64,000 nt of DNA, taken from assembly GCF_026210795.1 (NCBI RefSeq), contig NC_089448.1, positions 3,100,001 to 3,164,000 of the forward strand. The letters are read 5' to 3'. The notes under the pieces are model-generated. The model was not told the origin of the DNA and made no database searches. It worked only from the letters and a program-made list of their open reading frames with translations. Both the position numbers and the translations under genes were made by a program. Below are positions 1 through 64,000 of the stretch, piece after piece. Every line of letters starts with the position of its first letter. Position 1 is the first letter of the stretch. The stretch is from Rhizophagus irregularis. Taxonomy: Eukaryota > Glomeromycota > Glomeromycetes > Glomerales > Glomeraceae.

Positions 1-22
1 AGTTACTCTTTCTCTTTCGTAA

Positions 23-166
23 ATGGAAAAATCAGCTGAAAATTCACAGGTTGTATCTTATAATAGAGAAACTAAACTATTTTTGCATTTGTTTGATGGA
101 TCAAATCTTATGATCCAACAAATAAATGTATTAATTCAGACTCTACATGATGAAATCGGTCAATAA
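23..166 (+). CDS. Short ORF, possible small exon
   Basis: A 47-residue open frame starts at an ATG directly preceded by an in-frame TAA and ends at TAA. It is not recognised. The composition is ordinary (E, Q, L, N mixed) with an amphipathic second half, so it could be a terminal exon or a chance ORF in AT-rich DNA. No splice site or promoter supports it. Confidence 0.15.
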   Translation: MEKSAENSQVVSYNRETKLFLHLFDGSNLMIQQINVLIQTLHDEIGQ

Positions 167-911
167 AAAATTATCAAAACAATTTTAATTTTATGAGCAG
201 GTTATATGACATAATATAAAGTTATCGTGTGTAACGAACAATATAATATATGTATAAATAAAGTAAGATTAATTATTAATTACGTACCAAAAGTGTATGT
301 GATACTAATCCCAATTCAAGTATCCAACGCAATGTATGTCCACTTACATGAAATCACAGCCCAAATAGTAGTAAAATAATGAATCGTATCCTGTGTTGCA
401 GAAAATACCTTTTTCGTAAATTTTTTACTCGATAAAGTTTCTTCTATAAAATATGTTCATAATTCACTGTCTGTTACAGAAAGAATACTATTGTGAAACA
501 AATAAGAATCTTTATTTTCATTAAAATAGTAAGGTTTTATATAGGCAAATTTTACTAAACTATAGTTCTAGATTCTCCAGTTCTGGTTTGCTAAATTTTT
601 CCATTCCTATAATATAATAATAATTTAAAATAATAATAAATTATGTGATTTTTTCTATATAACAATACCATATCTGAAATTCATGAATATCAATAGTTTA
701 CTGTAAAAAGTTTATAAAATTACAGGTAATTATAAAATATAATTTGTAAATAAATAAAAAAAATAAAAAAAATAAAAATAATTTATATATTATTATATGA
801 TTGAAAGGTCATATTAAATTGAAAATAGTAATAATAATTAATTTTTTTTTTTTTACTTTATTGTAAAATAAAATATACATATTGTATATATATAATATAA
901 AATATAAATAG
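167..911. other. AT-rich downstream flank of Sel1-kinase gene K1
   Basis: No gene is visible. From about 550 onward this DNA is homologous to the flank of the second Sel1-kinase gene. The stretch around 575-625 (containing CCATTCCTATAATATAA) matches 42520-42565, and 640-740 matches 47295-47385. It therefore belongs to the duplicated block and marks where a Helitron interrupted the other copy. The rest is A/T-rich with poly-T and poly-A tracts. Confidence 0.7.
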
Positions 912-3900
912 TTAAATTATAAATTCATTTAAACTTTCAGTATCACTTAAAATTTTACTAATATTACGACTTGTATAATATGCTTGTGAGTGAGATTGTA
1001 TAGTAGAATTATTAGTTTGTGTTTGTACTAAAGTATTATTTGCTTTTATAAATTCATGTAATTCATTATCAATCTTAACTATTTTAAACTTAAGATTTCT
1101 ATCCTTATTATTTATCTTACTATAATATTCATTAATACATTTAGTCCATTTAGATATTTTATATTCAAGTTCAGCTATAGTTGGTCTATTTTTTGGTTCT
1201 AAATCCCAACATTTATTCATTAAATCTATATAACATTTTGGAGTGTTTTTTATAATTTTAGGGCGTTCACCTTCACAAATATCTAAGATGAGGTTATGAT
1301 CATGTGCGTTATTATTAAATGGAGGAATACCTGATGTAAATTCCCACATTATCATTGATAAACTATAAATGTCACTCTTTAAAGTATAAGGATTGTTTCT
1401 TAGTATTTCAGGTGCCATAAAAGGTAAAACTCCATAAATTTCATTTGTTTTGTAATGTAAATTATTTATAGGTTTACATAATCCTAAATCACTAATAAAT
1501 ATTTCATAATTAGCTGATATTAAAATATTACCGTCATGAAAATCACCATGAGTTAAATTTGATTCATGAATTACTTTAAGCCCTAATATAATTTTTCTTA
1601 ATAATTGTAATTTATCTTGCCATTTAAATTTAACTATATCAGATAAACATTTTCTCAAACTTCCTTTTTCTGCATAATTCATTATCATTATATAATTTAA
1701 ATTAACTGGATTTTGACTTATTCCAAAAATTTGAGTAAATTTTGAAAATAATTTAGCTTGACAACCATAATGATTTTTCCACTATATAAATAATAAAGAA
1801 ATGTTAAATTTTTATAAAAAAAATAAATTTATTATTAAAAATAAATACTATACCTCATACAGAAATTTACTATTTAAATTTGATGAATTATTAAGTGTTT
1901 TAAGGATAACCTCATGACAATTCCATCTATTCCATTGTTGTTTATCAAAATTCCAATTATCAATAGGTCCATCTGACCAAATAGCTTTATGAATTTCACT
2001 AAATCCTCCTTTATCATAATAATTAATTCCTGACAATTTATTATAAGGTATCCATTCTAAAACTTCATAACAATTTTTAGCATTTAGTTGTGCTTCTTGA
2101 ATAAATCTATCAATATATTTATTATTGCTAGTCCATTTTGAAAAATTTTGTTGAAAATATTTAGAATTACATTGTTGACACCACTCATGATCTGTATTTA
2201 TTAGTTCTTTGCATTCATTACATGGTATAAATTTATGATTATCATTGTTAATTTCTACTATTTTTTTACGCAAATAAAAGGCTTTTTCTAAATTTTTTTC
2301 TATTCCTTCATTATTTTTATAAATATTAATTAGATCAAGCATTGCTTGTTTATTATCATTTTCTGCTGCTTTTTGATACCAATCAATGGCTTTTTCTAAA
2401 TTCTTTTCTATTCCTTTTCCATTGTAATAGCAATTGGCTAAATTAAACATTGCATTTTCATTATTTTCTGCTGCTTTTTGAAACCAATAAAAGGCTTTTT
2501 CTAAATTCTTTTCTGTTCCTTCTCCATTTTTATAGCACGTGGCTAAATTAAACATTGCAACAGTGTAACCATTTTCTGCTGCTTTTTGGCACCAATAAAA
2601 GGCTTTTTCTAAATCCTTTTGTGTTCCTTCTCCATTTTTATAGCACATGGCTAAATGAACCATTGATGCTTTATTATTATTTTCTGCTGCTTTTTGAAAC
2701 CAATAAATGGCTTCTTTTAAATTCTTTAATGTTCCTTGTCCATTTTTATAATGAATAGCTAAATTCAACATTGCACAAGTGTGACCATTTTCTGCTGCTT
2801 TTTGATACCAGTAAAAGGCTTTTTTAAAATTTTTTTCTATACCATTTCCAGCATTATAACAAAGACCTAAATTCTTCATAGATTTAATATGACCTTTTTC
2901 TGCTGCTTTTTGATACCAATAAAAGGCTTTTTCTGAATTCTTTTCTGTTCCTTTTTCATATTCATAACAACTGGCTAAATTAAACATTGCATTTTCATTA
3001 CCTTTTTCTGCTGCTTTTTGACACCAATAAAAGGTTTTTTCTAAATTTTTTTCTATTCCTTCTCCATTATAATAACAACTGGCTAAATTAAACATTGCAT
3101 TTTCATTACCATTTTCTGCTGCTTTTTGACACCAATAAAAGGTTTTTTCTAAATTTTTTTCTATTCCTTCTCCATTATAATAACATATAGCTAAATTAAT
3201 CATTGCATTTTCATTACCATTTTCTGCTGCTTTTTGATACCAATAAAAGGTTTTTTCTAAATTTTTTTCTATTCCTTCTCCATTATAATAACATATAGCT
3301 AAATTAATCATTGCATTTTCTTGACCATTTTCTGCTGCTTTTTGATACCAATAAAAGGCTTTTTCTAAATTCTTTTCTGTTCCTTCTCCATTTATATAAC
3401 ATATAGCTAAATTATACATTGCATTTTCATCACCATTTTCCGCTGCTTTTTGAAACCAATAAAAGGCTTTTTCTAAATTCTTTTCTGTTCCTTCTCCACT
3501 ATAATACATATTGGCTAAATTAAAAATTGCATTTTCTTGACCATTTTCTGCTGCTTTTTGAAACCAATAAAAGGCTTTTTCTAAATTCTTTTCTGATCCT
3601 TCTCCATTTATATAACATATAGCTAAATTATACATTGCATTTTCATCACCATTTTCTGCTGCTTTTTGAAACCAATAAAAGACTTTTTCTAAATTCTTTT
3701 CTGTTCCTTCTCCACTATAATACATATTGGCTAAATTAAACATTGCACCAGTGTGACCATTTTCTGCTGCTTTTTGATACCAATAAAAGGCTTTTTCTAA
3801 ATTCTTTTCTGTTCCTTCTCCATTATAATAACATATAACTAAATTAATCATTGCTGTTTCATCATTATTTTCTGCTGCTTTTTGAAACCAATAAATGGCT

Positions 3901-4253
3901 TCTTTTAAATTCTTTACTGTTCCTACTCCATTTTTATAACATATGGCTAAATTAAACATTGCACCAGTGTGACCATTTTCTGCTGCTTTTTGATACCAAT
4001 AAAAGGCTTTTTCTAAATTCTTTTCTGTTCCTTCTCCATTATAATAACATATAGCTAAATTAATCATTGCTGTTTCATCATTATTTTCTGCTGCTTTTTG
4101 AAACCAATAAATGGCTTCTTTTAAATTCTTTACTGTTCCTACTCCATTTTTATAACATATGGCTAAATTAAACATTGCACCAGTGTGACCATTTTCTGCT
4201 GCTTTTTTATACCAGTGAAATGTAATATTATGAATTTTAAAAAAATCTAGCAT
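912..4253 (-). CDS. Sel1-repeat / protein kinase fusion, copy K1 (1089 aa, two exons)
   Basis: The gene reads 4253-1854 then 1781-912, with a 72-nt intron (1782-1853, GTATAG...TATATAG). Skipping the intron joins the two frames exactly. Residues about 10-690 hold some 18 Sel1-like repeats of 36 aa (core WYQKAAENG..AM.NLA.CY..GEGTEKNLEKAF), an alpha-solenoid type used for protein contacts. A four-cysteine zinc ribbon (CNEC...CQQC) follows near 700. The tyrosine-kinase-like kinase domain has a glycine loop (YDKGGFSEIHKA), VILK lysine, HGDFHDGN catalytic loop near 878 (Arg of HRD replaced by Gly), DLG instead of DFG, and an APE motif. Activity is plausible but untested. The C-tail is N/T/Q-rich. 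The role is inferred to be signalling. The start is supported by a TATA box 64 nt upstream and by the paralogue. The first four repeats are a recent 72-aa tandem duplication. Confidence 0.9.
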
Positions 4254-4316
4254 TTTAAGTAGTGTTTAAATAATAGGAAACGAAAATCTGATATGAGGTC
4301 CGGAATGCAAACACTG

Positions 4317-4324
4317 TATTTATA
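4317..4324 (-). promoter_or_regulatory. TATA box of K1
   Basis: TATAAATA on the minus strand, 64 nt upstream of the K1 ATG. The surrounding 80 bp is almost identical to the region upstream of paralogue K2, including the TATA box (50258-50265). Such conservation within otherwise diverged flanks supports a core promoter. Confidence 0.6.
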
Positions 4325-4770
4325 TGCAAAACGTCAACTCGTCACATCATCACGACGTCACGTATATATTAATACGGATCCAAACAAACATGATCTTATC
4401 AATTACTCATGATGATCGAATTAACTTAATTTGGTTTGGATGATATCCGTCATCCGTTTATCCGATCCGATTAAAATCCGTCATCTGGAATATCCGCATC
4501 AGTATATCCGAATTATCCTTAAGGATTATCCGGATTATCAGTTTGGATTGATACAATCATTTTTTATTTCTCGGATACACCAATAAAAAATAACAATTTT
4601 AACAATCAGTACAACAGTCTTGTACTACAACCTCAAAAATTTCTATCAAAATTATTTTATCAAAGTTAACTGCTAAGACAAAATTAGCTAGACTTACTTT
4701 TTTTATAAATTTTTAATAACCAAAATTCCTTTGTCTTGGCGCAATTGTGTTACAGCATAGACAAATAGTA
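4325..4770. other. Upstream region of K1 with a short insertion
   Basis: Homologous to 50266-50635 upstream of K2. Relative to K2 it carries about 130 extra bases (roughly 4425-4560) made of repeated ATCCG/ATCCGTC motifs, probably a small degenerate element. Homology to K2 ends near 4770, where the K2 side is interrupted by a TAGGG-ended element. Confidence 0.5.
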
Positions 4771-7700
4771 GTTCAACGACTGGATTGGATATTAGCAAAT
4801 TTATATGTACAGAATAAACCATTTATATTTTTTAAAAAATATTTGTCTTTGTGAAATTAAATACTATTATTTCACGTAAAAAATCAGAGTATAATAATAT
4901 GTAATTTTAAAATAAAGTATTACATAAAATATTTAGGATAAAAAATTCAATGTCATGTTTAGACTACCCTCTGTATAATCGCCATGGTCAAAAGTGTACA
5001 TGTTATATTTCACGGCGGGTTACCCTTGTTCTGTCTGTTAACATGCAATTTCAGGGGTAACCTGTTACGTTTAATACGCTATATTTAATAGCGTCATATA
5101 CGTTATATGTTATGACGGGTACCTGTTATAAGAAACGGCGGGTACCCGTTATAAAACTGGCGGTCAGCATATTAACTTTTGATAAACATCAATAATGATA
5201 ATTATTTATTTAATGAATTTTATTTGCAAATATTAAAAATTAAGTCACACATTTACGATTTTAAAGAAAAAAATCACCATATTTATTTTTATATAAGTGT
5301 ACAAATAAAAGAAACAATAACAATAAATAAAAAGATAAGTAAATTACAATGATCAAGGAGAAAGATGCTAATAAAAAAATGAAATAGCAATGGAGTAATG
5401 GAAAGTAATAGAAGATGAAAGGGAGTAAAAAAGAGTAATGAGAAGTGATAGGAAACAAAAAGGAGAAATAGGATATAATGAGATGAAAAGTAGTGATGGG
5501 AGACGAAAAGAAGTGATGGTATACGAAGAGGAGTGATGAGAGATAAAAAGGAGTGATGGGAGACAAAAAGAAGATGAAGAGGAATGATGGGAAACGAAAA
5601 GAAGTAATGGGAGACGAAAAGAAGTAATGGTAGACGAAGAGGAGTGATGGGGAACGAAAAGGAGCGATGGGAGATGAAAAGAAGTGATGGGAAGATGAAA
5701 AGGAGTAAAAATTTATTAAAATTGTAAATTTAATAAAAAATTTTCCAATAAATTTTCAATCAATTTTTTATAAAAAAAAAGATCTCTAATGAAATTCTTT
5801 ATTAAAAAAATTTTCAAGCCAAAATTCTCGATACACTTATTAAAAAAAACTATTCTCAATAAAATTTTCTATTTAGATTTCTAAACAAAATTCTCCATCG
5901 AATAAATAAAAAAATTTTTCAACAAACAATTTTCTAATAAAATTCTCAATCGAAAAAAAATATCCCCGATTAAAGAAAAATTCAAAGATTCTTACCACCT
6001 ATTAAAAAAACTTCTCAAAAGAATTTCTATATCAAAAAAAAAACTCCTCTCCTATTAAAAAAAAAATTTTTACCGAAATTCTCTATCAAAAAAAAATCTC
6101 CCCTGTTAAAAAAATTTACATTAACGAAATGATCTATCAAAAAAAATTCTCAGCGAAATCTATTTAAGAAAATTCTTTAATGAAATTCTCTATCAAAAAA
6201 ATCTCTACTGTTAAAAAAAAATTGCTCCAACAAATTAAGTATATGTCAAAAAAAAAAATCTTATTAAAAAAAAACTCTCCAATAAAATTCCTATCAAATA
6301 AAAGTTTTTAACGAAATTATCCATCAAAAAAAAAAACTCAAAAATGTCCCTATCAATGAAAAAATTATCAAAAAAAATCTTATTAAGAAAATTCACAAAG
6401 AAATTCTATCAAACAAAGCCTTTGCCTATATTAAAAATAAAAATTTTCTACAAAATTTGTTTATAAAAAAAAAGCCAATAAAAAAAAAAAAATATTTTTT
6501 TTAAAAAAAATTTAAATGGCGCGTACCCGATATGTGAAGCGGCGGGTACCTGATATGTAGAACGGCGGGTACCTTATATTTGAAACGACGGGTATTCGAT
6601 CCCTTAATAATTTAAAATTTGGTCCAAAATAAATTAATAAACCGTTATAATATAAAGCGCATACACTGATACACGTTAAATTATGTAGCGTATACACGTC
6701 GGTAAGTTCATAGCATGAACGTCGATCAATCGTTTGTTGATTACTAATATTTATTATCTATCCTATATAAATAATAATTGTGAATTGCGTAATGTCCTGA
6801 TCTATTCCGTAATAATATAGGTTATTTATTTCTTTTAACTCTCTATATTATAGTTAAAAATAATTAATTAGTGAATGATCATGTCCAAAGTTGATTATAA
6901 AATATTAGATTGATAGTCCGGGAGATTTTTTCTTAGTAATTTTTAAATTTTTTAGTAAGCATTTTTTCAAATTTTTTTTTTTATTCCCGATAGCAATAGG
7001 TCGGGGGACTTTTTTTTTTACAGCTTTGGTAAATTTTTTTTTTTGATGATAATTTTTTATTGTATCTTCCCGATTTTTTTTTTTAGTTTCAGTAATTTTT
7101 TTTTGATATTTTTTTTCTGTTTCTGTGACAATAGATCTCTATAATAGATTTTATGAGTATTTTTCTTTTTAAACAATAGACCACTTTAATAAATTCTCTA
7201 AAATAATATAAAACAATAAATTACACAGATTTTATTTTTTCTAATAAATTTGCAGATATAAATATAAAGCATAAACCTGATATATTTCAACACCTTTGTT
7301 GTGTGATAATATTTTATATTGATTTCTCACCAACATAACACAATAATTATTGATATTAAAAAATCCAAATGGCTTCTCTTCATGAAATAATTGAAGATGA
7401 AACATCTGAACAACGTAAAAGAAGGTTAAATAAAGGAAGTCAAGCTCACTACAGGAAATAATACATTCGTAAGTATTCTTTGGTTTTTTTGTAACAAATT
7501 AATTATTCAGAATTGATTTTGTGATGAGTCTGTAAACGTATAAACCATAAATTCTATAATACTGCAACATTTGTTTGTTTAATATTATAATATTTGTATC
7601 AAGTTATTGTAATACTAAATCATTCTAATTTAATCATATTGTAAATACACTTCACATTATTGTATTGTAAATATTGTAAATATAATTTATATCATTCAAA

Positions 7701-8969
7701 TATAGATTGTTGTATTATACTAATAAATAAATATATAATGTATTATTCATTTATTCTAAATTATTGTATGTTCAGTATTATACAATGTCTTCTTAAAATT
7801 AAATTCTTAGTCTAATATTAAATACAAATCTACATAACTACTTCAGTCATTTCTTAACATGCAAAAAATTTTTTTTGACATGTAAAAACTTTTTAATGTG
7901 TAAAAGAATTTTTCTTATAAAAAAATTTTTTTCTGAGCGTACTGACTACCTTTCAGAACCCCCTTATTATTGAATTAAAATATTTCTATAATAGTTTCTT
8001 GGTTTTCTATAGAACTTTTTGCCATTTCTATAAAAGTTTATTGAAAAGATTGATTTTTTCTTTTTAAGGTACAAATAATCAACTACACAAATAATGAAAT
8101 CTGTGACAAATTACGCCCAGGAAAATTTGCAGAGCGCAGACTTTGTACATTAATTAATTAGGCAATTAAATAAAGTTAAAAAAACGAATGCTGAATCACT
8201 AAAAAAAAAAGGATATTAACTTTGTTCTTTATTTAATAATAATATTTGTTCATTTATTTAATAAAATTTTCAGATTTGAAAATAATTGCGGCATTTGCGC
8301 AAATTAGCCGCAAATTGCACGTGATTTTTATTTGCGCATTGCACCCAGCGTAACCTGAAAAAATGTGTTTAATTAGAATTTGAATGAATAATTTGACATT
8401 ACTAATGAATGAATGTTTTTTTTAACAAAACTTTTACAGTAAATAGCTGCAGTATGATTATCGTTAGCACAATATGCAAAACTTTATTATTTACCTTTAT
8501 TTGGGATTCCGAATAATTTTTTTTTTTCTGATATATATACTGTATACTGATAAAATGATAAGCAAAATACACTATACTATATTAATATAGTATATTTAAT
8601 GAATGAAAATGTTACCTGTACGACATAAGTATTACTAATTAACATTTACTAAAAATCGGATAAATGATCGGCCGACAGGACATCCCCTGCCAATTTAAAA
8701 AATGATTAAATTTTAAAAAGCTTCGGAACTAGTACTATTAATATTGAGATTACGAATAAATAAAAAGAAAGTTTTTCTCATTTGGAAAATGCAAATCTTT
8801 TTGAATTACTCACATTTTCAAATGTTATCCGGTAGGTATAGTAACTACAATTGCATAATCATGAAAATGATGCCGATCAGGGGATAATTTCTTACACCAC
8901 CAATGTAAATAAGTTACACTAAGCTTTTCATTATTATTTCACCTTATTTAGTCTTCTTTGTATCATTGA
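4771..8969. other. Gene-poor AT-rich spacer with purine-rich and CGGGTACC repeats
   Basis: No convincing gene. About 5020-5165 and 6520-6605 hold degenerate tandem copies of a motif centred on CGGCGGGTACC, which is palindromic in its GGGTACCC core. Between them lie a purine-rich minisatellite (about 5390-5710, units like GAGTGATGGGAGACGAAAAG) and A-rich low-complexity DNA (5710-6500). The 6.9-7.2 kb stretch is T-rich. From about 7970 the DNA is homologous, in inverted orientation, to 55925-54725 next to ATPase gene A2, so the duplicated ATPase block begins there. Confidence 0.6.
7370..7462 (+). pseudogene. Possible short remnant resembling an STPR-like repeat
   Basis: An ATG opens a 30-codon frame ending in ETSEQRKRRLNKGSQAHYRK then TAA. 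The string resembles the ET..QR..RL......YR pattern seen in STPR-type repeats and in the N-termini of some Helitron and PIF1-like fungal proteins. A good donor-like GTAAGTATT lies just after the stop. It may be a dead first exon. Nothing else recognisable follows. Confidence 0.2.
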
Positions 8970-8978
8970 TTTTAATTA

Positions 8979-8986
8979 TATAAAAG
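8979..8986 (+). promoter_or_regulatory. TATA box of ATPase gene A1
   Basis: TATAAAAG lies 66 nt upstream of the A1 ATG. The paralogue A2 has TATAAAT at the matching place (54793-54799). Confidence 0.55.
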
Positions 8987-9051
8987 ATCAAATTTTTATA
9001 CGCGTTAATTTATTGTCCCGAAATACGAAAATTTATCTTTACCGCACAACC

Positions 9052-11766
9052 ATGGCTTATAAAATCTGGGTTAAATACGAAGATAATTGTCCAATCAAAA
9101 TTGTCATTGACAAAGGGGACGTGGATGATTTGAAAAAGGCAATCAAGAAAGAATTACCAAGTCTTAATGTTAGCCGGATAAGCCTTCGCAAGCACGGTGA
9201 AGAGGTTGACTTAGATCCCGAACTTGAAATAAATGAGAACCTTGTGAACAACTTGAAAACACCAATTCAAATATTAAGTATGTATCAGGGTTTATTAATT
9301 AGTCGGTACTCGGTATATGTCGTTTATATATATTTTTATTAGCTAATTGTTAACGCTTCCTCTAATTTTTTTTTTGTTATACTTTTATTCACTTATCACT
9401 TCTTCATGACCACGATATTAGATTACAATGATGTCCGAAAGGAAGACTGGCAGTGGCCTTGTGTTAATATAATGAGAGACCATTGGGGACGCGAAAATAT
9501 CATCCCATTTAAAAAAACTCAAAAACAAAACAGTACCATTTTTACAATAATTTACTATAACTACACAATTTTTGTTGAGTTATACTCTCGGCCATTGATC
9601 CAAATCCTTCAAGAAATCCTCATTGATAACAATGATATGCCCAAGATCAAAGCTCAGGATTTGTATCACGTTATGGAAGATTTAGAAATCTTATATAATG
9701 GATTGGAGACTGCATCTAAATCTACATCTGAACCTTCGGTGGAAACCGGTAATTACTAATTTCATACAATAGATTTCGTTTAGCTATAATTATTAGCTGA
9801 CTTTAAATTTAATCCTTAGAAAAAAAGAGCCACTTGAATCACTTGATCCGATTCCTTAAACAGGAATATAATGAGACGATCGAAAAACAAAATAAAACGA
9901 TAGAAAAAAAGACAGTTTCATTTGACATGTTGTGGGTATTCTACACCAAGGGCTTGGAAGTATGGTAGTAAGTACTTTCAAATTTTAAAAATTGTTTTTT
10001 TAATATAATTCATATGATTTTTCTACCTTGCTTTTATTTATTTTTTTGCATTTTTTTGCAAACCATTATTTAAACTGCTTATAAATTTATTTTCTTTTAT
10101 TGGGAAAATTGGTTTCTAGCAAATGTGATATTTCCAGTCAGCAAATCGGTGGTACCATTCTTTCAACAGAAAAAGTAGTTAAAACGATAAATTTTGAAAA
10201 GGTGTCATTTTTTGTTATATTTATTAAGGTTGTTGATTATGATGGCCATGGATTTAAGCATTGTTATGTAAAACGCCAAATCGAAGAATTTAATGGAGAA
10301 AAAAGTTTCTCTGATTTATCAGTTGTTCCATTCAGATTTTCTGAATCTCGCGACTTCCTCAAGGAAACCATTTATTGTATTGGGAAAAAATTTTTTGAAC
10401 TTGCAGCAAACAGACATTTTATGGAGTATACGGGCTCATTGTTTCGTTGGACAAAAGTAAATGGTTGCTATGAGATAGAAGCGATAAGGGCTGATGGACG
10501 TGTTATGATTGATCTCAAAAGTTTTGCAACCATGAATCCTGGCTATCTAATGAGAAATGCAAAACCACCAAATCCATGTGATGTTAATTTGCTCGGTAAA
10601 AAGGGTTACCTCGAAGACTATGACTATGAGAAATCTTATTGTTTCGCACCTGCGTTAGTGTATGGATTCAGTTTCGCATTGAAGGAATGGGGCCAATTCT
10701 TGGTCATGGATTTCAATAAAATTAATTTTAATGAAAATGCTTTCGAGCATTTGGTAATGCCTCAAGATAAAAAAGAAGTACTTTTGGAATTAGTGAAACA
10801 GTACAGCAACCAAACAACCAATGGTAAAAAACTTGAAGATGGTAATCCTTCTGACTCTCTATTAGTAAAACAACTTGATCCCATTGCCAATAAAGGTAAG
10901 GGATGCATCTTTCTTTGTTATGGCCCACCTGGCACCGGGAAAACATTAACAGCTGAAAGTGTAGCTGAACTTCTTAAACGGCCATTATGGACGATTGGCG
11001 TGCATGAACTTGGAACGGATCTTGCAAAGTATTTAATATTTTGAACGTATTTTGTTAATATTTTTCTATACTTGTGAGATTTACTATTTGATTGCCTTTG
11101 CTTCTTTATTGTATAAAAGGATGGAACAACAATTAGTTAAGATTCTAAATATTGCTTTTACATGGAAGGCTGTCCTCCTACTTGATGAAGCTGATATCTA
11201 TTTTGAAAAACGTACCTCGGGTAATGCAAAGCGTAATGCGATGACTGGTATATTTTTACGTCATCTAGAATATTATCAAGGTAAGAAAGATTGCTATCCT
11301 TGTTTTTATATTTACAGAAGAGAATTTTTTATCAATTTATCTTCACTTTTCCTTTTATCCTCCTTTTTCCTCTTCAGGTATCCTTTTCTTAACAACAAAT
11401 CGTGTTATGAGTTTTGATGATGCTTTCCGTTCAAGAATTACTATGTGTTTCCATTATCCAAAACTCGTTCCAGAGAAAAGGAAAGAAATTTGGAAAAATT
11501 TCATCGATGGTGCCGGCTTGGATCTCAATGCAGATGATTTTTCTAAATATGAATTGAATGGACGTGAAATTCGTAATGTTCTTCATATAGCACAAACGTT
11601 GGCCGAAGGTAATAATGAAGGAATTACTAAAGATCATGTGATCAAAGTTATTAGGATAGCTCAGGAATTTCAGGAAGATATGGAAAAAATGAAATCATGC
11701 GATCAAGACTATTCAGAGATTTCAGAAAATGAAAATGCTAAGAAGAAATTATGGCATTGGGGATAA
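9052..11766 (+). CDS. AAA+ ATPase with DUF7025-like domain and ubiquitin-like header, copy A1 (719 aa, six exons)
   Basis: Six exons join in phase: 9052-9277, 9422-9748, 9820-9967, 10120-11028, 11120-11280, 11378-11766 (GTATGT, GTAATT, GTAAGT, GTATTT and GTAAGA donors). Residues 1-75 resemble the ubiquitin-like header of Crinkler-type proteins (KIWVKYEDNCPIKIVIDKGD). Residues about 240-440 look like the DUF7025 region common before fungal AAA modules (VDYDGHGF...FFELAANRH). The AAA+ core has Walker A GPPGTGKT at 502-509, Walker B VLLLDEAD at 555-562, sensor 1 TTN and an arginine-finger-like FRSRI. It is likely an ATP-driven remodeller with unknown substrate. The C-terminus differs from A2: one base missing near 11748 gives an early stop and a tail about 15 residues shorter. 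The all-exon match to A2 makes the model firm. Confidence 0.85.
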
Positions 11767-13700
11767 TTAGCAAAAAAGTAACCTTTATAATTATAATACT
11801 AAGTAAGTTAAAAAAGTTTTTTTTTATAATTAGGAATTTAATATGGTAATAATTAGGTAACAAAAAATATGTATTAAATTATATTTATAATATTAGAATG
11901 ATATAAATAATAAATTATTTTTAGAATAATGTTGCTATTTATATTAATGATTTGATGTTTGAGTGTAGAGTGAAATTCGGATTAATTAGGAATTGCGAAA
12001 AAATAATTATCAATAAAAGTTGATTAATTTTTTAGAAGTATTTTGAAAAAACTTTAATATTATGAAAATACTACAAATATTTTTATTAATTAATTATAAA
12101 TTTTATAATTATCTCTTATTATTTTATATTACGTCAATTTTAAACTTATAATCAATTTAGGAAAAATATTTGAACAATTAAATATTAGAAATCCGTTCAT
12201 TTCATTTATTATTATTCTTTTGATACTCATTTTTATTCGATAAATTATCAATTTAACTAAACCATTTGAATTAAAATTTTTATTCAGAATTTCGGATATG
12301 GATTTGGTTATAATAGTATATTATTAAATCAACAATTTCTTTAATTAATTGATTATAAAATATTGTAAAAATATCAATTTTTTTTTGATTTTTATGAATT
12401 TGAAAATCAAACTATTTATCCAGCGTTCAATTTAATTGAAAATCTTAATCATCTTTCTACATGTTATTATAAAAAAAAATTAAAAATAAATGTGGGGAAA
12501 GAAAAAGGATAAAGAAAGAATCGGTTCAAAAAAAGGAATCTGAAAAAAAATAAGTGCCGAAAAAAAATTCTGAAAAAAAAGGACAATAATTCGAAAAAAA
12601 AATATTTTTCAGTTTGGGAAAAAAAATTAAACCTAAACGGAAAAGAACGAGAAAAAACAAAATTTTTCGGTTTGAAAAAAAAACTAAACCGAAAGAAGAA
12701 AGGGAGAAAAATTTTTTTTTTCAAAACGAAAAATTTAAAATTAATAATCAAAAAAAAAATTCCGATTAAGGTAAAATTTTATTACTGAAATTACTGAAAT
12801 TGTATTAGTTGATTGGGTTACACAATTCAAATTATTATGCAGAGACTAATCCAAACGTCAGACAAATTTTTTTAGTTATATAGTTTTTTTTAGATATATA
12901 GATTTATCAAAAATTTATTATAGATTTAATTACAAAATATCTATATAATTAAAAACAATCTCACTAAAAAAAAATTCGCTAATATCAAAAAAAATTTTCA
13001 CAAATTTATTAGTCAGAAATAATATTGAAAAAAACAATCTCATAAACAAAAAAGTTCTCACTAAATCGAAAATTCTCACTAAAAAAAAATTTTCACACGA
13101 ATTTATTAGTCAGAAACAATATTATTATTGACAAAAAAATCTCACTAAATCATCGAAAAAGCCGTAGGACATAGTTCTATGTCTTGACTCAAACCAAAAA
13201 AAAAATAAACTATATTTTTTGGGTTAAAAAAAAATTTGATAAACAAAACAATAAGTTAAGTTAACCAAAAGAAACAATAATGATAAAAAGAGAAATAAAA
13301 AAATTAATAAAAAAAAAGACTAAAAAGGTAGTTTCAGTTTTTACGGTAAAAACTGAAAAATAAAAAAAAATAAAAAAAAATTATTATTGGTTCGTGGTAA
13401 CTAAGAGAGCGCAAATGAATGCAATTAATAAGAAAAATTATACTTTTTTTTGTTAGTATTAATCCATCAGAATAAAAAAAAAATCAAGTTAAAATTTTAA
13501 TTAACTGAAAATGTATTAGTTTAAAGATTGGTTATCATAGTCAGTTAATTAAATACGAAATAGATCGAACGCAAGAATATCACACTTTTAATGTTACACA
13601 ATTCAAGTTATTTATACAGGGTAATCTAAATATGACAAAATTTTTTTAATTAGATAGATTAGATAGATTAATTAGATAGATTACGGCATTACAACGTACT
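11767..13700 (-). mobile_element. Helitron-like 5' ends and interior, non-coding
   Basis: No gene seen. About 12070-12902 is the inverted counterpart of 45500-46620, which lies inside the bounded Helitron at 42566-47283. The putative 5' terminus on the minus strand is the TC of TCTATATATC (GA at 12901-12902), followed by a conserved subterminal stretch (GACGTTTGGATTAGTC, then TTGAATTGTGTAAC). A second similar 5' end lies at about 13560-13681. No 3' hairpin was found, so the extent is uncertain. The 12460-12780 stretch is A-rich with repeated CCGAAAAAA motifs. Confidence 0.45.
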
Positions 13701-16700
13701 ATACCTATTATTAGAAAAAAAAATTTTTTAAAAAAAAATCTGAAAGATCTTATTATATTTATAACGATCTATTGCTATTGGTATTATTAAAAAATAAATC
13801 AGAAAATTTTATTTATAAAATATCTGCCATATGTATTTTATTATACAATCTATTGTTATTATTAGATAAAAAATTTAGAAAAAATTTCTGAAATATTTTG
13901 TTATATCTATAAAGATCTATTGGCATTATTAGAAAATTTTATTTATACAATATCTGTCTTACGTACTATACCTATTATTAGAAAAAAAAATTAAAAAAAA
14001 AATTCCGAAAGATTTTATTATATCTATTGGCGTTATTAAAAAAAATGTTTCTATAAGTGTTTTATATAAAAAAATGTTTTGCAACATTTCTTATATTATT
14101 ATTGATAAAAAACATAGCGAACCATTTTTTTTAAGTGTTTTAATATAAAAAATGGTTTGCAATATTTCATAAAATTTTGCTAGAGTTATCCTATAATCTA
14201 ATAATTAGAAATTAATAATTAATATCATAAAAATTGAATCCTTATTGGCTGAGATATGTTAATTTGAAGTTCTAATGGCAGTGTTCAATAACTTTCATTT
14301 AAAAAATCTTTAAAAGCATGTTAAGCTCCCCCATGAAAATGACCTCTTGTTACTATGAAGATCATTTAGAGTATTAAATAGTGAATTATAGGTTGTGATT
14401 AAAGAACGATTAAGAATGAGGTACTAAATTCTTATAAAAGGAAGAAATATTTGATCTTGTCAAAAAAAAGGTTACGAATTTTGAAAATGATAAAAAAAAA
14501 TATAATTTACCTTTAGAATAGATAATTTCGATTCTTTTTGCCTTTTTCTTATGATGAAAAAGTGGCACATTAATTAATTTAATGGTTTTAGATTGAAGGA
14601 TTTTAATATGGGAGAACTATCGAATTTTGAAATTTTAGGATAAATATTTAACTGATATTTAATATTATTAAACCAAGCATATTATTGTATTTAGATATAT
14701 TATTAATAAAGTATTATATCTAAGGTGGCAACGTGATTTATCACGGGCTTAGATGTTACACGACTATTACGTTCTATCGTACTACATATGGCAAAAAATA
14801 GAGATCATCATTTTTTTTTACTTCGTTATTTTTTTCATACTCTGCTTAAAAATATCCGTTAGAAAGCCAAAGTTTCTGGGTTTCAAATAAACTTTAAAGA
14901 GTCATAATATAAATAAGGTTTACAATGAAAAATTACCATATGAAGTTAACAATAGTTGCGAATTCTCTAAGTAGTTTTAAAGTAATTTATATCAAAGAAT
15001 TGTCGAGCATTATTTATTCAAATACAATACCATTTTATTTTTTTTTATTATCTTTAATGTATTTTTTTCCTTTAAACCTAAATACAAAATATTTCATATT
15101 TTGTGAAGTGATAATTAGATTATTATAATTTTATAACTGAATGAAACTAGGCGTACCCCGTCACGTTGTTGTCCATCAAGCTAAGAAAGTAGTAATCACA
15201 ATTTCGTAATTCACCAATGACCAAACAAAAAAAAAAATTTTATAATTTTTCTAATGGAACGAAAAAAAAGATTTTTTTTCTGATTTTCTAATTTTCTAAT
15301 AAAGAAGCGAAAAAAAAAATTTTTTTTCTCTAATAAAGACGAAAAAAATGTTTTTTTTCTAATTGTCAAATAAAGAAATGAAAAATGTATTTTCTCTAAT
15401 TTTCTAATAAAGAAATGGAAAAAATGGTATTTTTTCAAATTTTTAATAAAGAAGCGAAAAAAAAGAAAAAAAATTTATAATTTTCTATGATAACAAAAAC
15501 GAAAAAAAAATTTTTTTCTTACAATTTTTCTAACAAAACAGTAAAAAAAAAATGATCGATCTAATAAAGAACGAAAAAAAACAATTTTTTCTAATTTTCT
15601 AATAGACGAAAAGTATTTTTTTTTCTAATTCTCTAATAAAGAAATGAAAAAAGTATTTTTTCTAAATTCTAATAAAGAAATGAAAAGACAGTATTGTTTT
15701 TCTAATTCCTGTTGATACAAAATTAATAAACTCAATTATATTCAACAACATTCATCATCTGAATTATCAATTTTAGTATATTTTCCTATTTTAGTTAAAA
15801 AAAAAATATTATAAAATTCATCGGATTTATGAAATACCTAAATTTGTCCGTCATGTCAAATTAAATAAATATTTGACAGTCTTTTAGTCACCAAATTTCC
15901 CAAATTTATTAGTGAACAGTCAAAAATGAGCCCTAAAAAATTTTTTGTACCCCCAAATCTTGCGTCTAACCAATTTTTCCGTTACCTAACCAATTTTTCC
16001 AGTGTTAAAGGTGCGTCATATTTGACATTTTTTAGGAAAAAAGCTTAATGTTTCTGTAAGTCAATTTTAATTCCCGCAGCAGGGTTTTTGCCAAATTTCA
16101 TAAATCCGCCGCAATGTGTTGGCGTGAAAAACTTTAGACACTATTTATTACATTCGTAATCGTAAATAATGAGTTTACTTACTATTTTTTTGAGTTTCAT
16201 TCGTTCCATTATTTAATTCTTCAAAATTATGTTTTCTTGAAGAATTTAAGGATACAGTTAAGCTTTGAGTAGCGGAATTTGTATTTTGTGTGGATGAACT
16301 AAAAAACGTATGAAATTATTATTATTTATTTATATTATTAGCAATTTACATACATTTGAATATTAATTAATTACCTTTGAATATTACTTGATAATTCCGG
16401 CCAACGGTAATGATCACAAACTTATAATATTATCGTAAATTAGACGCACGTTCAAAAATAAAAACAATAATGTTATTAAATGTCAAATGTTCATGAATGA
16501 AAAAAAAAGAACACGGATTTTATTGAAAAGTGGTATTATATCTTTGATGTTGTAGTAGTAATTAAAGGAGTTGTGGTGGGATTTTATATAACATTACTGA
16601 AGTCCATACGAATAGTAGTAGTTATGCGGATAGTTTAGTGAACCTATTTGGGTGAGCAGGATGGTAGATAGTTCTTTTGAACATAAAATCTTAAGTCCCT

Positions 16701-16880
16701 AATAATATTATAGTATAGTTCGATCGTGTTCTTTACTAAATGTTATATAATGTAGATCTTTTCCTTTTTTGTAAATTTTCTTATTTCTAAATAAAGTAAT
16801 TATATTTGACCGTTAAAAAAAAAAAAAAAAAAAAATTATTACATTTATAATTGGTGTCTATCATTTCCAATTACGCTGTC
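13701..16880. repeat. Low-complexity AT-rich DNA with a degenerate tandem repeat
   Basis: No gene seen. Between about 15210 and 15720 a unit of roughly 35-45 bp (TCTAATAAAGAAATGAAAAAA followed by T-runs) repeats about a dozen times with many indels. About 14530-14765 resembles 33960-34170, part of the probable solo LTR in the CACTA transposase gene (both contain CCTTTTTCTTATGA and a GTGGCAAC end region). Confidence 0.5.
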
Positions 16881-16886
16881 CAATTA

Positions 16887-17662
16887 TATGGAAAGCCGTC
16901 CTTGACAAAAGGTTGATGTCCAAACATCATGAAATATAATATTTAGACATCATGATGGTATGTCTAGACATCATGTTTGATATATGTAGGATGATGTTTG
17001 TACATCATTCAACATGATGTGAAAGACATCAACCGACATGATGTCTAGACATCATGCTGATCAAATTACCAAATATAGTATATTTATGAGTTACACAAAA
17101 TAAAATTTACTATATTTGGTAACATGATGTCTAAGACATCATGTCGGTTGATGCTTGAGCATCATGTTGAATGATGTACAAACATCATCCTACATATATG
17201 GAAAGCCGTCCTTGACAAAAGGTTGATATCCAGACATCATGTTGGATAATGTCTAGACATCATGTTTGATATATGTAAAATAATGTTTGTACATCATTCA
17301 ACATGATGCTCAAGCATCAACCGACATGATGTCTTAGACATCATGTTACCAAATATAGTAAATTTATTTTGTGTAACTTATAAAATATACTATCTTTGGT
17401 AATTTGATCAGCATGATGTCTAGACATCATGTCGGTTGATGTCTTTCACATCATGTTAAATAATGTACAAACATCATCTTACATATATCAAACATGATGT
17501 CTAGACATACCATCATGATGTCTAAATATTATATTTCATGATGTTTGGACATCAACCTTTTGTCAAGGACGGCTTTCCATATACATATATCAAACATGAT
17601 GTCTAGACATTATCCAACATGATGTCTGGATATCAACCTTTTGTCAAGGACGGCTTTCCATA
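16887..17662. mobile_element. Outer multi-hairpin MITE (385 bp) interrupted by a second copy
   Basis: The terminal inverted repeats begin TATGGAAAGCCGTCC and end GGACGGCTTTCCATA. A 6-bp target duplication CAATTA flanks the element at 16881-16886 and 17663-17668. Removing the inner element and its TACATA duplicate leaves exactly 385 bp. The interior is almost wholly made of short hairpins of the form GATGnnnnnnCATC, such as ATGATGTCTAGACATCAT. It encodes no protein, so it must be mobilised in trans. Six-base duplications are uncommon among DNA transposons (Dada and IS3EU types are known examples), so the superfamily is left open. Confidence 0.9.
17197..17581. mobile_element. Inner multi-hairpin MITE (385 bp), opposite orientation
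   Basis: This second copy of the same family inserted into the outer copy with a 6-bp target duplication TACATA (17191-17196 and 17582-17587). Excising it restores the host sequence CCTACATATATCAAAC seen at the equivalent place in the copies. The two ends of the family differ (GATGTCCAAACATC versus GATATCCAGACATC), and the inner copy has them reversed relative to the outer copy. The pair therefore forms a long near-perfect palindrome. Confidence 0.9.
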
Positions 17663-17668
17663 CAATTA

Positions 17669-20510
17669 AAGCAAATTTTTTTTTTTTTAAAGAAAGAGAA
17701 AAAAAAAAGGTATTCCAATAATTCCAAAATCTTTCAAAAAGCAGAAATAATGAATTTAATTCTTTTAATTAATTCATTTTATAATATTCTACTCGTTTAA
17801 GAAAGACGCTTGAATAAACATTTCTCGTCCTAGCAAGTAATCCTAAAAAAATTTGGTTCACAAAATTTTATTTTGCTTTAGCGTAAATATTAGAACAAAT
17901 TAAATTATATTGCCACTAATCCTTCTCAAGTAAGTACAATAAGTTGACGGAATCAATTTATAAATAATTTAATAAGGTTATGCATATTGTACAATTTAAT
18001 ATCCCATTCTATTTCTCTAGTATTCTCTTTCAACTATCGTTAATTTCAGTAAGAAAATAAATGTTGACAAACCGAACTTTTTATCACTTTAACGAAATGG
18101 AGAAAATATTTTTTTTTGAATCATTAGGGAAAAAAAAAATAAATATTAAATAACTGAAGGTATTTTCCAAAGGCCAAAAATTATCCTTATATGTTTGAAA
18201 TTGTAGAAACAACGTTGTCTTAATGCTTTATTGTACCTTGTATCCTGACTTGCTTGAAATATGATAAATAAATTGTCAATAATTCCACAGGATATAATAA
18301 AAATTTTAACTCGCAAACCTGAATTTTTTATTCTGCTGCAGCTTTCCCGCTCACAGTAATCGGAAGAATTACAATTTTTCCGAATGAAAATCTTTTTTTA
18401 GGAAGTTAGATTGTCTGTCATCCTAACATATAATATTTTATGAAGTACTGGTAGTCTGGTATCGTATAATCAGGAAGTATTTAATGAATAGTGGAGAACG
18501 AATTAAATTTATCAATTTGTAAATTACAATGTATCTTTTATATACTGCTTATATCAATGATTTTAATGATTATCGAATATACATTCCTTGTTGTTCATTT
18601 CCTTTTATATTAGAGAAACCCGTCTAATATATTGTTTTCCAAAGTAATACAAATTCAAAAACATTAATTACTTCATTTTGTCAATCTTATGTATCAAATT
18701 CAAAATATGAATATTATACCTATTTTTGTTTTCTTTGTTTATTAATTCATTGTTATTCTAATATATAAATTATAATTGTATATACCGCTACTTAATTTTA
18801 TATAATTTTATGTACCGCTACTTGATGATAAATCGTACTATGATGTAACATATACAGTAAGTGTATGTTTTATTTTCTTTATTTTTCTCGACAAAGATTA
18901 CTCATCGGGCAACAGCCTGAAAATTGTATCACCAAGATTATATGTATAATTATTGCTTTCGAAATTAATCATGACCTTGTTGCTGATCGGGCCGGGAAAA
19001 CTTGATTGTTGATTCGCGTAGCAATGTTCATGTTTGTGTTGCGGCGTTGCAAGACGAAATTTCACGGGACGAACAGATTTTCAGCAAGTATATTTTGCTA
19101 CGCGTAAACTTTGTTTCTTTTATTTTTATTATTTTTATTTGTAATTCTTTACAGTTTACAGTAAATTGTATTTCTTTATATTCTATAACTGTTATTTCAT
19201 TTTAAATAATAAATTATCATTTTTCAACCTTGTGTCAACATTGATATATTATGGGATGATGATTGATGAGACTTAAAATTTCTCAAGTAATATGATACAA
19301 GATTTTAAATTATAAAAAAATATCAGTCAGTAATAACAAATTTATATCACTATAGTACACATTTCCATGTGACTTGTTAAATTTTTTCTTGCATCAATTA
19401 AATTTTTTTGGTTCATACTTATTTCGTATGGCTATTTAATTCACATCAATCACATCAGTTAATTTTTTTTACTATTATTAGACAAATTGGGGAAAGAGGT
19501 TAAATAACACATGAAATCAACAATATATTATTCTTTTCTTATTATAACCGATTAAGGATTTAGAATCTTGCATGATATTGTAAATGGTACAGAATTAAAC
19601 TTAGTGATATCACTCACTGATATGTAGTGATGAGTAGTCAAAAATATAATCAACGCAAAAAATTTAATAAATGAAGTGATTTACCAATAAAAAAATTTCT
19701 CATACTGTTGCTGCAAAAATTTTTATTTTTTTATAATAAAAAATTTCTCTTGCAAAAAAAATTTTATTTTCTACAACCCTATGAAAAAAGCCTGTGTGAT
19801 TTTTGTTGAAAAAACATCCAATTAAATTCACTATGATTTCTGTATATTTGACCATACAATAATTGTGCTAAAAATTGCAATAAATCACACAATAGTTGTA
19901 TGGCAATCATACAATAATTATCCAATTTATGACCTGATTTTATACAATTATTGTCTAATTTTTGAGCCAAATTTTGGGCCGAATTTTAAGAATTATTAGG
20001 AATTATGGCAAATTTAGGAATTATTGTAAGCCAAATTTAGAAATTATTGTGGGCTGAATTTTAGGAATTATGATTACAGTAAGTCAAAATTTGGTCAGTA
20101 ACGATTAACGACAAGTAAAAATCCATAATTTCACTTTATAAATTTGCTAATTTAAATATAAAATATTCAAAATAAAACACTATATTTGATATGAATTATA
20201 AATGTAGAAAACTATAAAAAAATATAAAAATATATATATAATAATTCATAAATAATATACTATCGCTGTATTAGATATAAACTATAAATTAAAACTATAA
20301 ATGTATAAAGAAAATAAAATCAAATATCAAATAAATATGATTAGCGAATTAATAATATTAAAGAAAGTAAAGTAAATTATTGGTATAAGTAAATTATTAA
20401 TATTAAAAATAAAAAAGTATGAAGTTAGTAAAGAAAGCAAAATTAGAATTAGTAAGTAGTATGGAAAGTAAATTGTACGCATTTAGTAGTATGGAAAGTA
20501 AATTGTTAAC
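17669..20510. other. AT-rich spacer holding duplicated block D1
   Basis: No convincing gene. About 19005-19560 is directly homologous to 56575-57190 (shared TTATTTTTATTATTTTTATT and GATGATGATTGATGAG motifs). It is the third element of the duplicated K-A-D series. Inside D1, 19015-19104 is a GC-richer insert bounded by the inverted pair CGCGTAGCAA and TTGCTACGCG, which D2 lacks. Its forward frame reads through without stops for about 35 residues but is not recognised. Confidence 0.5.
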
Positions 20511-21430
20511 ATTTAGTATAGGGTTGGATCGGTCCGGTCCAGTCTGGTCCGGTCCCAAAAAGACCGGTCTTTCAACCTGGACCGGACCGAACCGGGAACA
20601 GACCGATTTAAATTTAAAAATGATTTTAAGACCTCTAAATTATGCTAAAATATTAAAGAACGTTGCAAAACATTTTTTAACATGTAATTTAACAAATAAA
20701 AAAACATTTTGCAACATTTTTTAATTATTTTAATAGAAAACGTTGTGAAAACGTTTTTTATTAATAAGTTCATAAAAAAAAAATATTTTTGCAACATTTT
20801 TTATTAAGCAATTTAATAAAAAAACGTTTTCGCACATTTTTTTAATTATTTTATTAATAAAAAATGTTGCAAAAACGTTTTTTATTAATAATTTCACAAA
20901 AAAAAAGTTTCGCACATTTTTTTAATAAAAAACGTTGCGAAAACGTTAAAAATTGAACCGATAATCGGTTTTGGCAAAAACCGTGTCTTAGAAGTAGATG
21001 AGCACAAAAATTTGGCTCATTTTTATTGGATATTAATAATATGAGAATCAGTCCCCAGTCTGGACCGGTCCTCAGATCTCGGACCAAAGACTGTGAAGAC
21101 CGGTCCCAAGACTGACGTAGGACCGGTCTTTGCTAGGACCGATCCAACTCTAATTTAGTAGTATGTATGGAAAGTAAATTGTTAGCATTTGTTAACGTTA
21201 GTAATAATAAAAAAAAAGAAAGTAAAATAAATTATTGTAAGTAAATTATTAATATTAAAAATAAAAAAGTATGAAGTTAATAAAGAAAGCAAATTAGTAA
21301 GTAGTATGGAAAGTAATTGTTAGCATTTGTTTAGCGTTAGTAATAATAAAAAAAAGTATAAAGTTAGTGAAAAAAGCAAGTTAGTAATATTGAAATGTAA
21401 AAAAGTTAAAAAATAAATAAACGAAAAGAA
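20340..21430. repeat. Host tandem repeat split by the hAT MITE
   Basis: On both sides of the MITE a unit of roughly 100 bp recurs (AAAAAGTATGAAGTTAGTAAAGAAAGC followed by GTAGTATGGAAAGTAAATTGTTAGC), at about 20400-20510, 21160-21300 and 21260-21400. No coding potential is evident. The MITE landed inside this array. Confidence 0.5.
20519..21152. mobile_element. hAT-type MITE (634 bp)
   Basis: The ends are TAGGGTTGGATCGGTCC on the left and the complement of TAGAGTTGGATCGGTCC on the right, one mismatch apart. They are flanked by the perfect 8-bp duplication ATTTAGTA (20511-20518, 21153-21160). The size of the duplication and the TAGRG start are typical of hAT elements. The interior has no transposase. 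It holds GGTCCGGTCC-like subterminal motifs and several CGTTGCGAAAACGTTTTT hairpin arms that also occur at 50770-51030. Confidence 0.9.
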
Positions 21431-21593
21431 AAGTTTGAAGAAAAAAAGTTTGAAATAAAATATTAGTATTTGTAACTAATTAATTTTAAATTAAATAACT
21501 TACTTTATTATTTTCATTATAATCTAAAATAAAAATAAAAATTAATTGATTATTATAAAAAATTTTTTGTAATATAAAATGAAAAAATAAGTA

Positions 21594-22044
21594 TTAATTA
21601 TTACCTTTTCGTAGTTGATTGGAAATCTGCCCAGATTTTTTTCTTTCATTTTTTTTCTTCCTGCTCTTTCCGCTGACATTTGTATTGGTATTGGCAACGT
21701 CTGTATTATTATCATTATTATCAGACTTCAAGAAAAGTTTAAAAGAGATATAACTGAAGTTAAAAATATGTTGCTTTAACAAAATACTTATACTATATAT
21801 ATTATACCTTATCTGATAAATCATCTGCAGTTCTACTACTACTAATGACCACTTTGTTTTTAATTTTATTTCTAGTGATCACTGATTTATTTTTTTTTAA
21901 AATAACTTCCATTTCCTTCTTCTTTAGTCTTTTTTGATAAGCACCATTTATAAAATTCAAAATTTTTTTTTTTTTTTGCAAGGTAATGCAATTCATGAGT
22001 TTATTAGTTACATAATAGTGGTACAGAATTTCTGATATATACAT
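21594..22044 (-). CDS. Hypothetical small basic protein, two exons
   Basis: Exon 22044-21808 joins exon 21725-21594 in frame across an 82-nt intron (21726-21807, GTATAA...TTGAAG), giving about 122 aa. The product is Lys-rich with several nuclear-localisation-like clusters (KRLKKKE, KSRRKKKNERKK is the approximate pattern) and an Asn/Asp-rich linker. It has no recognisable domain. It lies just beyond the 3' end of the dead LINE. The frame ends near another donor-like GTAATA, so a further exon is possible. Low-complexity composition makes chance coding hard to exclude. Confidence 0.3.
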
Positions 22045-22204
22045 AACTAATCTATTAAAATTCTGAACTGGTTCCTATCCTATAGATTGCTCCCGTATCC
22101 TACCATCACCAATATGAAATTCACCTATATTCTCTTATAGTAGCTATTAGATTATATAGGATTATTATTATCATATGGCTTCAGTATGTGCTTTCACTAC
22201 CCTT

Positions 22205-25200
22205 TAAACAAAAGAAAAAGAATTATATCTGTATTTGTATGTCTTGATATTATTATATGCCTTCCAAATTACCCTATTTCCTTCCCTAATAAACTGATTT
22301 ACATATTGCCTTGTTTTTTCAAGAGCAATTGACTACTGTTCATTGTGTTTGAGAATTCTCCTTCCCTTTAAATCATATGTATTACCTTCTACTTGCTGAG
22401 TTGGAATCCTTTCATATGTAATACGTTGGTTTACTGGTATTTTCTTCTTTAGGTCTTTCTTCTTGATCCCTTTTGTATGTTCCCATTCTGTTACCAGGTT
22501 ACAACATGATTGCCAAATGATTCTATAAAATTCGTTAATAAATATTTCTAAAAACAAAGTAGTAATTGTTAGTGTAGCTTTTTCTGACTTAACAATAGAC
22601 TTGAATTTTCTATATCTTTCTTTTGGAAAGAAATTTCTTAACATCAGATGTATAAAAGGAATGGGTAATTCTTGATTAGAACATGTTATATGAATAAAAA
22701 AATTCCTATTTCATAAAATTAATCGCTGTGTGTCTTCTTGATTTAGTTGTAAGTGATTCTCTTGTGAAAGCAAGTCTTTAAGCATTTGGTCACATTTATG
22801 TTTAGTATTATTAGCCACCATTAACCATTTATCCCTGAGCTGCTGGCAATAAATTAAGTGATCATTATCTTCATTTTCTTCAAGACACATCCTACACTTT
22901 ACATCTCCATATAGATCATATCTCCTTTCTTTCATAATCTCTAAAGTTGGTAGTAGATTGTTTGTAAGTTTCAGATGTTTGATGAAATTGTTGTTTATTG
23001 ATGACATTGTACAGTTGAGTCCTGTATTTTTTAAATAATGCCCAAGTGACTTTCTCTTCTATTATATGAGTTGTATCTTGAAAAATTGTTTTGTTTACAC
23101 AATTGAAAGACCATGCTGCCTCTAATGCCGCTTCACATATGTTATCTATAAATTTTCTAATGTGTCTGTCAACTCTGTTACCATCCCAGTATAAATCATA
23201 TTTTAAGTCTTTTTGTTGTGAGTCCTTAATTGTAATACAAGTTAATCTTTCCATAATATTTTTGGCCACTCTGTCTGCTTCTTCATTGCCTTTGATTCCT
23301 AAGTGGCCTTTAACTTTTATTTGTTTTAACTCTAAGTGTTTGCTATCAATAAGATTAATTATACTACTAATTATACTGTAGTTGTTAGTATTATACCATA
23401 TACATATTTTATTTTTTCCATTTGTTAAATTTATTCTTGTATGGTTGATACTATCTATTGCAGTTTGAGAGTCTGTGAGGATATTTACTCTCTGTCCTGT
23501 TTGTAAGACAAGTATAGCTGATAGGATGGCTCCTAATTCCACGTATATAGATAAAGGCGATTCTGTGATTGAACTGCTACATTCTAATATTACCTCTTCT
23601 TTGTCATTTAGTATCACCCATCCTGTGCCCATATGTTTTGTAAAGGTGTTTAGATTCACATTAAACTGGGTTGTCATTGAGCCATCAGTATATATGTTAA
23701 TCACATCAGATGGACTAAACAGTAATCTTAATTGATGCAATAACACTATATGTTGTGACACAAATTCTCTGTTTGATAACGTATTCTGAATAAGAGCCGT
23801 ATCATAGTTATGTATTTGTATGGAACTAGGTATCCATTCTGGGATATATTGTCTCTCTTGGTGATTTCTAGTTTCTATTATATCTTTAATAACTTTGGTG
23901 TTGAGAGTGTTTTGACAACTAGAGATTCTGTTTATGCAGGTTAGATCCAATCGATCTCTATTAAAATAGCAACTATTACTTTCTTTGTTAATTCTTTTAT
24001 CATTTAATGTGCAGCCATTGCAACGTTGTATTACTATCGCTCCATTGTCATCACTCTGGTTGTTATCTTTGATAGCCCAGTGTTGCATTAGGTATTTCTC
24101 TGGCTGCTCTTTTTTTTTGATTTGTCCTATTACTAGCGTATAGTTTTGTTGTGTGTATACGAACTCCTTTTTTCTGCCATCTACCCTATAAAAAATAAGT
24201 GTCCGGAAATTGTCCAGAAATTGTCCGGAAAATTTGTCTAAATAATTGTCCGGAAAATGTCCAGAAAATGCCAGGTACCATGTCCAGAAATTGTTCCGAA
24301 AACACACTCGTTTCCGGACACTCATTTTGTCCAGAATTTGTCCGGAAATTGACCTGAAATATTTTTTCATAAAATTGGCACAAAAAGATGATCAACAGGT
24401 GACCATCATTATAATTGCTTTTAACTTAAAGTTTTATATCATAGATATATAGTATTTTTGCCTGCTCAGCAAATTTAATTAGTATGACAAAGAAGGTTAT
24501 GAATGTCAGTCTTGTGCTTTTTGCATTTTTCTACAAAATTAATTTATCCTTTTTTGGAAGTAGCGTCCAGAATTTGTCCAGAATTTTTTCATGTCCGGAA
24601 TTTGTCCAGCTCAAATTATCTGAATTTTTACTATGTCCGGAATTTGTCCAAGTTTATCTGTCCGGAATTTGTCCAAAATTTTATACTGGACAAATTCTGG
24701 ATATATTCTGGACAAAGTCCGGATATGTCAAAATTTTAGGTATCAAATTTGTAGCAGAAAATAGACATTTTCCGGACAATTTCTGGACATGCCAGATTTA
24801 TTCTGGACAATTTCCGGACATTTTCGTAGACATTTTCTGGACATTTATTTTTTATAGGGCTATAGATGGAATTTCTTTTATTACCTTAATTGCCTGCATA
24901 TTAATTAAAATTTCTCTGTCTCTTTCTGGCTCGCTTCTTGAGTTTGAGGGTCCCATATTTATTTTGCACAGGTCTTCACAGGTCAAAATGCTAAAAATCG
25001 GCTTGGAAGTAGAACGGCATTTATGATGTATATTGCCTACGCATGAGTTATGTGTTTGCGTCTAATGGCCCCTAGTATTGTCAAAATTTCCTTCTTCACT
25101 ATTAATTCTGTATGTTTGTTTCCTTTGTCTGCCTTAAACAATACGCCCAGTATTCGTAATAGTTCTGAACCTTTGTTAGCAAACACTTTGTCTTTGTTTT

Positions 25201-26690
25201 TTCCTATTTCGAGGAATCTTTCATTTTCATTACTGTCTTCTGGGTTTACGATTATGATTTTGGATTTTTCTCCATTTATTTTTATATCATTAATGTCAAA
25301 AAATTCATCAGCGATTAATGATATCTTTTTTGCTTCATCTTTACTTTTAGCTATCCATTGTGTATCATCTGCATATGCTGAGGTGGCAGTTCGTATCATT
25401 ATACTTCATTTCTTATTGCAAGACACATTATTCGGCCATTTCAGTTCCATTATATATCCTAGTGATTTGTCTTCTTGTATTCTATGGAGTAAGGGATCGT
25501 AAAATATTCTCCATACAAGGGGGATATCACCTCGTCTTGGTCAATACCATCATGCACAGTGAAGGTATCTGTTAGACCGTATGCCGTGATGATTCTCATC
25601 TGACAGTTCCTATATATGTTTATAATGAAGTTGATGATGGTATGTGGTAGTTTAATCCTTTCCAAGGCTTTTTACAAGAGGATTATTCTGACGCTATTGA
25701 ACGTCTTCACCATGTCCTGAGATACGATCCACAATGTTTTGTTTTCTTCACAGGCGTCCTTTAGAATACCGTTGATTATGGTGAGAGGAATTGATGTTGA
25801 TTCGCCCGGTAAGCCTGCATAGTTTGGTCCTTTTAAGACTGCATATCTATTGAGTATATTACCTAGGCGCTTTGTAATAATCTTAACTGCACATTTGCGC
25901 AAACATTCAATCAAAAGGATTGGTCTCATTCTTGCCAGGTTGTAATCCCAATCGTATGTCTTGGGGATCAGATACAGTTGAGATATTTTCCATTTTATTG
26001 GTATGTCCTGTAGGTAATAACATAAACCGGTGTATTGCCTAAATAATTCATTCACTTTAACACCTGCTTTCTTTATTAGTTTGTAGCTGATGTTTGATAT
26101 ACCCAGAGCTGATTTGTCATTGATAGTGTTGAGCATCTCATTCCATTCTTGTTCTGTCAGTACATCGTTCAAGTGATCGTAAATTCGCAGGTCAATGTCA
26201 GCTTGTGGTTTGTATATATCTTTCCATTGTTCAGGGAGATTCTCAAATTTGTGATTTCTTACGCGAAATAGTGATGAAAATGTATTAATGGCCTCTACTT
26301 GGACTTCATCTTTTGAATTTAGAAGGATTTCCTCCTGTGTGTCTGCGATTATGCGAATTCTGTCCAGATCAATTTTGGAGTATTTTTTGTCTAATATATT
26401 ATTAATCATTTTCCGTTGGTCTTTAGTAATCATCTTATTCCTTTCCTCAATTCTTCTTTTTATTGTTGCTTCCTTGCATGCTTTGTCTTTCACCTTAATC
26501 ACCCTTCTGACTATCTTCAACCATTTTCTAGTCTCACTTTTCCATGTGTGCCAATCCGTGCCTTCTGTTAATTGAGAAATATTTGTTCTGTAGCATTGGT
26601 TAAAAGATTTGATCCCTTCCGATGCCTTGAGTAATTCTGTCCCATTTAACTCATTCTTGTATAATTTTCTCATTAAACTCCTTATCACTG
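22205..26690 (-). pseudogene. Decayed LINE (non-LTR retrotransposon): RT, RNase H, zinc knuckle
   Basis: Read from 26690 downward. A basic pre-RT region is followed by reverse transcriptase with motif A QDMVKTFNSV (about 25700), a motif B-like GIDQDEVISPL (about 25520) and motif C AYADDTQWIA (about 25370). An RNase H domain follows (23.7-23.2 kb) with YTDGS, VELGAI, TDSQ and GNEEAD, so its acidic residues are all present. A CCHC-like knuckle CRMCLEENEDNDHLIYC lies near 22880 and a tail runs to about 22205. Frameshifts break it near 25670, 25450 and 22950, and a stop falls near 22333. A 676-bp MITE interrupts it at 24184-24859. The domain order suggests an I/Tad-like clade. The 5' end is missing. 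It cannot move itself. Confidence 0.85.
24184..24859. mobile_element. CCCTATAAAA-ended MITE inside the LINE (676 bp)
   Basis: The ends CCCTATAAAAAATAAGTGTCC and its near-complement are flanked by the 3-bp duplication CTA (24181-24183, 24860-24862). Removing the insert with one CTA restores the LINE frame (IPSIDGRKK). The subterminal 250 bp on each side is an array of GTCCGGAAATT and GTCCAGAATTT motifs pointing inward. Three-base duplications suggest PIF/Harbinger-like mobilisation, but no transposase is present. Confidence 0.85.
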
Positions 26691-28119
26691 GTCAGAATAG
26701 TCCATTTCGTCCAAATTTCAAATTGACGAATGTTGGATGAAAGTTGGTCTAATTTTGGCCGATCATTGCCAAAAAAATCGTCAAAATTATTATGGACGAT
26801 TTGCACAGTTTGCCTGCCACTTGGCAATTACAAATCGGCAAAAATTCATTGAAAAATCGGAAATAAACTATTCGTCAGTCATTTGTCCAAATTTCAAATT
26901 GCTGAATGTTGACAAAATTGAGTCTAATTTTGTCTAATTATTAACGATTTTTATGTATTTAGCTTATTTTTAATTTTGTAATAGCAATCAATTACATATG
27001 GGCTGATCCTTGGAATCTAATTTTTTTACACAAAAATAATTTTATTAAAGCAAATATAAATTATCATTTATATAAGAATAATAAATTTATACCAGATAAT
27101 GCAAAAAAAACTAATTAATTATATAATTTTTAATTTTTTTTTAATATAAGATATCATTAAAATTTAAAAGATCAAATATAACTCTCATGACAAAATCATT
27201 GATAATTCTTCGTAGAAATAAGCTATACAAATAAATTTACATTCATTTGAAAGAGAAAATCGAGATCTATCTAATGAATTTAAAATCAAGTGAATTGAAT
27301 CACTAGTTGTTCAGTAATCACGTTCAATATATTATTGAATTTTATCTAAATTTGATCATTAATTACTTCACATATAGTGATTCAATTTGAATGATCTTTG
27401 CTCCCTAAGGTGATGCCAACTTTTATCTTTAAAATAAATTTAAAATAATTCGTTTAATATATGTAGATGTTTAGGAATCATCAATTATATTATTAATATA
27501 AAATTTTATAAGTTTGATAAAATCTGATATAAAAAAATTTATTAAATACCTGTAGATGCAAGCTACACGAATGAAATTATATTCATTTGAAAGAGAAAAT
27601 TGAGGTCTATCTAATAAGCCTAAAATTGAATGAATTGAATCACTGGATTGTGAATAATTACGTCTAATATATTTATTTTTAATTTTTAAATTTGATTTGA
27701 CTTTGATCGTTAATTACGCCTCATCCAGTGATCCAATTTTCCTGATCTTTGATTCTTACGATAGAGCAAATTCTCAGCTTTCAAATGAATGTAAAATGAT
27801 GACGTTAGCATATCTCCAGGAATAATAATGCACGATTTTGTCACCTGCATAAAGTCCGATCTGAAAATTTTATTTCTTACCAAAAAATGCTTTCATAAGA
27901 GAATCCCAAATTCTTTTACTTTATTCAAAAGATTTTATTTGCCATTTAAGGATTTTAGTAGAATAAATCTAATAAAATAATTTTAAAAGATAAAAAACAA
28001 ATATATAATTAGTTATTTTGAAAAAAAAAGAATATCTTATTATTCATTTTACAACTATTTTACATCATAATTATTTTTTATTTGCATGTATTTTTTACAA
28101 AGAAAAAACAATAAATTAA
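26691..28119. other. AT-rich spacer with diverged repeats
   Basis: No gene seen. About 26705-26940 contains two related stretches with GTCCAAATTTCAAATTG, perhaps ends of a small element. About 27180-27440 and 27545-27800 are diverged tandem copies sharing ATTTGAAAGAGAAAATYGAG. Each copy is a foldback around GAATTGAATCACT and its complement. Confidence 0.45.
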
Positions 28120-28494
28120 AGGTATTGTGTATCACGTGATAGTTTCATATTGATTGACATGGCAAATTTTATATTATATAGTAACGCAAATTTCTGTGCA
28201 ATAAAAACTTTTGTTATACTTAATATAAAAGGATAAAAATTATATGGTTAGAAAGCCACATTTTCGAACTTTGTCTATTGACTTTAAAAAATTTTATTCC
28301 TTAAAAAAAATTTTCAAAAACCCTCATATGAAATTGCGAATAGGAATATATGATTTTGCGAATAGGCAATCTTAAATTTTATTGGTTATTTATATTAAAT
28401 GTAACACGCGGTGATATATAAAATGTAAACAAATGATCGGCAAAAAAATTTGCCATACAATATATATTTAAAAATCACGTGCTACACACTACCT
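28120..28494. mobile_element. TTAA-flanked MITE (375 bp)
   Basis: The ends AGGTATTGTGTATCACGTGAT and the complement of AGGTAGTGTGTAGCACGTGAT lie between two TTAA tetramers (28116-28119, 28495-28498). TTAA duplication is characteristic of piggyBac and Kolobok transposons, and an AGG start fits both loosely. No coding sequence is present. The interior is AT-rich with weak inner symmetry. Confidence 0.8.
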
Positions 28495-29090
28495 TTAAAG
28501 CTAAAAATTATGAAAAAATATGTCTTATCTATGTATATAAAATATTAAGTTTTTTCTTTTACTTACCACTTAAAAATAACTGCTATATTTGCTTATAAAC
28601 TTTTTTGTCATATTTAATAAAAGTGAATAGAAAAATGATGGAAAAGTGATGGGAGTGATGGGGAAAAAGAAGTGGTTATTACTGTTATTTTTGAATATTG
28701 ATTAAAAAAATTTTTTTTATTTTTTATTAAATCTGAGTTACGTAAATATGTAACACATATTTAATTTAGATTTGTGTAATGTTAATCTTACTAAAACATT
28801 AAATTTTTATAAAAATCTTAATTTAGACTAATTCCAAAAATCGGCACATATGAATTATATTTTATTATTTCGCTTTATTAAAAATTACATATTAAAAAGT
28901 ATTATATTAAATTTCTAATATCTACAGTATCTGTCTATTTACACCTACTATCTACCATCCACCATTCACCATTCATCCATCGTCAATTATCGTCCACATT
29001 CATCGTCTACTACCCATCATCTACCATCCATTGTCCACCATTGTCACCATCATCCACTCATCCAAAATTATCTACAACTCACTCAGCTAT
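28495..29090. other. AT-rich spacer and CATC/CACC minisatellite
   Basis: No gene seen. About 28940-29065 is a pyrimidine-rich run of CATC, CACC and CCAT tetramers. On the minus strand it follows the last exon-like unit of the adjacent array. AATAAAG and AATAAAAT lie further on (28860-28885), so it could be the 3' untranslated end of a transcript of that array. This is inference. Confidence 0.35.
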
Positions 29091-31330
29091 CTGACAAAAG
29101 TCCGAAAGAGAAACCTACAAAAAAAATAAAGAAACGGTTAGTAAACTGATTCTTTAATAAAAAAAATTTAAGTTTCGAAATATTTCGAAACTTACCCAAC
29201 CAAAAATTCGAAGTGGAAACTTACCCATATATCCAAAGCCCAACCGAAAGTAAAAACCTACAAAATAGAAAAAAAAATTAAAATAAAATTTAAAAAAAAA
29301 TCCTTTTTTAAAATAAGTTTCAAAGTTTCACTTCGAAACTTACCCATATATCTAAGACCCAACCGAAAGTCGAAACTTACAAAATAGAAAAATAATCAAA
29401 AATAAAATTATTTTTTTTAATAAAGTTTCGAAGTTTTACTTCGAAACTCACCCGTACATCCAAAGCCCAAGAACTGAAAGCCGAAATCTACAAAATAGAA
29501 AAAAAAATTAAAATAAAATTGAAAAAAATATTTTTTTTAAAAAGTTTTGAAGTTTTAACTTCGAAACTTACCCATATATCCAAACCAAGAACCGAAAGCC
29601 GAAATCTACAAAATAGAAAAAAAAATTAAAATAAAATTGAAAAAAATATTTTTTTTAAAAAGTTTTGAAGTTTTAACTTCGAAACTTACCCATATATCCA
29701 AACCAAGAACCGAAAGCCGAAACCTACAAAATAGAAAAAAAAATTGAAATAAAATTAAAGAGTTTCGATTCTTTTACTTCGAAACTCACCTATATATCCA
29801 AACGTCCAAGAACCGAAAGAAATCTACAAAAAAAATATTAAAATAAATTAAAAAAAATATTTCTTTTAAAATAAGTTTCGAAGTAAACCCACCTATATAC
29901 CCAACGCCCAAGAACCGAAAGAAACCTACAAAATAGAAGAAAAAAAATTGAAATAATTTTTTTTTAAAAAAAAGTTTCGAAGTTTCACTTCGAAACCCAC
30001 CTATATATCCAACGCCCAAGAACTGAAAGAAACTTACAAAATAGAAAAAAGATACAATTAAAAAAAAATTTTGTTTAAAAAAAGTATAAAGATTCGTACT
30101 TACGAATCTTTATTTAGGTATTCTGTTTTTCGGAATTCCACCCGAGACACCCGAGACCTAAAAAAAAATAGAAAAAGAACGGTTAGAAACCGTTCATAAT
30201 ATTAAAAATAAAAAATAAAATATCAAGATTCATGGTTACTTACGAATCTTGATTTTTTGTTGTTTTTCGGAACTCAAAACCCCACTGAACCTAAAAAAAA
30301 ATAAATAAAAGAACGGTTATTAGTAACCGTTCATTAATAAAATTAAAAAAAACAAAAAAAATTAAAACCAAGATTCGTATATACTTACAAATCTTGGTTT
30401 TTTTCCGTACCTACAAAAAAAAAGAAACGATTAGTAAATCGTTCTTTAAAAAAAAAATAGTTTCGAAAAAAAAAATTTCGAAACTTACCTTTGGGATTCG
30501 GTATCCAAGTAGAAGCCGATTTCCCTATAATTAAATATAAAAAAAACGTTTATTTTAACGTTTTTTTTAATAGTTTCGAAGAGATTCTTCGAAACTTGCT
30601 TTTGGGATTCGGTATCTATGCCAGAACCGATATCTCTACAATAATATAAAAAAAAACGTTAGGAATTAACATTTTTTTATTAAAGTTTCGAAAATTCTCG
30701 AAACTTATCTTGGGATTCGGTATCCATGCCGGAACTGAATTCCTATATAAAAAATATTAAAAAAAACGTTTTTAGCATTAAAAACGTTTTTTAAAGAAGT
30801 TTCAAAACATTTTGTTTCGAAACTTACCTGAAATATCGGTGCCCACATTGGAGCCGAATTCCTATACAAAAATAAAAAAAACGTTTTAGTTAAAACGTTT
30901 TATTAAAGAAGTTTCAAAACTTTAGTTTTAAAACTTAAGTGGAATATCGGCATCCACATTGGAGCCGATTTCCTATGCAAAAATAAAAAAACGTTTTAGT
31001 TAAAAACGTTTTATTATAAAGAAGTTTCGAAACTTTCAAAACTTATCTGGAACATCGGTATCCATGCCAGAGCCGATTTCCTGCAAAAAAAAAACAAAAA
31101 AAAAAAGTTTTTTATGTTAGAAACGTTTTTTTTAAAAGAAAGTTTCGAAAGAGTTTCGAAACTTACCTAGAATATCGGTATCCACGCCGGAACTGATTTT
31201 CTTTGCAAAAAAAAAATAAAAAAGAAATGTTTTTTAGTTAAAAACGTTTTTTTTTTAAGAAAGTTTCAAAACTTTTCGAAACTTTACCTGGAATATCAGT
31301 ATCCACGTCGGAACCGATTAAACAAAAAAA
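29091..31330 (-). repeat. Tandem array of about 20 exon-like units with hairpins
   Basis: On the minus strand each roughly 110-bp unit reads: pyrimidine tract and acceptor (CTATTTTGTAG or TTTTTGCAG), an island of mostly 32-36 nt (47 and 54 nt in two units, 22 in one), a donor (usually GTAAGTTTCG), then a hairpin. In most units the donor itself lies in the hairpin stem or loop. Two families exist: a 29.1-30.1 kb set related to the island TTTCGGTTCTTGG...GGATATATGG, and a 30.5-31.3 kb set related to ATCGGCTCC...GGATACCGAT. Most islands are open in all three frames. No known protein is recognised. It may be an expressed micro-exon locus or only a minisatellite with splice-like motifs. The array's 5' side ends about 50 bp from the CACTA element. 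Confidence 0.65.
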
Positions 31331-33225
31331 CTATTTCGAGAAAAAAAGATTTTTTTTTTTCGAAATAGTTTAAACTATTATTTACTAGTCGAAATAAGGC
31401 AAATCGGACATGTGATAAATCAGCTGAAAATCAAACTAAATTCAGCTAAAATTCAGAAAATTTACACAATTTGGCATTTCCGATTTATAACAATCAGAAA
31501 ATTTACACAATTCAGCATTTCTGAATTTATAACAATCAGACAATTTACACAATTCAGCATTTCCGATTTATGGCAATAAAAATTTGACATTTAATTTAAA
31601 ATTAGCATATGATAAAATCATTAATTTTGGCTGAATTTTAATTTTTGCCAAAATTAAGACCGAGTTTCGGTCTAATTTCAGCATTTTCAGCATTTTCGGC
31701 ATTTGAACTTTAATTAAAGTTAATTCTTATCCTCCCAAACCCAATAAATCTGAATAAATCATAATAAATATAATAAATCATAATAAATATAATAAATCAT
31801 AATAAATTTGACATTTAATTTAAAATTAGCATATGATAAAATTGTTAAAGTTAATTCTTATCCTCCCAAACTCGATCAAATACCAATAAATCCGGATAAA
31901 TCATAATAAATCCAGTTTTAATCTATGAATTGACAAATAAGAATCTATTAGCGAATATGGTATTTTCTATTTATTTGATTTACGGCTAAATACTCTCTTG
32001 CATTCCTTTGGTCTGAAATTCGGTAATTTATTGGAATAAATCGACTAAGAATATAATGAACCGGAATAATACAATCACGTGACTCTTGATAAAATTCGGC
32101 GCACCATAGCTCAATATTACAAGTATTAATGTCATTATTACTGCTGAAATAATATCGAATATTTCTAGAGCCTGCATGTTTATACCATCGGACATAAGCC
32201 AAAAAATGCTCGGCAGGACTATTCGGAAGGTCAACTGTATGAGTAAAATAATATTGAACTTGACCAGGGTAAATGTCAACATCATCGTCAATTATTATAA
32301 ATTTTGCCGTAACAAATGAACTTTTCACATGATGAGATGACATTTTTGAGCCGAATATTTCAGAACCAATTCTGCATCTTCTGAATTGATTCATTCTGAC
32401 GCGAATAATAATTGAATCTTCAGGTCCTTCTCCAAATGGTTTTCGGAAGTTATTTGCTGGGTAGGTCGCATTATAATAATCTACCATTATGTCAAGCATT
32501 TCACTTGACATTATAACTTTTTCCGAGGAAGGGCCTAGCATTTCTCCTGGAAATGCTTCGCATCCAGCAATTGGAGATTCTTTAATATTTTGCGAGTATA
32601 GCAAATATCGCTCCATTTCAACTGAAGTAAATTCGTCGGGTTCTGAAATTGAACTGACTGAAGGTCTGGTATCAAGTATATCGAGACCTTTTGTATCAAC
32701 TATTCCAGAACTAACAATATTATTAATTTGTTTATCGTTCATAATTTGGCGCATAAGCTCTGGTTCAATTTTCCAATGGCTATTAGGCAAAGAACCTAAA
32801 AAATAAATAAAGGAATGGAATTTAAAATTAATTTTAGAAGAAAAAGGATATTTTTAGAAGTCAGCATCTTACCTAGCACGCCATTCATGCACTCGAACGA
32901 AAAACACCAAAAAGCGTAAAGAGGCCCAAAATCTTTTGCACATTCGTATAAATGGAGCGAAAGGTGAAAGTTCGGAGTTATCATATCTTGACCGTAATTT
33001 TGCTCAATTATTTTTACGATTTCAACCAATTTTTGGTGATCTTCATCCATTAAATTGGATTGAACAATTCATCCTACCAAAATCGAGCAAATTCTTACAA
33101 AGCGTGTAAGAATCTTCTTATCTACGCCAGGAAGGTGTTCCAAAGTGACATCGTGGCATAAATGTTAAAAAATATTCGCCACTGATCGGCCGTAAAATTC
33201 GCAAAACCTTCGCCACATTCCACCT

Positions 33226-34203
33226 TGTAATAACCGAAAATACGATAATATAGAATAAGGATAAATAATTAGTTGAATATAGATGCTGTCGGAATTCCCT
33301 AATTACGACATTTCGGCATTACGACATATGTCGTAAATAATGCCGTAACCGTAATGTGGCGCCATAATTAATCATGATCACGTGACTTTTACAAATGCTA
33401 AACGATCGACATGAATATTTCCTTTTTTTGGAAACTCGTGTAACCTTGTGCAACCCATTATTCAATTTTATTGAGGGACAAAATTTCCTTTTTTGGAAAT
33501 CTGTGTAACGTCACGTGATAAACGCGAAAAAAATTGACCCAGCATTACGAACTTGACTGAAATTAAGTTTAGTCTTATTCATTTACGGCATATATATTTA
33601 CGACATTATGGCGTTAAATTCAATTACGGCATTACGGCGTCACAGTGTTTACGATTTACAGCATTTAATTACGGCGTTACGGCACGTGCCGTAACCGTAA
33701 AAATAATTCCGACAGCATCTATATAGTTGAAGGATAAATAATTAACCGATGGGTAAATAATTAGCCAATAAAATTATATTTATAGTTTAGTTTAGTGTAA
33801 CGAGATAATTATATGATAATAGATCTTCAAATTTTATTAGAAAAATAGAAGTATTAGAAATATTTTTTCTTAAAATGTATAAATACAAGTGGATTTCGAT
33901 AGAAATTCTGCAGTTCAATTTTTGAAAAATAAAAATTTTATTTCGTCCTTAATAATAAACAAACACATTCTTTTAGCCTTTTTCTTATGAGCAAAAAGTG
34001 CCACATTAATTATTTTATTTTAATTAATGGTTTATTGAAAATATAGAGAAACTATCGTAATTTAAAATTTTGATAAGAAATAATGTTTTTGTAATTTTTG
34101 TAATTAATTTTTATTTAAAACCAAGTATAGATACTATACGAACTCAACACGTCAGTGGCAACATACGATATTTTACTTAATATCCTATAGGTGGCGTGTC
34201 ACA
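33226..34203. mobile_element. Probable solo LTR inserted in the CACTA transposase
   Basis: The insert begins TGTAATAACC and ends GTGTCACA, with the 4-bp duplication ACCT on both sides (33222-33225, 34204-34207). Excision with one ACCT restores the transposase frame GKVECGEGF exactly. TGT...ACA ends with a short duplication fit a solo LTR of about 524 bp once the nested MITE is removed. No internal retrotransposon domains are present. Related sequence lies at about 14530-14765. Confidence 0.65.
33278..33723. mobile_element. hAT-like MITE nested in the solo LTR (446 bp)
   Basis: Terminal inverted repeats TATAGATGCTGTCGGAATT are flanked by the perfect 8-bp duplication TAGTTGAA (33270-33277, 33724-33731). 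The interior carries arrays of ATTACGGCATTACGGC-type motifs in both orientations. It is the youngest layer in this stack: MITE within LTR within CACTA. It has no coding capacity. Confidence 0.85.
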
Positions 34204-36220
34204 ACCTTTCCCAGGATCCTACATATGTCAGCTGGTACTTGGAATTGATTCATTTTCTTTTGAATTTCTTTTAGAGTTTCCGGTTTTAATATATTTTCAT
34301 CAACCCAAATCCACTTAACAATCCACTTTGCAATGCCTAAGAATAGGCAGTGCATTGGATCAATTGATAAAAACCGAATTGGGTCGAAATATAGCAATCT
34401 CAGCAATTCAGATCACCTTACGCCAGTAGTTTTTACAAAGCGATTCCTTGCAGCATTTGAATTGCAGCGACGCCATCCAAGGGCATTCTCGCGAAATTGT
34501 GCCGAATCTCGATTAATGAACCATTCGCTTATATTATCCATTCCAGCGAAATTATGTTTATGATTTTCGTAATTTGCTTTCTTCTCACATCTATAACACG
34601 ATGAAAGGGCTGAAATATGCCCACATATTTTTCTTGCCGCAGGAATGTCGCACAAAACGAGTATTAGTGCCGCTTGAATTTTTCTTAGTTCTTGGTACTC
34701 AAAAGTGTTATCAAACGTCACTCCGTCCCAAAGTAACACTAATTCGTTGACAATTGGCGCCAAATAATGGTTAATTTGGTGGAGACTCACTTCATTTGGG
34801 CCGGGCAACAAACCAAGAACCAACATATTTTCACGTTTAAACCGCATATCCCGTGGTAGATTACAAATTGCGGCATATATTACTCCGGTACTATGGATAA
34901 CACCATCATATGGTTGAAACCAGTCGAGATTCAACATTAAACCAAGATTAGAATCAGCTACTTCAGGTCGAAAAAATTTCACCGAATTTTCATCGCTTGT
35001 TTCTTCCAGACCTGACCGTCATAGATATCAGTTAAAATATTGTCAAATCGTTTGCGTTCAGACCAGTGACGTAAATTTCTTTCGAATCCCGGCTGGCAAT
35101 ACATTGATGCTAATTGATTTCTGATACTAGCAAATGGAAATATCTTCTCAGATCGAATTTTAATACGGCCATGTAATAACATTGATCTTTCTGCTAAAGG
35201 CGTCTGGCATTGTTTTAATCTCCTAGATGTCGAATTAGGAAATTCGACATGACTACACTTCATAACTGTAAGATTTCCATTTTGCTGAAATTCTTTTACT
35301 TCCTTTTTATTATATAATTTGTGGCATTTCAGACATGCCGCAAAGTTATGATGTTGATCTTTTAGCCCAAGAACATTTCTTGCTAAGTATAAAGAGCCAG
35401 GAAATTCTTCAAAATTAGAACCGCCGATTTCTATCGATAACAGCTTTATGAATTGAATAAGCGCTTCTGTTGCTGTTTCTGGAATATTAAATCTTTTGCA
35501 AAAGCTCATTATTCACAGCAAAATCCACAAAAATTGTCTATTGGCATTTGTGTCTGGACTAATTCGATCTTGAAATTGCTCATAAACAGGTGGGGCATAA
35601 TTCTCAAAAATTTCAGTATACTCATAATCATTATTATTGCCGTTATTGATTTCACTTTCATTTGATTCTTCGTCAGTTTCATTCGATTCTTCGTCAGTTT
35701 CGCTTGATTCTTCATCAGTTATGAATAATTCTGGAGGAATTTCTTCTTCGGTAATTGTTGCTTGTTGATTTGCGTATCTTCTCGAACGTTGTCGATGAAG
35801 TAAATCAGTTAATAAGTCATCTATTTCCTCCATTTCCATTTGTTGAATTACGTTCCGATTATTATCTGAATCTTCGTCAGATGATACTGGGTTATCTTCT
35901 GGTAAAGGATTACCATAATCTTCAGATGATGATGGTAAAGGATTACTATAATCTTGAACAACTTCCAAATCTTGGTCATCATCCAAATCTCGATCAGCCT
36001 CATGGTTCAATTTTGTACGAACATCTACTATTTTTCCGTTACATTTAGAACAATTGCAAGGAACCATTCTTCTGTCATGTGTATGTATAATCGAAGTTGA
36101 TTCTTCAGATTCTTCATCAATTGCTCTAGAGATCGCTCTACTTTTACGAGAAGAGCGAGCTGTAATTGATTCTTCATCATTGCTAAGTAAAGCAGAAACT
36201 GATCTCTTTCGTCTACTCAT

Positions 36221-36709
36221 TTTATGAAATAAAAAATTTGCAGTATTTATCTCAATATATTTTTAAATAATGTCAATTTAATTCTTTTTAAAAAGTAAAT
36301 TCCTGCTGCGCTACAAATCGAACAAATTCAATTTCACATTATAAATCGCCATAATATGTTTTCAATTATTCAATTAAGATTATTTTTTAAAGAACAATAT
36401 AAAAAATTCGCCATATAATCAAAGTAATACATAGGAGTTAAATTAGATCCTTTTTTAAAGAATAATATAAGAAATTCGTCGTATAATCAAAAGAATAAAA
36501 AAGATCATTTAATCATTTAAGGGATAAATTTAATTGTTAAAAATTTTTAAGGAATCGACGGTAAATACAATATCATGATAATTTGATTGTGATTAAGCTT
36601 ATAAGAAAAAAATTAATTCGACTGATTTTAAGCTATAAAAGTTTAAATTTTGAATTTTTTCTCTCTCATCTCTCTTTTCTTTCTCTTTCTCTTAATTTTT
36701 TACTTTCAC
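36221..36709. promoter_or_regulatory. Divergent promoter region of the CACTA element
   Basis: This 490-bp AT-rich region separates the two head-to-head genes. On the plus side TATAAAAG (36634-36641) is followed by a C/T-rich leader before the ATG at 36710. No clear TATA is seen on the minus side. Short repeats AAAAAATTCGCCATATAATCAAA occur twice (about 36400 and 36470). Confidence 0.45.
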
Positions 36710-39258
36710 TATGTCCCAACAAGAAAAAAAAAATTACCAAAGTTTATAAATATCCATCTGAAATTACTCCTACTACCATCACAGCCACCACTAGCAAAAG
36801 CGCTTCTGAAATTCCTCCTGATGCCACCACTAGCAACGAAACTACTCCTGCGCCTGCTACCACTAGCAAATCGACCGTTACTTCAAAATCAAAATTTCAG
36901 CATATGAAAGAACAATATAAAAATTTCAAGGTTCCAGATTCCTATTTAGAAAAGCAAAAGGAACTTCGCCATAATTTAGACCTTGATGATGATAATCCAT
37001 CTTTGGAAACTGGTATAATTGTAACAAAATTGCTAAAATTGGTTGCTGTTTTGGTTGCTTTACATTGAAAGTTTGTTTGTTTCCGAATTTGGTTAATAAA
37101 TTTTAGAAAATCATAAATTACGTGCGACAATAGCCGATTTGCGTAATAAAAACATGAAGTTGGAGAAAACAAACGTAGATATTTTTAAGGAATTAAAAAG
37201 CTTAAAAGAGGATTTCAGTACGCTTATGGAAATTAACGATGCATTCGGTACAGAAATGAAGAATTAAAAAGAAAAATCAGAACAAATGAGATCGATGATA
37301 TCGAATCCAAGCATCTTTCCAAAAAAGCCAAGGGCAAAAGAAGCGTAGTCCAAATAAGTGACGATGACGATAAAGACGAAGATGTTGATGACGACTTGAT
37401 GGATTCCAAATCGAATGCAACTGAAGAATCACCCGAAAAGCCTAACGAAAGAGAAGCAAGGGTTTGTTGAGTTTTAACAATCATATTTGATACTAATTTT
37501 TGCAACTGATTTCAATACTAATTTCATCTTTTACGACAATTTACAAATTTTTATTAATTTAACACAATTCATATACTACTAACTTTACGAATTACTAATT
37601 TTTTACAAATTTTTATTAATTTAACGCGATTCATATACTAACTTTTACAAATTACTAATTTTTTACAAATTTTTATTAATTTAACGCGATTCATATACTA
37701 ACTTTTACGAATTACTAATTTTTTACTAATTTAACGCAAATTCGTATACTAACTTTACAATTACTAATTTTTACTAATTTCAACACAAATTCGTATACTA
37801 ACTTTTACGAACTACCAATTTTTTATTAATTTCAATAACTAATGTTTTTGGCTCCACAAATTTATACTGAATTTTCTACTAACATATCTGTTTGTTGCTA
37901 ATTTTATTATTTTATAATACTTTCTTTAATTTTTCTTTTTCTAAATATCAATTAGATCAAAATGAAATCAATCTTAAAAACACTTAATGAGAAATATAAC
38001 TTAAACTACAATGAAACGTTTAATAGTGCAAAAAACATTAAAATTCAACGTAAATTAATTCCTGAAATCTGAAAATCACTTGCTCTGAATTATCGACCAT
38101 CCTTTAACCAGGTAATAAGGTGGTTAAGTAGCCTACATAAATCTCGACGATCTAAGTTGAGTTTGAGGATATCCGGCAAAGAAAGCATGGACAATCGATG
38201 AGTTCATGCCAATAATAGATTAAATGATGTATGTAATGTAATCCAGCGGCAAATTAATAATCCATATTAACTCATTTTAAATTTATCAATCAGAAAAAAT
38301 TGCGAAGGATAAAGGCTGCGAAAGATCTCTTTAATAAAAAGGATAGCCGAATTATGAGTTATGGAAAACAGGATCTGTTAAAAATTCTGGCAAATCGTGT
38401 ATATCATTCACCAGAAGTGAGTGAAACCGAAGATGAAGGTTCAAAATCGGTCATTAATGTTTATGATCTATTGTGGCGCTCAGAAGAGGTTAGGCTGCTC
38501 CAATTTAATAGTTTGTTTAATGTCCTAACTTTATATAAAAATTGAGGGGGGGGAGGGGGTCAAATTAAGTAAACATTTAAAAATAAACATAGTTTTTTCT
38601 TTATCACTCAATGCATTCTTACTAAAAATACATCTTAATTTATTACAGATAATGCAATTAATAAGTTTACATATATTACTTTTATTAATTATACCATTTT
38701 CTTTGGTAGATTCAATTACACTGGAAAGGAATTCTTTTAAATATTATACAGATCGGTGATGTTATTATAAGTCATGTGATATAACATATGTTTGTTTATT
38801 TTTAAAAATTTTTTAAAAATGAGGGGGGTGGGGTACGTTAAACAAACTATTAAATTGGAGTGGCCTTACTTATTTTATCTTGATAATTTATTTTGCTATA
38901 AATTTTCACTAATTCCGATTTTACTTATTTTCACTAATTCTGATTTTACTTATTTTTACATTTTCCGATTTTATTTATTTTTACATTTTAGTTGAGACTT
39001 TTATTAAGAAATGTTCTCGATAAATATGTAAGAGTGGGACAAACGGCGCAGCAATTGCGACCTCAGAACTATGACAACGAGATACAATGCTATGATAAAG
39101 TACCATTGGATGATGCTCCCGATTGGTCATATGTTGATCAACCAGATATGGTATATGACACAGAATATACAGACGATTTAAATATTGATGATGAAGATTT
39201 AGACGCAATTTTGGAAGATAAAGCGGATAAATCTGAAAGTTTTATGCAAGAAGATTAA
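36710..39258 (+). pseudogene. Decayed accessory gene of the CACTA element (coiled coil, SUMO-interaction-like motif, acidic tail)
   Basis: Likely exons are 36710-37012, 37107-37461, 37956-38228, 38294-38488 and 38992-39258; the last three junctions keep phase. It starts MSQQEKK, then has a Pro/Thr/Ser-rich linker, a coiled coil (KLRATIADLRNKNMKLEK), a basic cluster followed by SVVQISDDDDKDED (SUMO-interaction-like), a basic stretch (HKSRRSKL) and a very acidic C-terminus. No DNA-binding family is recognised. Breaks: a one-base slip in the A-run at 36725, a one-base loss near 37247, and two in-frame TGA codons in exon 3. Its position suggests a TnpA-like helper, which is inference from CACTA biology. 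Confidence 0.55.
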
Positions 39259-39785
39259 TGGTTGGAATTTCAGAATTCTATTTTATTACTAATTTACTCT
39301 TTTTTTTTTATTTTTGTGTATTATAGTATGTTTTATTACATATCTGAATTAATTTTACTCTTTTTTTAGTTTTGCGTATTATATATTATATTTTATAGCA
39401 TATATAAATTTATTTTACTCTATTTTTTTAATAATATATTTTATAGTATATCTGAATTTATAAATTGAATTGTAATTGAATTATATCTGATTTATATCCA
39501 ATTTATATAATAAATTTAGTTGATTTATGTCTAATTAATAGTGTCGAATTTAGTAGTATTTGTTGATTTATATCCGATTTATATCCGATTTCTTATTCTG
39601 AATTATATCTGAGTGGCAACCACTCAGAACCCAAACGGAATATTGCCTTTTTAAAAAATCGGTCAAAATTGAGTTATAAATCAGATTAAAATCAGATGAT
39701 CGATTTCTATCTGATTTGGACAATTTTGACTAGTGATATTAGATCGTTTACTAGATTAGTGGCTGATTTGTTAGAAAAAGTACAA

Positions 39786-40530
39786 TGGTCTGGGGTTATT
39801 TTGGCAATACGTTAATAGCCTTAACAAAGGACATTGCTTATCATTTTCCACTAATGATAAATTCATATATTTTATAAAATGTTCAAATAATTTATTACCT
39901 ACCATAGACAATCTTAGGAAATGGAACGAACTGTATAATCAAGTCAAATGTCCAATGTGCTTACATGATGATGAAGATATCTGGCATATTGTTATATGTC
40001 CAGGTCATGAAGATGGTTTTCAGCAGGTTGAGTCAGAAGTAACATCCAAGATTATGAAATTTATTAAGAAATCCACATCCTCAACAAAGATAGTACAGGG
40101 ACAGTTAGAACATATTATCTTTGAATATAAGGACGAAGCTTTCCCTCTTCTTAAAGAACGTAACCGTATTGAACTCATTAGAGGGCTTATCTCAGATACA
40201 ATTATAACAAAACTTCAACGTTTCTTGTCTAAAAAAGTAACCAATGAGGTTGTCAGTAGAATTATAAAACATTTCCACAAGGCTTTCAGGAAGTACATAT
40301 GGAATCCGCTATGAATTGAATATATTTGAAGCTAAATTGGGCATCACTAAAAAAGACAAGACGAATACTATTAGAAGCCATTCGTGTTCTATATCTTAAC
40401 AACTTGACATACAACAGACACATGGAACACTGGATAAAAATGAACTTTTGCATGAAACTATGACACGTTGCAAGAACTATATCCATTCACTTATAACAAA
40501 AGGCTCTTCACAATCATGGAAAACATAGTC
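39786..40530 (+). pseudogene. 3' fragment of a second LINE
   Basis: The frame reads FIKCSNNLLPTIDNLRKWNE then the zinc knuckle CPMCLHDDEDIWHIVIC and a tail (ITKLQRFLSKKV...IIKHFHKAFRK), matching the region after RNase H in the LINE at 22.2-26.7 kb. After 40315 the match continues in another frame (NWASLKKTRRILLEAIR) to about 40530. Only the 3' end is present, as in 5'-truncated LINE copies. The knuckle residues are intact but RT and RNase H are absent. Confidence 0.7.
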
Positions 40531-40548
40531 GCAGTATAGTAGGTCCAT

Positions 40549-42082
40549 TCCTATAAGAAATATGTATACGGAAAGGATACGTTTTGTATACATTTTATGT
40601 ACGTTTTTATAGATTCCGTATACAAATTCCGTATATTTAATAAGCAATTCATTTTTGAACATTTTTTAAAAAAACTAATGTATACGGAAAAAATTAATCA
40701 TGCTGAATGTATACGGAATTTTTAAACTTAAGATAATTTTACCCATCATAACACGAGATCACGTGATTGTTTATTGATTTGTTATGATACGTTTTTTGTT
40801 TTTTATATAAACCCTTACTTTGATGAGTTTGATCTTCTGTTCTTCCTTTCTGTCTTTCCTTTCCTTTCTCTTATCTCTTGTCTTAATTTTTGTTATTTTT
40901 TCTAAAATTTTCTTCTTTCTTCATCACCCCCTTTTAAAAAAAAAAATTTTTTTTCGTACCTCACTTCAAAAAAGTTTTTTTTTCGTCACTCTCCTTTAAA
41001 AAAAAATTTTTTTTCGTCACTCTTAAAAAAAAATTTTTTTGATTTTATTCTTTTTTTCCCACTCTTCTTTTTTCTTTCTATTTCTATTTCCTCTTTATAA
41101 AAAATTTTTTATTTTTCTAACTTTGATGTCCTCCTTTAAAAAAAAATTTTTTTTAACTTTCCTAACTTCGTTATCCCTCTTTTTAAAAAAATATTTTTTT
41201 TGATTTATTCTTTAATCTTTATTCCCCCCTTTTTTATTTATATTTATCCCTTTTTTTATTTCATAGACCAGCAGATTTTTTTTTGTGAGAAGATTCAGTT
41301 TTCTTTTTTCTTTTTTGTAGATCAGTTTGGGAGTTCCTTTTTGTAGGATGGTTCAGGATTTTTTCTTTTTTTAGGTCAGTTCAAATTTTCTTTTTTTTTT
41401 TGTAAGTTGGGTTCAGATTCTTTTCTTTTTGTAGGTTGTTTCAGTTTGTTGCTTCAGAGTCTTCTTTTTTTGTAGGTCAGTTTTGGATTTATTTTGTTGT
41501 TTTGGTTTCTTTTTCATCAGACGCTTTATAATTCTTTTCTTTTACGTAGGTCAGACATTCTGGAGTTCTCTTTCTTTTTTGTAGGAATGCTAACCTTTGG
41601 TGACTTTGACGATTGCAGATACTATATGAGGGGGGTTTTGTTTCCAATTAAGTTAGACGTTCTTATGTTTCTTTTTTTTTATTTTTTAGGTTGTTTGACT
41701 CCAAATGAACCTGAACTTATAGATAATTTTGGTTGCAATAGGTGGTTTTAATAAGGAGGGATTTTTCATAATGTATTTGTATTTTGTTTATTTTTTATTT
41801 TTTATTTAATTTAATAAAGTAAAATTAGATTTATGAAAATACAATTATAGTAAACTGTAATACAAATAGTAAATTCAGTGACCAAATCGTATAAATTTCG
41901 TGATAAAATCAGTGATCAAATCATGTAAATTCCATATGAATCCCGTGCAAATTCTGTATCCAAACTATATTTTTAGTGATACGGAATTGTGCATTTTTCC
42001 GTATCCTATTATGATACGTTATTTCTAAGGAAAAAAATCGTATAAAAACTTTATAAAAAACGTATCCAATTTTTTTATAGGG
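40549..42082. mobile_element. CCTATAAg-ended element, 1.53 kb, with GTATACGGAA arrays
   Basis: The left end is TCCTATAAGAAAT and the right end is TTTTTTATAGGG, flanked by the 3-bp duplication CAT (40546-40548, 42083-42085). The ends resemble the 24184 MITE. The subterminal parts are filled with GTATACGGAA or its complement. The core (40800-41760) is a T/C-rich run with repeated TTTTTTGTAGGTCAG acceptor-like motifs and a TATATAAACCC box near 40804. No protein is recognised in any frame. Confidence 0.65.
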
Positions 42083-42085
42083 CAT

Positions 42086-42565
42086 GATCACCCTTGCATT
42101 GATTACAGGGCCCTTGGCTAAGAAAATATATTCCACATATGTTTACCTGTATAGCATAATAGATCATTTGACAGTGCACATGTGGGTATTTTAATAATAT
42201 GACGAGCGGTTTATAAATTAATAATATTAGTTTAATTAGGTAAGTTTAGTAATTTTATTATATATTACTTTAATTATTTTAATAAATTTATAAATGTGCT
42301 GCGATTAAAAAAAAAAAAAATATAATTAAGTAATCAATTTAGGGTCTAATTGATTGATATTTTTATGCAACTAAATGTTTTTGTTTATCCAACTTATTCC
42401 AACTTAATTATAAAATACAAAAGAATATAAAAAAGTTGAATTTAATACATAAACTAAAGAATTTAAATCTAAATTTTTGTCCTTAAAATATAATAGTTAA
42501 CCCAACTGAAGCTTTGGGTTTTCCATAGTTCTGGTTTACTAAAGTTCTCCATTCCTATAATATAA
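42086..42565. other. Left flank of the K2 block
   Basis: No gene seen. The last 85 bp (about 42480-42565, ending CCATTCCTATAATATAA) is homologous to about 555-625 downstream of K1. It is therefore the detached distal end of the K2 duplicated block, separated from the rest (47284 onward) by the Helitron. Confidence 0.6.
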
Positions 42566-42841
42566 TCTATATAATTAAAAAAATTGTGTTTGTGTGACTA
42601 ACGTTTAGATTAGCCTATATAAATAATCTTTGAATTGTTTAATGTGTTATTAATCTGCGCCTCTGCACTTGACCTATTACGTTCTGTTTGATATATACGT
42701 TGTTAATTACTAATGTTGTATAACATTTGGTATAATCTATTAATCCTGATCTACCCTTAATAGTTAAAACCACCTGATCGGCAAATTCATTCTAATTACT
42801 AACGTACGGGAGAATTAATTTTGATTCCCCTTTCACTAATA

Positions 42842-45069
42842 TAGAGGTATGCTCTGAATCTGGTCAATTTGGATATCTGGTCATCCATCCGAAATTTGAC
42901 CAGATTCGGATTGATCCGGATGATTCATCGGATTGACCGGATGGATCATCAGATATCCGGTCAATACTTGCTCACCAATTTGACCGGATGGTTGACCAGA
43001 TATCTGAATAATCCGGTCAATCCGGTGAATCCGGTGAATCCAAATTCAGTTTTTTCTACTTAATACTTTTTATTAATATTAATTAACAATTAGAATTTTA
43101 TAATAATAAACATAGTATTTATTTTTACGTTATTACAAATGATTTTTAACAAATTAGTTGATACAATATTTATAAAAAGTTTAAGATTTAGAGGTCCAAG
43201 AAGGTGTCTCCCTAAAAAAAAGAAGCAAAAGGAACGTTAATTACGTTCCTAACAACAAAAAAACAAAAATACCTTTCCCCCAACTTACCTTTATAGCCCA
43301 TGCCGAAATCCAGATCCAAGAGGCGTCCTCCTAAAGAAAGAAGCAAAAGGAACGTTAGTTACGTTCCTAAAGACAAAAAAAAAAGATAAAAAACCCTTTC
43401 CCAACTTACTTTAATAGCCCAAGCCGAAATCCAGGTCCAGGAAGGCGTCACCTAAAGAAAAGAAGCAAAAGGAACGTTAATTACGTTCCCAAAGACAAAA
43501 AAAACTCAAAAATAACCTCCCCAACTTACCTTTATGAAACCCAAATCCGGGAGGGCGTCTCCTAAAGAAAAGAAGCAAAAGGAACGTTAATGACGTTCCT
43601 AAAGACAAAAAAAAAAGATAAAACACCCTCCCAACTTACTTTAATAGCCCAAGCCGAAATCCAGATCCAGGAAGGGCGTCACCTAAAGAAAAGAAGCAAA
43701 AGGAACATTAATTACGTTTCCAAAGACAAAAAAACTCAAAAATAACCTCCCCAACTTACCTTTATGAAATCCAAATCCGGGAGGGCGTCTCCTAAAGAAA
43801 AGAAGCAAAAGGAACGTTAATGACGTTCCTAAAGACAAAAAAAAAAGATAAAACACCCTCCCAACTTACTTTAATAGCCCAAGCCGAAATCCAGATCCAG
43901 GAAGGGCGTCACCTAAAGAAAAGAAGCAAAAGGAACATTAATTACGTTTCCAAAGACAAAAAAAACTCAAAAATAACCTCCCCAACTTACCTTTATGAAA
44001 TCCAAATCCGGGAGGGCGTCACCTAAAGAAAAGAAGCAAAAGGAACGTTAATGACGTTCCTAAAGACAAAAAAAAAATAAAAATTAACTTCCCCAACTTA
44101 CTTTAATAGCCCAAGCCGAAATCAAGGTCCAGGAAGGGCGTCACCTAAAGAAAAGAAGCAAAATGAACGTTAATTACGTTCCCAAAGACAAAAAAAACTC
44201 AAAAATAACCTCCCCAACTTACTTTAATAGCCCAAGCCAAAATCCAGGTTAGGAAGGGTGTCACCTAAAGAAAAGAAGCAAAAGGAACGTTAATGACGTT
44301 CCTAAAGACAAAAAAAAAACAAAAATTAATTTCCCCAACTTACTTTAATAGCCCAAACCGAAATCCAGGTCTAGGAAGGGCGTCACCTAAAGAAAAAAGC
44401 AAAAGGAACGTTAATGACGTTCCCAAAGACAAAAAAACCCGAAAATACCCTCCCCCAACTTACCTTTATGAAATCCAAATCCGGGAGGGCGTCTCCTAAA
44501 GAAAAAAAGCAAAAGGAACGTTAATGACGTTCCCAAAGACAAAAAAAAACCCGAAAATACCCTCCCCCAACTTACCTTTATGAAATCCAAATCCGGGAGG
44601 GCGTCTCCTAAAGAAAAAAAGCAAAAAGAACGTTAATGACATTCCCAAAGACAAACAAAAAATCAAAATTACCCTCCCCAACTTACCTTTATAGCCCAAG
44701 CCGAAATTGAGTTCCAGGCAGGCGTCCCCTAAAGTAATGAAGTAAAGGAACATTTAGTGACGTTTCCAAGACGAAATTCAAGCCGTCCAAGTCGTTCCGA
44801 AGTCCAAGTCCAAGTCCGTTCTAAAGAAAAAAAGGTGTTTTTTTTAAAAAAAAAACATTTATGTTAAAAAAAAAAAAAAAGTTATGAATTTGACCAGATT
44901 ATCTGATCAATCCGGTCAAACCGGTCATCCATGTAACATCCGATTAATCCGATGTTATCCAACGGATCCATCCGGATTATCCGCAATCCGTTCATTCTTA
45001 ATCCGGATGATCCGTTTTTTGATCGGATCAGATGACGGATTGAACGGATTTCACCGGAGCACACCTCTA
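42842..45069. mobile_element. hAT element (2.23 kb) carrying an exon-like tandem array
   Basis: The ends TAGAGGTATGCTCTG and the complement of TAGAGGTGTGCTCCG are flanked by the perfect 8-bp duplication CACTAATA (42834-42841, 45070-45077). Both the TAGAGGTG start and the duplication length are hAT-like. Subterminal arrays of GATCCGGATGATCCG-type motifs occupy about 200 bp at each end. No transposase is present. The core is the 43.2-44.85 kb array of splice-site-bounded units. Confidence 0.9.
43190..44850 (-). repeat. Tandem array of 14 exon-like units inside the hAT element
   Basis: Units of 109-122 bp read on the minus strand as CTTTTCTTTAG acceptor, an island, a GTAAGTTGGG donor, A/T-rich DNA and the hairpin GGAACGTnATTAACGTTCC just before the next acceptor. 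Islands come in two forms: about 43 nt (ending ..GGGCTATTAAA) and about 32 nt (ending ..GGATTTCATAAAG). Where they alternate (about 43.4-44.0 kb) the pair sums to 75 nt and stays in frame, giving a 25-residue Gly/Pro/Phe/Arg-rich repeat. Runs of the long form (44.09-44.38 kb) would bring a stop unless units are skipped. Expression is not known. Confidence 0.65.
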
Positions 45070-47240
45070 CACTAATACTTATAAATGATAGGTAATTAAC
45101 TTTATAGGAATAACAATAGATCAGTATAATCTATATCTATATAATAAATAAATTTTAATATAGAAAATAAATTTTTTTATAATAATGAATCGGTAACTGA
45201 CATTTTTCTAATACTAATAAGAAATAAGTAATTAACTATCTTTAGCAATAATGATAGATCCCTATAACGGATATTTTTTTTTTTAAGATGTATTTTTCAA
45301 TTATATAGATTAATATAGATTTTTTTAATAATAGAACGTTATGATGGTATTTTTGTTTTTTTATATCAATAAATTATTTAAAATTAATAATGTATTTGTA
45401 AACACATAAATAAATAATAAATTTTACAATACTTCAACATCTCCTTCATGTAATAATAAGATTTGCATCAAATTTCCATATATATAACACATCTACTTAT
45501 CTATCTAACTAAAAAAATTTGTTTGACGTTTGGATTAGTCTCCGTGTAAATAATTTGAATTGTGTAACTTGAAAGTTGAAATCCCATGCCATATAATTAA
45601 AACCTGTGACATGCCTTCCGCCTGATCCATTTATCATCAAAAACTATTCGATTCCAATCAACTAACCAATTTTTTTTTTTTGATTATTAATTTTTTTTGT
45701 CCAATTTTTTTTTCAAATATTTTTAACTCCTTTTTTTTAAAAATTTTTCAAACCGAAAAAAAAATTTTTCTCCCTTTTTTTTTCCAACCCAAAAAATTTT
45801 TTTTCTTATTCTTTTCCCGTTTAGGTTTAATTTTTTTTCCCAAACTGAAAAAATTATATTTTTTTTTATTAAATAATCCCCCATTGTTTTGGTCTTTTTT
45901 TTTTATTTTTTTCGATCTTTTTTTTAGACCATATTGTTATTTTTTTTTAAAAAAAATTTTTTTTTCACTCTTTTGGATTGGATTATTGTCCTTTTTTTTC
46001 AGAATTTTTTTTGTACTTATTTTTTTCGGATTCCTTTTTTTCGGAAGTTTCCCTTTTTTTTTAAACTGATTTCTTTCTTTACCCTTTTTCTTCCCCCAAA
46101 TTTTTTTTTAAATTTTTTTTTCTTTTTCTTTCAATTTATTATTATTATTAAATAAAAAATAAAATATTATATATTAAATATATTTACAAAATTATTATTT
46201 TTTTAAAAAAATCACCACAACATATCAAATATAGGAAAATTGACCAATGTTGATAGAAAGATGAATAAGGTTTTTTCAATTAAATTGAACACTGGATAAA
46301 TAGTTTGATTTTTCAAATTCCAATTAATTAATTATAAAATATGTAAAAATATCAATTTTTTTTTGAAGAAATTGTTGGTTTAATAATAGATTATTATAAC
46401 CAAATCCATATCCGGAATTCTCTAAATAACTACCAGATTTTTGAATAAAGATTTTAATTCTGATTTAATTAAATTAAGTACCAAAAGAATAATAATAAAT
46501 GAAATGAATAGATTCTATAAATACATTTAATTATTCAAATATTCTTTTTAAGTTGGTTATAAGTTTAAGATTCATGTAATATAATATAATAAGAAATAAT
46601 TATAAAGTTTATAAATAATAAAAAATTAATCAAAAAAATGAGGGTGAATGAAAAAATAAGGAGAGTAAAATGGAATGAAAGAAACAAAGGGGGAGAAATG
46701 AAATGGAGCAAAGGGGAGTAAAAGAAACAAAAGGAACAAAAAAGATCAAGTGGGAATGAAAAAAATGAAAAGAATGGAGGGGGACGAAATGGAGCAAAGG
46801 GAATAAAAAAATAAAAGGAACAAAGAGTAGTGTAAAGAGAAGTGGGAATGGAAAAAAAAATGAAAATGACAACGGATAGTGTAAAGGAACGAAAAAGATG
46901 AAGTGGGAATGGAATAAAAATGAAAGAGACAAAGGGTATTGTAAAGGAATGAAAAAGGCGAAGGAACGAAGAGGAAATAAAAAACAATGGAAAAAATGAA
47001 GGAAGGGAAGAATAAAAAGAGCAAAAGAGATGAAAAGACAAAAAGAAAACAAAAAAATAGAGAAGGGACGAAATGAGATAAACAGGGGACCAAATAAAAA
47101 CAAAACCCATAAAACTAAAAGAAGAAATAAAGTTAGTATGGACCAGAAATTACATGTAATAAATAAACAAAAACAAAAAACTACTGTAACCATCTTTAAT
47201 TTACTTAGTATTACATTATAATACTAATTTTTTTATTTAA
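45070..47240. repeat. Helitron interior: T-rich and purine-rich low-complexity DNA
   Basis: No gene seen. About 45660-46140 is T-rich and about 46250-46620 is the inverted counterpart of 12070-12460. From about 46640 to 47060 a purine-rich unit of roughly 60 bp (GAAGTGGGAATGGAA...GTGTAAAGGAACGAAAAAG) repeats about five times. The long open frames on its minus strand are a consequence of this composition. Confidence 0.5.
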
Positions 47241-47633
47241 ACAACCTCATTGGTCCCGGTGCGAAGCAACGGGTGACTGCTAGTAATAATTAAAATTATG
47301 TGATTTTTCTATATAACAATACCATATCTGAAATTCGTGAATATATAGTTTACTGTAAAAAGTTTATAAAATTACAAATAATTATAAAAGATTAAATATG
47401 AAAGAAAAGTTTTATTAGAATAATTGTAAATAAATAAAAGAAATCAAAAAAATCAAAAATAACTTATATATTATTACAGGATATGATTAGCAAGATCATA
47501 TTGAATTGAAAATAGTAATAATAACTGAATATTTAATATTTTTTTTACTTTATATTACATATATACAATATGTATATTTTATAAATTTTACAATAAACAT
47601 TTTTATATAATAAATATAAATAATTATTTAATG

Positions 47634-50185
47634 TTAAATTTTATATTCATATAAACTTTTAGTATCATTTAAAATTTTACTAATATTACGACTTGTATAA
47701 TATGCTTGTGAATGAGGTTGTAAAGTAGGATTATTAGTTTGTGTTTGTACTAAAGTATCATTTTGTACTAAAGTATTATCTTGCACCAAAGTATTATTTG
47801 CTTTTACAAATTCATGTATATCATTTTCTAATTCACTATCAATATCAAATATTTTATGATAATGATGATTATGTCCAACCTCAACCTCATTGTTTGTCAT
47901 ATAATCTTCATTAATATATTTATTCCATTCAGTTATTTTATATTCAAGTTCAGTTATAGTTGGTCTATTTTTTTGTTCTAAATCCCAACATTTATTCATT
48001 AAATCTATATAACATTTTGGAGTATTTTTTATAATTTTAGGACGTTCACCTTCACAAATATCCAAGATGAGGTTATAATCATGTGCTTTATTATTAAATG
48101 GAGGAATGCCTGATGTAAATTCCCACATTATCATTGAAAAACTATAAATGTCACTTTTTAAAGTATAAGGTTCGTTTCTTAGTATTTCAGGTGCCATAAA
48201 AGGTAAAACTCCATGAATTTCATTAGTTATTTTGTAATGTAAATTTTTTATAGGTTTACATAATCCTAAATCACTAATAAATATTTCATAATTATCTGAT
48301 ATTAAAATATTACCGTCATGAAAATCACCATGAGTTAAATTTGATTCATGAATTATTTTAAGCCCTAATATAATTTTTCTTAATAATTGTAATTTATCTT
48401 GCCATTTAAATTTAACTATATCAGATAAACATTTTCTCAAACTTCCTTTTTCTGCATAATTCATTATCATTATATAATTTAAATTAACTGGATTTTGACT
48501 TATTCCAAAAATTTGAGTAAATTTTGAAAATAATTTAGCTTGACAACCATAATGATTTTTCCACTATATAAATAATAAAAAAAAATGTTAAATTTTTATA
48601 AAAAAAATAAATTTATTATTAAAAATAAATACTATACCTCATACAGAAATTTACTATTTAAATTTGATGAATTATTAAGTGTTTTAAGGATAACCTCATG
48701 ACAATTCCATCTATTCCATTGTTGTTTATCAAAATTCCAATTATCAATAGGTCCATCTGACCAAATAGCTTTATGAATTTCACTAAATCCTCCTTTATCA
48801 TAATAATTAATTCCTGACAATTTATTATAAGGTATCCATTCTAAAACTTCATAACAATTTTTAGCATTTAGTTGTGCTTCTTGAATAAATCTATCAATAT
48901 ATTTATTATTGCTAGTCCATTTTGAAAAATTTTGTTGAAAATATTTAGAATTACATTGTTGACACCACTCATGATCTGTATTTATTAGTTCTTTGCATTC
49001 ATTACATGGTATAAATTTATTATCATTGTTAATTTCTACTATTTTTTTACGCAAATAAAAGGCCTTTTCTAAATTTTTTTCTATTCCTTCATTATTTTTA
49101 TAAATATTAATTAGATCAAGCATTGCTTGTTTATTATCATTTTCTGCTGCTTTTTGATACCAATCAATGGCTTTTTCTAAATTCTTTTCTATTCCTTTTC
49201 CATTGTAATAACAACTGGCTAAATTATTTATTGCACTTTTATTACCATTTTCTACTGCTTTTTGATACCAATAAAAGGCATTTTCTAAATTTTTTTCTGT
49301 TCTTTCTCCATTATAATAGCAATTGGCTAAATTAAACATTGCATTTTCATCATTATTTTCTGCTGCTTTTTGAAACCAATAAAAGGCTTTTTCTAAATTC
49401 TTTTCTGTTCCTTCTCCATTTTTATAGCACGTGGCTAAATTAATCATTGCAACAGTGAGACCATTTTCTGCTGCTTTTTGGTACCAATAAAAGGCTTTTT
49501 CTAAATCCTTTTGTGTTCTTAATTTATTATGATGGTAATATAAATCGGCTAAATAAAACATTGATGCTTCATTATTATTTTCCGCTGCTTTTTGAAACCA
49601 ATAAATGGTTTCTTTTAAATTCTTTTCTGTTCCTTTTCCATATTTATAACACATAGCTAAATTATTCATTGCTTCTTCATTACCATTTTTTGCTGCTTTT
49701 AGATAACAGTAAAAAGCTTTTTTTAAATTTTTTTCTATTCCTTCTCCATTATAATAACAACAACCTAAAATCTTCATAGCTTCAATATGACCTTTTTCTG
49801 CTACTTTTTGAAACCAATAAAAGGCTTTTTCGAAATTTTTTTCTATTCCTTCTCCATTTTCATAACATACAGCTAAATTAAACATTGCTTTTTCATCATT
49901 ATTTTCTGCTGCTTTTTGAAACCAATAAATGGCTTCTTTTAAATTCTTTACTGTTCCTACTCCATTTTCATAACATATGGCTAAATTAAACATTGCATTT
50001 ACTTCACCATTTTCTGCTGCTTTTTGATACCAACAAAAAGCTTTGTCTAAATTTTTTTCTGTTCCTTCCCCAATTTTATAACAATTGGCTAAATTATTCA
50101 TTGCTTTTTTATCACCACTTTTTGCTGCTTTTTGATACCAGTAAAATGTAATATTATAAAATGGAATTTTGAAAAAGTTTGGCAT
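47634..50185 (-). CDS. Sel1-repeat / protein kinase fusion, copy K2 (825 aa, two exons)
   Basis: The exons are 50185-48638 and 48563-47634, with a 74-nt intron (48564-48637). The layout is as in K1 but with about 10 Sel1-like repeats instead of 18. It also has the same zinc ribbon (CNEC...CQQC), glycine loop YDKGGFSEIHKA, HGDFHDGNIL, DLG and APE. The C-tail has a short internal repeat of NDTLVQ type. The start at 50185 (MPNFFKI) is chosen over an in-frame ATG at 50251: that ATG lies only 7 nt from the TATA box and K1 has no equivalent. The intron, zinc ribbon and kinase N-lobe are nearly identical to K1 while the rest has diverged. It is a probable signalling kinase with protein-binding solenoid; partners are unknown. 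Confidence 0.9.
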
Positions 50186-50257
50186 CTTAATTTTTTCTAA
50201 GTAGTGTTTAAATAATAGGAAACGAAACCCGATATGAGGTCCGGAATGCAAACACTG

Positions 50258-50265
50258 TATTTATA
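50258..50265 (-). promoter_or_regulatory. TATA box of K2
   Basis: TATAAATA on the minus strand, 73 nt upstream of the chosen ATG, in an 80-bp stretch conserved with K1. Confidence 0.6.
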
Positions 50266-50635
50266 TGCAAAAATATCAATAGAGACTGAACTCTAATATG
50301 CAAACGTGATCTTATTAATGATTTCATTAAGTTTCAGGTTTATGTTCAATTAACTTAATTTATAAACAAATCTGCAATGAAATTACAATAATTTTAAGTT
50401 CTTTTTATTTCAAACGCGCATCGGTTACACCAATAAAAAAATAACTATCTTGGTTTAACAATCAATAAACAGTCTTGTAGTACTACAAGCTCAACAACTT
50501 CTATCAAAACTATTTTTATCAAAGTCAAAATTAGTTAGACTTATTAAAATTAAAATTTTTTTTACAAATTTGTAATAACCAAAGTTCCATTGTCAATGAA
50601 ATATTGGCGCAATTGTGTTACAGCATAGACAGATA

Positions 50636-51033
50636 TAGGGCTTATCGGTTTCAACCGAATCATTCGGTAATTACCGATTGGTTGAATCATTTGGTAAATT
50701 ACCGATCGGTTTCAGTAACTGCGGTTTCGGTATCGGTTTTGCGATTTACCGAACCGATTTACCGAGAATTTTTTGCAAAAAAAGTTGCGAAACCATTCTT
50801 TATTAAAAAAAAAAAACGTTTTTAACAGTAAATTAATGAATAGAAAAACGTTTCGCAACGTTTTTTTTTATTAAAACAGTTAAAGAACGTTGCGAAACAT
50901 TTTTTAACATGTAATTTAACAAATAAAAAAACGTTTCGCAACGTTTTTTTGATTATTTTATAGAAAACGTTGCGAAAACGTTTTTGATTATTTTAATAGA
51001 AAACGTTGCGAAAACGTTTTTTTCATAAAGGAT
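50636..51033. mobile_element. Partial TAGGG-ended element upstream of K2
   Basis: K1/K2 homology stops exactly where TAGGGCTTATCGG begins, as expected for a hAT-type insertion after GACAGATA. It holds ACCGATT-type subterminal motifs and CGTTGCGAAACGTTTTT hairpin arms shared with the MITE at 20519-21152. No right end or duplication was found. It may be truncated by the GATCACCGGTGGTGATTTT sequence at 51040, itself like the ends of the element at 56081. Confidence 0.5.
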
Positions 51034-51039
51034 TTTGCT

Positions 51040-51944
51040 AAAGATCACCGGTGGTGATTTTCACTATTGAAAAATTTTTCGTTTGACGTGATTGATTTTT
51101 TTATGGTTGATTTTTCGTATTTATTTTTCTGACTAAAAACTTTACAATTTTTATTGTATCAAATTATCTTGAAAAGAATTATTTATTGTATTAAAAACTA
51201 AAAATATCTATTTATTGACGTATGTTATTATTGATCGCTTTATTGTAGTGTAGCATTAAACGATTTTGTGGCCTGCTTATTTCCTTTTACATTTTGTAAT
51301 ACATTTTTTTGGTAACGCTTTTTGTAACACATGATTTTACTTTGCGTTACTATTGTACACTTCCGTTTTATTAGTAATAGTGATACACAAATTTTGATTT
51401 ATCAAAAGATACACGAAAAAGACCCATCAGACATATCCAATAACAACTACTTATGATTGTAGTTTTTTAGCATTTTTTAACCACATGAAAAAAAAAGCAA
51501 CCACGTACTTAAGGGGCACAAGTTTTTAATAGCTTTTTAAAATTTTTATACTCGACCTAAATTCGAGAGTCAAAATTTGTATACACAACCAAGTCATACT
51601 AGCTGTTAAATTATTTGCATTTCGTTACGCGTAATCTGTTCAAAACGAATTCTATAAAAAAAAACTACGTTACTAAAAGGAAAATTAGAAGGCAATTCGT
51701 ACTTGAAAATAAACTTTAACAGTCTAATTATTATTTAACAATCAGAATACTCATTCTTTTACTATAAAAAAAATTTCACTAGGAAATATTACAAACTTTA
51801 TTATGTATGATTACACAAATTATTAAAAATCAAAATTTAGTTAGTATTTTAAAAGTATACTACCAAAAATGTTATCTTTGATTATACAATACTTAATAAG
51901 GCAACTTTATTAAAAAAAAGCTTATATCTAATTATAAATCTTCG
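51040..51944. other. AT-rich spacer between K2 and A2
   Basis: No gene or repeat recognised apart from the CACCGGTGGTGATT motif at its start. It corresponds in position to the 4770-7970 spacer of the first locus but does not resemble it. Confidence 0.4.
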
Positions 51945-54724
51945 TTACTGTCGATTTTTAACTAGCCATTTGGTTACTTTTTTGCTAATTATCTCAAAAA
52001 CCATTAATTTCTTCTTAGCCTTTTCATTTCCTGAAATCTCTGGATAGTCTTGATCGTATGATCTCATTTTTTCCATATCTTCCTGAAATTCCTGAGCTAT
52101 CTTAATGACTTTGGTCACATGGTCTTTAGTAATTCCTTCATTATTACCTTCGGCCAACGTTTGCGCTATATGAAGGATATTACGGATTTCACGTCCATTT
52201 AATTCATATTTAGAAAAATCATCTGCATTGAGATCCAAGCCAGCACCATCGATGAAATTTTTCCAAATTTCTTTCCTTTTCTCCGGAATGAGTTTTGGAT
52301 AATGGAAACACATAGTAATTCGTGAACGGAAAGCATCATCAATACTCATAACACGATTTGTTGTTAAGAAAAGGATACCTGAAGAGGAGGGGGATAAAGG
52401 AAGAGTGAAGAAAAATTGATAAAAAATTCTCCTTCGTAAATATGAAAACAAGGATAGTAGCAATCTTTCCTACCTTGATAATATTCTAGATGACGTAAAA
52501 ATATACCAGTCATCGCATTACGGTTTGTATTATCGTAGGTACGTTTTTCAAAATAGATATCAGCTTCATCAAGTAAGAGAACAGCCTTCCATGTAAAAGC
52601 AATATCTAAAATCTTAACTAATTGTTGTTCCATCCTTTTTTACAATAAAGAAGCAAAGGTAATCAAATAGTAAATCTCTCATAGAAAAATATTAACAAAA
52701 TACGTTCAAAATATTAAATACTTTGCAAGATCCGTTCCAAGTTCATGCACGCCAATCGTCCATAATGGCCGTTCAAGAAATTCAGCTACACTTTCAGCTG
52801 TTAATGTTTTCCCGGTACCAGGTGGGCCATAACAAAGAAAGATGCATCCCTTACCTTTATTGGCAATGGGATCAAGTTGTTTTACTAATAGAGAGTCAGA
52901 AGAATTAACATTTTCAAGTTCTTTACTATTTGTCGTTTGGTTGCTGTACTGTTTCACTAATTCTAAAAGTACTTCTTTTTTATCCTGAGACATTACCAAA
53001 TGCTCGAAAGCACTTTCATTAAAATTAATTTTACTGAAATTCATGACCATGAATTGGCCCCATTCCTTCAATGCAAAACTAAATCCATACACTAATGCAG
53101 GTGCGAAACAATAAGATTTCTCATAGTCATAGTCTTCGAGGTAACCCTTTTTACCGAGCAAATTAACATCACATGGATTAGGTGGTTTTGCATTGTCCAT
53201 TGGATAGCCAGGATTCATGGTTGCAAAACTTTTGAGATCAATCATAACACGGCCATCAGCCCTTATCGCTTCTATCTCATAGCAACCATTCACCTTTATC
53301 CAACGAAACAATGAGCCCGTATACTCCATAAAATGTCTGTTGGCTGCGAGTTCAAAGAATTTTTTTCCAATACGATAAATGGTTTCCTTGAGGAAGTCGT
53401 GAGATTCAGAAAATTTGAATGGAACAACTAATAAATCAGAGAAACTTTTCTCTCCATTAAATTCTCGGATTTTGCGTTCTATATAACATTGCTTAAATCC
53501 ATGGCCATCATAATCAACAACCTTAATAATTATATTAAAAAATGACACCTTTTCAAAATCTATCATTCTAACTACTTTTTCTGCTGAAAAAATGGTCCCA
53601 CTGATTTGCTGATTGGACATAACACATTTGCTAGGAAACAATTTCCCAATAATAGAAAGTAAATTTATAAGCAATTTATATAATGGTTTGCAAAAAATGT
53701 AAAAATATAAATAAAAGCAAGGTGGAAAAATCATATGAACTATTTTAAAGAAACAATTTGTTTTGAAATTTGAAGAAGTACTTACTACCATACTTCCAAG
53801 TCCTTGGTATAGAATACCCACAACATGTCAAATGAAACTGTCTTTTTTTCTATCGTTTTATTTTGCTTTTCGACCGTCTCATTATATTTCTGTTTAAGGA
53901 ATCGGATCAAGTGATTCAAGTGGCTCTTTTTTTCTGAGGATTAAATTTAAAGTCAGCTAATAATTATAGCTAAACGAAATCTATTGTATAAAATTAATTA
54001 CCGGTTTCCATCGAAGGTTCAGATGTAGATTTAGATGCAGTCTCCAATCCATTATATAGGATTTCTAAATCTTCCATAACGTGATACAAATCCTGAGCTT
54101 TGATCTTGGGCATATCATCGTTAATGTTATCGTTATCAATGAGGATTTCTTGAAGGATTTGAATCAATGGCCGAGAGTATAACTCAACAAGAATTGTGCA
54201 AACATCCTTGTAGTTAAAGTAAATTATTTTAAAAATGGCACTGCTTTGTTTTTGAATTTCTTCAATTGAGATGATTTTTTCATCTCCCCAATAGTCTTTC
54301 ATTATTTTAATACAAGGCCACTGCCAGTCTGCCCTTCGGATATCATTGTCATTAGCTAATATCGTGGTCATGAAGAAACGATAAGTGAATAAAAGTATTA
54401 AAAAAAAAATTAGAGAAAGCGTTCGAACACATCAACAATTAGCTAATAAAAATATATAACGACCATATATCGACTAATTAATAAAACCTGATACATACAT
54501 AATATTTGAATTGGTGTTTTTGAGTTGTTCACAAAACTCTCATCTATTTCAAGTTCGGGGTCTAAGTCAACCCCTTTACCGTGCATGCGAAGGCATATCC
54601 TGCTAACATCAAGACTTGGTAATTCTTTTTTGATTACCTTTTTCAAATCATCCACGTCCCCTTTGTCAATGACAATTTTGATTGGACAATTATCTTCATA
54701 TTTAACCCAGATTTTATAAGCCAT
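51945..54724 (-). CDS. AAA+ ATPase with DUF7025-like domain and ubiquitin-like header, copy A2 (743 aa, six exons)
   Basis: Exons are 54724-54499, 54355-54002, 53933-53786, 53630-52722, 52634-52474 and 52378-51945. All junctions are in phase and exons 1, 3, 4 and 5 have the same lengths as in A1. Domains are in the same order: ubiquitin-like header (1-75), linker, DUF7025-like region, AAA+ core with GPPGTGKT, VLLLDEAD, TTN and FRSRI. Exon 2 is 27 nt longer than in A1 (extra residues near YKDVCTI and NDNIND). The C-terminus runs on to KVTKWLVKNRQ, lost in A1 by a one-base deletion. Conservation of every splice site and reading frame in both copies argues for function in both. The substrate is unknown. 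Confidence 0.88.
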
Positions 54725-54792
54725 GATAGATAAAAATTTTGATCATTTATCGTATTTCAGACAAAAAATTAACGCGTATAAAAATTTTGATC

Positions 54793-54799
54793 ATTTATA
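54793..54799 (-). promoter_or_regulatory. TATA box of A2
   Basis: TATAAAT on the minus strand, 69 nt before the ATG, at the place matching TATAAAAG of A1. A local duplication (AATGATCAAAATTTTTAT twice, around 54730 and 54785) distinguishes this promoter from that of A1. Confidence 0.5.
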
Positions 54800-56060
54800 T
54801 AATTATAAATCAATAATATGAAAGGGGCACAGAAAGACTAAATAAAGTGTGATAAATAATGCAGAGCTAGTGTAACTTATTTACAATGGAGTATAAGAAA
54901 TTATCCCCGATATCCCCGATCGGCACATTTACACAATTATGCAAATGTAGTTAGTTATAGCAAATTATTATACTATAATAGAAGGATTTGAAAATGTGAG
55001 TAATACAGAAAGATTTGCATTTTCCAATGAGAAAAACTTTCTTTTAATATATTCATAATCTCAATATTATTTTCAAGTGTAATAGTTCCGAAGCTTTTTA
55101 GAAATTTAAATCTTCTAAAATGAAAAGAAAACCAAGCGAAAGAAAATAAGATTCAACAATAAAATATATTATATTTATACTCACGATATACTATAAAACT
55201 CTTACTATTGTGTAAATTGCAGGAATAAATCAATTATATCCTGGCTAATTGGAATAGTAAAATTTGATTTGAAAGAATATGCCTTGCACAACATTAAGCG
55301 GCCAATCATTTATCCGATTCTAGTAAAATTTTACTTGTTCCTGGATATAAGTAATGCATATGTCGTACAGGTATAAGAGGATAACATGCATTGATTAAAT
55401 AAAGTTAAAGTTTTGCATATTGCGGTTAAAAGAAAATTATTTGATAACACGCATATTTGCAGCTAAAAAAATTATTCATTAGGTCATGCTGCAGCTATTT
55501 AACATTCATTCATTGGTAATGTCAAATTATTTATTCAAATTCTAATTAAACACGGTTTTTTCAGGTTACGCTGGGGTGCAGTGCGCAAATAAAAATCACG
55601 GCAAATGCCGTAAATATCTTTCAAATATGAAAATTTAAATAAAAAATAAATATTATTATTGAATAAAGAATGAAGTGAATAACTTTTTTTTTTAATTTTA
55701 TTTAATTGCCTAATTAATGTATAAAGGCTGCGCTCGGCAAATTCCCTGGGTGTAATCTGTCACATATTTCATTATTTATGTGACTGTACAACAGTTGATT
55801 ATTTTGTACTTTAAAAAAAAAGTCAAAGGCTTATAGATACATGAATCTTTTCAATAAACTTTTATAGAAATGGCAGTAAGTTCTATAGAAAACCAAGAAA
55901 TTATTATAGAAATATTTTAATTTAAAGACATAAATAGTATTTTAGCAGGTATTAAGATTGGCATATAATATGTAGATATATAGATCCAATTTTGGTATAC
56001 AGCTTTTTTTATGCTTTATTTTGGATCAAATGTTGTCGCTCATGGGGACCGATTTCTGAC
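54800..56060. other. Inverted copy of the A1 upstream flank
   Basis: No gene. From 54800 to about 55925 the DNA matches 8970 down to 7970 in inverted orientation (shared TTTGCGCATTGCACCCAGCG-like and TTCTATAGAAAACCAAG-like stretches). Homology ends near 55925, one edge of the inverted ATPase block. Confidence 0.6.
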
Positions 56061-56080
56061 CACAGATATTTTTCCAAATT

Positions 56081-56231
56081 GGCATTGCTAAATCTCACCG
56101 CAGGTGATTTTCACCACACCAGCATTAGCAAATATTAATGGGCGGAGTTTCATGCCATTTTTAATTCTGCCCAAATTCTACCCTAATTCTGGTAAGGTGA
56201 CAATCACCATCGGTGATATTTAGCAATACTC
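56081..56231. mobile_element. Small MITE-like inverted repeat (about 150 bp)
   Basis: The ends ATTGCTAAATCTCACCG and the complement of ATTGCTAAATATCACCG face each other, each followed by GGTGATT. A half-site of the same type lies at 51037-51060. No target duplication could be identified, so the limits are approximate. Confidence 0.5.
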
Positions 56232-56574
56232 TTATTAATATACCTTTTATAATAAATAATAATTACTTTATAGGTAATTTCATAATTTATAATTTAATTT
56301 TTTATTCATAATTTAAACTATAAAAAGAATCACTTGAAAATTCATCAGATAATTATTTGTTACTAGTATTCAGATAATTTGATATACGCACGAATAAATT
56401 GTTTTGATAATAAAAAATGGAAAAATTCGGAAAGAATATTTATGGAAAAATTTGGAAATATAATGTAAAATAATACAGTTCAAGTACGAGAATTTACCAA
56501 AAATGGCGTGTCGTCACATGTAGCGAACTTTTTCTTGTATATTTTGGTTTATAAAAAAATATTTATTTGATATT

Positions 56575-57190
56575 CCTTGTCGATTAGTGTAGCAATAAAT
56601 CTTTTATTTCTTTTATTTTTATTATTTTTATTTGTATCCTTTACAGTTTATATCATATTTCTTTATATTTATATAACTGTTGTCATTTTAAATAATAAAT
56701 TATTATTTATCTTTCCAAACGAAATAAATCTACCTTGTGTCGGTCCATTTATAGTATAAACAAAATAATCTAAATTTCATTGTGATATACTTTTCGTAGT
56801 GGAACTTATCTATAAATTCTGTCCTTTTTTCTTGATTTATATTCTCAATACGAATTAATATATTGCTTTTTTATATAATCATCATGAATATTATGAGATG
56901 ATGATTGATGAGTCTTAAAATGTTTCAAGTAAGGCCAGATTTTAAATTATAAATGAATATCAATCAGTAATCAGAATTAGTTTTTTATAATAGCGGTCCT
57001 GAGACAAATTTATATCGCAATTGCATCTGTTAAATTTTTTTAGTTCATACTTTTTTCGTACTGTATAACTATTTAATCACTTCAGTTAACTTTTTTTTTT
57101 CAATTATTAGACAAAATTAGAGTTTAATAAGGGAAAGGATTAAATGACAAATTGAAATCAATAATATATTATTCTTTCCTAACCCAGTAA
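56575..57190 (+). repeat. Duplicated non-coding block D2
   Basis: Directly homologous to 19005-19560. It carries about 150 extra bases (near 56720-56870) and lacks the CGCGTAGCAA-bounded insert of D1. It lies on the same side of the ATPase gene as in the first locus, which supports a segmental duplication. No coding content is evident. Confidence 0.6.
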
Positions 57191-57229
57191 ATAGTCATCG
57201 TCTGTAATTTATATTGTATTTATTTAATA

Positions 57230-57490
57230 CGTGTATATAGTTAATTTTATGTACTAAATTTATGCCACTCAATAAAATTTAAAAAAACTATTTTTTAATA
57301 ACGTACTAAATATGTTCCAGTTCGCCTGGTTTTATACTGATTATGTATGTTTAATTATGTACTAAATAATTAATCACTTGGTTTTATTTGTCACACGCTA
57401 AATTTGTACTAGTTGCTTAGTTTTATACTAGTTTTATATCTATAGTATTCGTACCAGTTTATATATATGCAATTTATATACTAAATTGTA
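57230..57490. repeat. GTACTAAATTTGTACCAGTT subterminal-type repeats
   Basis: At least six degenerate copies of a motif containing TACTAAATT and GTACCAGTT lie directly beside the Plavaka-like remnant. They resemble the subterminal repeats expected of a CACTA element. No terminal inverted repeat could be paired. Confidence 0.4.
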
Positions 57491-57511
57491 CCAGTTTCGC
57501 AGTGGTTACAT

Positions 57512-58233
57512 TTATTCTTCTTCTGAAACATATAAGTGACTATCATCTGGATCATCGACCTTCTTATCTCTACTTCTAGAAAACCTACGCAACGATCTAT
57601 CACACATCAATAAATTGTTTCGCACCATAATCTTTGAAAAACTTCATTCTCCATTCATCCTCTGAGACTTGGTGAGTTCCATTGAACATATGCAACAAAT
57701 ATGGACTTTTCTTTGTATTTGTAGTCGATAATAGTCATAATTTTTTGATATAATTGGTCAGTCATATTTGTATGTGACTTTATTTCCAATAAACGTAAAT
57801 TTTTCATCTTCTTTATGCATTAAATTTTATTATGATTAATAGTTACTGTTAAAAATAATCAAATAAAATGCATGCCCTACTAATTTTATTTAAACTTGCA
57901 GCAGAATCACTTTTTATTGAACTAGAATCAATTTCTGATGAAGTACATTCGCTACTAATGATATTATTATCTATTTCTTGATCAAAGTTTTAATTTATAA
58001 ATTGTTGATTAAAATTTTCATCAAAATCATTGAAATCTCTGTATTGATTATTAATAATTTGTTCAGATTGCTCTTTATATTTCATTCTATTGGTGTGTTC
58101 TTGTTGCTTTTGAAACTTTTTTATATCCATTTGGATATAAACTACAAGATTGACAATTACATTCTACAGTTGAAGTTTTTTCGATTTTATTTTTACTCTT
58201 TTTAAGTTTTTTATTTATACTTATATATACCAT
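57512..58233 (-). pseudogene. Internally deleted Plavaka-like transposase remnant
   Basis: From the ATG at 58233 the frame encodes a Lys-rich start and VECNCQSCSLYPNGYKKVSK, the CxC..C zinc-type motif of Plavaka N-termini. Acidic sequence with stops follows. Next come LLEIKSHTNMTDQLYQKIM and AYVQWNSPSLRG, then EDEWRMKFFKDYGAKQFIDV and an acidic tail ending SHLYVSEEE, which I read as N-terminal and C-terminal pieces. The catalytic middle (the DPMH...FLG region, found in the CACTA copy at 34.3 kb) is absent. It is thus a deletion derivative with further stops and frameshifts. Confidence 0.55.
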
Positions 58234-58386
58234 AGTCAATAGTAAATATAGAAATAGGATATAAAAATTATATAAAAATTAGATATAGGTTGGATTTAAC
58301 AATCATATAATATTATAAATCATAAATCATTGACGTAATCATTTAGTAATAATTGTTTACTTTGTGATCATTATTAAACTATTTTA

Positions 58387-58890
58387 CACAGTGAAATTCG
58401 ATAAACCAGATCTATCAGTTCCACTAAAATATCCGGTTTATCGGGATATCCGGTATAGTGAAACAATTTTGATATATTAAAAATCTATTATACTGAATTT
58501 TTAAAAAATTTTCATGCTAATAAAACTAATATACACTATAATTTAATTTTTTTCATCTTAGTTTTAGGTCATAGAGGTCATAAAATGATTTTTAATTGAA
58601 TATATAAGTAATACATAACTTCAGCCGGAATTAAATTTTTATAATTCTGGCCAAAATTAAGATTTACCGCATCACGTTACTCAAATTTTATTGGTTATTG
58701 ATCACGGGATCCAGTTTATCGAATCATTTTTACTATAGCTGGTTTGAAAATTGATCGAATATCGAGCTTTTACTAGTAAACTCCGGTATATCGAAACTAT
58801 TTTAACATACGTGATTTGGTTCCAGCAAAAAAGTCTAGTTTAAACCCAAATCCGGTTTATCGAAGATCCGGTTTATCGAATTTCACTGTG
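58387..58890. mobile_element. pogo/Tc1-like MITE (504 bp)
   Basis: The ends CACAGTGAAATTCGATAAAC and the complement of the same sequence lie between TA dinucleotides (58385-58386, 58891-58892). TA duplication and a CAGTGAAA..CGATAAACC end fit the pogo/Tigger branch of Tc1/mariner. CCGGTTTATCG motifs recur inside both ends. No transposase is present. Confidence 0.8.
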
Positions 58891-59499
58891 TATCTAACTC
58901 AAAGCAAATCCTATCTGAATGGTTGAATAAATGAAGTTGAAGACTCATGGCAAAATATCATTCCTAGTACACAATGGCCTGAACCTATTCAACACTTACA
59001 ACTTGCTGTTAAGACTTCCAACTTATGAACAGTTATTATGTTGGTGTTATTTATTTTCATACAAATCCTAAAGAGTTATCTCGGGAAAAAAATAAACTCG
59101 CCGTCAGAAATCAGAACAACATAGTTTGCATTACGTTATGATGGTACAGTAGTATAAAGTAGTACTGTATAATTAGAAAGTCACAAAACATTCGACTATT
59201 TAGTTGATAAATCTCGATTCATTTTTTGTGAATGGAATATATATGTTTAAGCGAAGAAAAAATGTAAAATAAAATTTTATGTTCAATATCACACATTTAT
59301 ATATGACATTACTTAATAAGTCGAATTTTGATTTGATAAAGTCAACGTTCAATTCACAAATTATTATCGAACCAAAATTCATTAATGGTGATATGGTAAC
59401 GTAAAACTCACTTTATTTTATTATTACACATATTGACTTTCGATTATAACAATCTACTTAATTCATCATATTTTATTCAAACAATAAAAAATTTATTAT

Positions 59500-60700
59500 A
59501 AACCCTATAAAAAATTCTATCCAATATTTCTGTAGAAACTCAGTAAAAATGAGCCTTTCACGGATCCATTCACGGAAAATGTAAATAATTCGATAGGTCC
59601 CGTAATAAGGTTATTAATTACGGAAATATGAGCCTTAAAAGATAGAATATAAAAAAATTTCATATCTTTGCTAATTAAAGGAAAATTAATTTTATTCGAT
59701 CTAAGGTACAACATCAAAACAATGTCGGACAACTTCCCGACAACCTTTTTCCCGACATACCCTTTGCCCGACAACGATTACCCGACAAGACATATTCCCG
59801 AATGTATATTTTACCGACATGACACATTCCCTAATAGACATTATACCTACATGTTAGTTTTCCCGACATGACATTATCCCGACAACACATATCCCGACAG
59901 AAATTTCCCGACATGTTGAGATGATTTACAAAAAGTAATTTATTATAATGTATCATGTTTATAAATATAAATATAAATGACTGTTATTAACAGTTCTTTA
60001 TTTTCCTTTTTTTTCAATGTGATTTTTCACGACCAGCATGGTTTATATATATATATATATATATTTATTTAATAATTATTTCATTTTTTTTAATAATTTT
60101 TTAAAACCGTTTTAATTTACTTTTTTATCTAAATTTATTTTTAATTTATTATCATTTTTTTTAAAAAAATAACTATTTTATAACAATTTTTTTTTTTAAA
60201 AAAGGTTTCTTAAACCGTTGTACTTTATAAAACATGGATATATTTAATAAGACAATTGTCTTATGGCAAATTCTTTTTTAAAAAGTTGTTAAAAAAATAA
60301 CTGGAAATAAATAAATGCAACTAAAATAAATTTTTGTAGGGACACAACGGGTTGCTGCAAGTTATTTTATTAAAAATTTGCACTATTAAAATGAAATATA
60401 CAGTGTACATGAAATTGCGAATTTTTACTAAAATAAATATATGAATAAACAAATAAAAAAATTTTCTCCATATGTTTTATTTTAAATAATTGGGAAATTC
60501 GGGAAATCGCTTTTTTTAATGTATATGTCATGTCGAGAAAATGTCTGTCGGGAACTAACATGTCGGTATAATGTCCATTAGGGAATGTGTCATGTCGGTA
60601 AAATATACATTCGGGAATATGTCTTGTCGGGTGATCGTTGTCGGGCAAAGGGTATGTCGGAAAAAAGGTTGTCGGGAAATCGTGGTGTAACCCATCAAAA
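59500..60700. repeat. Foldback region with TTCCCGACA motif arrays
   Basis: About 59715-59930 and 60500-60695 are inverted copies of each other (shared CCCTTTGCCCGACAACGAT, ATTCCCGAATGTATATTTTACC). Each is made of repeated TTCCCGACA. The central 550 bp is AT-rich with a (TA)n run at 60050. A CCCTATAAAAAATTC start lies at 59503 but no partner end was proven. The open frames on both strands here arise from the motif array and are not genes. Confidence 0.6.
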
Positions 60701-60930
60701 TGATCCCGAATTGCCATAATCCCAACATTTCATAAGCCTGACACTTCATAAGCTCGAAATTCAAAATACCGAAATGAAAATCTTGTATTATGAGGTGTCG
60801 GGATTATAGCAATTCGGTATTTGGGATTTTGACTATTCAGGATTAGACAAGTCGGGATTTTGACATTTCAGATTTAGAGTATCGGGACTCGGGATAATGT
60901 ACTTTCAGGATTTCGAGTTTTGATATTTTG
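60700..60930. repeat. Second small foldback with ATCCCGA motifs
   Basis: The left arm (about 60705-60770, ATCCCGAATTGCCATAATCCC) pairs loosely with the right arm (about 60795-60830, GGGATTATAGCAATTCGG). Further GTCGGGATTTTGACATT motifs follow. The boundaries are not resolved. Confidence 0.45.
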
Positions 60931-61143
60931 GATGCATCCCACAAAGGGTCTCAAAGGGTGGTTCGGTCAAAAAGGAAATGACAAATTCATCATACTCACC
61001 AATTTTCTGAAACAAATGAAAATAAACAGTTTAAAGAGTAATTGTTCTTTGAACATGTTTTATTTTCTTTGTATCTAATTAAGATAATATGTTAGTCATT
61101 AACATTTTCGGCAAAATGTTCTTAAGCCTTATTCCAATCCAAC

Positions 61144-61408
61144 GGGTCGCATTCATTTCACCAACAATCATTTCACTGACAATTATCTCACCGACAGACG
61201 TTTCACCAACAGGGTCATTTCGCAGATAAATGTTTCGCTGTCAATCATCTTACTGACAAGGGAATTTAGGATTAGAGTTAGGGTTAGGTAAAAAAAGTAA
61301 GTGGATTCAGATTGATGAAATGATGTCGGTGAAATGTTTGTCGGTGAAATGATGGTCGGTGAAATGATGGGTTGGTGAAATGACGGTCGGTGAATAAGCA
61401 AAGACCCC
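61144..61408. mobile_element. Foldback MITE with TTCACCGAC arrays (265 bp)
   Basis: Ends GGGTC and GACCC are flanked by ATCCAAC (61137-61143 and 61409-61415), a 7-bp or imperfect 8-bp duplication. The left arm is an array of CATTTCACCAAC and the right arm the inverted GTCGGTGAAATGATG array. The loop contains GTTAGGGTTAGG. Confidence 0.65.
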
Positions 61409-61697
61409 ATCCAACTATAAAATACACAATTTATTACTATTTAAATTTACAATGCATGTATAAAAGTCTTTGTACAAATCGGTTTATAATAAATGTTCAA
61501 TATTAATCTATTTATTTATTTGTAATATCAAATTTACAATTAATTTTACAAAATTTTTATTATACATTTTGCAATTAGTCTTACTACATATCAATAAATT
61601 ATAAAATGTTATATAACTATTGTACGATATCCTTACGAGCATCTTAACATGGTTTGTATATAATGTACTGTAATATTAATTTTACAATACATTTATA

Positions 61698-62065
61698 CCC
61701 AATAAAAACGAAATGAGTTAAATTTGTTTAATATATGTGTTCATGTGTAATAAATGTCTAAAAAAGTACCATTTTGTTTAATTTTTGTTTTTTTTTTGTA
61801 ATAGACATAAATCGGACAAAATTAGACGTTTTTTTACACATGAACACAAATATAAAACGAATTTAACACATTTCATTTTTATAGGGTTAAAAAATTTTGT
61901 TAGCAAAGTAAGTAATTTGTGATCATGCGTAAAAAGTCTAAAAAAGCACATTTTATGTCTTATTACAAAAAAAAACAAAAATTAAACAAAACGGTACTTT
62001 TTTAGACATTTATTATACATGAACACAAATATTAAACAAATTTAACTCATTCCTTTTTTAAAGGG
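61698..62065. mobile_element. CCCaATAAAA-ended MITE-like element (368 bp)
   Basis: The left arm (CCCAATAAAAACGAAATGAG, then GTTCATGTGTAATAAATGTC) is inverted at the right end (GACATTTATTATACATGAAC ... TTTTTAAAGGG). An inner inverted copy ends TTTTTATAGGG at 61887. The ends relate it to the CCCTATAAAA family at 24184 and 40549. No clear target duplication was found. Confidence 0.5.
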
Positions 62066-62307
62066 CATATAAAGCTATATTATTGTTAATCTTTTTTCGA
62101 ATCTATTGAGAAAAAAAGCATGTAGGAGCATGTGCCTTTCCCCTTCAAAGCTACGCTTTTCAGGAGGGGCAGAATACCCAAGAAGTTTTGCCAAAAAAAA
62201 CTTTTAATATTTCTGAGATAGGTTGTCCCGAAAAAAAATATTTTTGAGGGAGAGGTGTGTATTAATAGTTAAATTTAAATCAAATTTTCAAATGGAATAA
62301 TAACATA

Positions 62308-62595
62308 ATGTTTATAGAAGGCCCATCTATCGATTCTTCTATAATGCAAAGAAAACAGGTACTTTTTTCGTATGGAAAAAACAGTCCACAGACGAAGGAT
62401 TTCGGTAATGACCTCCATATAAAAACTGAAAAAATGACGAATGATGTAGCAATGGTTTATTTCGTAGACATCCAAGGAAATCCAGCGGGTACTGTTTGTA
62501 CATGTTCATCAACTGGAGAGATTATACAATCGGTGGAAATCAATAGGTTAATCCATTTATCACCCCGGGTTGATCGATCCATATTTTTAATTTAG
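62308..62595 (+). CDS. Hypothetical ORF, 95 aa
   Basis: An ATG-started frame of 95 codons with balanced composition, higher GC than its surroundings, and no recognised domain (contains YFVDIQGNPAGTVCTCSS). It ends just before a Tc1-type MITE. No promoter or splice site stands out. It could be a single-exon gene or an exon of a decayed gene. Confidence 0.35.
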   Translation: MFIEGPSIDSSIMQRKQVLFSYGKNSPQTKDFGNDLHIKTEKMTNDVAMVYFVDIQGNPAGTVCTCSSTGEIIQSVEINRLIHLSPRVDRSIFLI

Positions 62596-62618
62596 TATGA
62601 ACATTGAATTATTAAATA

Positions 62619-63565
62619 CAGACCCCGGCGAAAAGAATGGCGGTCAGTTTTTTTGATATCACGAATGTAATCTATAGTAAAATGTGAAATATTTTTTTAT
62701 TTTCTGAAAGAGGAACAGAAAATACATATATTTCATTATTTAAATAACATTTGATATGATCATCTTCCCGTGTCAATAAATGCTTTAATTTATTATTGCA
62801 TACTATTCGCACTCTTAACCAGCGTTATTTTGTTATGATATTTTAATATTTTCTTAACTTTCTCGCCATCCAGAGGTCAGATTGAGACAAATTTACCACC
62901 ATTGGATTCCTCTTGACTATGTGGTTCGAATGGTGGTCTCAAAATTACTGTGTAGCATCTGTGTAATGTGATAGTTCAAGTATAATAGTGAGTATTATGA
63001 ATTTTTATGTTGTATAAAGATAATCATTTCTAAAAGCAATATAAAAGCTCAATAATATAATAAAAGACCATTATTTAAATCTCGTAATTGCAAGAAATCT
63101 AATAGTTGAAATTTTGTTTCAATACAAGCTTTGGTTGATGAGAAAATGAAGTTTAAACTTTTTATTTCAAACTTTCATACCAAATTCAAAAAATTATTAG
63201 TAGTATTTCTCTGTGATAATGTGATATAACTAAATGCAATTATAATATTTGGCAGTTAAAAGTAAGTGGTTTTTTTTAAAAAAAAATTGGAATTTATTAT
63301 TATGTAGGATTTTGAGCATTTTAAAAAAATTCATAGCAAATTATTATGCTCCGATTTCTATTAAATTTATAACTTCTTGGTTTTTTAGAAGGTAAAATAG
63401 GTGTAAAAACAATAATAAATTTTTATTTTTTTTTTATTGCTTTTTAAAATAGTATTCTAAAAATCCATTGGGCATTTACAAGTTTTAATTTAAATAGGAA
63501 AATTCTGATCTCATATCCAAAATAACAAATGATACTCGCACCGCCATTCTTTTCGCCGGGGACTG
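62619..63565. mobile_element. Tc1/mariner-type element, non-autonomous (947 bp)
   Basis: The ends CAGACCCCGGCGAAAAGAAT and the complement of CAGTCCCCGGCGAAAAGAAT, continuing GGCGGT in both, lie between TA dinucleotides (62617-62618, 63566-63567). The interior is AT-rich and no transposase frame with DDE features is seen. The near-perfect ends suggest fairly recent activity. Confidence 0.85.
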
Positions 63566-63630
63566 TAGGAACGGAGTATTAAATGTTTAAAAAGGAAGAA
63601 ATACGAAATCCAGGAGTCTGGTATTTTTCT

Positions 63631-63638
63631 TATAAAAA
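63631..63638 (+). promoter_or_regulatory. TATA box of the ML-like gene
   Basis: TATAAAAA, 107 nt upstream of the ATG at 63745, in otherwise mixed sequence. Confidence 0.45.
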
Positions 63639-63744
63639 GAAAGTAGCAACTCTGAAGCTTAAACACATTTAATAATTAATAATTACAAAAGAAATAATTC
63701 AACCCAGCAGATATTTTTCAAACTATCTTCTTCACAAAGTAATC

Positions 63745-64000
63745 ATGAACCAAAATTTGATATTTGCATTCCTTTTATTGGCTGCACTTACCATGGTCAA
63801 TGCCGTTCCATATCAACTTCTTAAAAGAGGGAAAGACATATATTTGTCATGTTCACCAAATCCCGACAGATCTTACATCTATGCAAACCTTAAGCCTTTC
63901 CCTCCTGTTTCTAATCAATCCGATGATTATACAGTTGAAGGAGCAATGTTGGATTATGAAATCACTCCTAATAAAACCGAAATTATAATTGTGTATACTG
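63745..64000 (+). CDS. Secreted ML-domain-like (MD-2/NPC2-related lipid-binding) protein, 5' part
   Basis: Eighty-five codons are visible before the window ends. A clear signal peptide (hydrophobic LIFAFLLLAALTMVNA) is followed by VPYQLLKRGKDIYLSC, where KR could be a processing site. Then comes a beta-rich segment (NLKPFPPVSNQSDDYTVEGA) with two N-glycosylation sequons (NQS, NKT). The pattern of an early Cys, a PPVSNQSDDYTVEG stretch and alternating hydrophobics resembles fungal ML-domain proteins that bind sterols or phospholipids outside the cell or in the lumen. This is by family resemblance only. The true frame is this one, not the overlapping frame that opens at 63764. Confidence 0.7.
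   Translation, partial: MNQNLIFAFLLLAALTMVNAVPYQLLKRGKDIYLSCSPNPDRSYIYANLKPFPPVSNQSDDYTVEGAMLDYEITPNKTEIIIVYT

Follow-up and report, generated by a model that had tools for sequence, protein, structure and literature searches.

Within a window of 64,000 nucleotides from Rhizophagus irregularis (contig NC_089448.1, positions 3,100,001 to 3,164,000), short GC-richer islands are repeated in tandem between linkers that resemble introns, with putative splice donors lying in hairpins. A sequence-only reading had proposed that this locus makes combinatorial transcripts from repeated micro-exons, which raises the question of whether the array is a gene, what carries it and whether its hairpins and splice-like signals are maintained. 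We analysed the window together with the genome, searched over 146.7 Mb in 32 contigs.

Layout of the array on the minus strand

The array had been described as about 20 tandem minus-strand units of ca. 110 bp, and this description holds: we delimited 19 islands by hand in units of ca. 100–121 bp (array 1, Table 1), plus a partial unit at about 29196-29224, past the 19 islands. In this hand delimitation, the islands measure 22–54 nt, with 16 of the 19 in the claimed range of 32–36 nt, and their mean GC content is 0.43, versus 0.27 for the whole array. The claimed AG acceptor lies immediately 5' of 18 of the 19 islands. The further claim of a GTAAGT-type donor in each unit is inexact, because the donor is GT in 15 units, GC in one and lost in three, which read ATAAGT (two units) or TTAAGT (one unit). 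An automatic parser found 10 canonical islands in this region, at least one of them mis-parsed (29145), against the 19 found by hand.

The units belong to three sub-types that succeed one another in the order A (8 islands), B (3) and C (8), after which come the partial unit and a terminal stretch. The hairpin of A and C units is formed by AAGTTTCGAAR with YTTCGAAACTT and is opened by the donor, while the three B units present GTAAGT as the loop; the donor is thus placed within a stem or loop, as first noticed. The signals of spliceosomal introns (GT...AG, branch motif and pyrimidine tract) occur only in part in A units. Two of the three B islands are followed by a second hairpin that contains a CTAAC/CTAAT-like branch motif, which is absent after the last one; C units have GT, pyrimidine tract and AG, and no clear branch hairpin. 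Stops in all three frames in the terminal stretch, from about 29114, and an AATAAA-like signal beyond the array were also found as previously reported. At the upstream edge of array 1, 44 bp (31328-31371) match their own opposite strand at 91%, forming a hairpin.

Table 1. Coordinates of the arrays and of the mobile elements associated with them in the window
Feature	Position	Strand	Remarks
Terminal repeat CACTGGTCAGAATAGTCCAT, end of the 3' terminal segment	26686-26705		read on +
3' terminal segment of the CACTA-like element	26686-26994	-	about 91% identity to another copy
Later insertion splitting the CACTA-like element	26995-28853		inverted imperfect ends CATATGTGCCGATTTTTGG / CATATGGGCTGATCCTTGG; foreign to the array element
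Element part downstream of array 1	28850-29090	-	AATAAA at about 28874-28879; recognisable in most of 18 other copies
Tandem array 1: islands like micro-exons alternating with structured, intron-like linkers	29091-31330	-	19 islands at 29225-31322
C-type units, ...TTCGGTTCTTGGGCTTTGGATATATGG, then GTAAGT...	29225-30032	-	8 islands
B-type units	30104-30410	-	3 islands; GTAAGT as hairpin loop, exon end pairing with intron
A-type units, ...ATCGGTTCCGGCGTGGATACCGAT...	30489-31322	-	8 islands; hairpin arms kept, donor GT frequently lost
Last array-element stretch matched by other copies	31331-31395	-	upstream of the islands
Separate transposon	31385-39735	-	tnp2-type transposase (PF02992) at 34413-35018
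hAT-like non-autonomous transposon holding array 2	42842-45069	-	2.2 kb; inverted ends TAGAGGTGTGCTC / TAGAGGTATGCTC
Tandem array 2	43192-44776	-	13 micro-exon-like islands of 32, 42 or 43 nt

Transposons and other loci that carry arrays

Rather than existing at one place only, array 1 makes up the body of a CACTA-like (CMC) DNA transposon that is non-autonomous and dispersed through the genome. A genome search for further arrays of the unit, proposed with the original description, found copies at dozens of dispersed places, and DNA comparison with array 1 retrieved at least 199 matching pieces, window included; this is a lower bound, given that the searches for homologous arrays scored 40 candidates out of 735 and 40 out of 117. 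We read 18 other copies with their flanks. The 3' end ATGGACTATTCTGACCAGTG is present within four mismatches in 16 of these 18 loci, and the bases that follow vary between copies. Inspection of seven copies by eye revealed the 5' end, which begins with CACTGGTC, in five. CACTA/CMC elements (EnSpm, Plavaka) have inverted ends starting with CACT(A/G) and a 3-bp target-site duplication. Inverted ends of this type are present here (5' CACTGGTCRAAAT... and 3' ...ATGGACTATTCTGACCAGTG), and the 3-bp flanks are identical in all five two-ended copies (TTA in L019, CAT in L020, ACA in L022, GTA in L024 and CTT in L025). These five complete copies measure 3190–3813 bp and consist for the most part of the array. 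Judging by frame length, none of them contains a tnp2-type transposase, the longest stop-to-stop frame being of 165 aa; a non-autonomous element is expected to lack it, hence our label CACTA-like and non-autonomous. Array length differs between copies, and C-to-T and G-to-A differences at CG sites appeared common by eye.

In the window, the later insertion separates array 1 from the 3' terminal segment of its element, and the 5' terminal ca. 320–340 nt of the complete copies were not found within the window. The 3' end of the element adjoins a LINE-like frame (25672-26691), as if inserted into it; LINE-like open frames occupy 22333-26691, with an RNase H domain (PF00075) in 22916-24391. On the other side lies the tnp2 element, at whose end a CACTAGTC-type terminal repeat (39735) shares 16 of 19 letters with the end of the array element, and is a better fit to the tnp2 element. 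We considered, and rejected, that array 1 is part of this tnp2 transposon: at nine places elsewhere in the genome, a match to the tnp2 element ends at 31384 (query end 1217 or 1218; one of the nine is a split match), and complete copies of the array element exist without a long frame.

The window also contains array 2, whose islands were parsed by requiring both a TTTAG-type acceptor and a GTAAGTTGG donor; at both of its ends there are island-like stretches with one of the two signals missing. The A/C donor palindrome is absent from this array, which shows the donor, a TTAAC inside GGAACGT..ACGTTCC hairpins, the pyrimidine tract and AG in order. The element that holds it is flanked on either side by the 8-bp sequence TATTAGTG, and hAT transposons make 8-bp target-site duplications. 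Among 11 loci of this element read, window included, eight were two-ended, with identical 8-bp flanks in five, 7 of 8 matching letters in one and no duplication in two. The 8-bp duplication points to a hAT-like element, which would be non-autonomous if it is a hAT. It is unrelated to the CACTA-like element, yet contains the same kind of array. One copy (L040, C11:1308800-1313900) apparently lies inside a copy of the tnp2 element, with tnp2-element matches at C11:1309268-1310002 and C11:1312914-1313335 flanking it.

Genome-wide, a donor-hairpin pattern (GTAAGTTTCG N2-24 CGAAACTT) gave 688 matches, some palindromic sites being counted on both strands, and a branch-type hairpin (GGAAACGTTTCTAACGTTTCC, up to one mismatch) gave 143; controls with the reversed donor and branch patterns gave none in the whole genome. 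On contig C1 (8.0 Mb), the pattern matches formed 19 clusters at a 5-kb cut. Arrays of neither family were parsed in eight loci, with islands mostly of 21–47 nt and introns mostly of about 80–106 nt; the automatic parser placed the borders of some introns wrongly, which shows up as long "exons". They share a common plan: a micro-exon, a donor hairpin, a second hairpin with CTAAC, CTAAT or TTAAC, a pyrimidine tract and TAG. Eight loci fetched as apparently isolated matches were, by eye, also array-like. Six arrays (L003, L004, L005, L010, L012 and L016) start after a CT-rich stretch and keep their introns well, and two pairs of other arrays are near-identical copies (longest matches 94–96%, one 89%). 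For a third class of arrays (L047-L050), clean transposon ends were not shown.

Three further observations concern individual places. In L052 (1473-1975), micro-exon-like units are followed by a structured intron and, immediately after it, by a coding exon of a mitochondrial carrier (PF00153), making this locus a candidate for an array that feeds into a host gene. In the window, the plus strand at 41337-41444 has a pyrimidine tract plus TAG/AAG repeated in tandem with short spacers (CTTTTTGTAGGTTGGTTCAGG...) and no obvious donors, like an acceptor-only array. Two Sel1-repeat gene copies (2273-4214 and 49054-50146) contain long 108-bp tandem repeats and have a kinase-like frame near each.

Conservation of hairpins, splice signals and reading frames

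Prediction of RNA folding gave z-scores of -3.4, -5.5 and -0.8 for three A/C-type hairpin units and -5.8 for the single B unit folded; among introns sampled by the donor motif, z was below -2 in 40 of 40, with a mean of -6.1. For the B type, 43 distinct donors were picked by the final letters of their exon from the window, the 18 array copies and L017; their contiguous stem averages 7.9, against 6.4 when partners were exchanged (best 7.3) and 1.9 when letters were shuffled. Covariation was examined in 64 distinct donor segments out of 72, chosen by their outer arms alone. In their inner stem, 348 of 384 cells pair, compared with 309 in the best of 500 partner shuffles and 112–160 when the partner was slid by 1–3 positions; the search pattern partly dictates position 1 of the six, and the donor-hairpin pattern had served to fetch some of the loci. 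Position 11, which is free, pairs in 60 of the 64 segments by three pair types (C-G 23, A-T 31 and T-A 6), shuffles reaching at most 40. A second list took 63 hairpins from the donor-pattern matches, in which the pattern itself fixes the two outer arms; in the 38 that were long enough, 133 of 152 cells paired versus 111 in the best of 2000 shuffles. These results support that the donor hairpins are maintained as structures, with stems that covary across families.

As an ordinary intron we folded that of an AAA gene (11281-11377), which gave a weak predicted donor stem (-6.7 kcal/mol over the whole 98-nt stretch) and neither a long donor hairpin nor a branch hairpin; with one intron only this is a thin control and, this single intron having only a weak stem, it does not demonstrate that the structured form is usual for introns of this genome. 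No known RNA family reached its gathering score over 26600-45200.

A neutral minisatellite should, as had been put forward, lose islands, splice sites and linkers at the same rate, and here the outcome was split between families. The units compared are relatives of one another rather than independent samples, and well-preserved units pass the profile threshold more readily; with these reservations, a 43-nt model of the hAT-like array (H43) has the donor G in 147 and T in 150 of 150 aligned units, and keeps the acceptor in every unit aligned there (A, 136 of 136; G, 125 of 125). Mean major-letter frequency in this model is 0.90 for the exon, 0.82 for the linker, 0.93 for the branch hairpin and 0.97 for the tract; a 32-nt model (H32) gave 0.86 for the exon and 0.84 for the linker, and it matches the same units as H43 (26 matches for 13 window units), so that counts overlap and were never summed. 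Invariance alone is not rare in this family, because a frequency of at least 0.99 is also reached by 13 of the 44 exon and linker columns that are G or T. Cruder anchor scans, which allow mismatches or shifts in the anchors, gave 139 of 156 for GT and 153 of 216 for AG. In C units, the corresponding values are 0.97 for AG, 0.93 for GT, 0.85 for the exon and 0.87 for the linker. In A units, conservation rises from GT (0.71) through the island (0.79) to the hairpin arms (0.91–0.93), indicating that a hairpin can outlive the loss of its usable donor.

The signals of the hAT-like units thus outlast islands and linkers, those of C units do so moderately, and the GT of A units decays faster. This pattern supports selection on splicing in the hAT-like array, where, as in the other arrays, units combine GT...AG with a branch motif and a tract; it is moderate evidence for such selection in C units, and none is visible in A units, in which the hairpin seems to count for more than the donor. 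Searches with three patterns for retrocopied junctions between exons of the A, C and hAT types found none, and a single match to the C pattern (three mismatches) reads as an unspliced acceptor. The lack of retrocopies is compatible with splicing, since such copies need reverse transcription.

Most islands had been thought free of stops in all three frames, so that units could be joined or skipped without ending the frame. In array 1 this is the case for about half (10 of 19), compared with 2.3 expected from letter shuffles, the islands being relatives and not independent. Among 153 islands with canonical borders (automatic parsing), 42 are open in three frames (0.27, versus 0.126 by shuffling), and their lengths distribute as 68, 44 and 41 for remainders 0, 1 and 2 after division by three. 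None of the 111 hAT-like islands is open in three frames, and their lengths distribute as 43, 41 and 27. In a stop reassignment test on gap-free units (99 of 184 A units and 41 of 157 C units), 0.53 of A units were open against 0.46 under neutrality (n=99), and 0.39 of C units against 0.19 (n=41, related units), so stop avoidance is absent in the former and weak in the latter. A coding role is not supported by these comparisons for A units and the hAT-like array and only weakly hinted at for C units; no frame is conserved, and the micro-exons of the arrays look non-coding. The proposal of a gene that makes combinatorial, protein-like transcripts is not supported, as the array is a dispersed transposon body, island lengths spread over the three remainders and there is little stop avoidance.

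Possible nature of the arrays and comparison with known systems

We favour, with a probability of about 0.6, that array 1 belongs to a CACTA-like element with a cargo of tandem spliceosomal introns, which are probably spliced to give non-coding RNA, the splicing itself being putative. Each unit would consist of an apparently non-coding micro-exon and a structured intron, with the donor in or beside a hairpin and the rest of the intron often containing a second hairpin with a branch-point-like TAAC/CTAAC, a pyrimidine tract and TAG. The element would be transcribed through the array, from the minus strand in the window, and the host spliceosome may remove the introns wholly or in part, leaving a short non-coding RNA. 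Folding of donor and branch regions into hairpins could help to define, or could slow, each intron, while the arrays would grow and shrink by tandem duplication and travel with the transposon. What the element gains is speculative: its transcripts might resemble host pre-mRNA, escape silencing, or allow insertions to be spliced out of host transcripts. Only tentatively, and at something short of even odds, do we extend this to the proposition that in this one fungal genome unrelated transposon superfamilies carry tandem strings of non-coding micro-exons and self-folding introns, with covarying hairpins at the donor and further hairpins at the branch site, and that splicing of these introns by the host belongs to the life of the transposon, as a disguise, an escape from silencing or a way of being removed from host transcripts.

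Several observations could be read differently. CACTA elements carry repeated subterminal transposase-binding motifs, and the palindromic arms (AAGTTTCGAAACTT-like) might be DNA-level sites bound by the transposase or by host proteins, their splice-like look being incidental. That the arms of A units are palindromic in themselves and outlast GT (0.91–0.93 versus 0.71) agrees with such sites; however, the hAT-like array has no donor palindrome and still keeps donor, TTAAC hairpin, tract and AG in order, stems of other arrays change letters and stay complementary, which is unexpected of a fixed motif, and the arrays fill the body of the element and not its ends alone, so we regard binding sites as improbable. 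We judge just as doubtful that one exon-intron piece became a neutral minisatellite within transposons and decays without function. The decay of A-unit donors, the variable array length and the frequent changes at CG sites would be expected of it, whereas in the hAT-like family exon and linker drift around a nearly invariant GT and AG, stems covary, and the same plan recurs in unrelated families.

The well-kept introns of the six arrays that start after a CT-rich stretch, the array abutting the mitochondrial carrier exon in L052 and a similarity by eye between some islands of different families could instead mean that transposons captured, in the manner of Pack-type elements, pieces of host genes with multiple micro-exons, coding or non-coding, which would be the real functional loci. 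This is partly compatible with a transposon that carries tandem introns, and we consider it unlikely without dismissing it, in that no single-copy source gene was come across (the search was not systematic), two pairs of the other arrays are near-identical copies, and islands of several arrays are 31 and 38 nt long, among others. A family of micro-exon genes that produce variable proteins through exon choice is very improbable: the excess of islands open in three frames, in array 1 and family-wide, and the open C units would favour it, against lengths that are not confined to multiples of three, A units close to the neutral expectation and hAT-like islands that are never open in three frames.

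Pack-CACTA, Pack-MULE and Pack-hAT are non-autonomous transposons with terminal inverted repeats (TIRs) that carry exon and intron sequence. The elements described here are similar in being CACTA- and hAT-like, non-autonomous and with an exon/intron cargo, and differ in that their cargo strings similar intron units together in a long tandem row, for which no source gene was recognised. Schistosome micro-exon genes likewise have many very short exons in a row, and these exons are symmetric; they encode secreted proteins, whereas the lengths found here are not bound to multiples of three, as the symmetric exons of such genes would be, and the two families examined are inside transposons.

The SP7-like effectors of Rhizophagus share with the arrays the genus and the presence of repeated units. 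As far as their description goes, they have one conserved intron before the first repeat as a shared gene feature and no micro-exon repeats (PMC11333574), and we rejected an SP7-like effector gene on this mismatch in intron layout. Non-conventional euglenid introns, in the part of the source consulted, likewise have RNA secondary structure near the intron ends (PMC4770533), whereas the borders here are mostly canonical GT/AG and the structure consists of two local hairpins, at the donor and in the branch region. Within the parts consulted of the open literature, preprints excluded, we found no description of tandem intron/micro-exon arrays in transposons (among others, PMC11075540, PMC9860276, PMC8786786 and PMC10234402). 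According to the sections seen of one of these, the genome of R. irregularis is rich in transposable elements, about two thirds of them unclassified, and has about 40 Argonaute-like genes (PMC11075540). Elements with intron arrays may account for part of this unclassified annotation. Should the introns prove to be spliced, transposons would be able to transport and multiply whole intron units as tandem series, which would bear on the origin of introns and micro-exons, on the handling of hairpin-embedded donors by the spliceosome, and on how a genome rich in transposable elements and Argonautes tells its own transcripts from those of transposons.

The arrays also resemble fungal introner-like elements and symmetric stwintrons, which, in the portions consulted, are described as multiplied spliceosomal introns with inverted repeats or a stable predicted structure (PMC8469720; for introners, PMC9860276). 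Introner-like elements are described there as integrating singly and seamlessly into gene exons, those of Hypoxylaceae without a reported short flanking duplication (PMC8469720). The arrays here are instead tandem, separated by micro-exons and located inside TIR transposons with duplications of 3 bp or 8 bp, and the eight apparently isolated loci, too, look array-like by eye, so we do not count them among introners. In all, our results suggest a kind of mobile element made of tandem, hairpin-folded introns whose splicing is putative.
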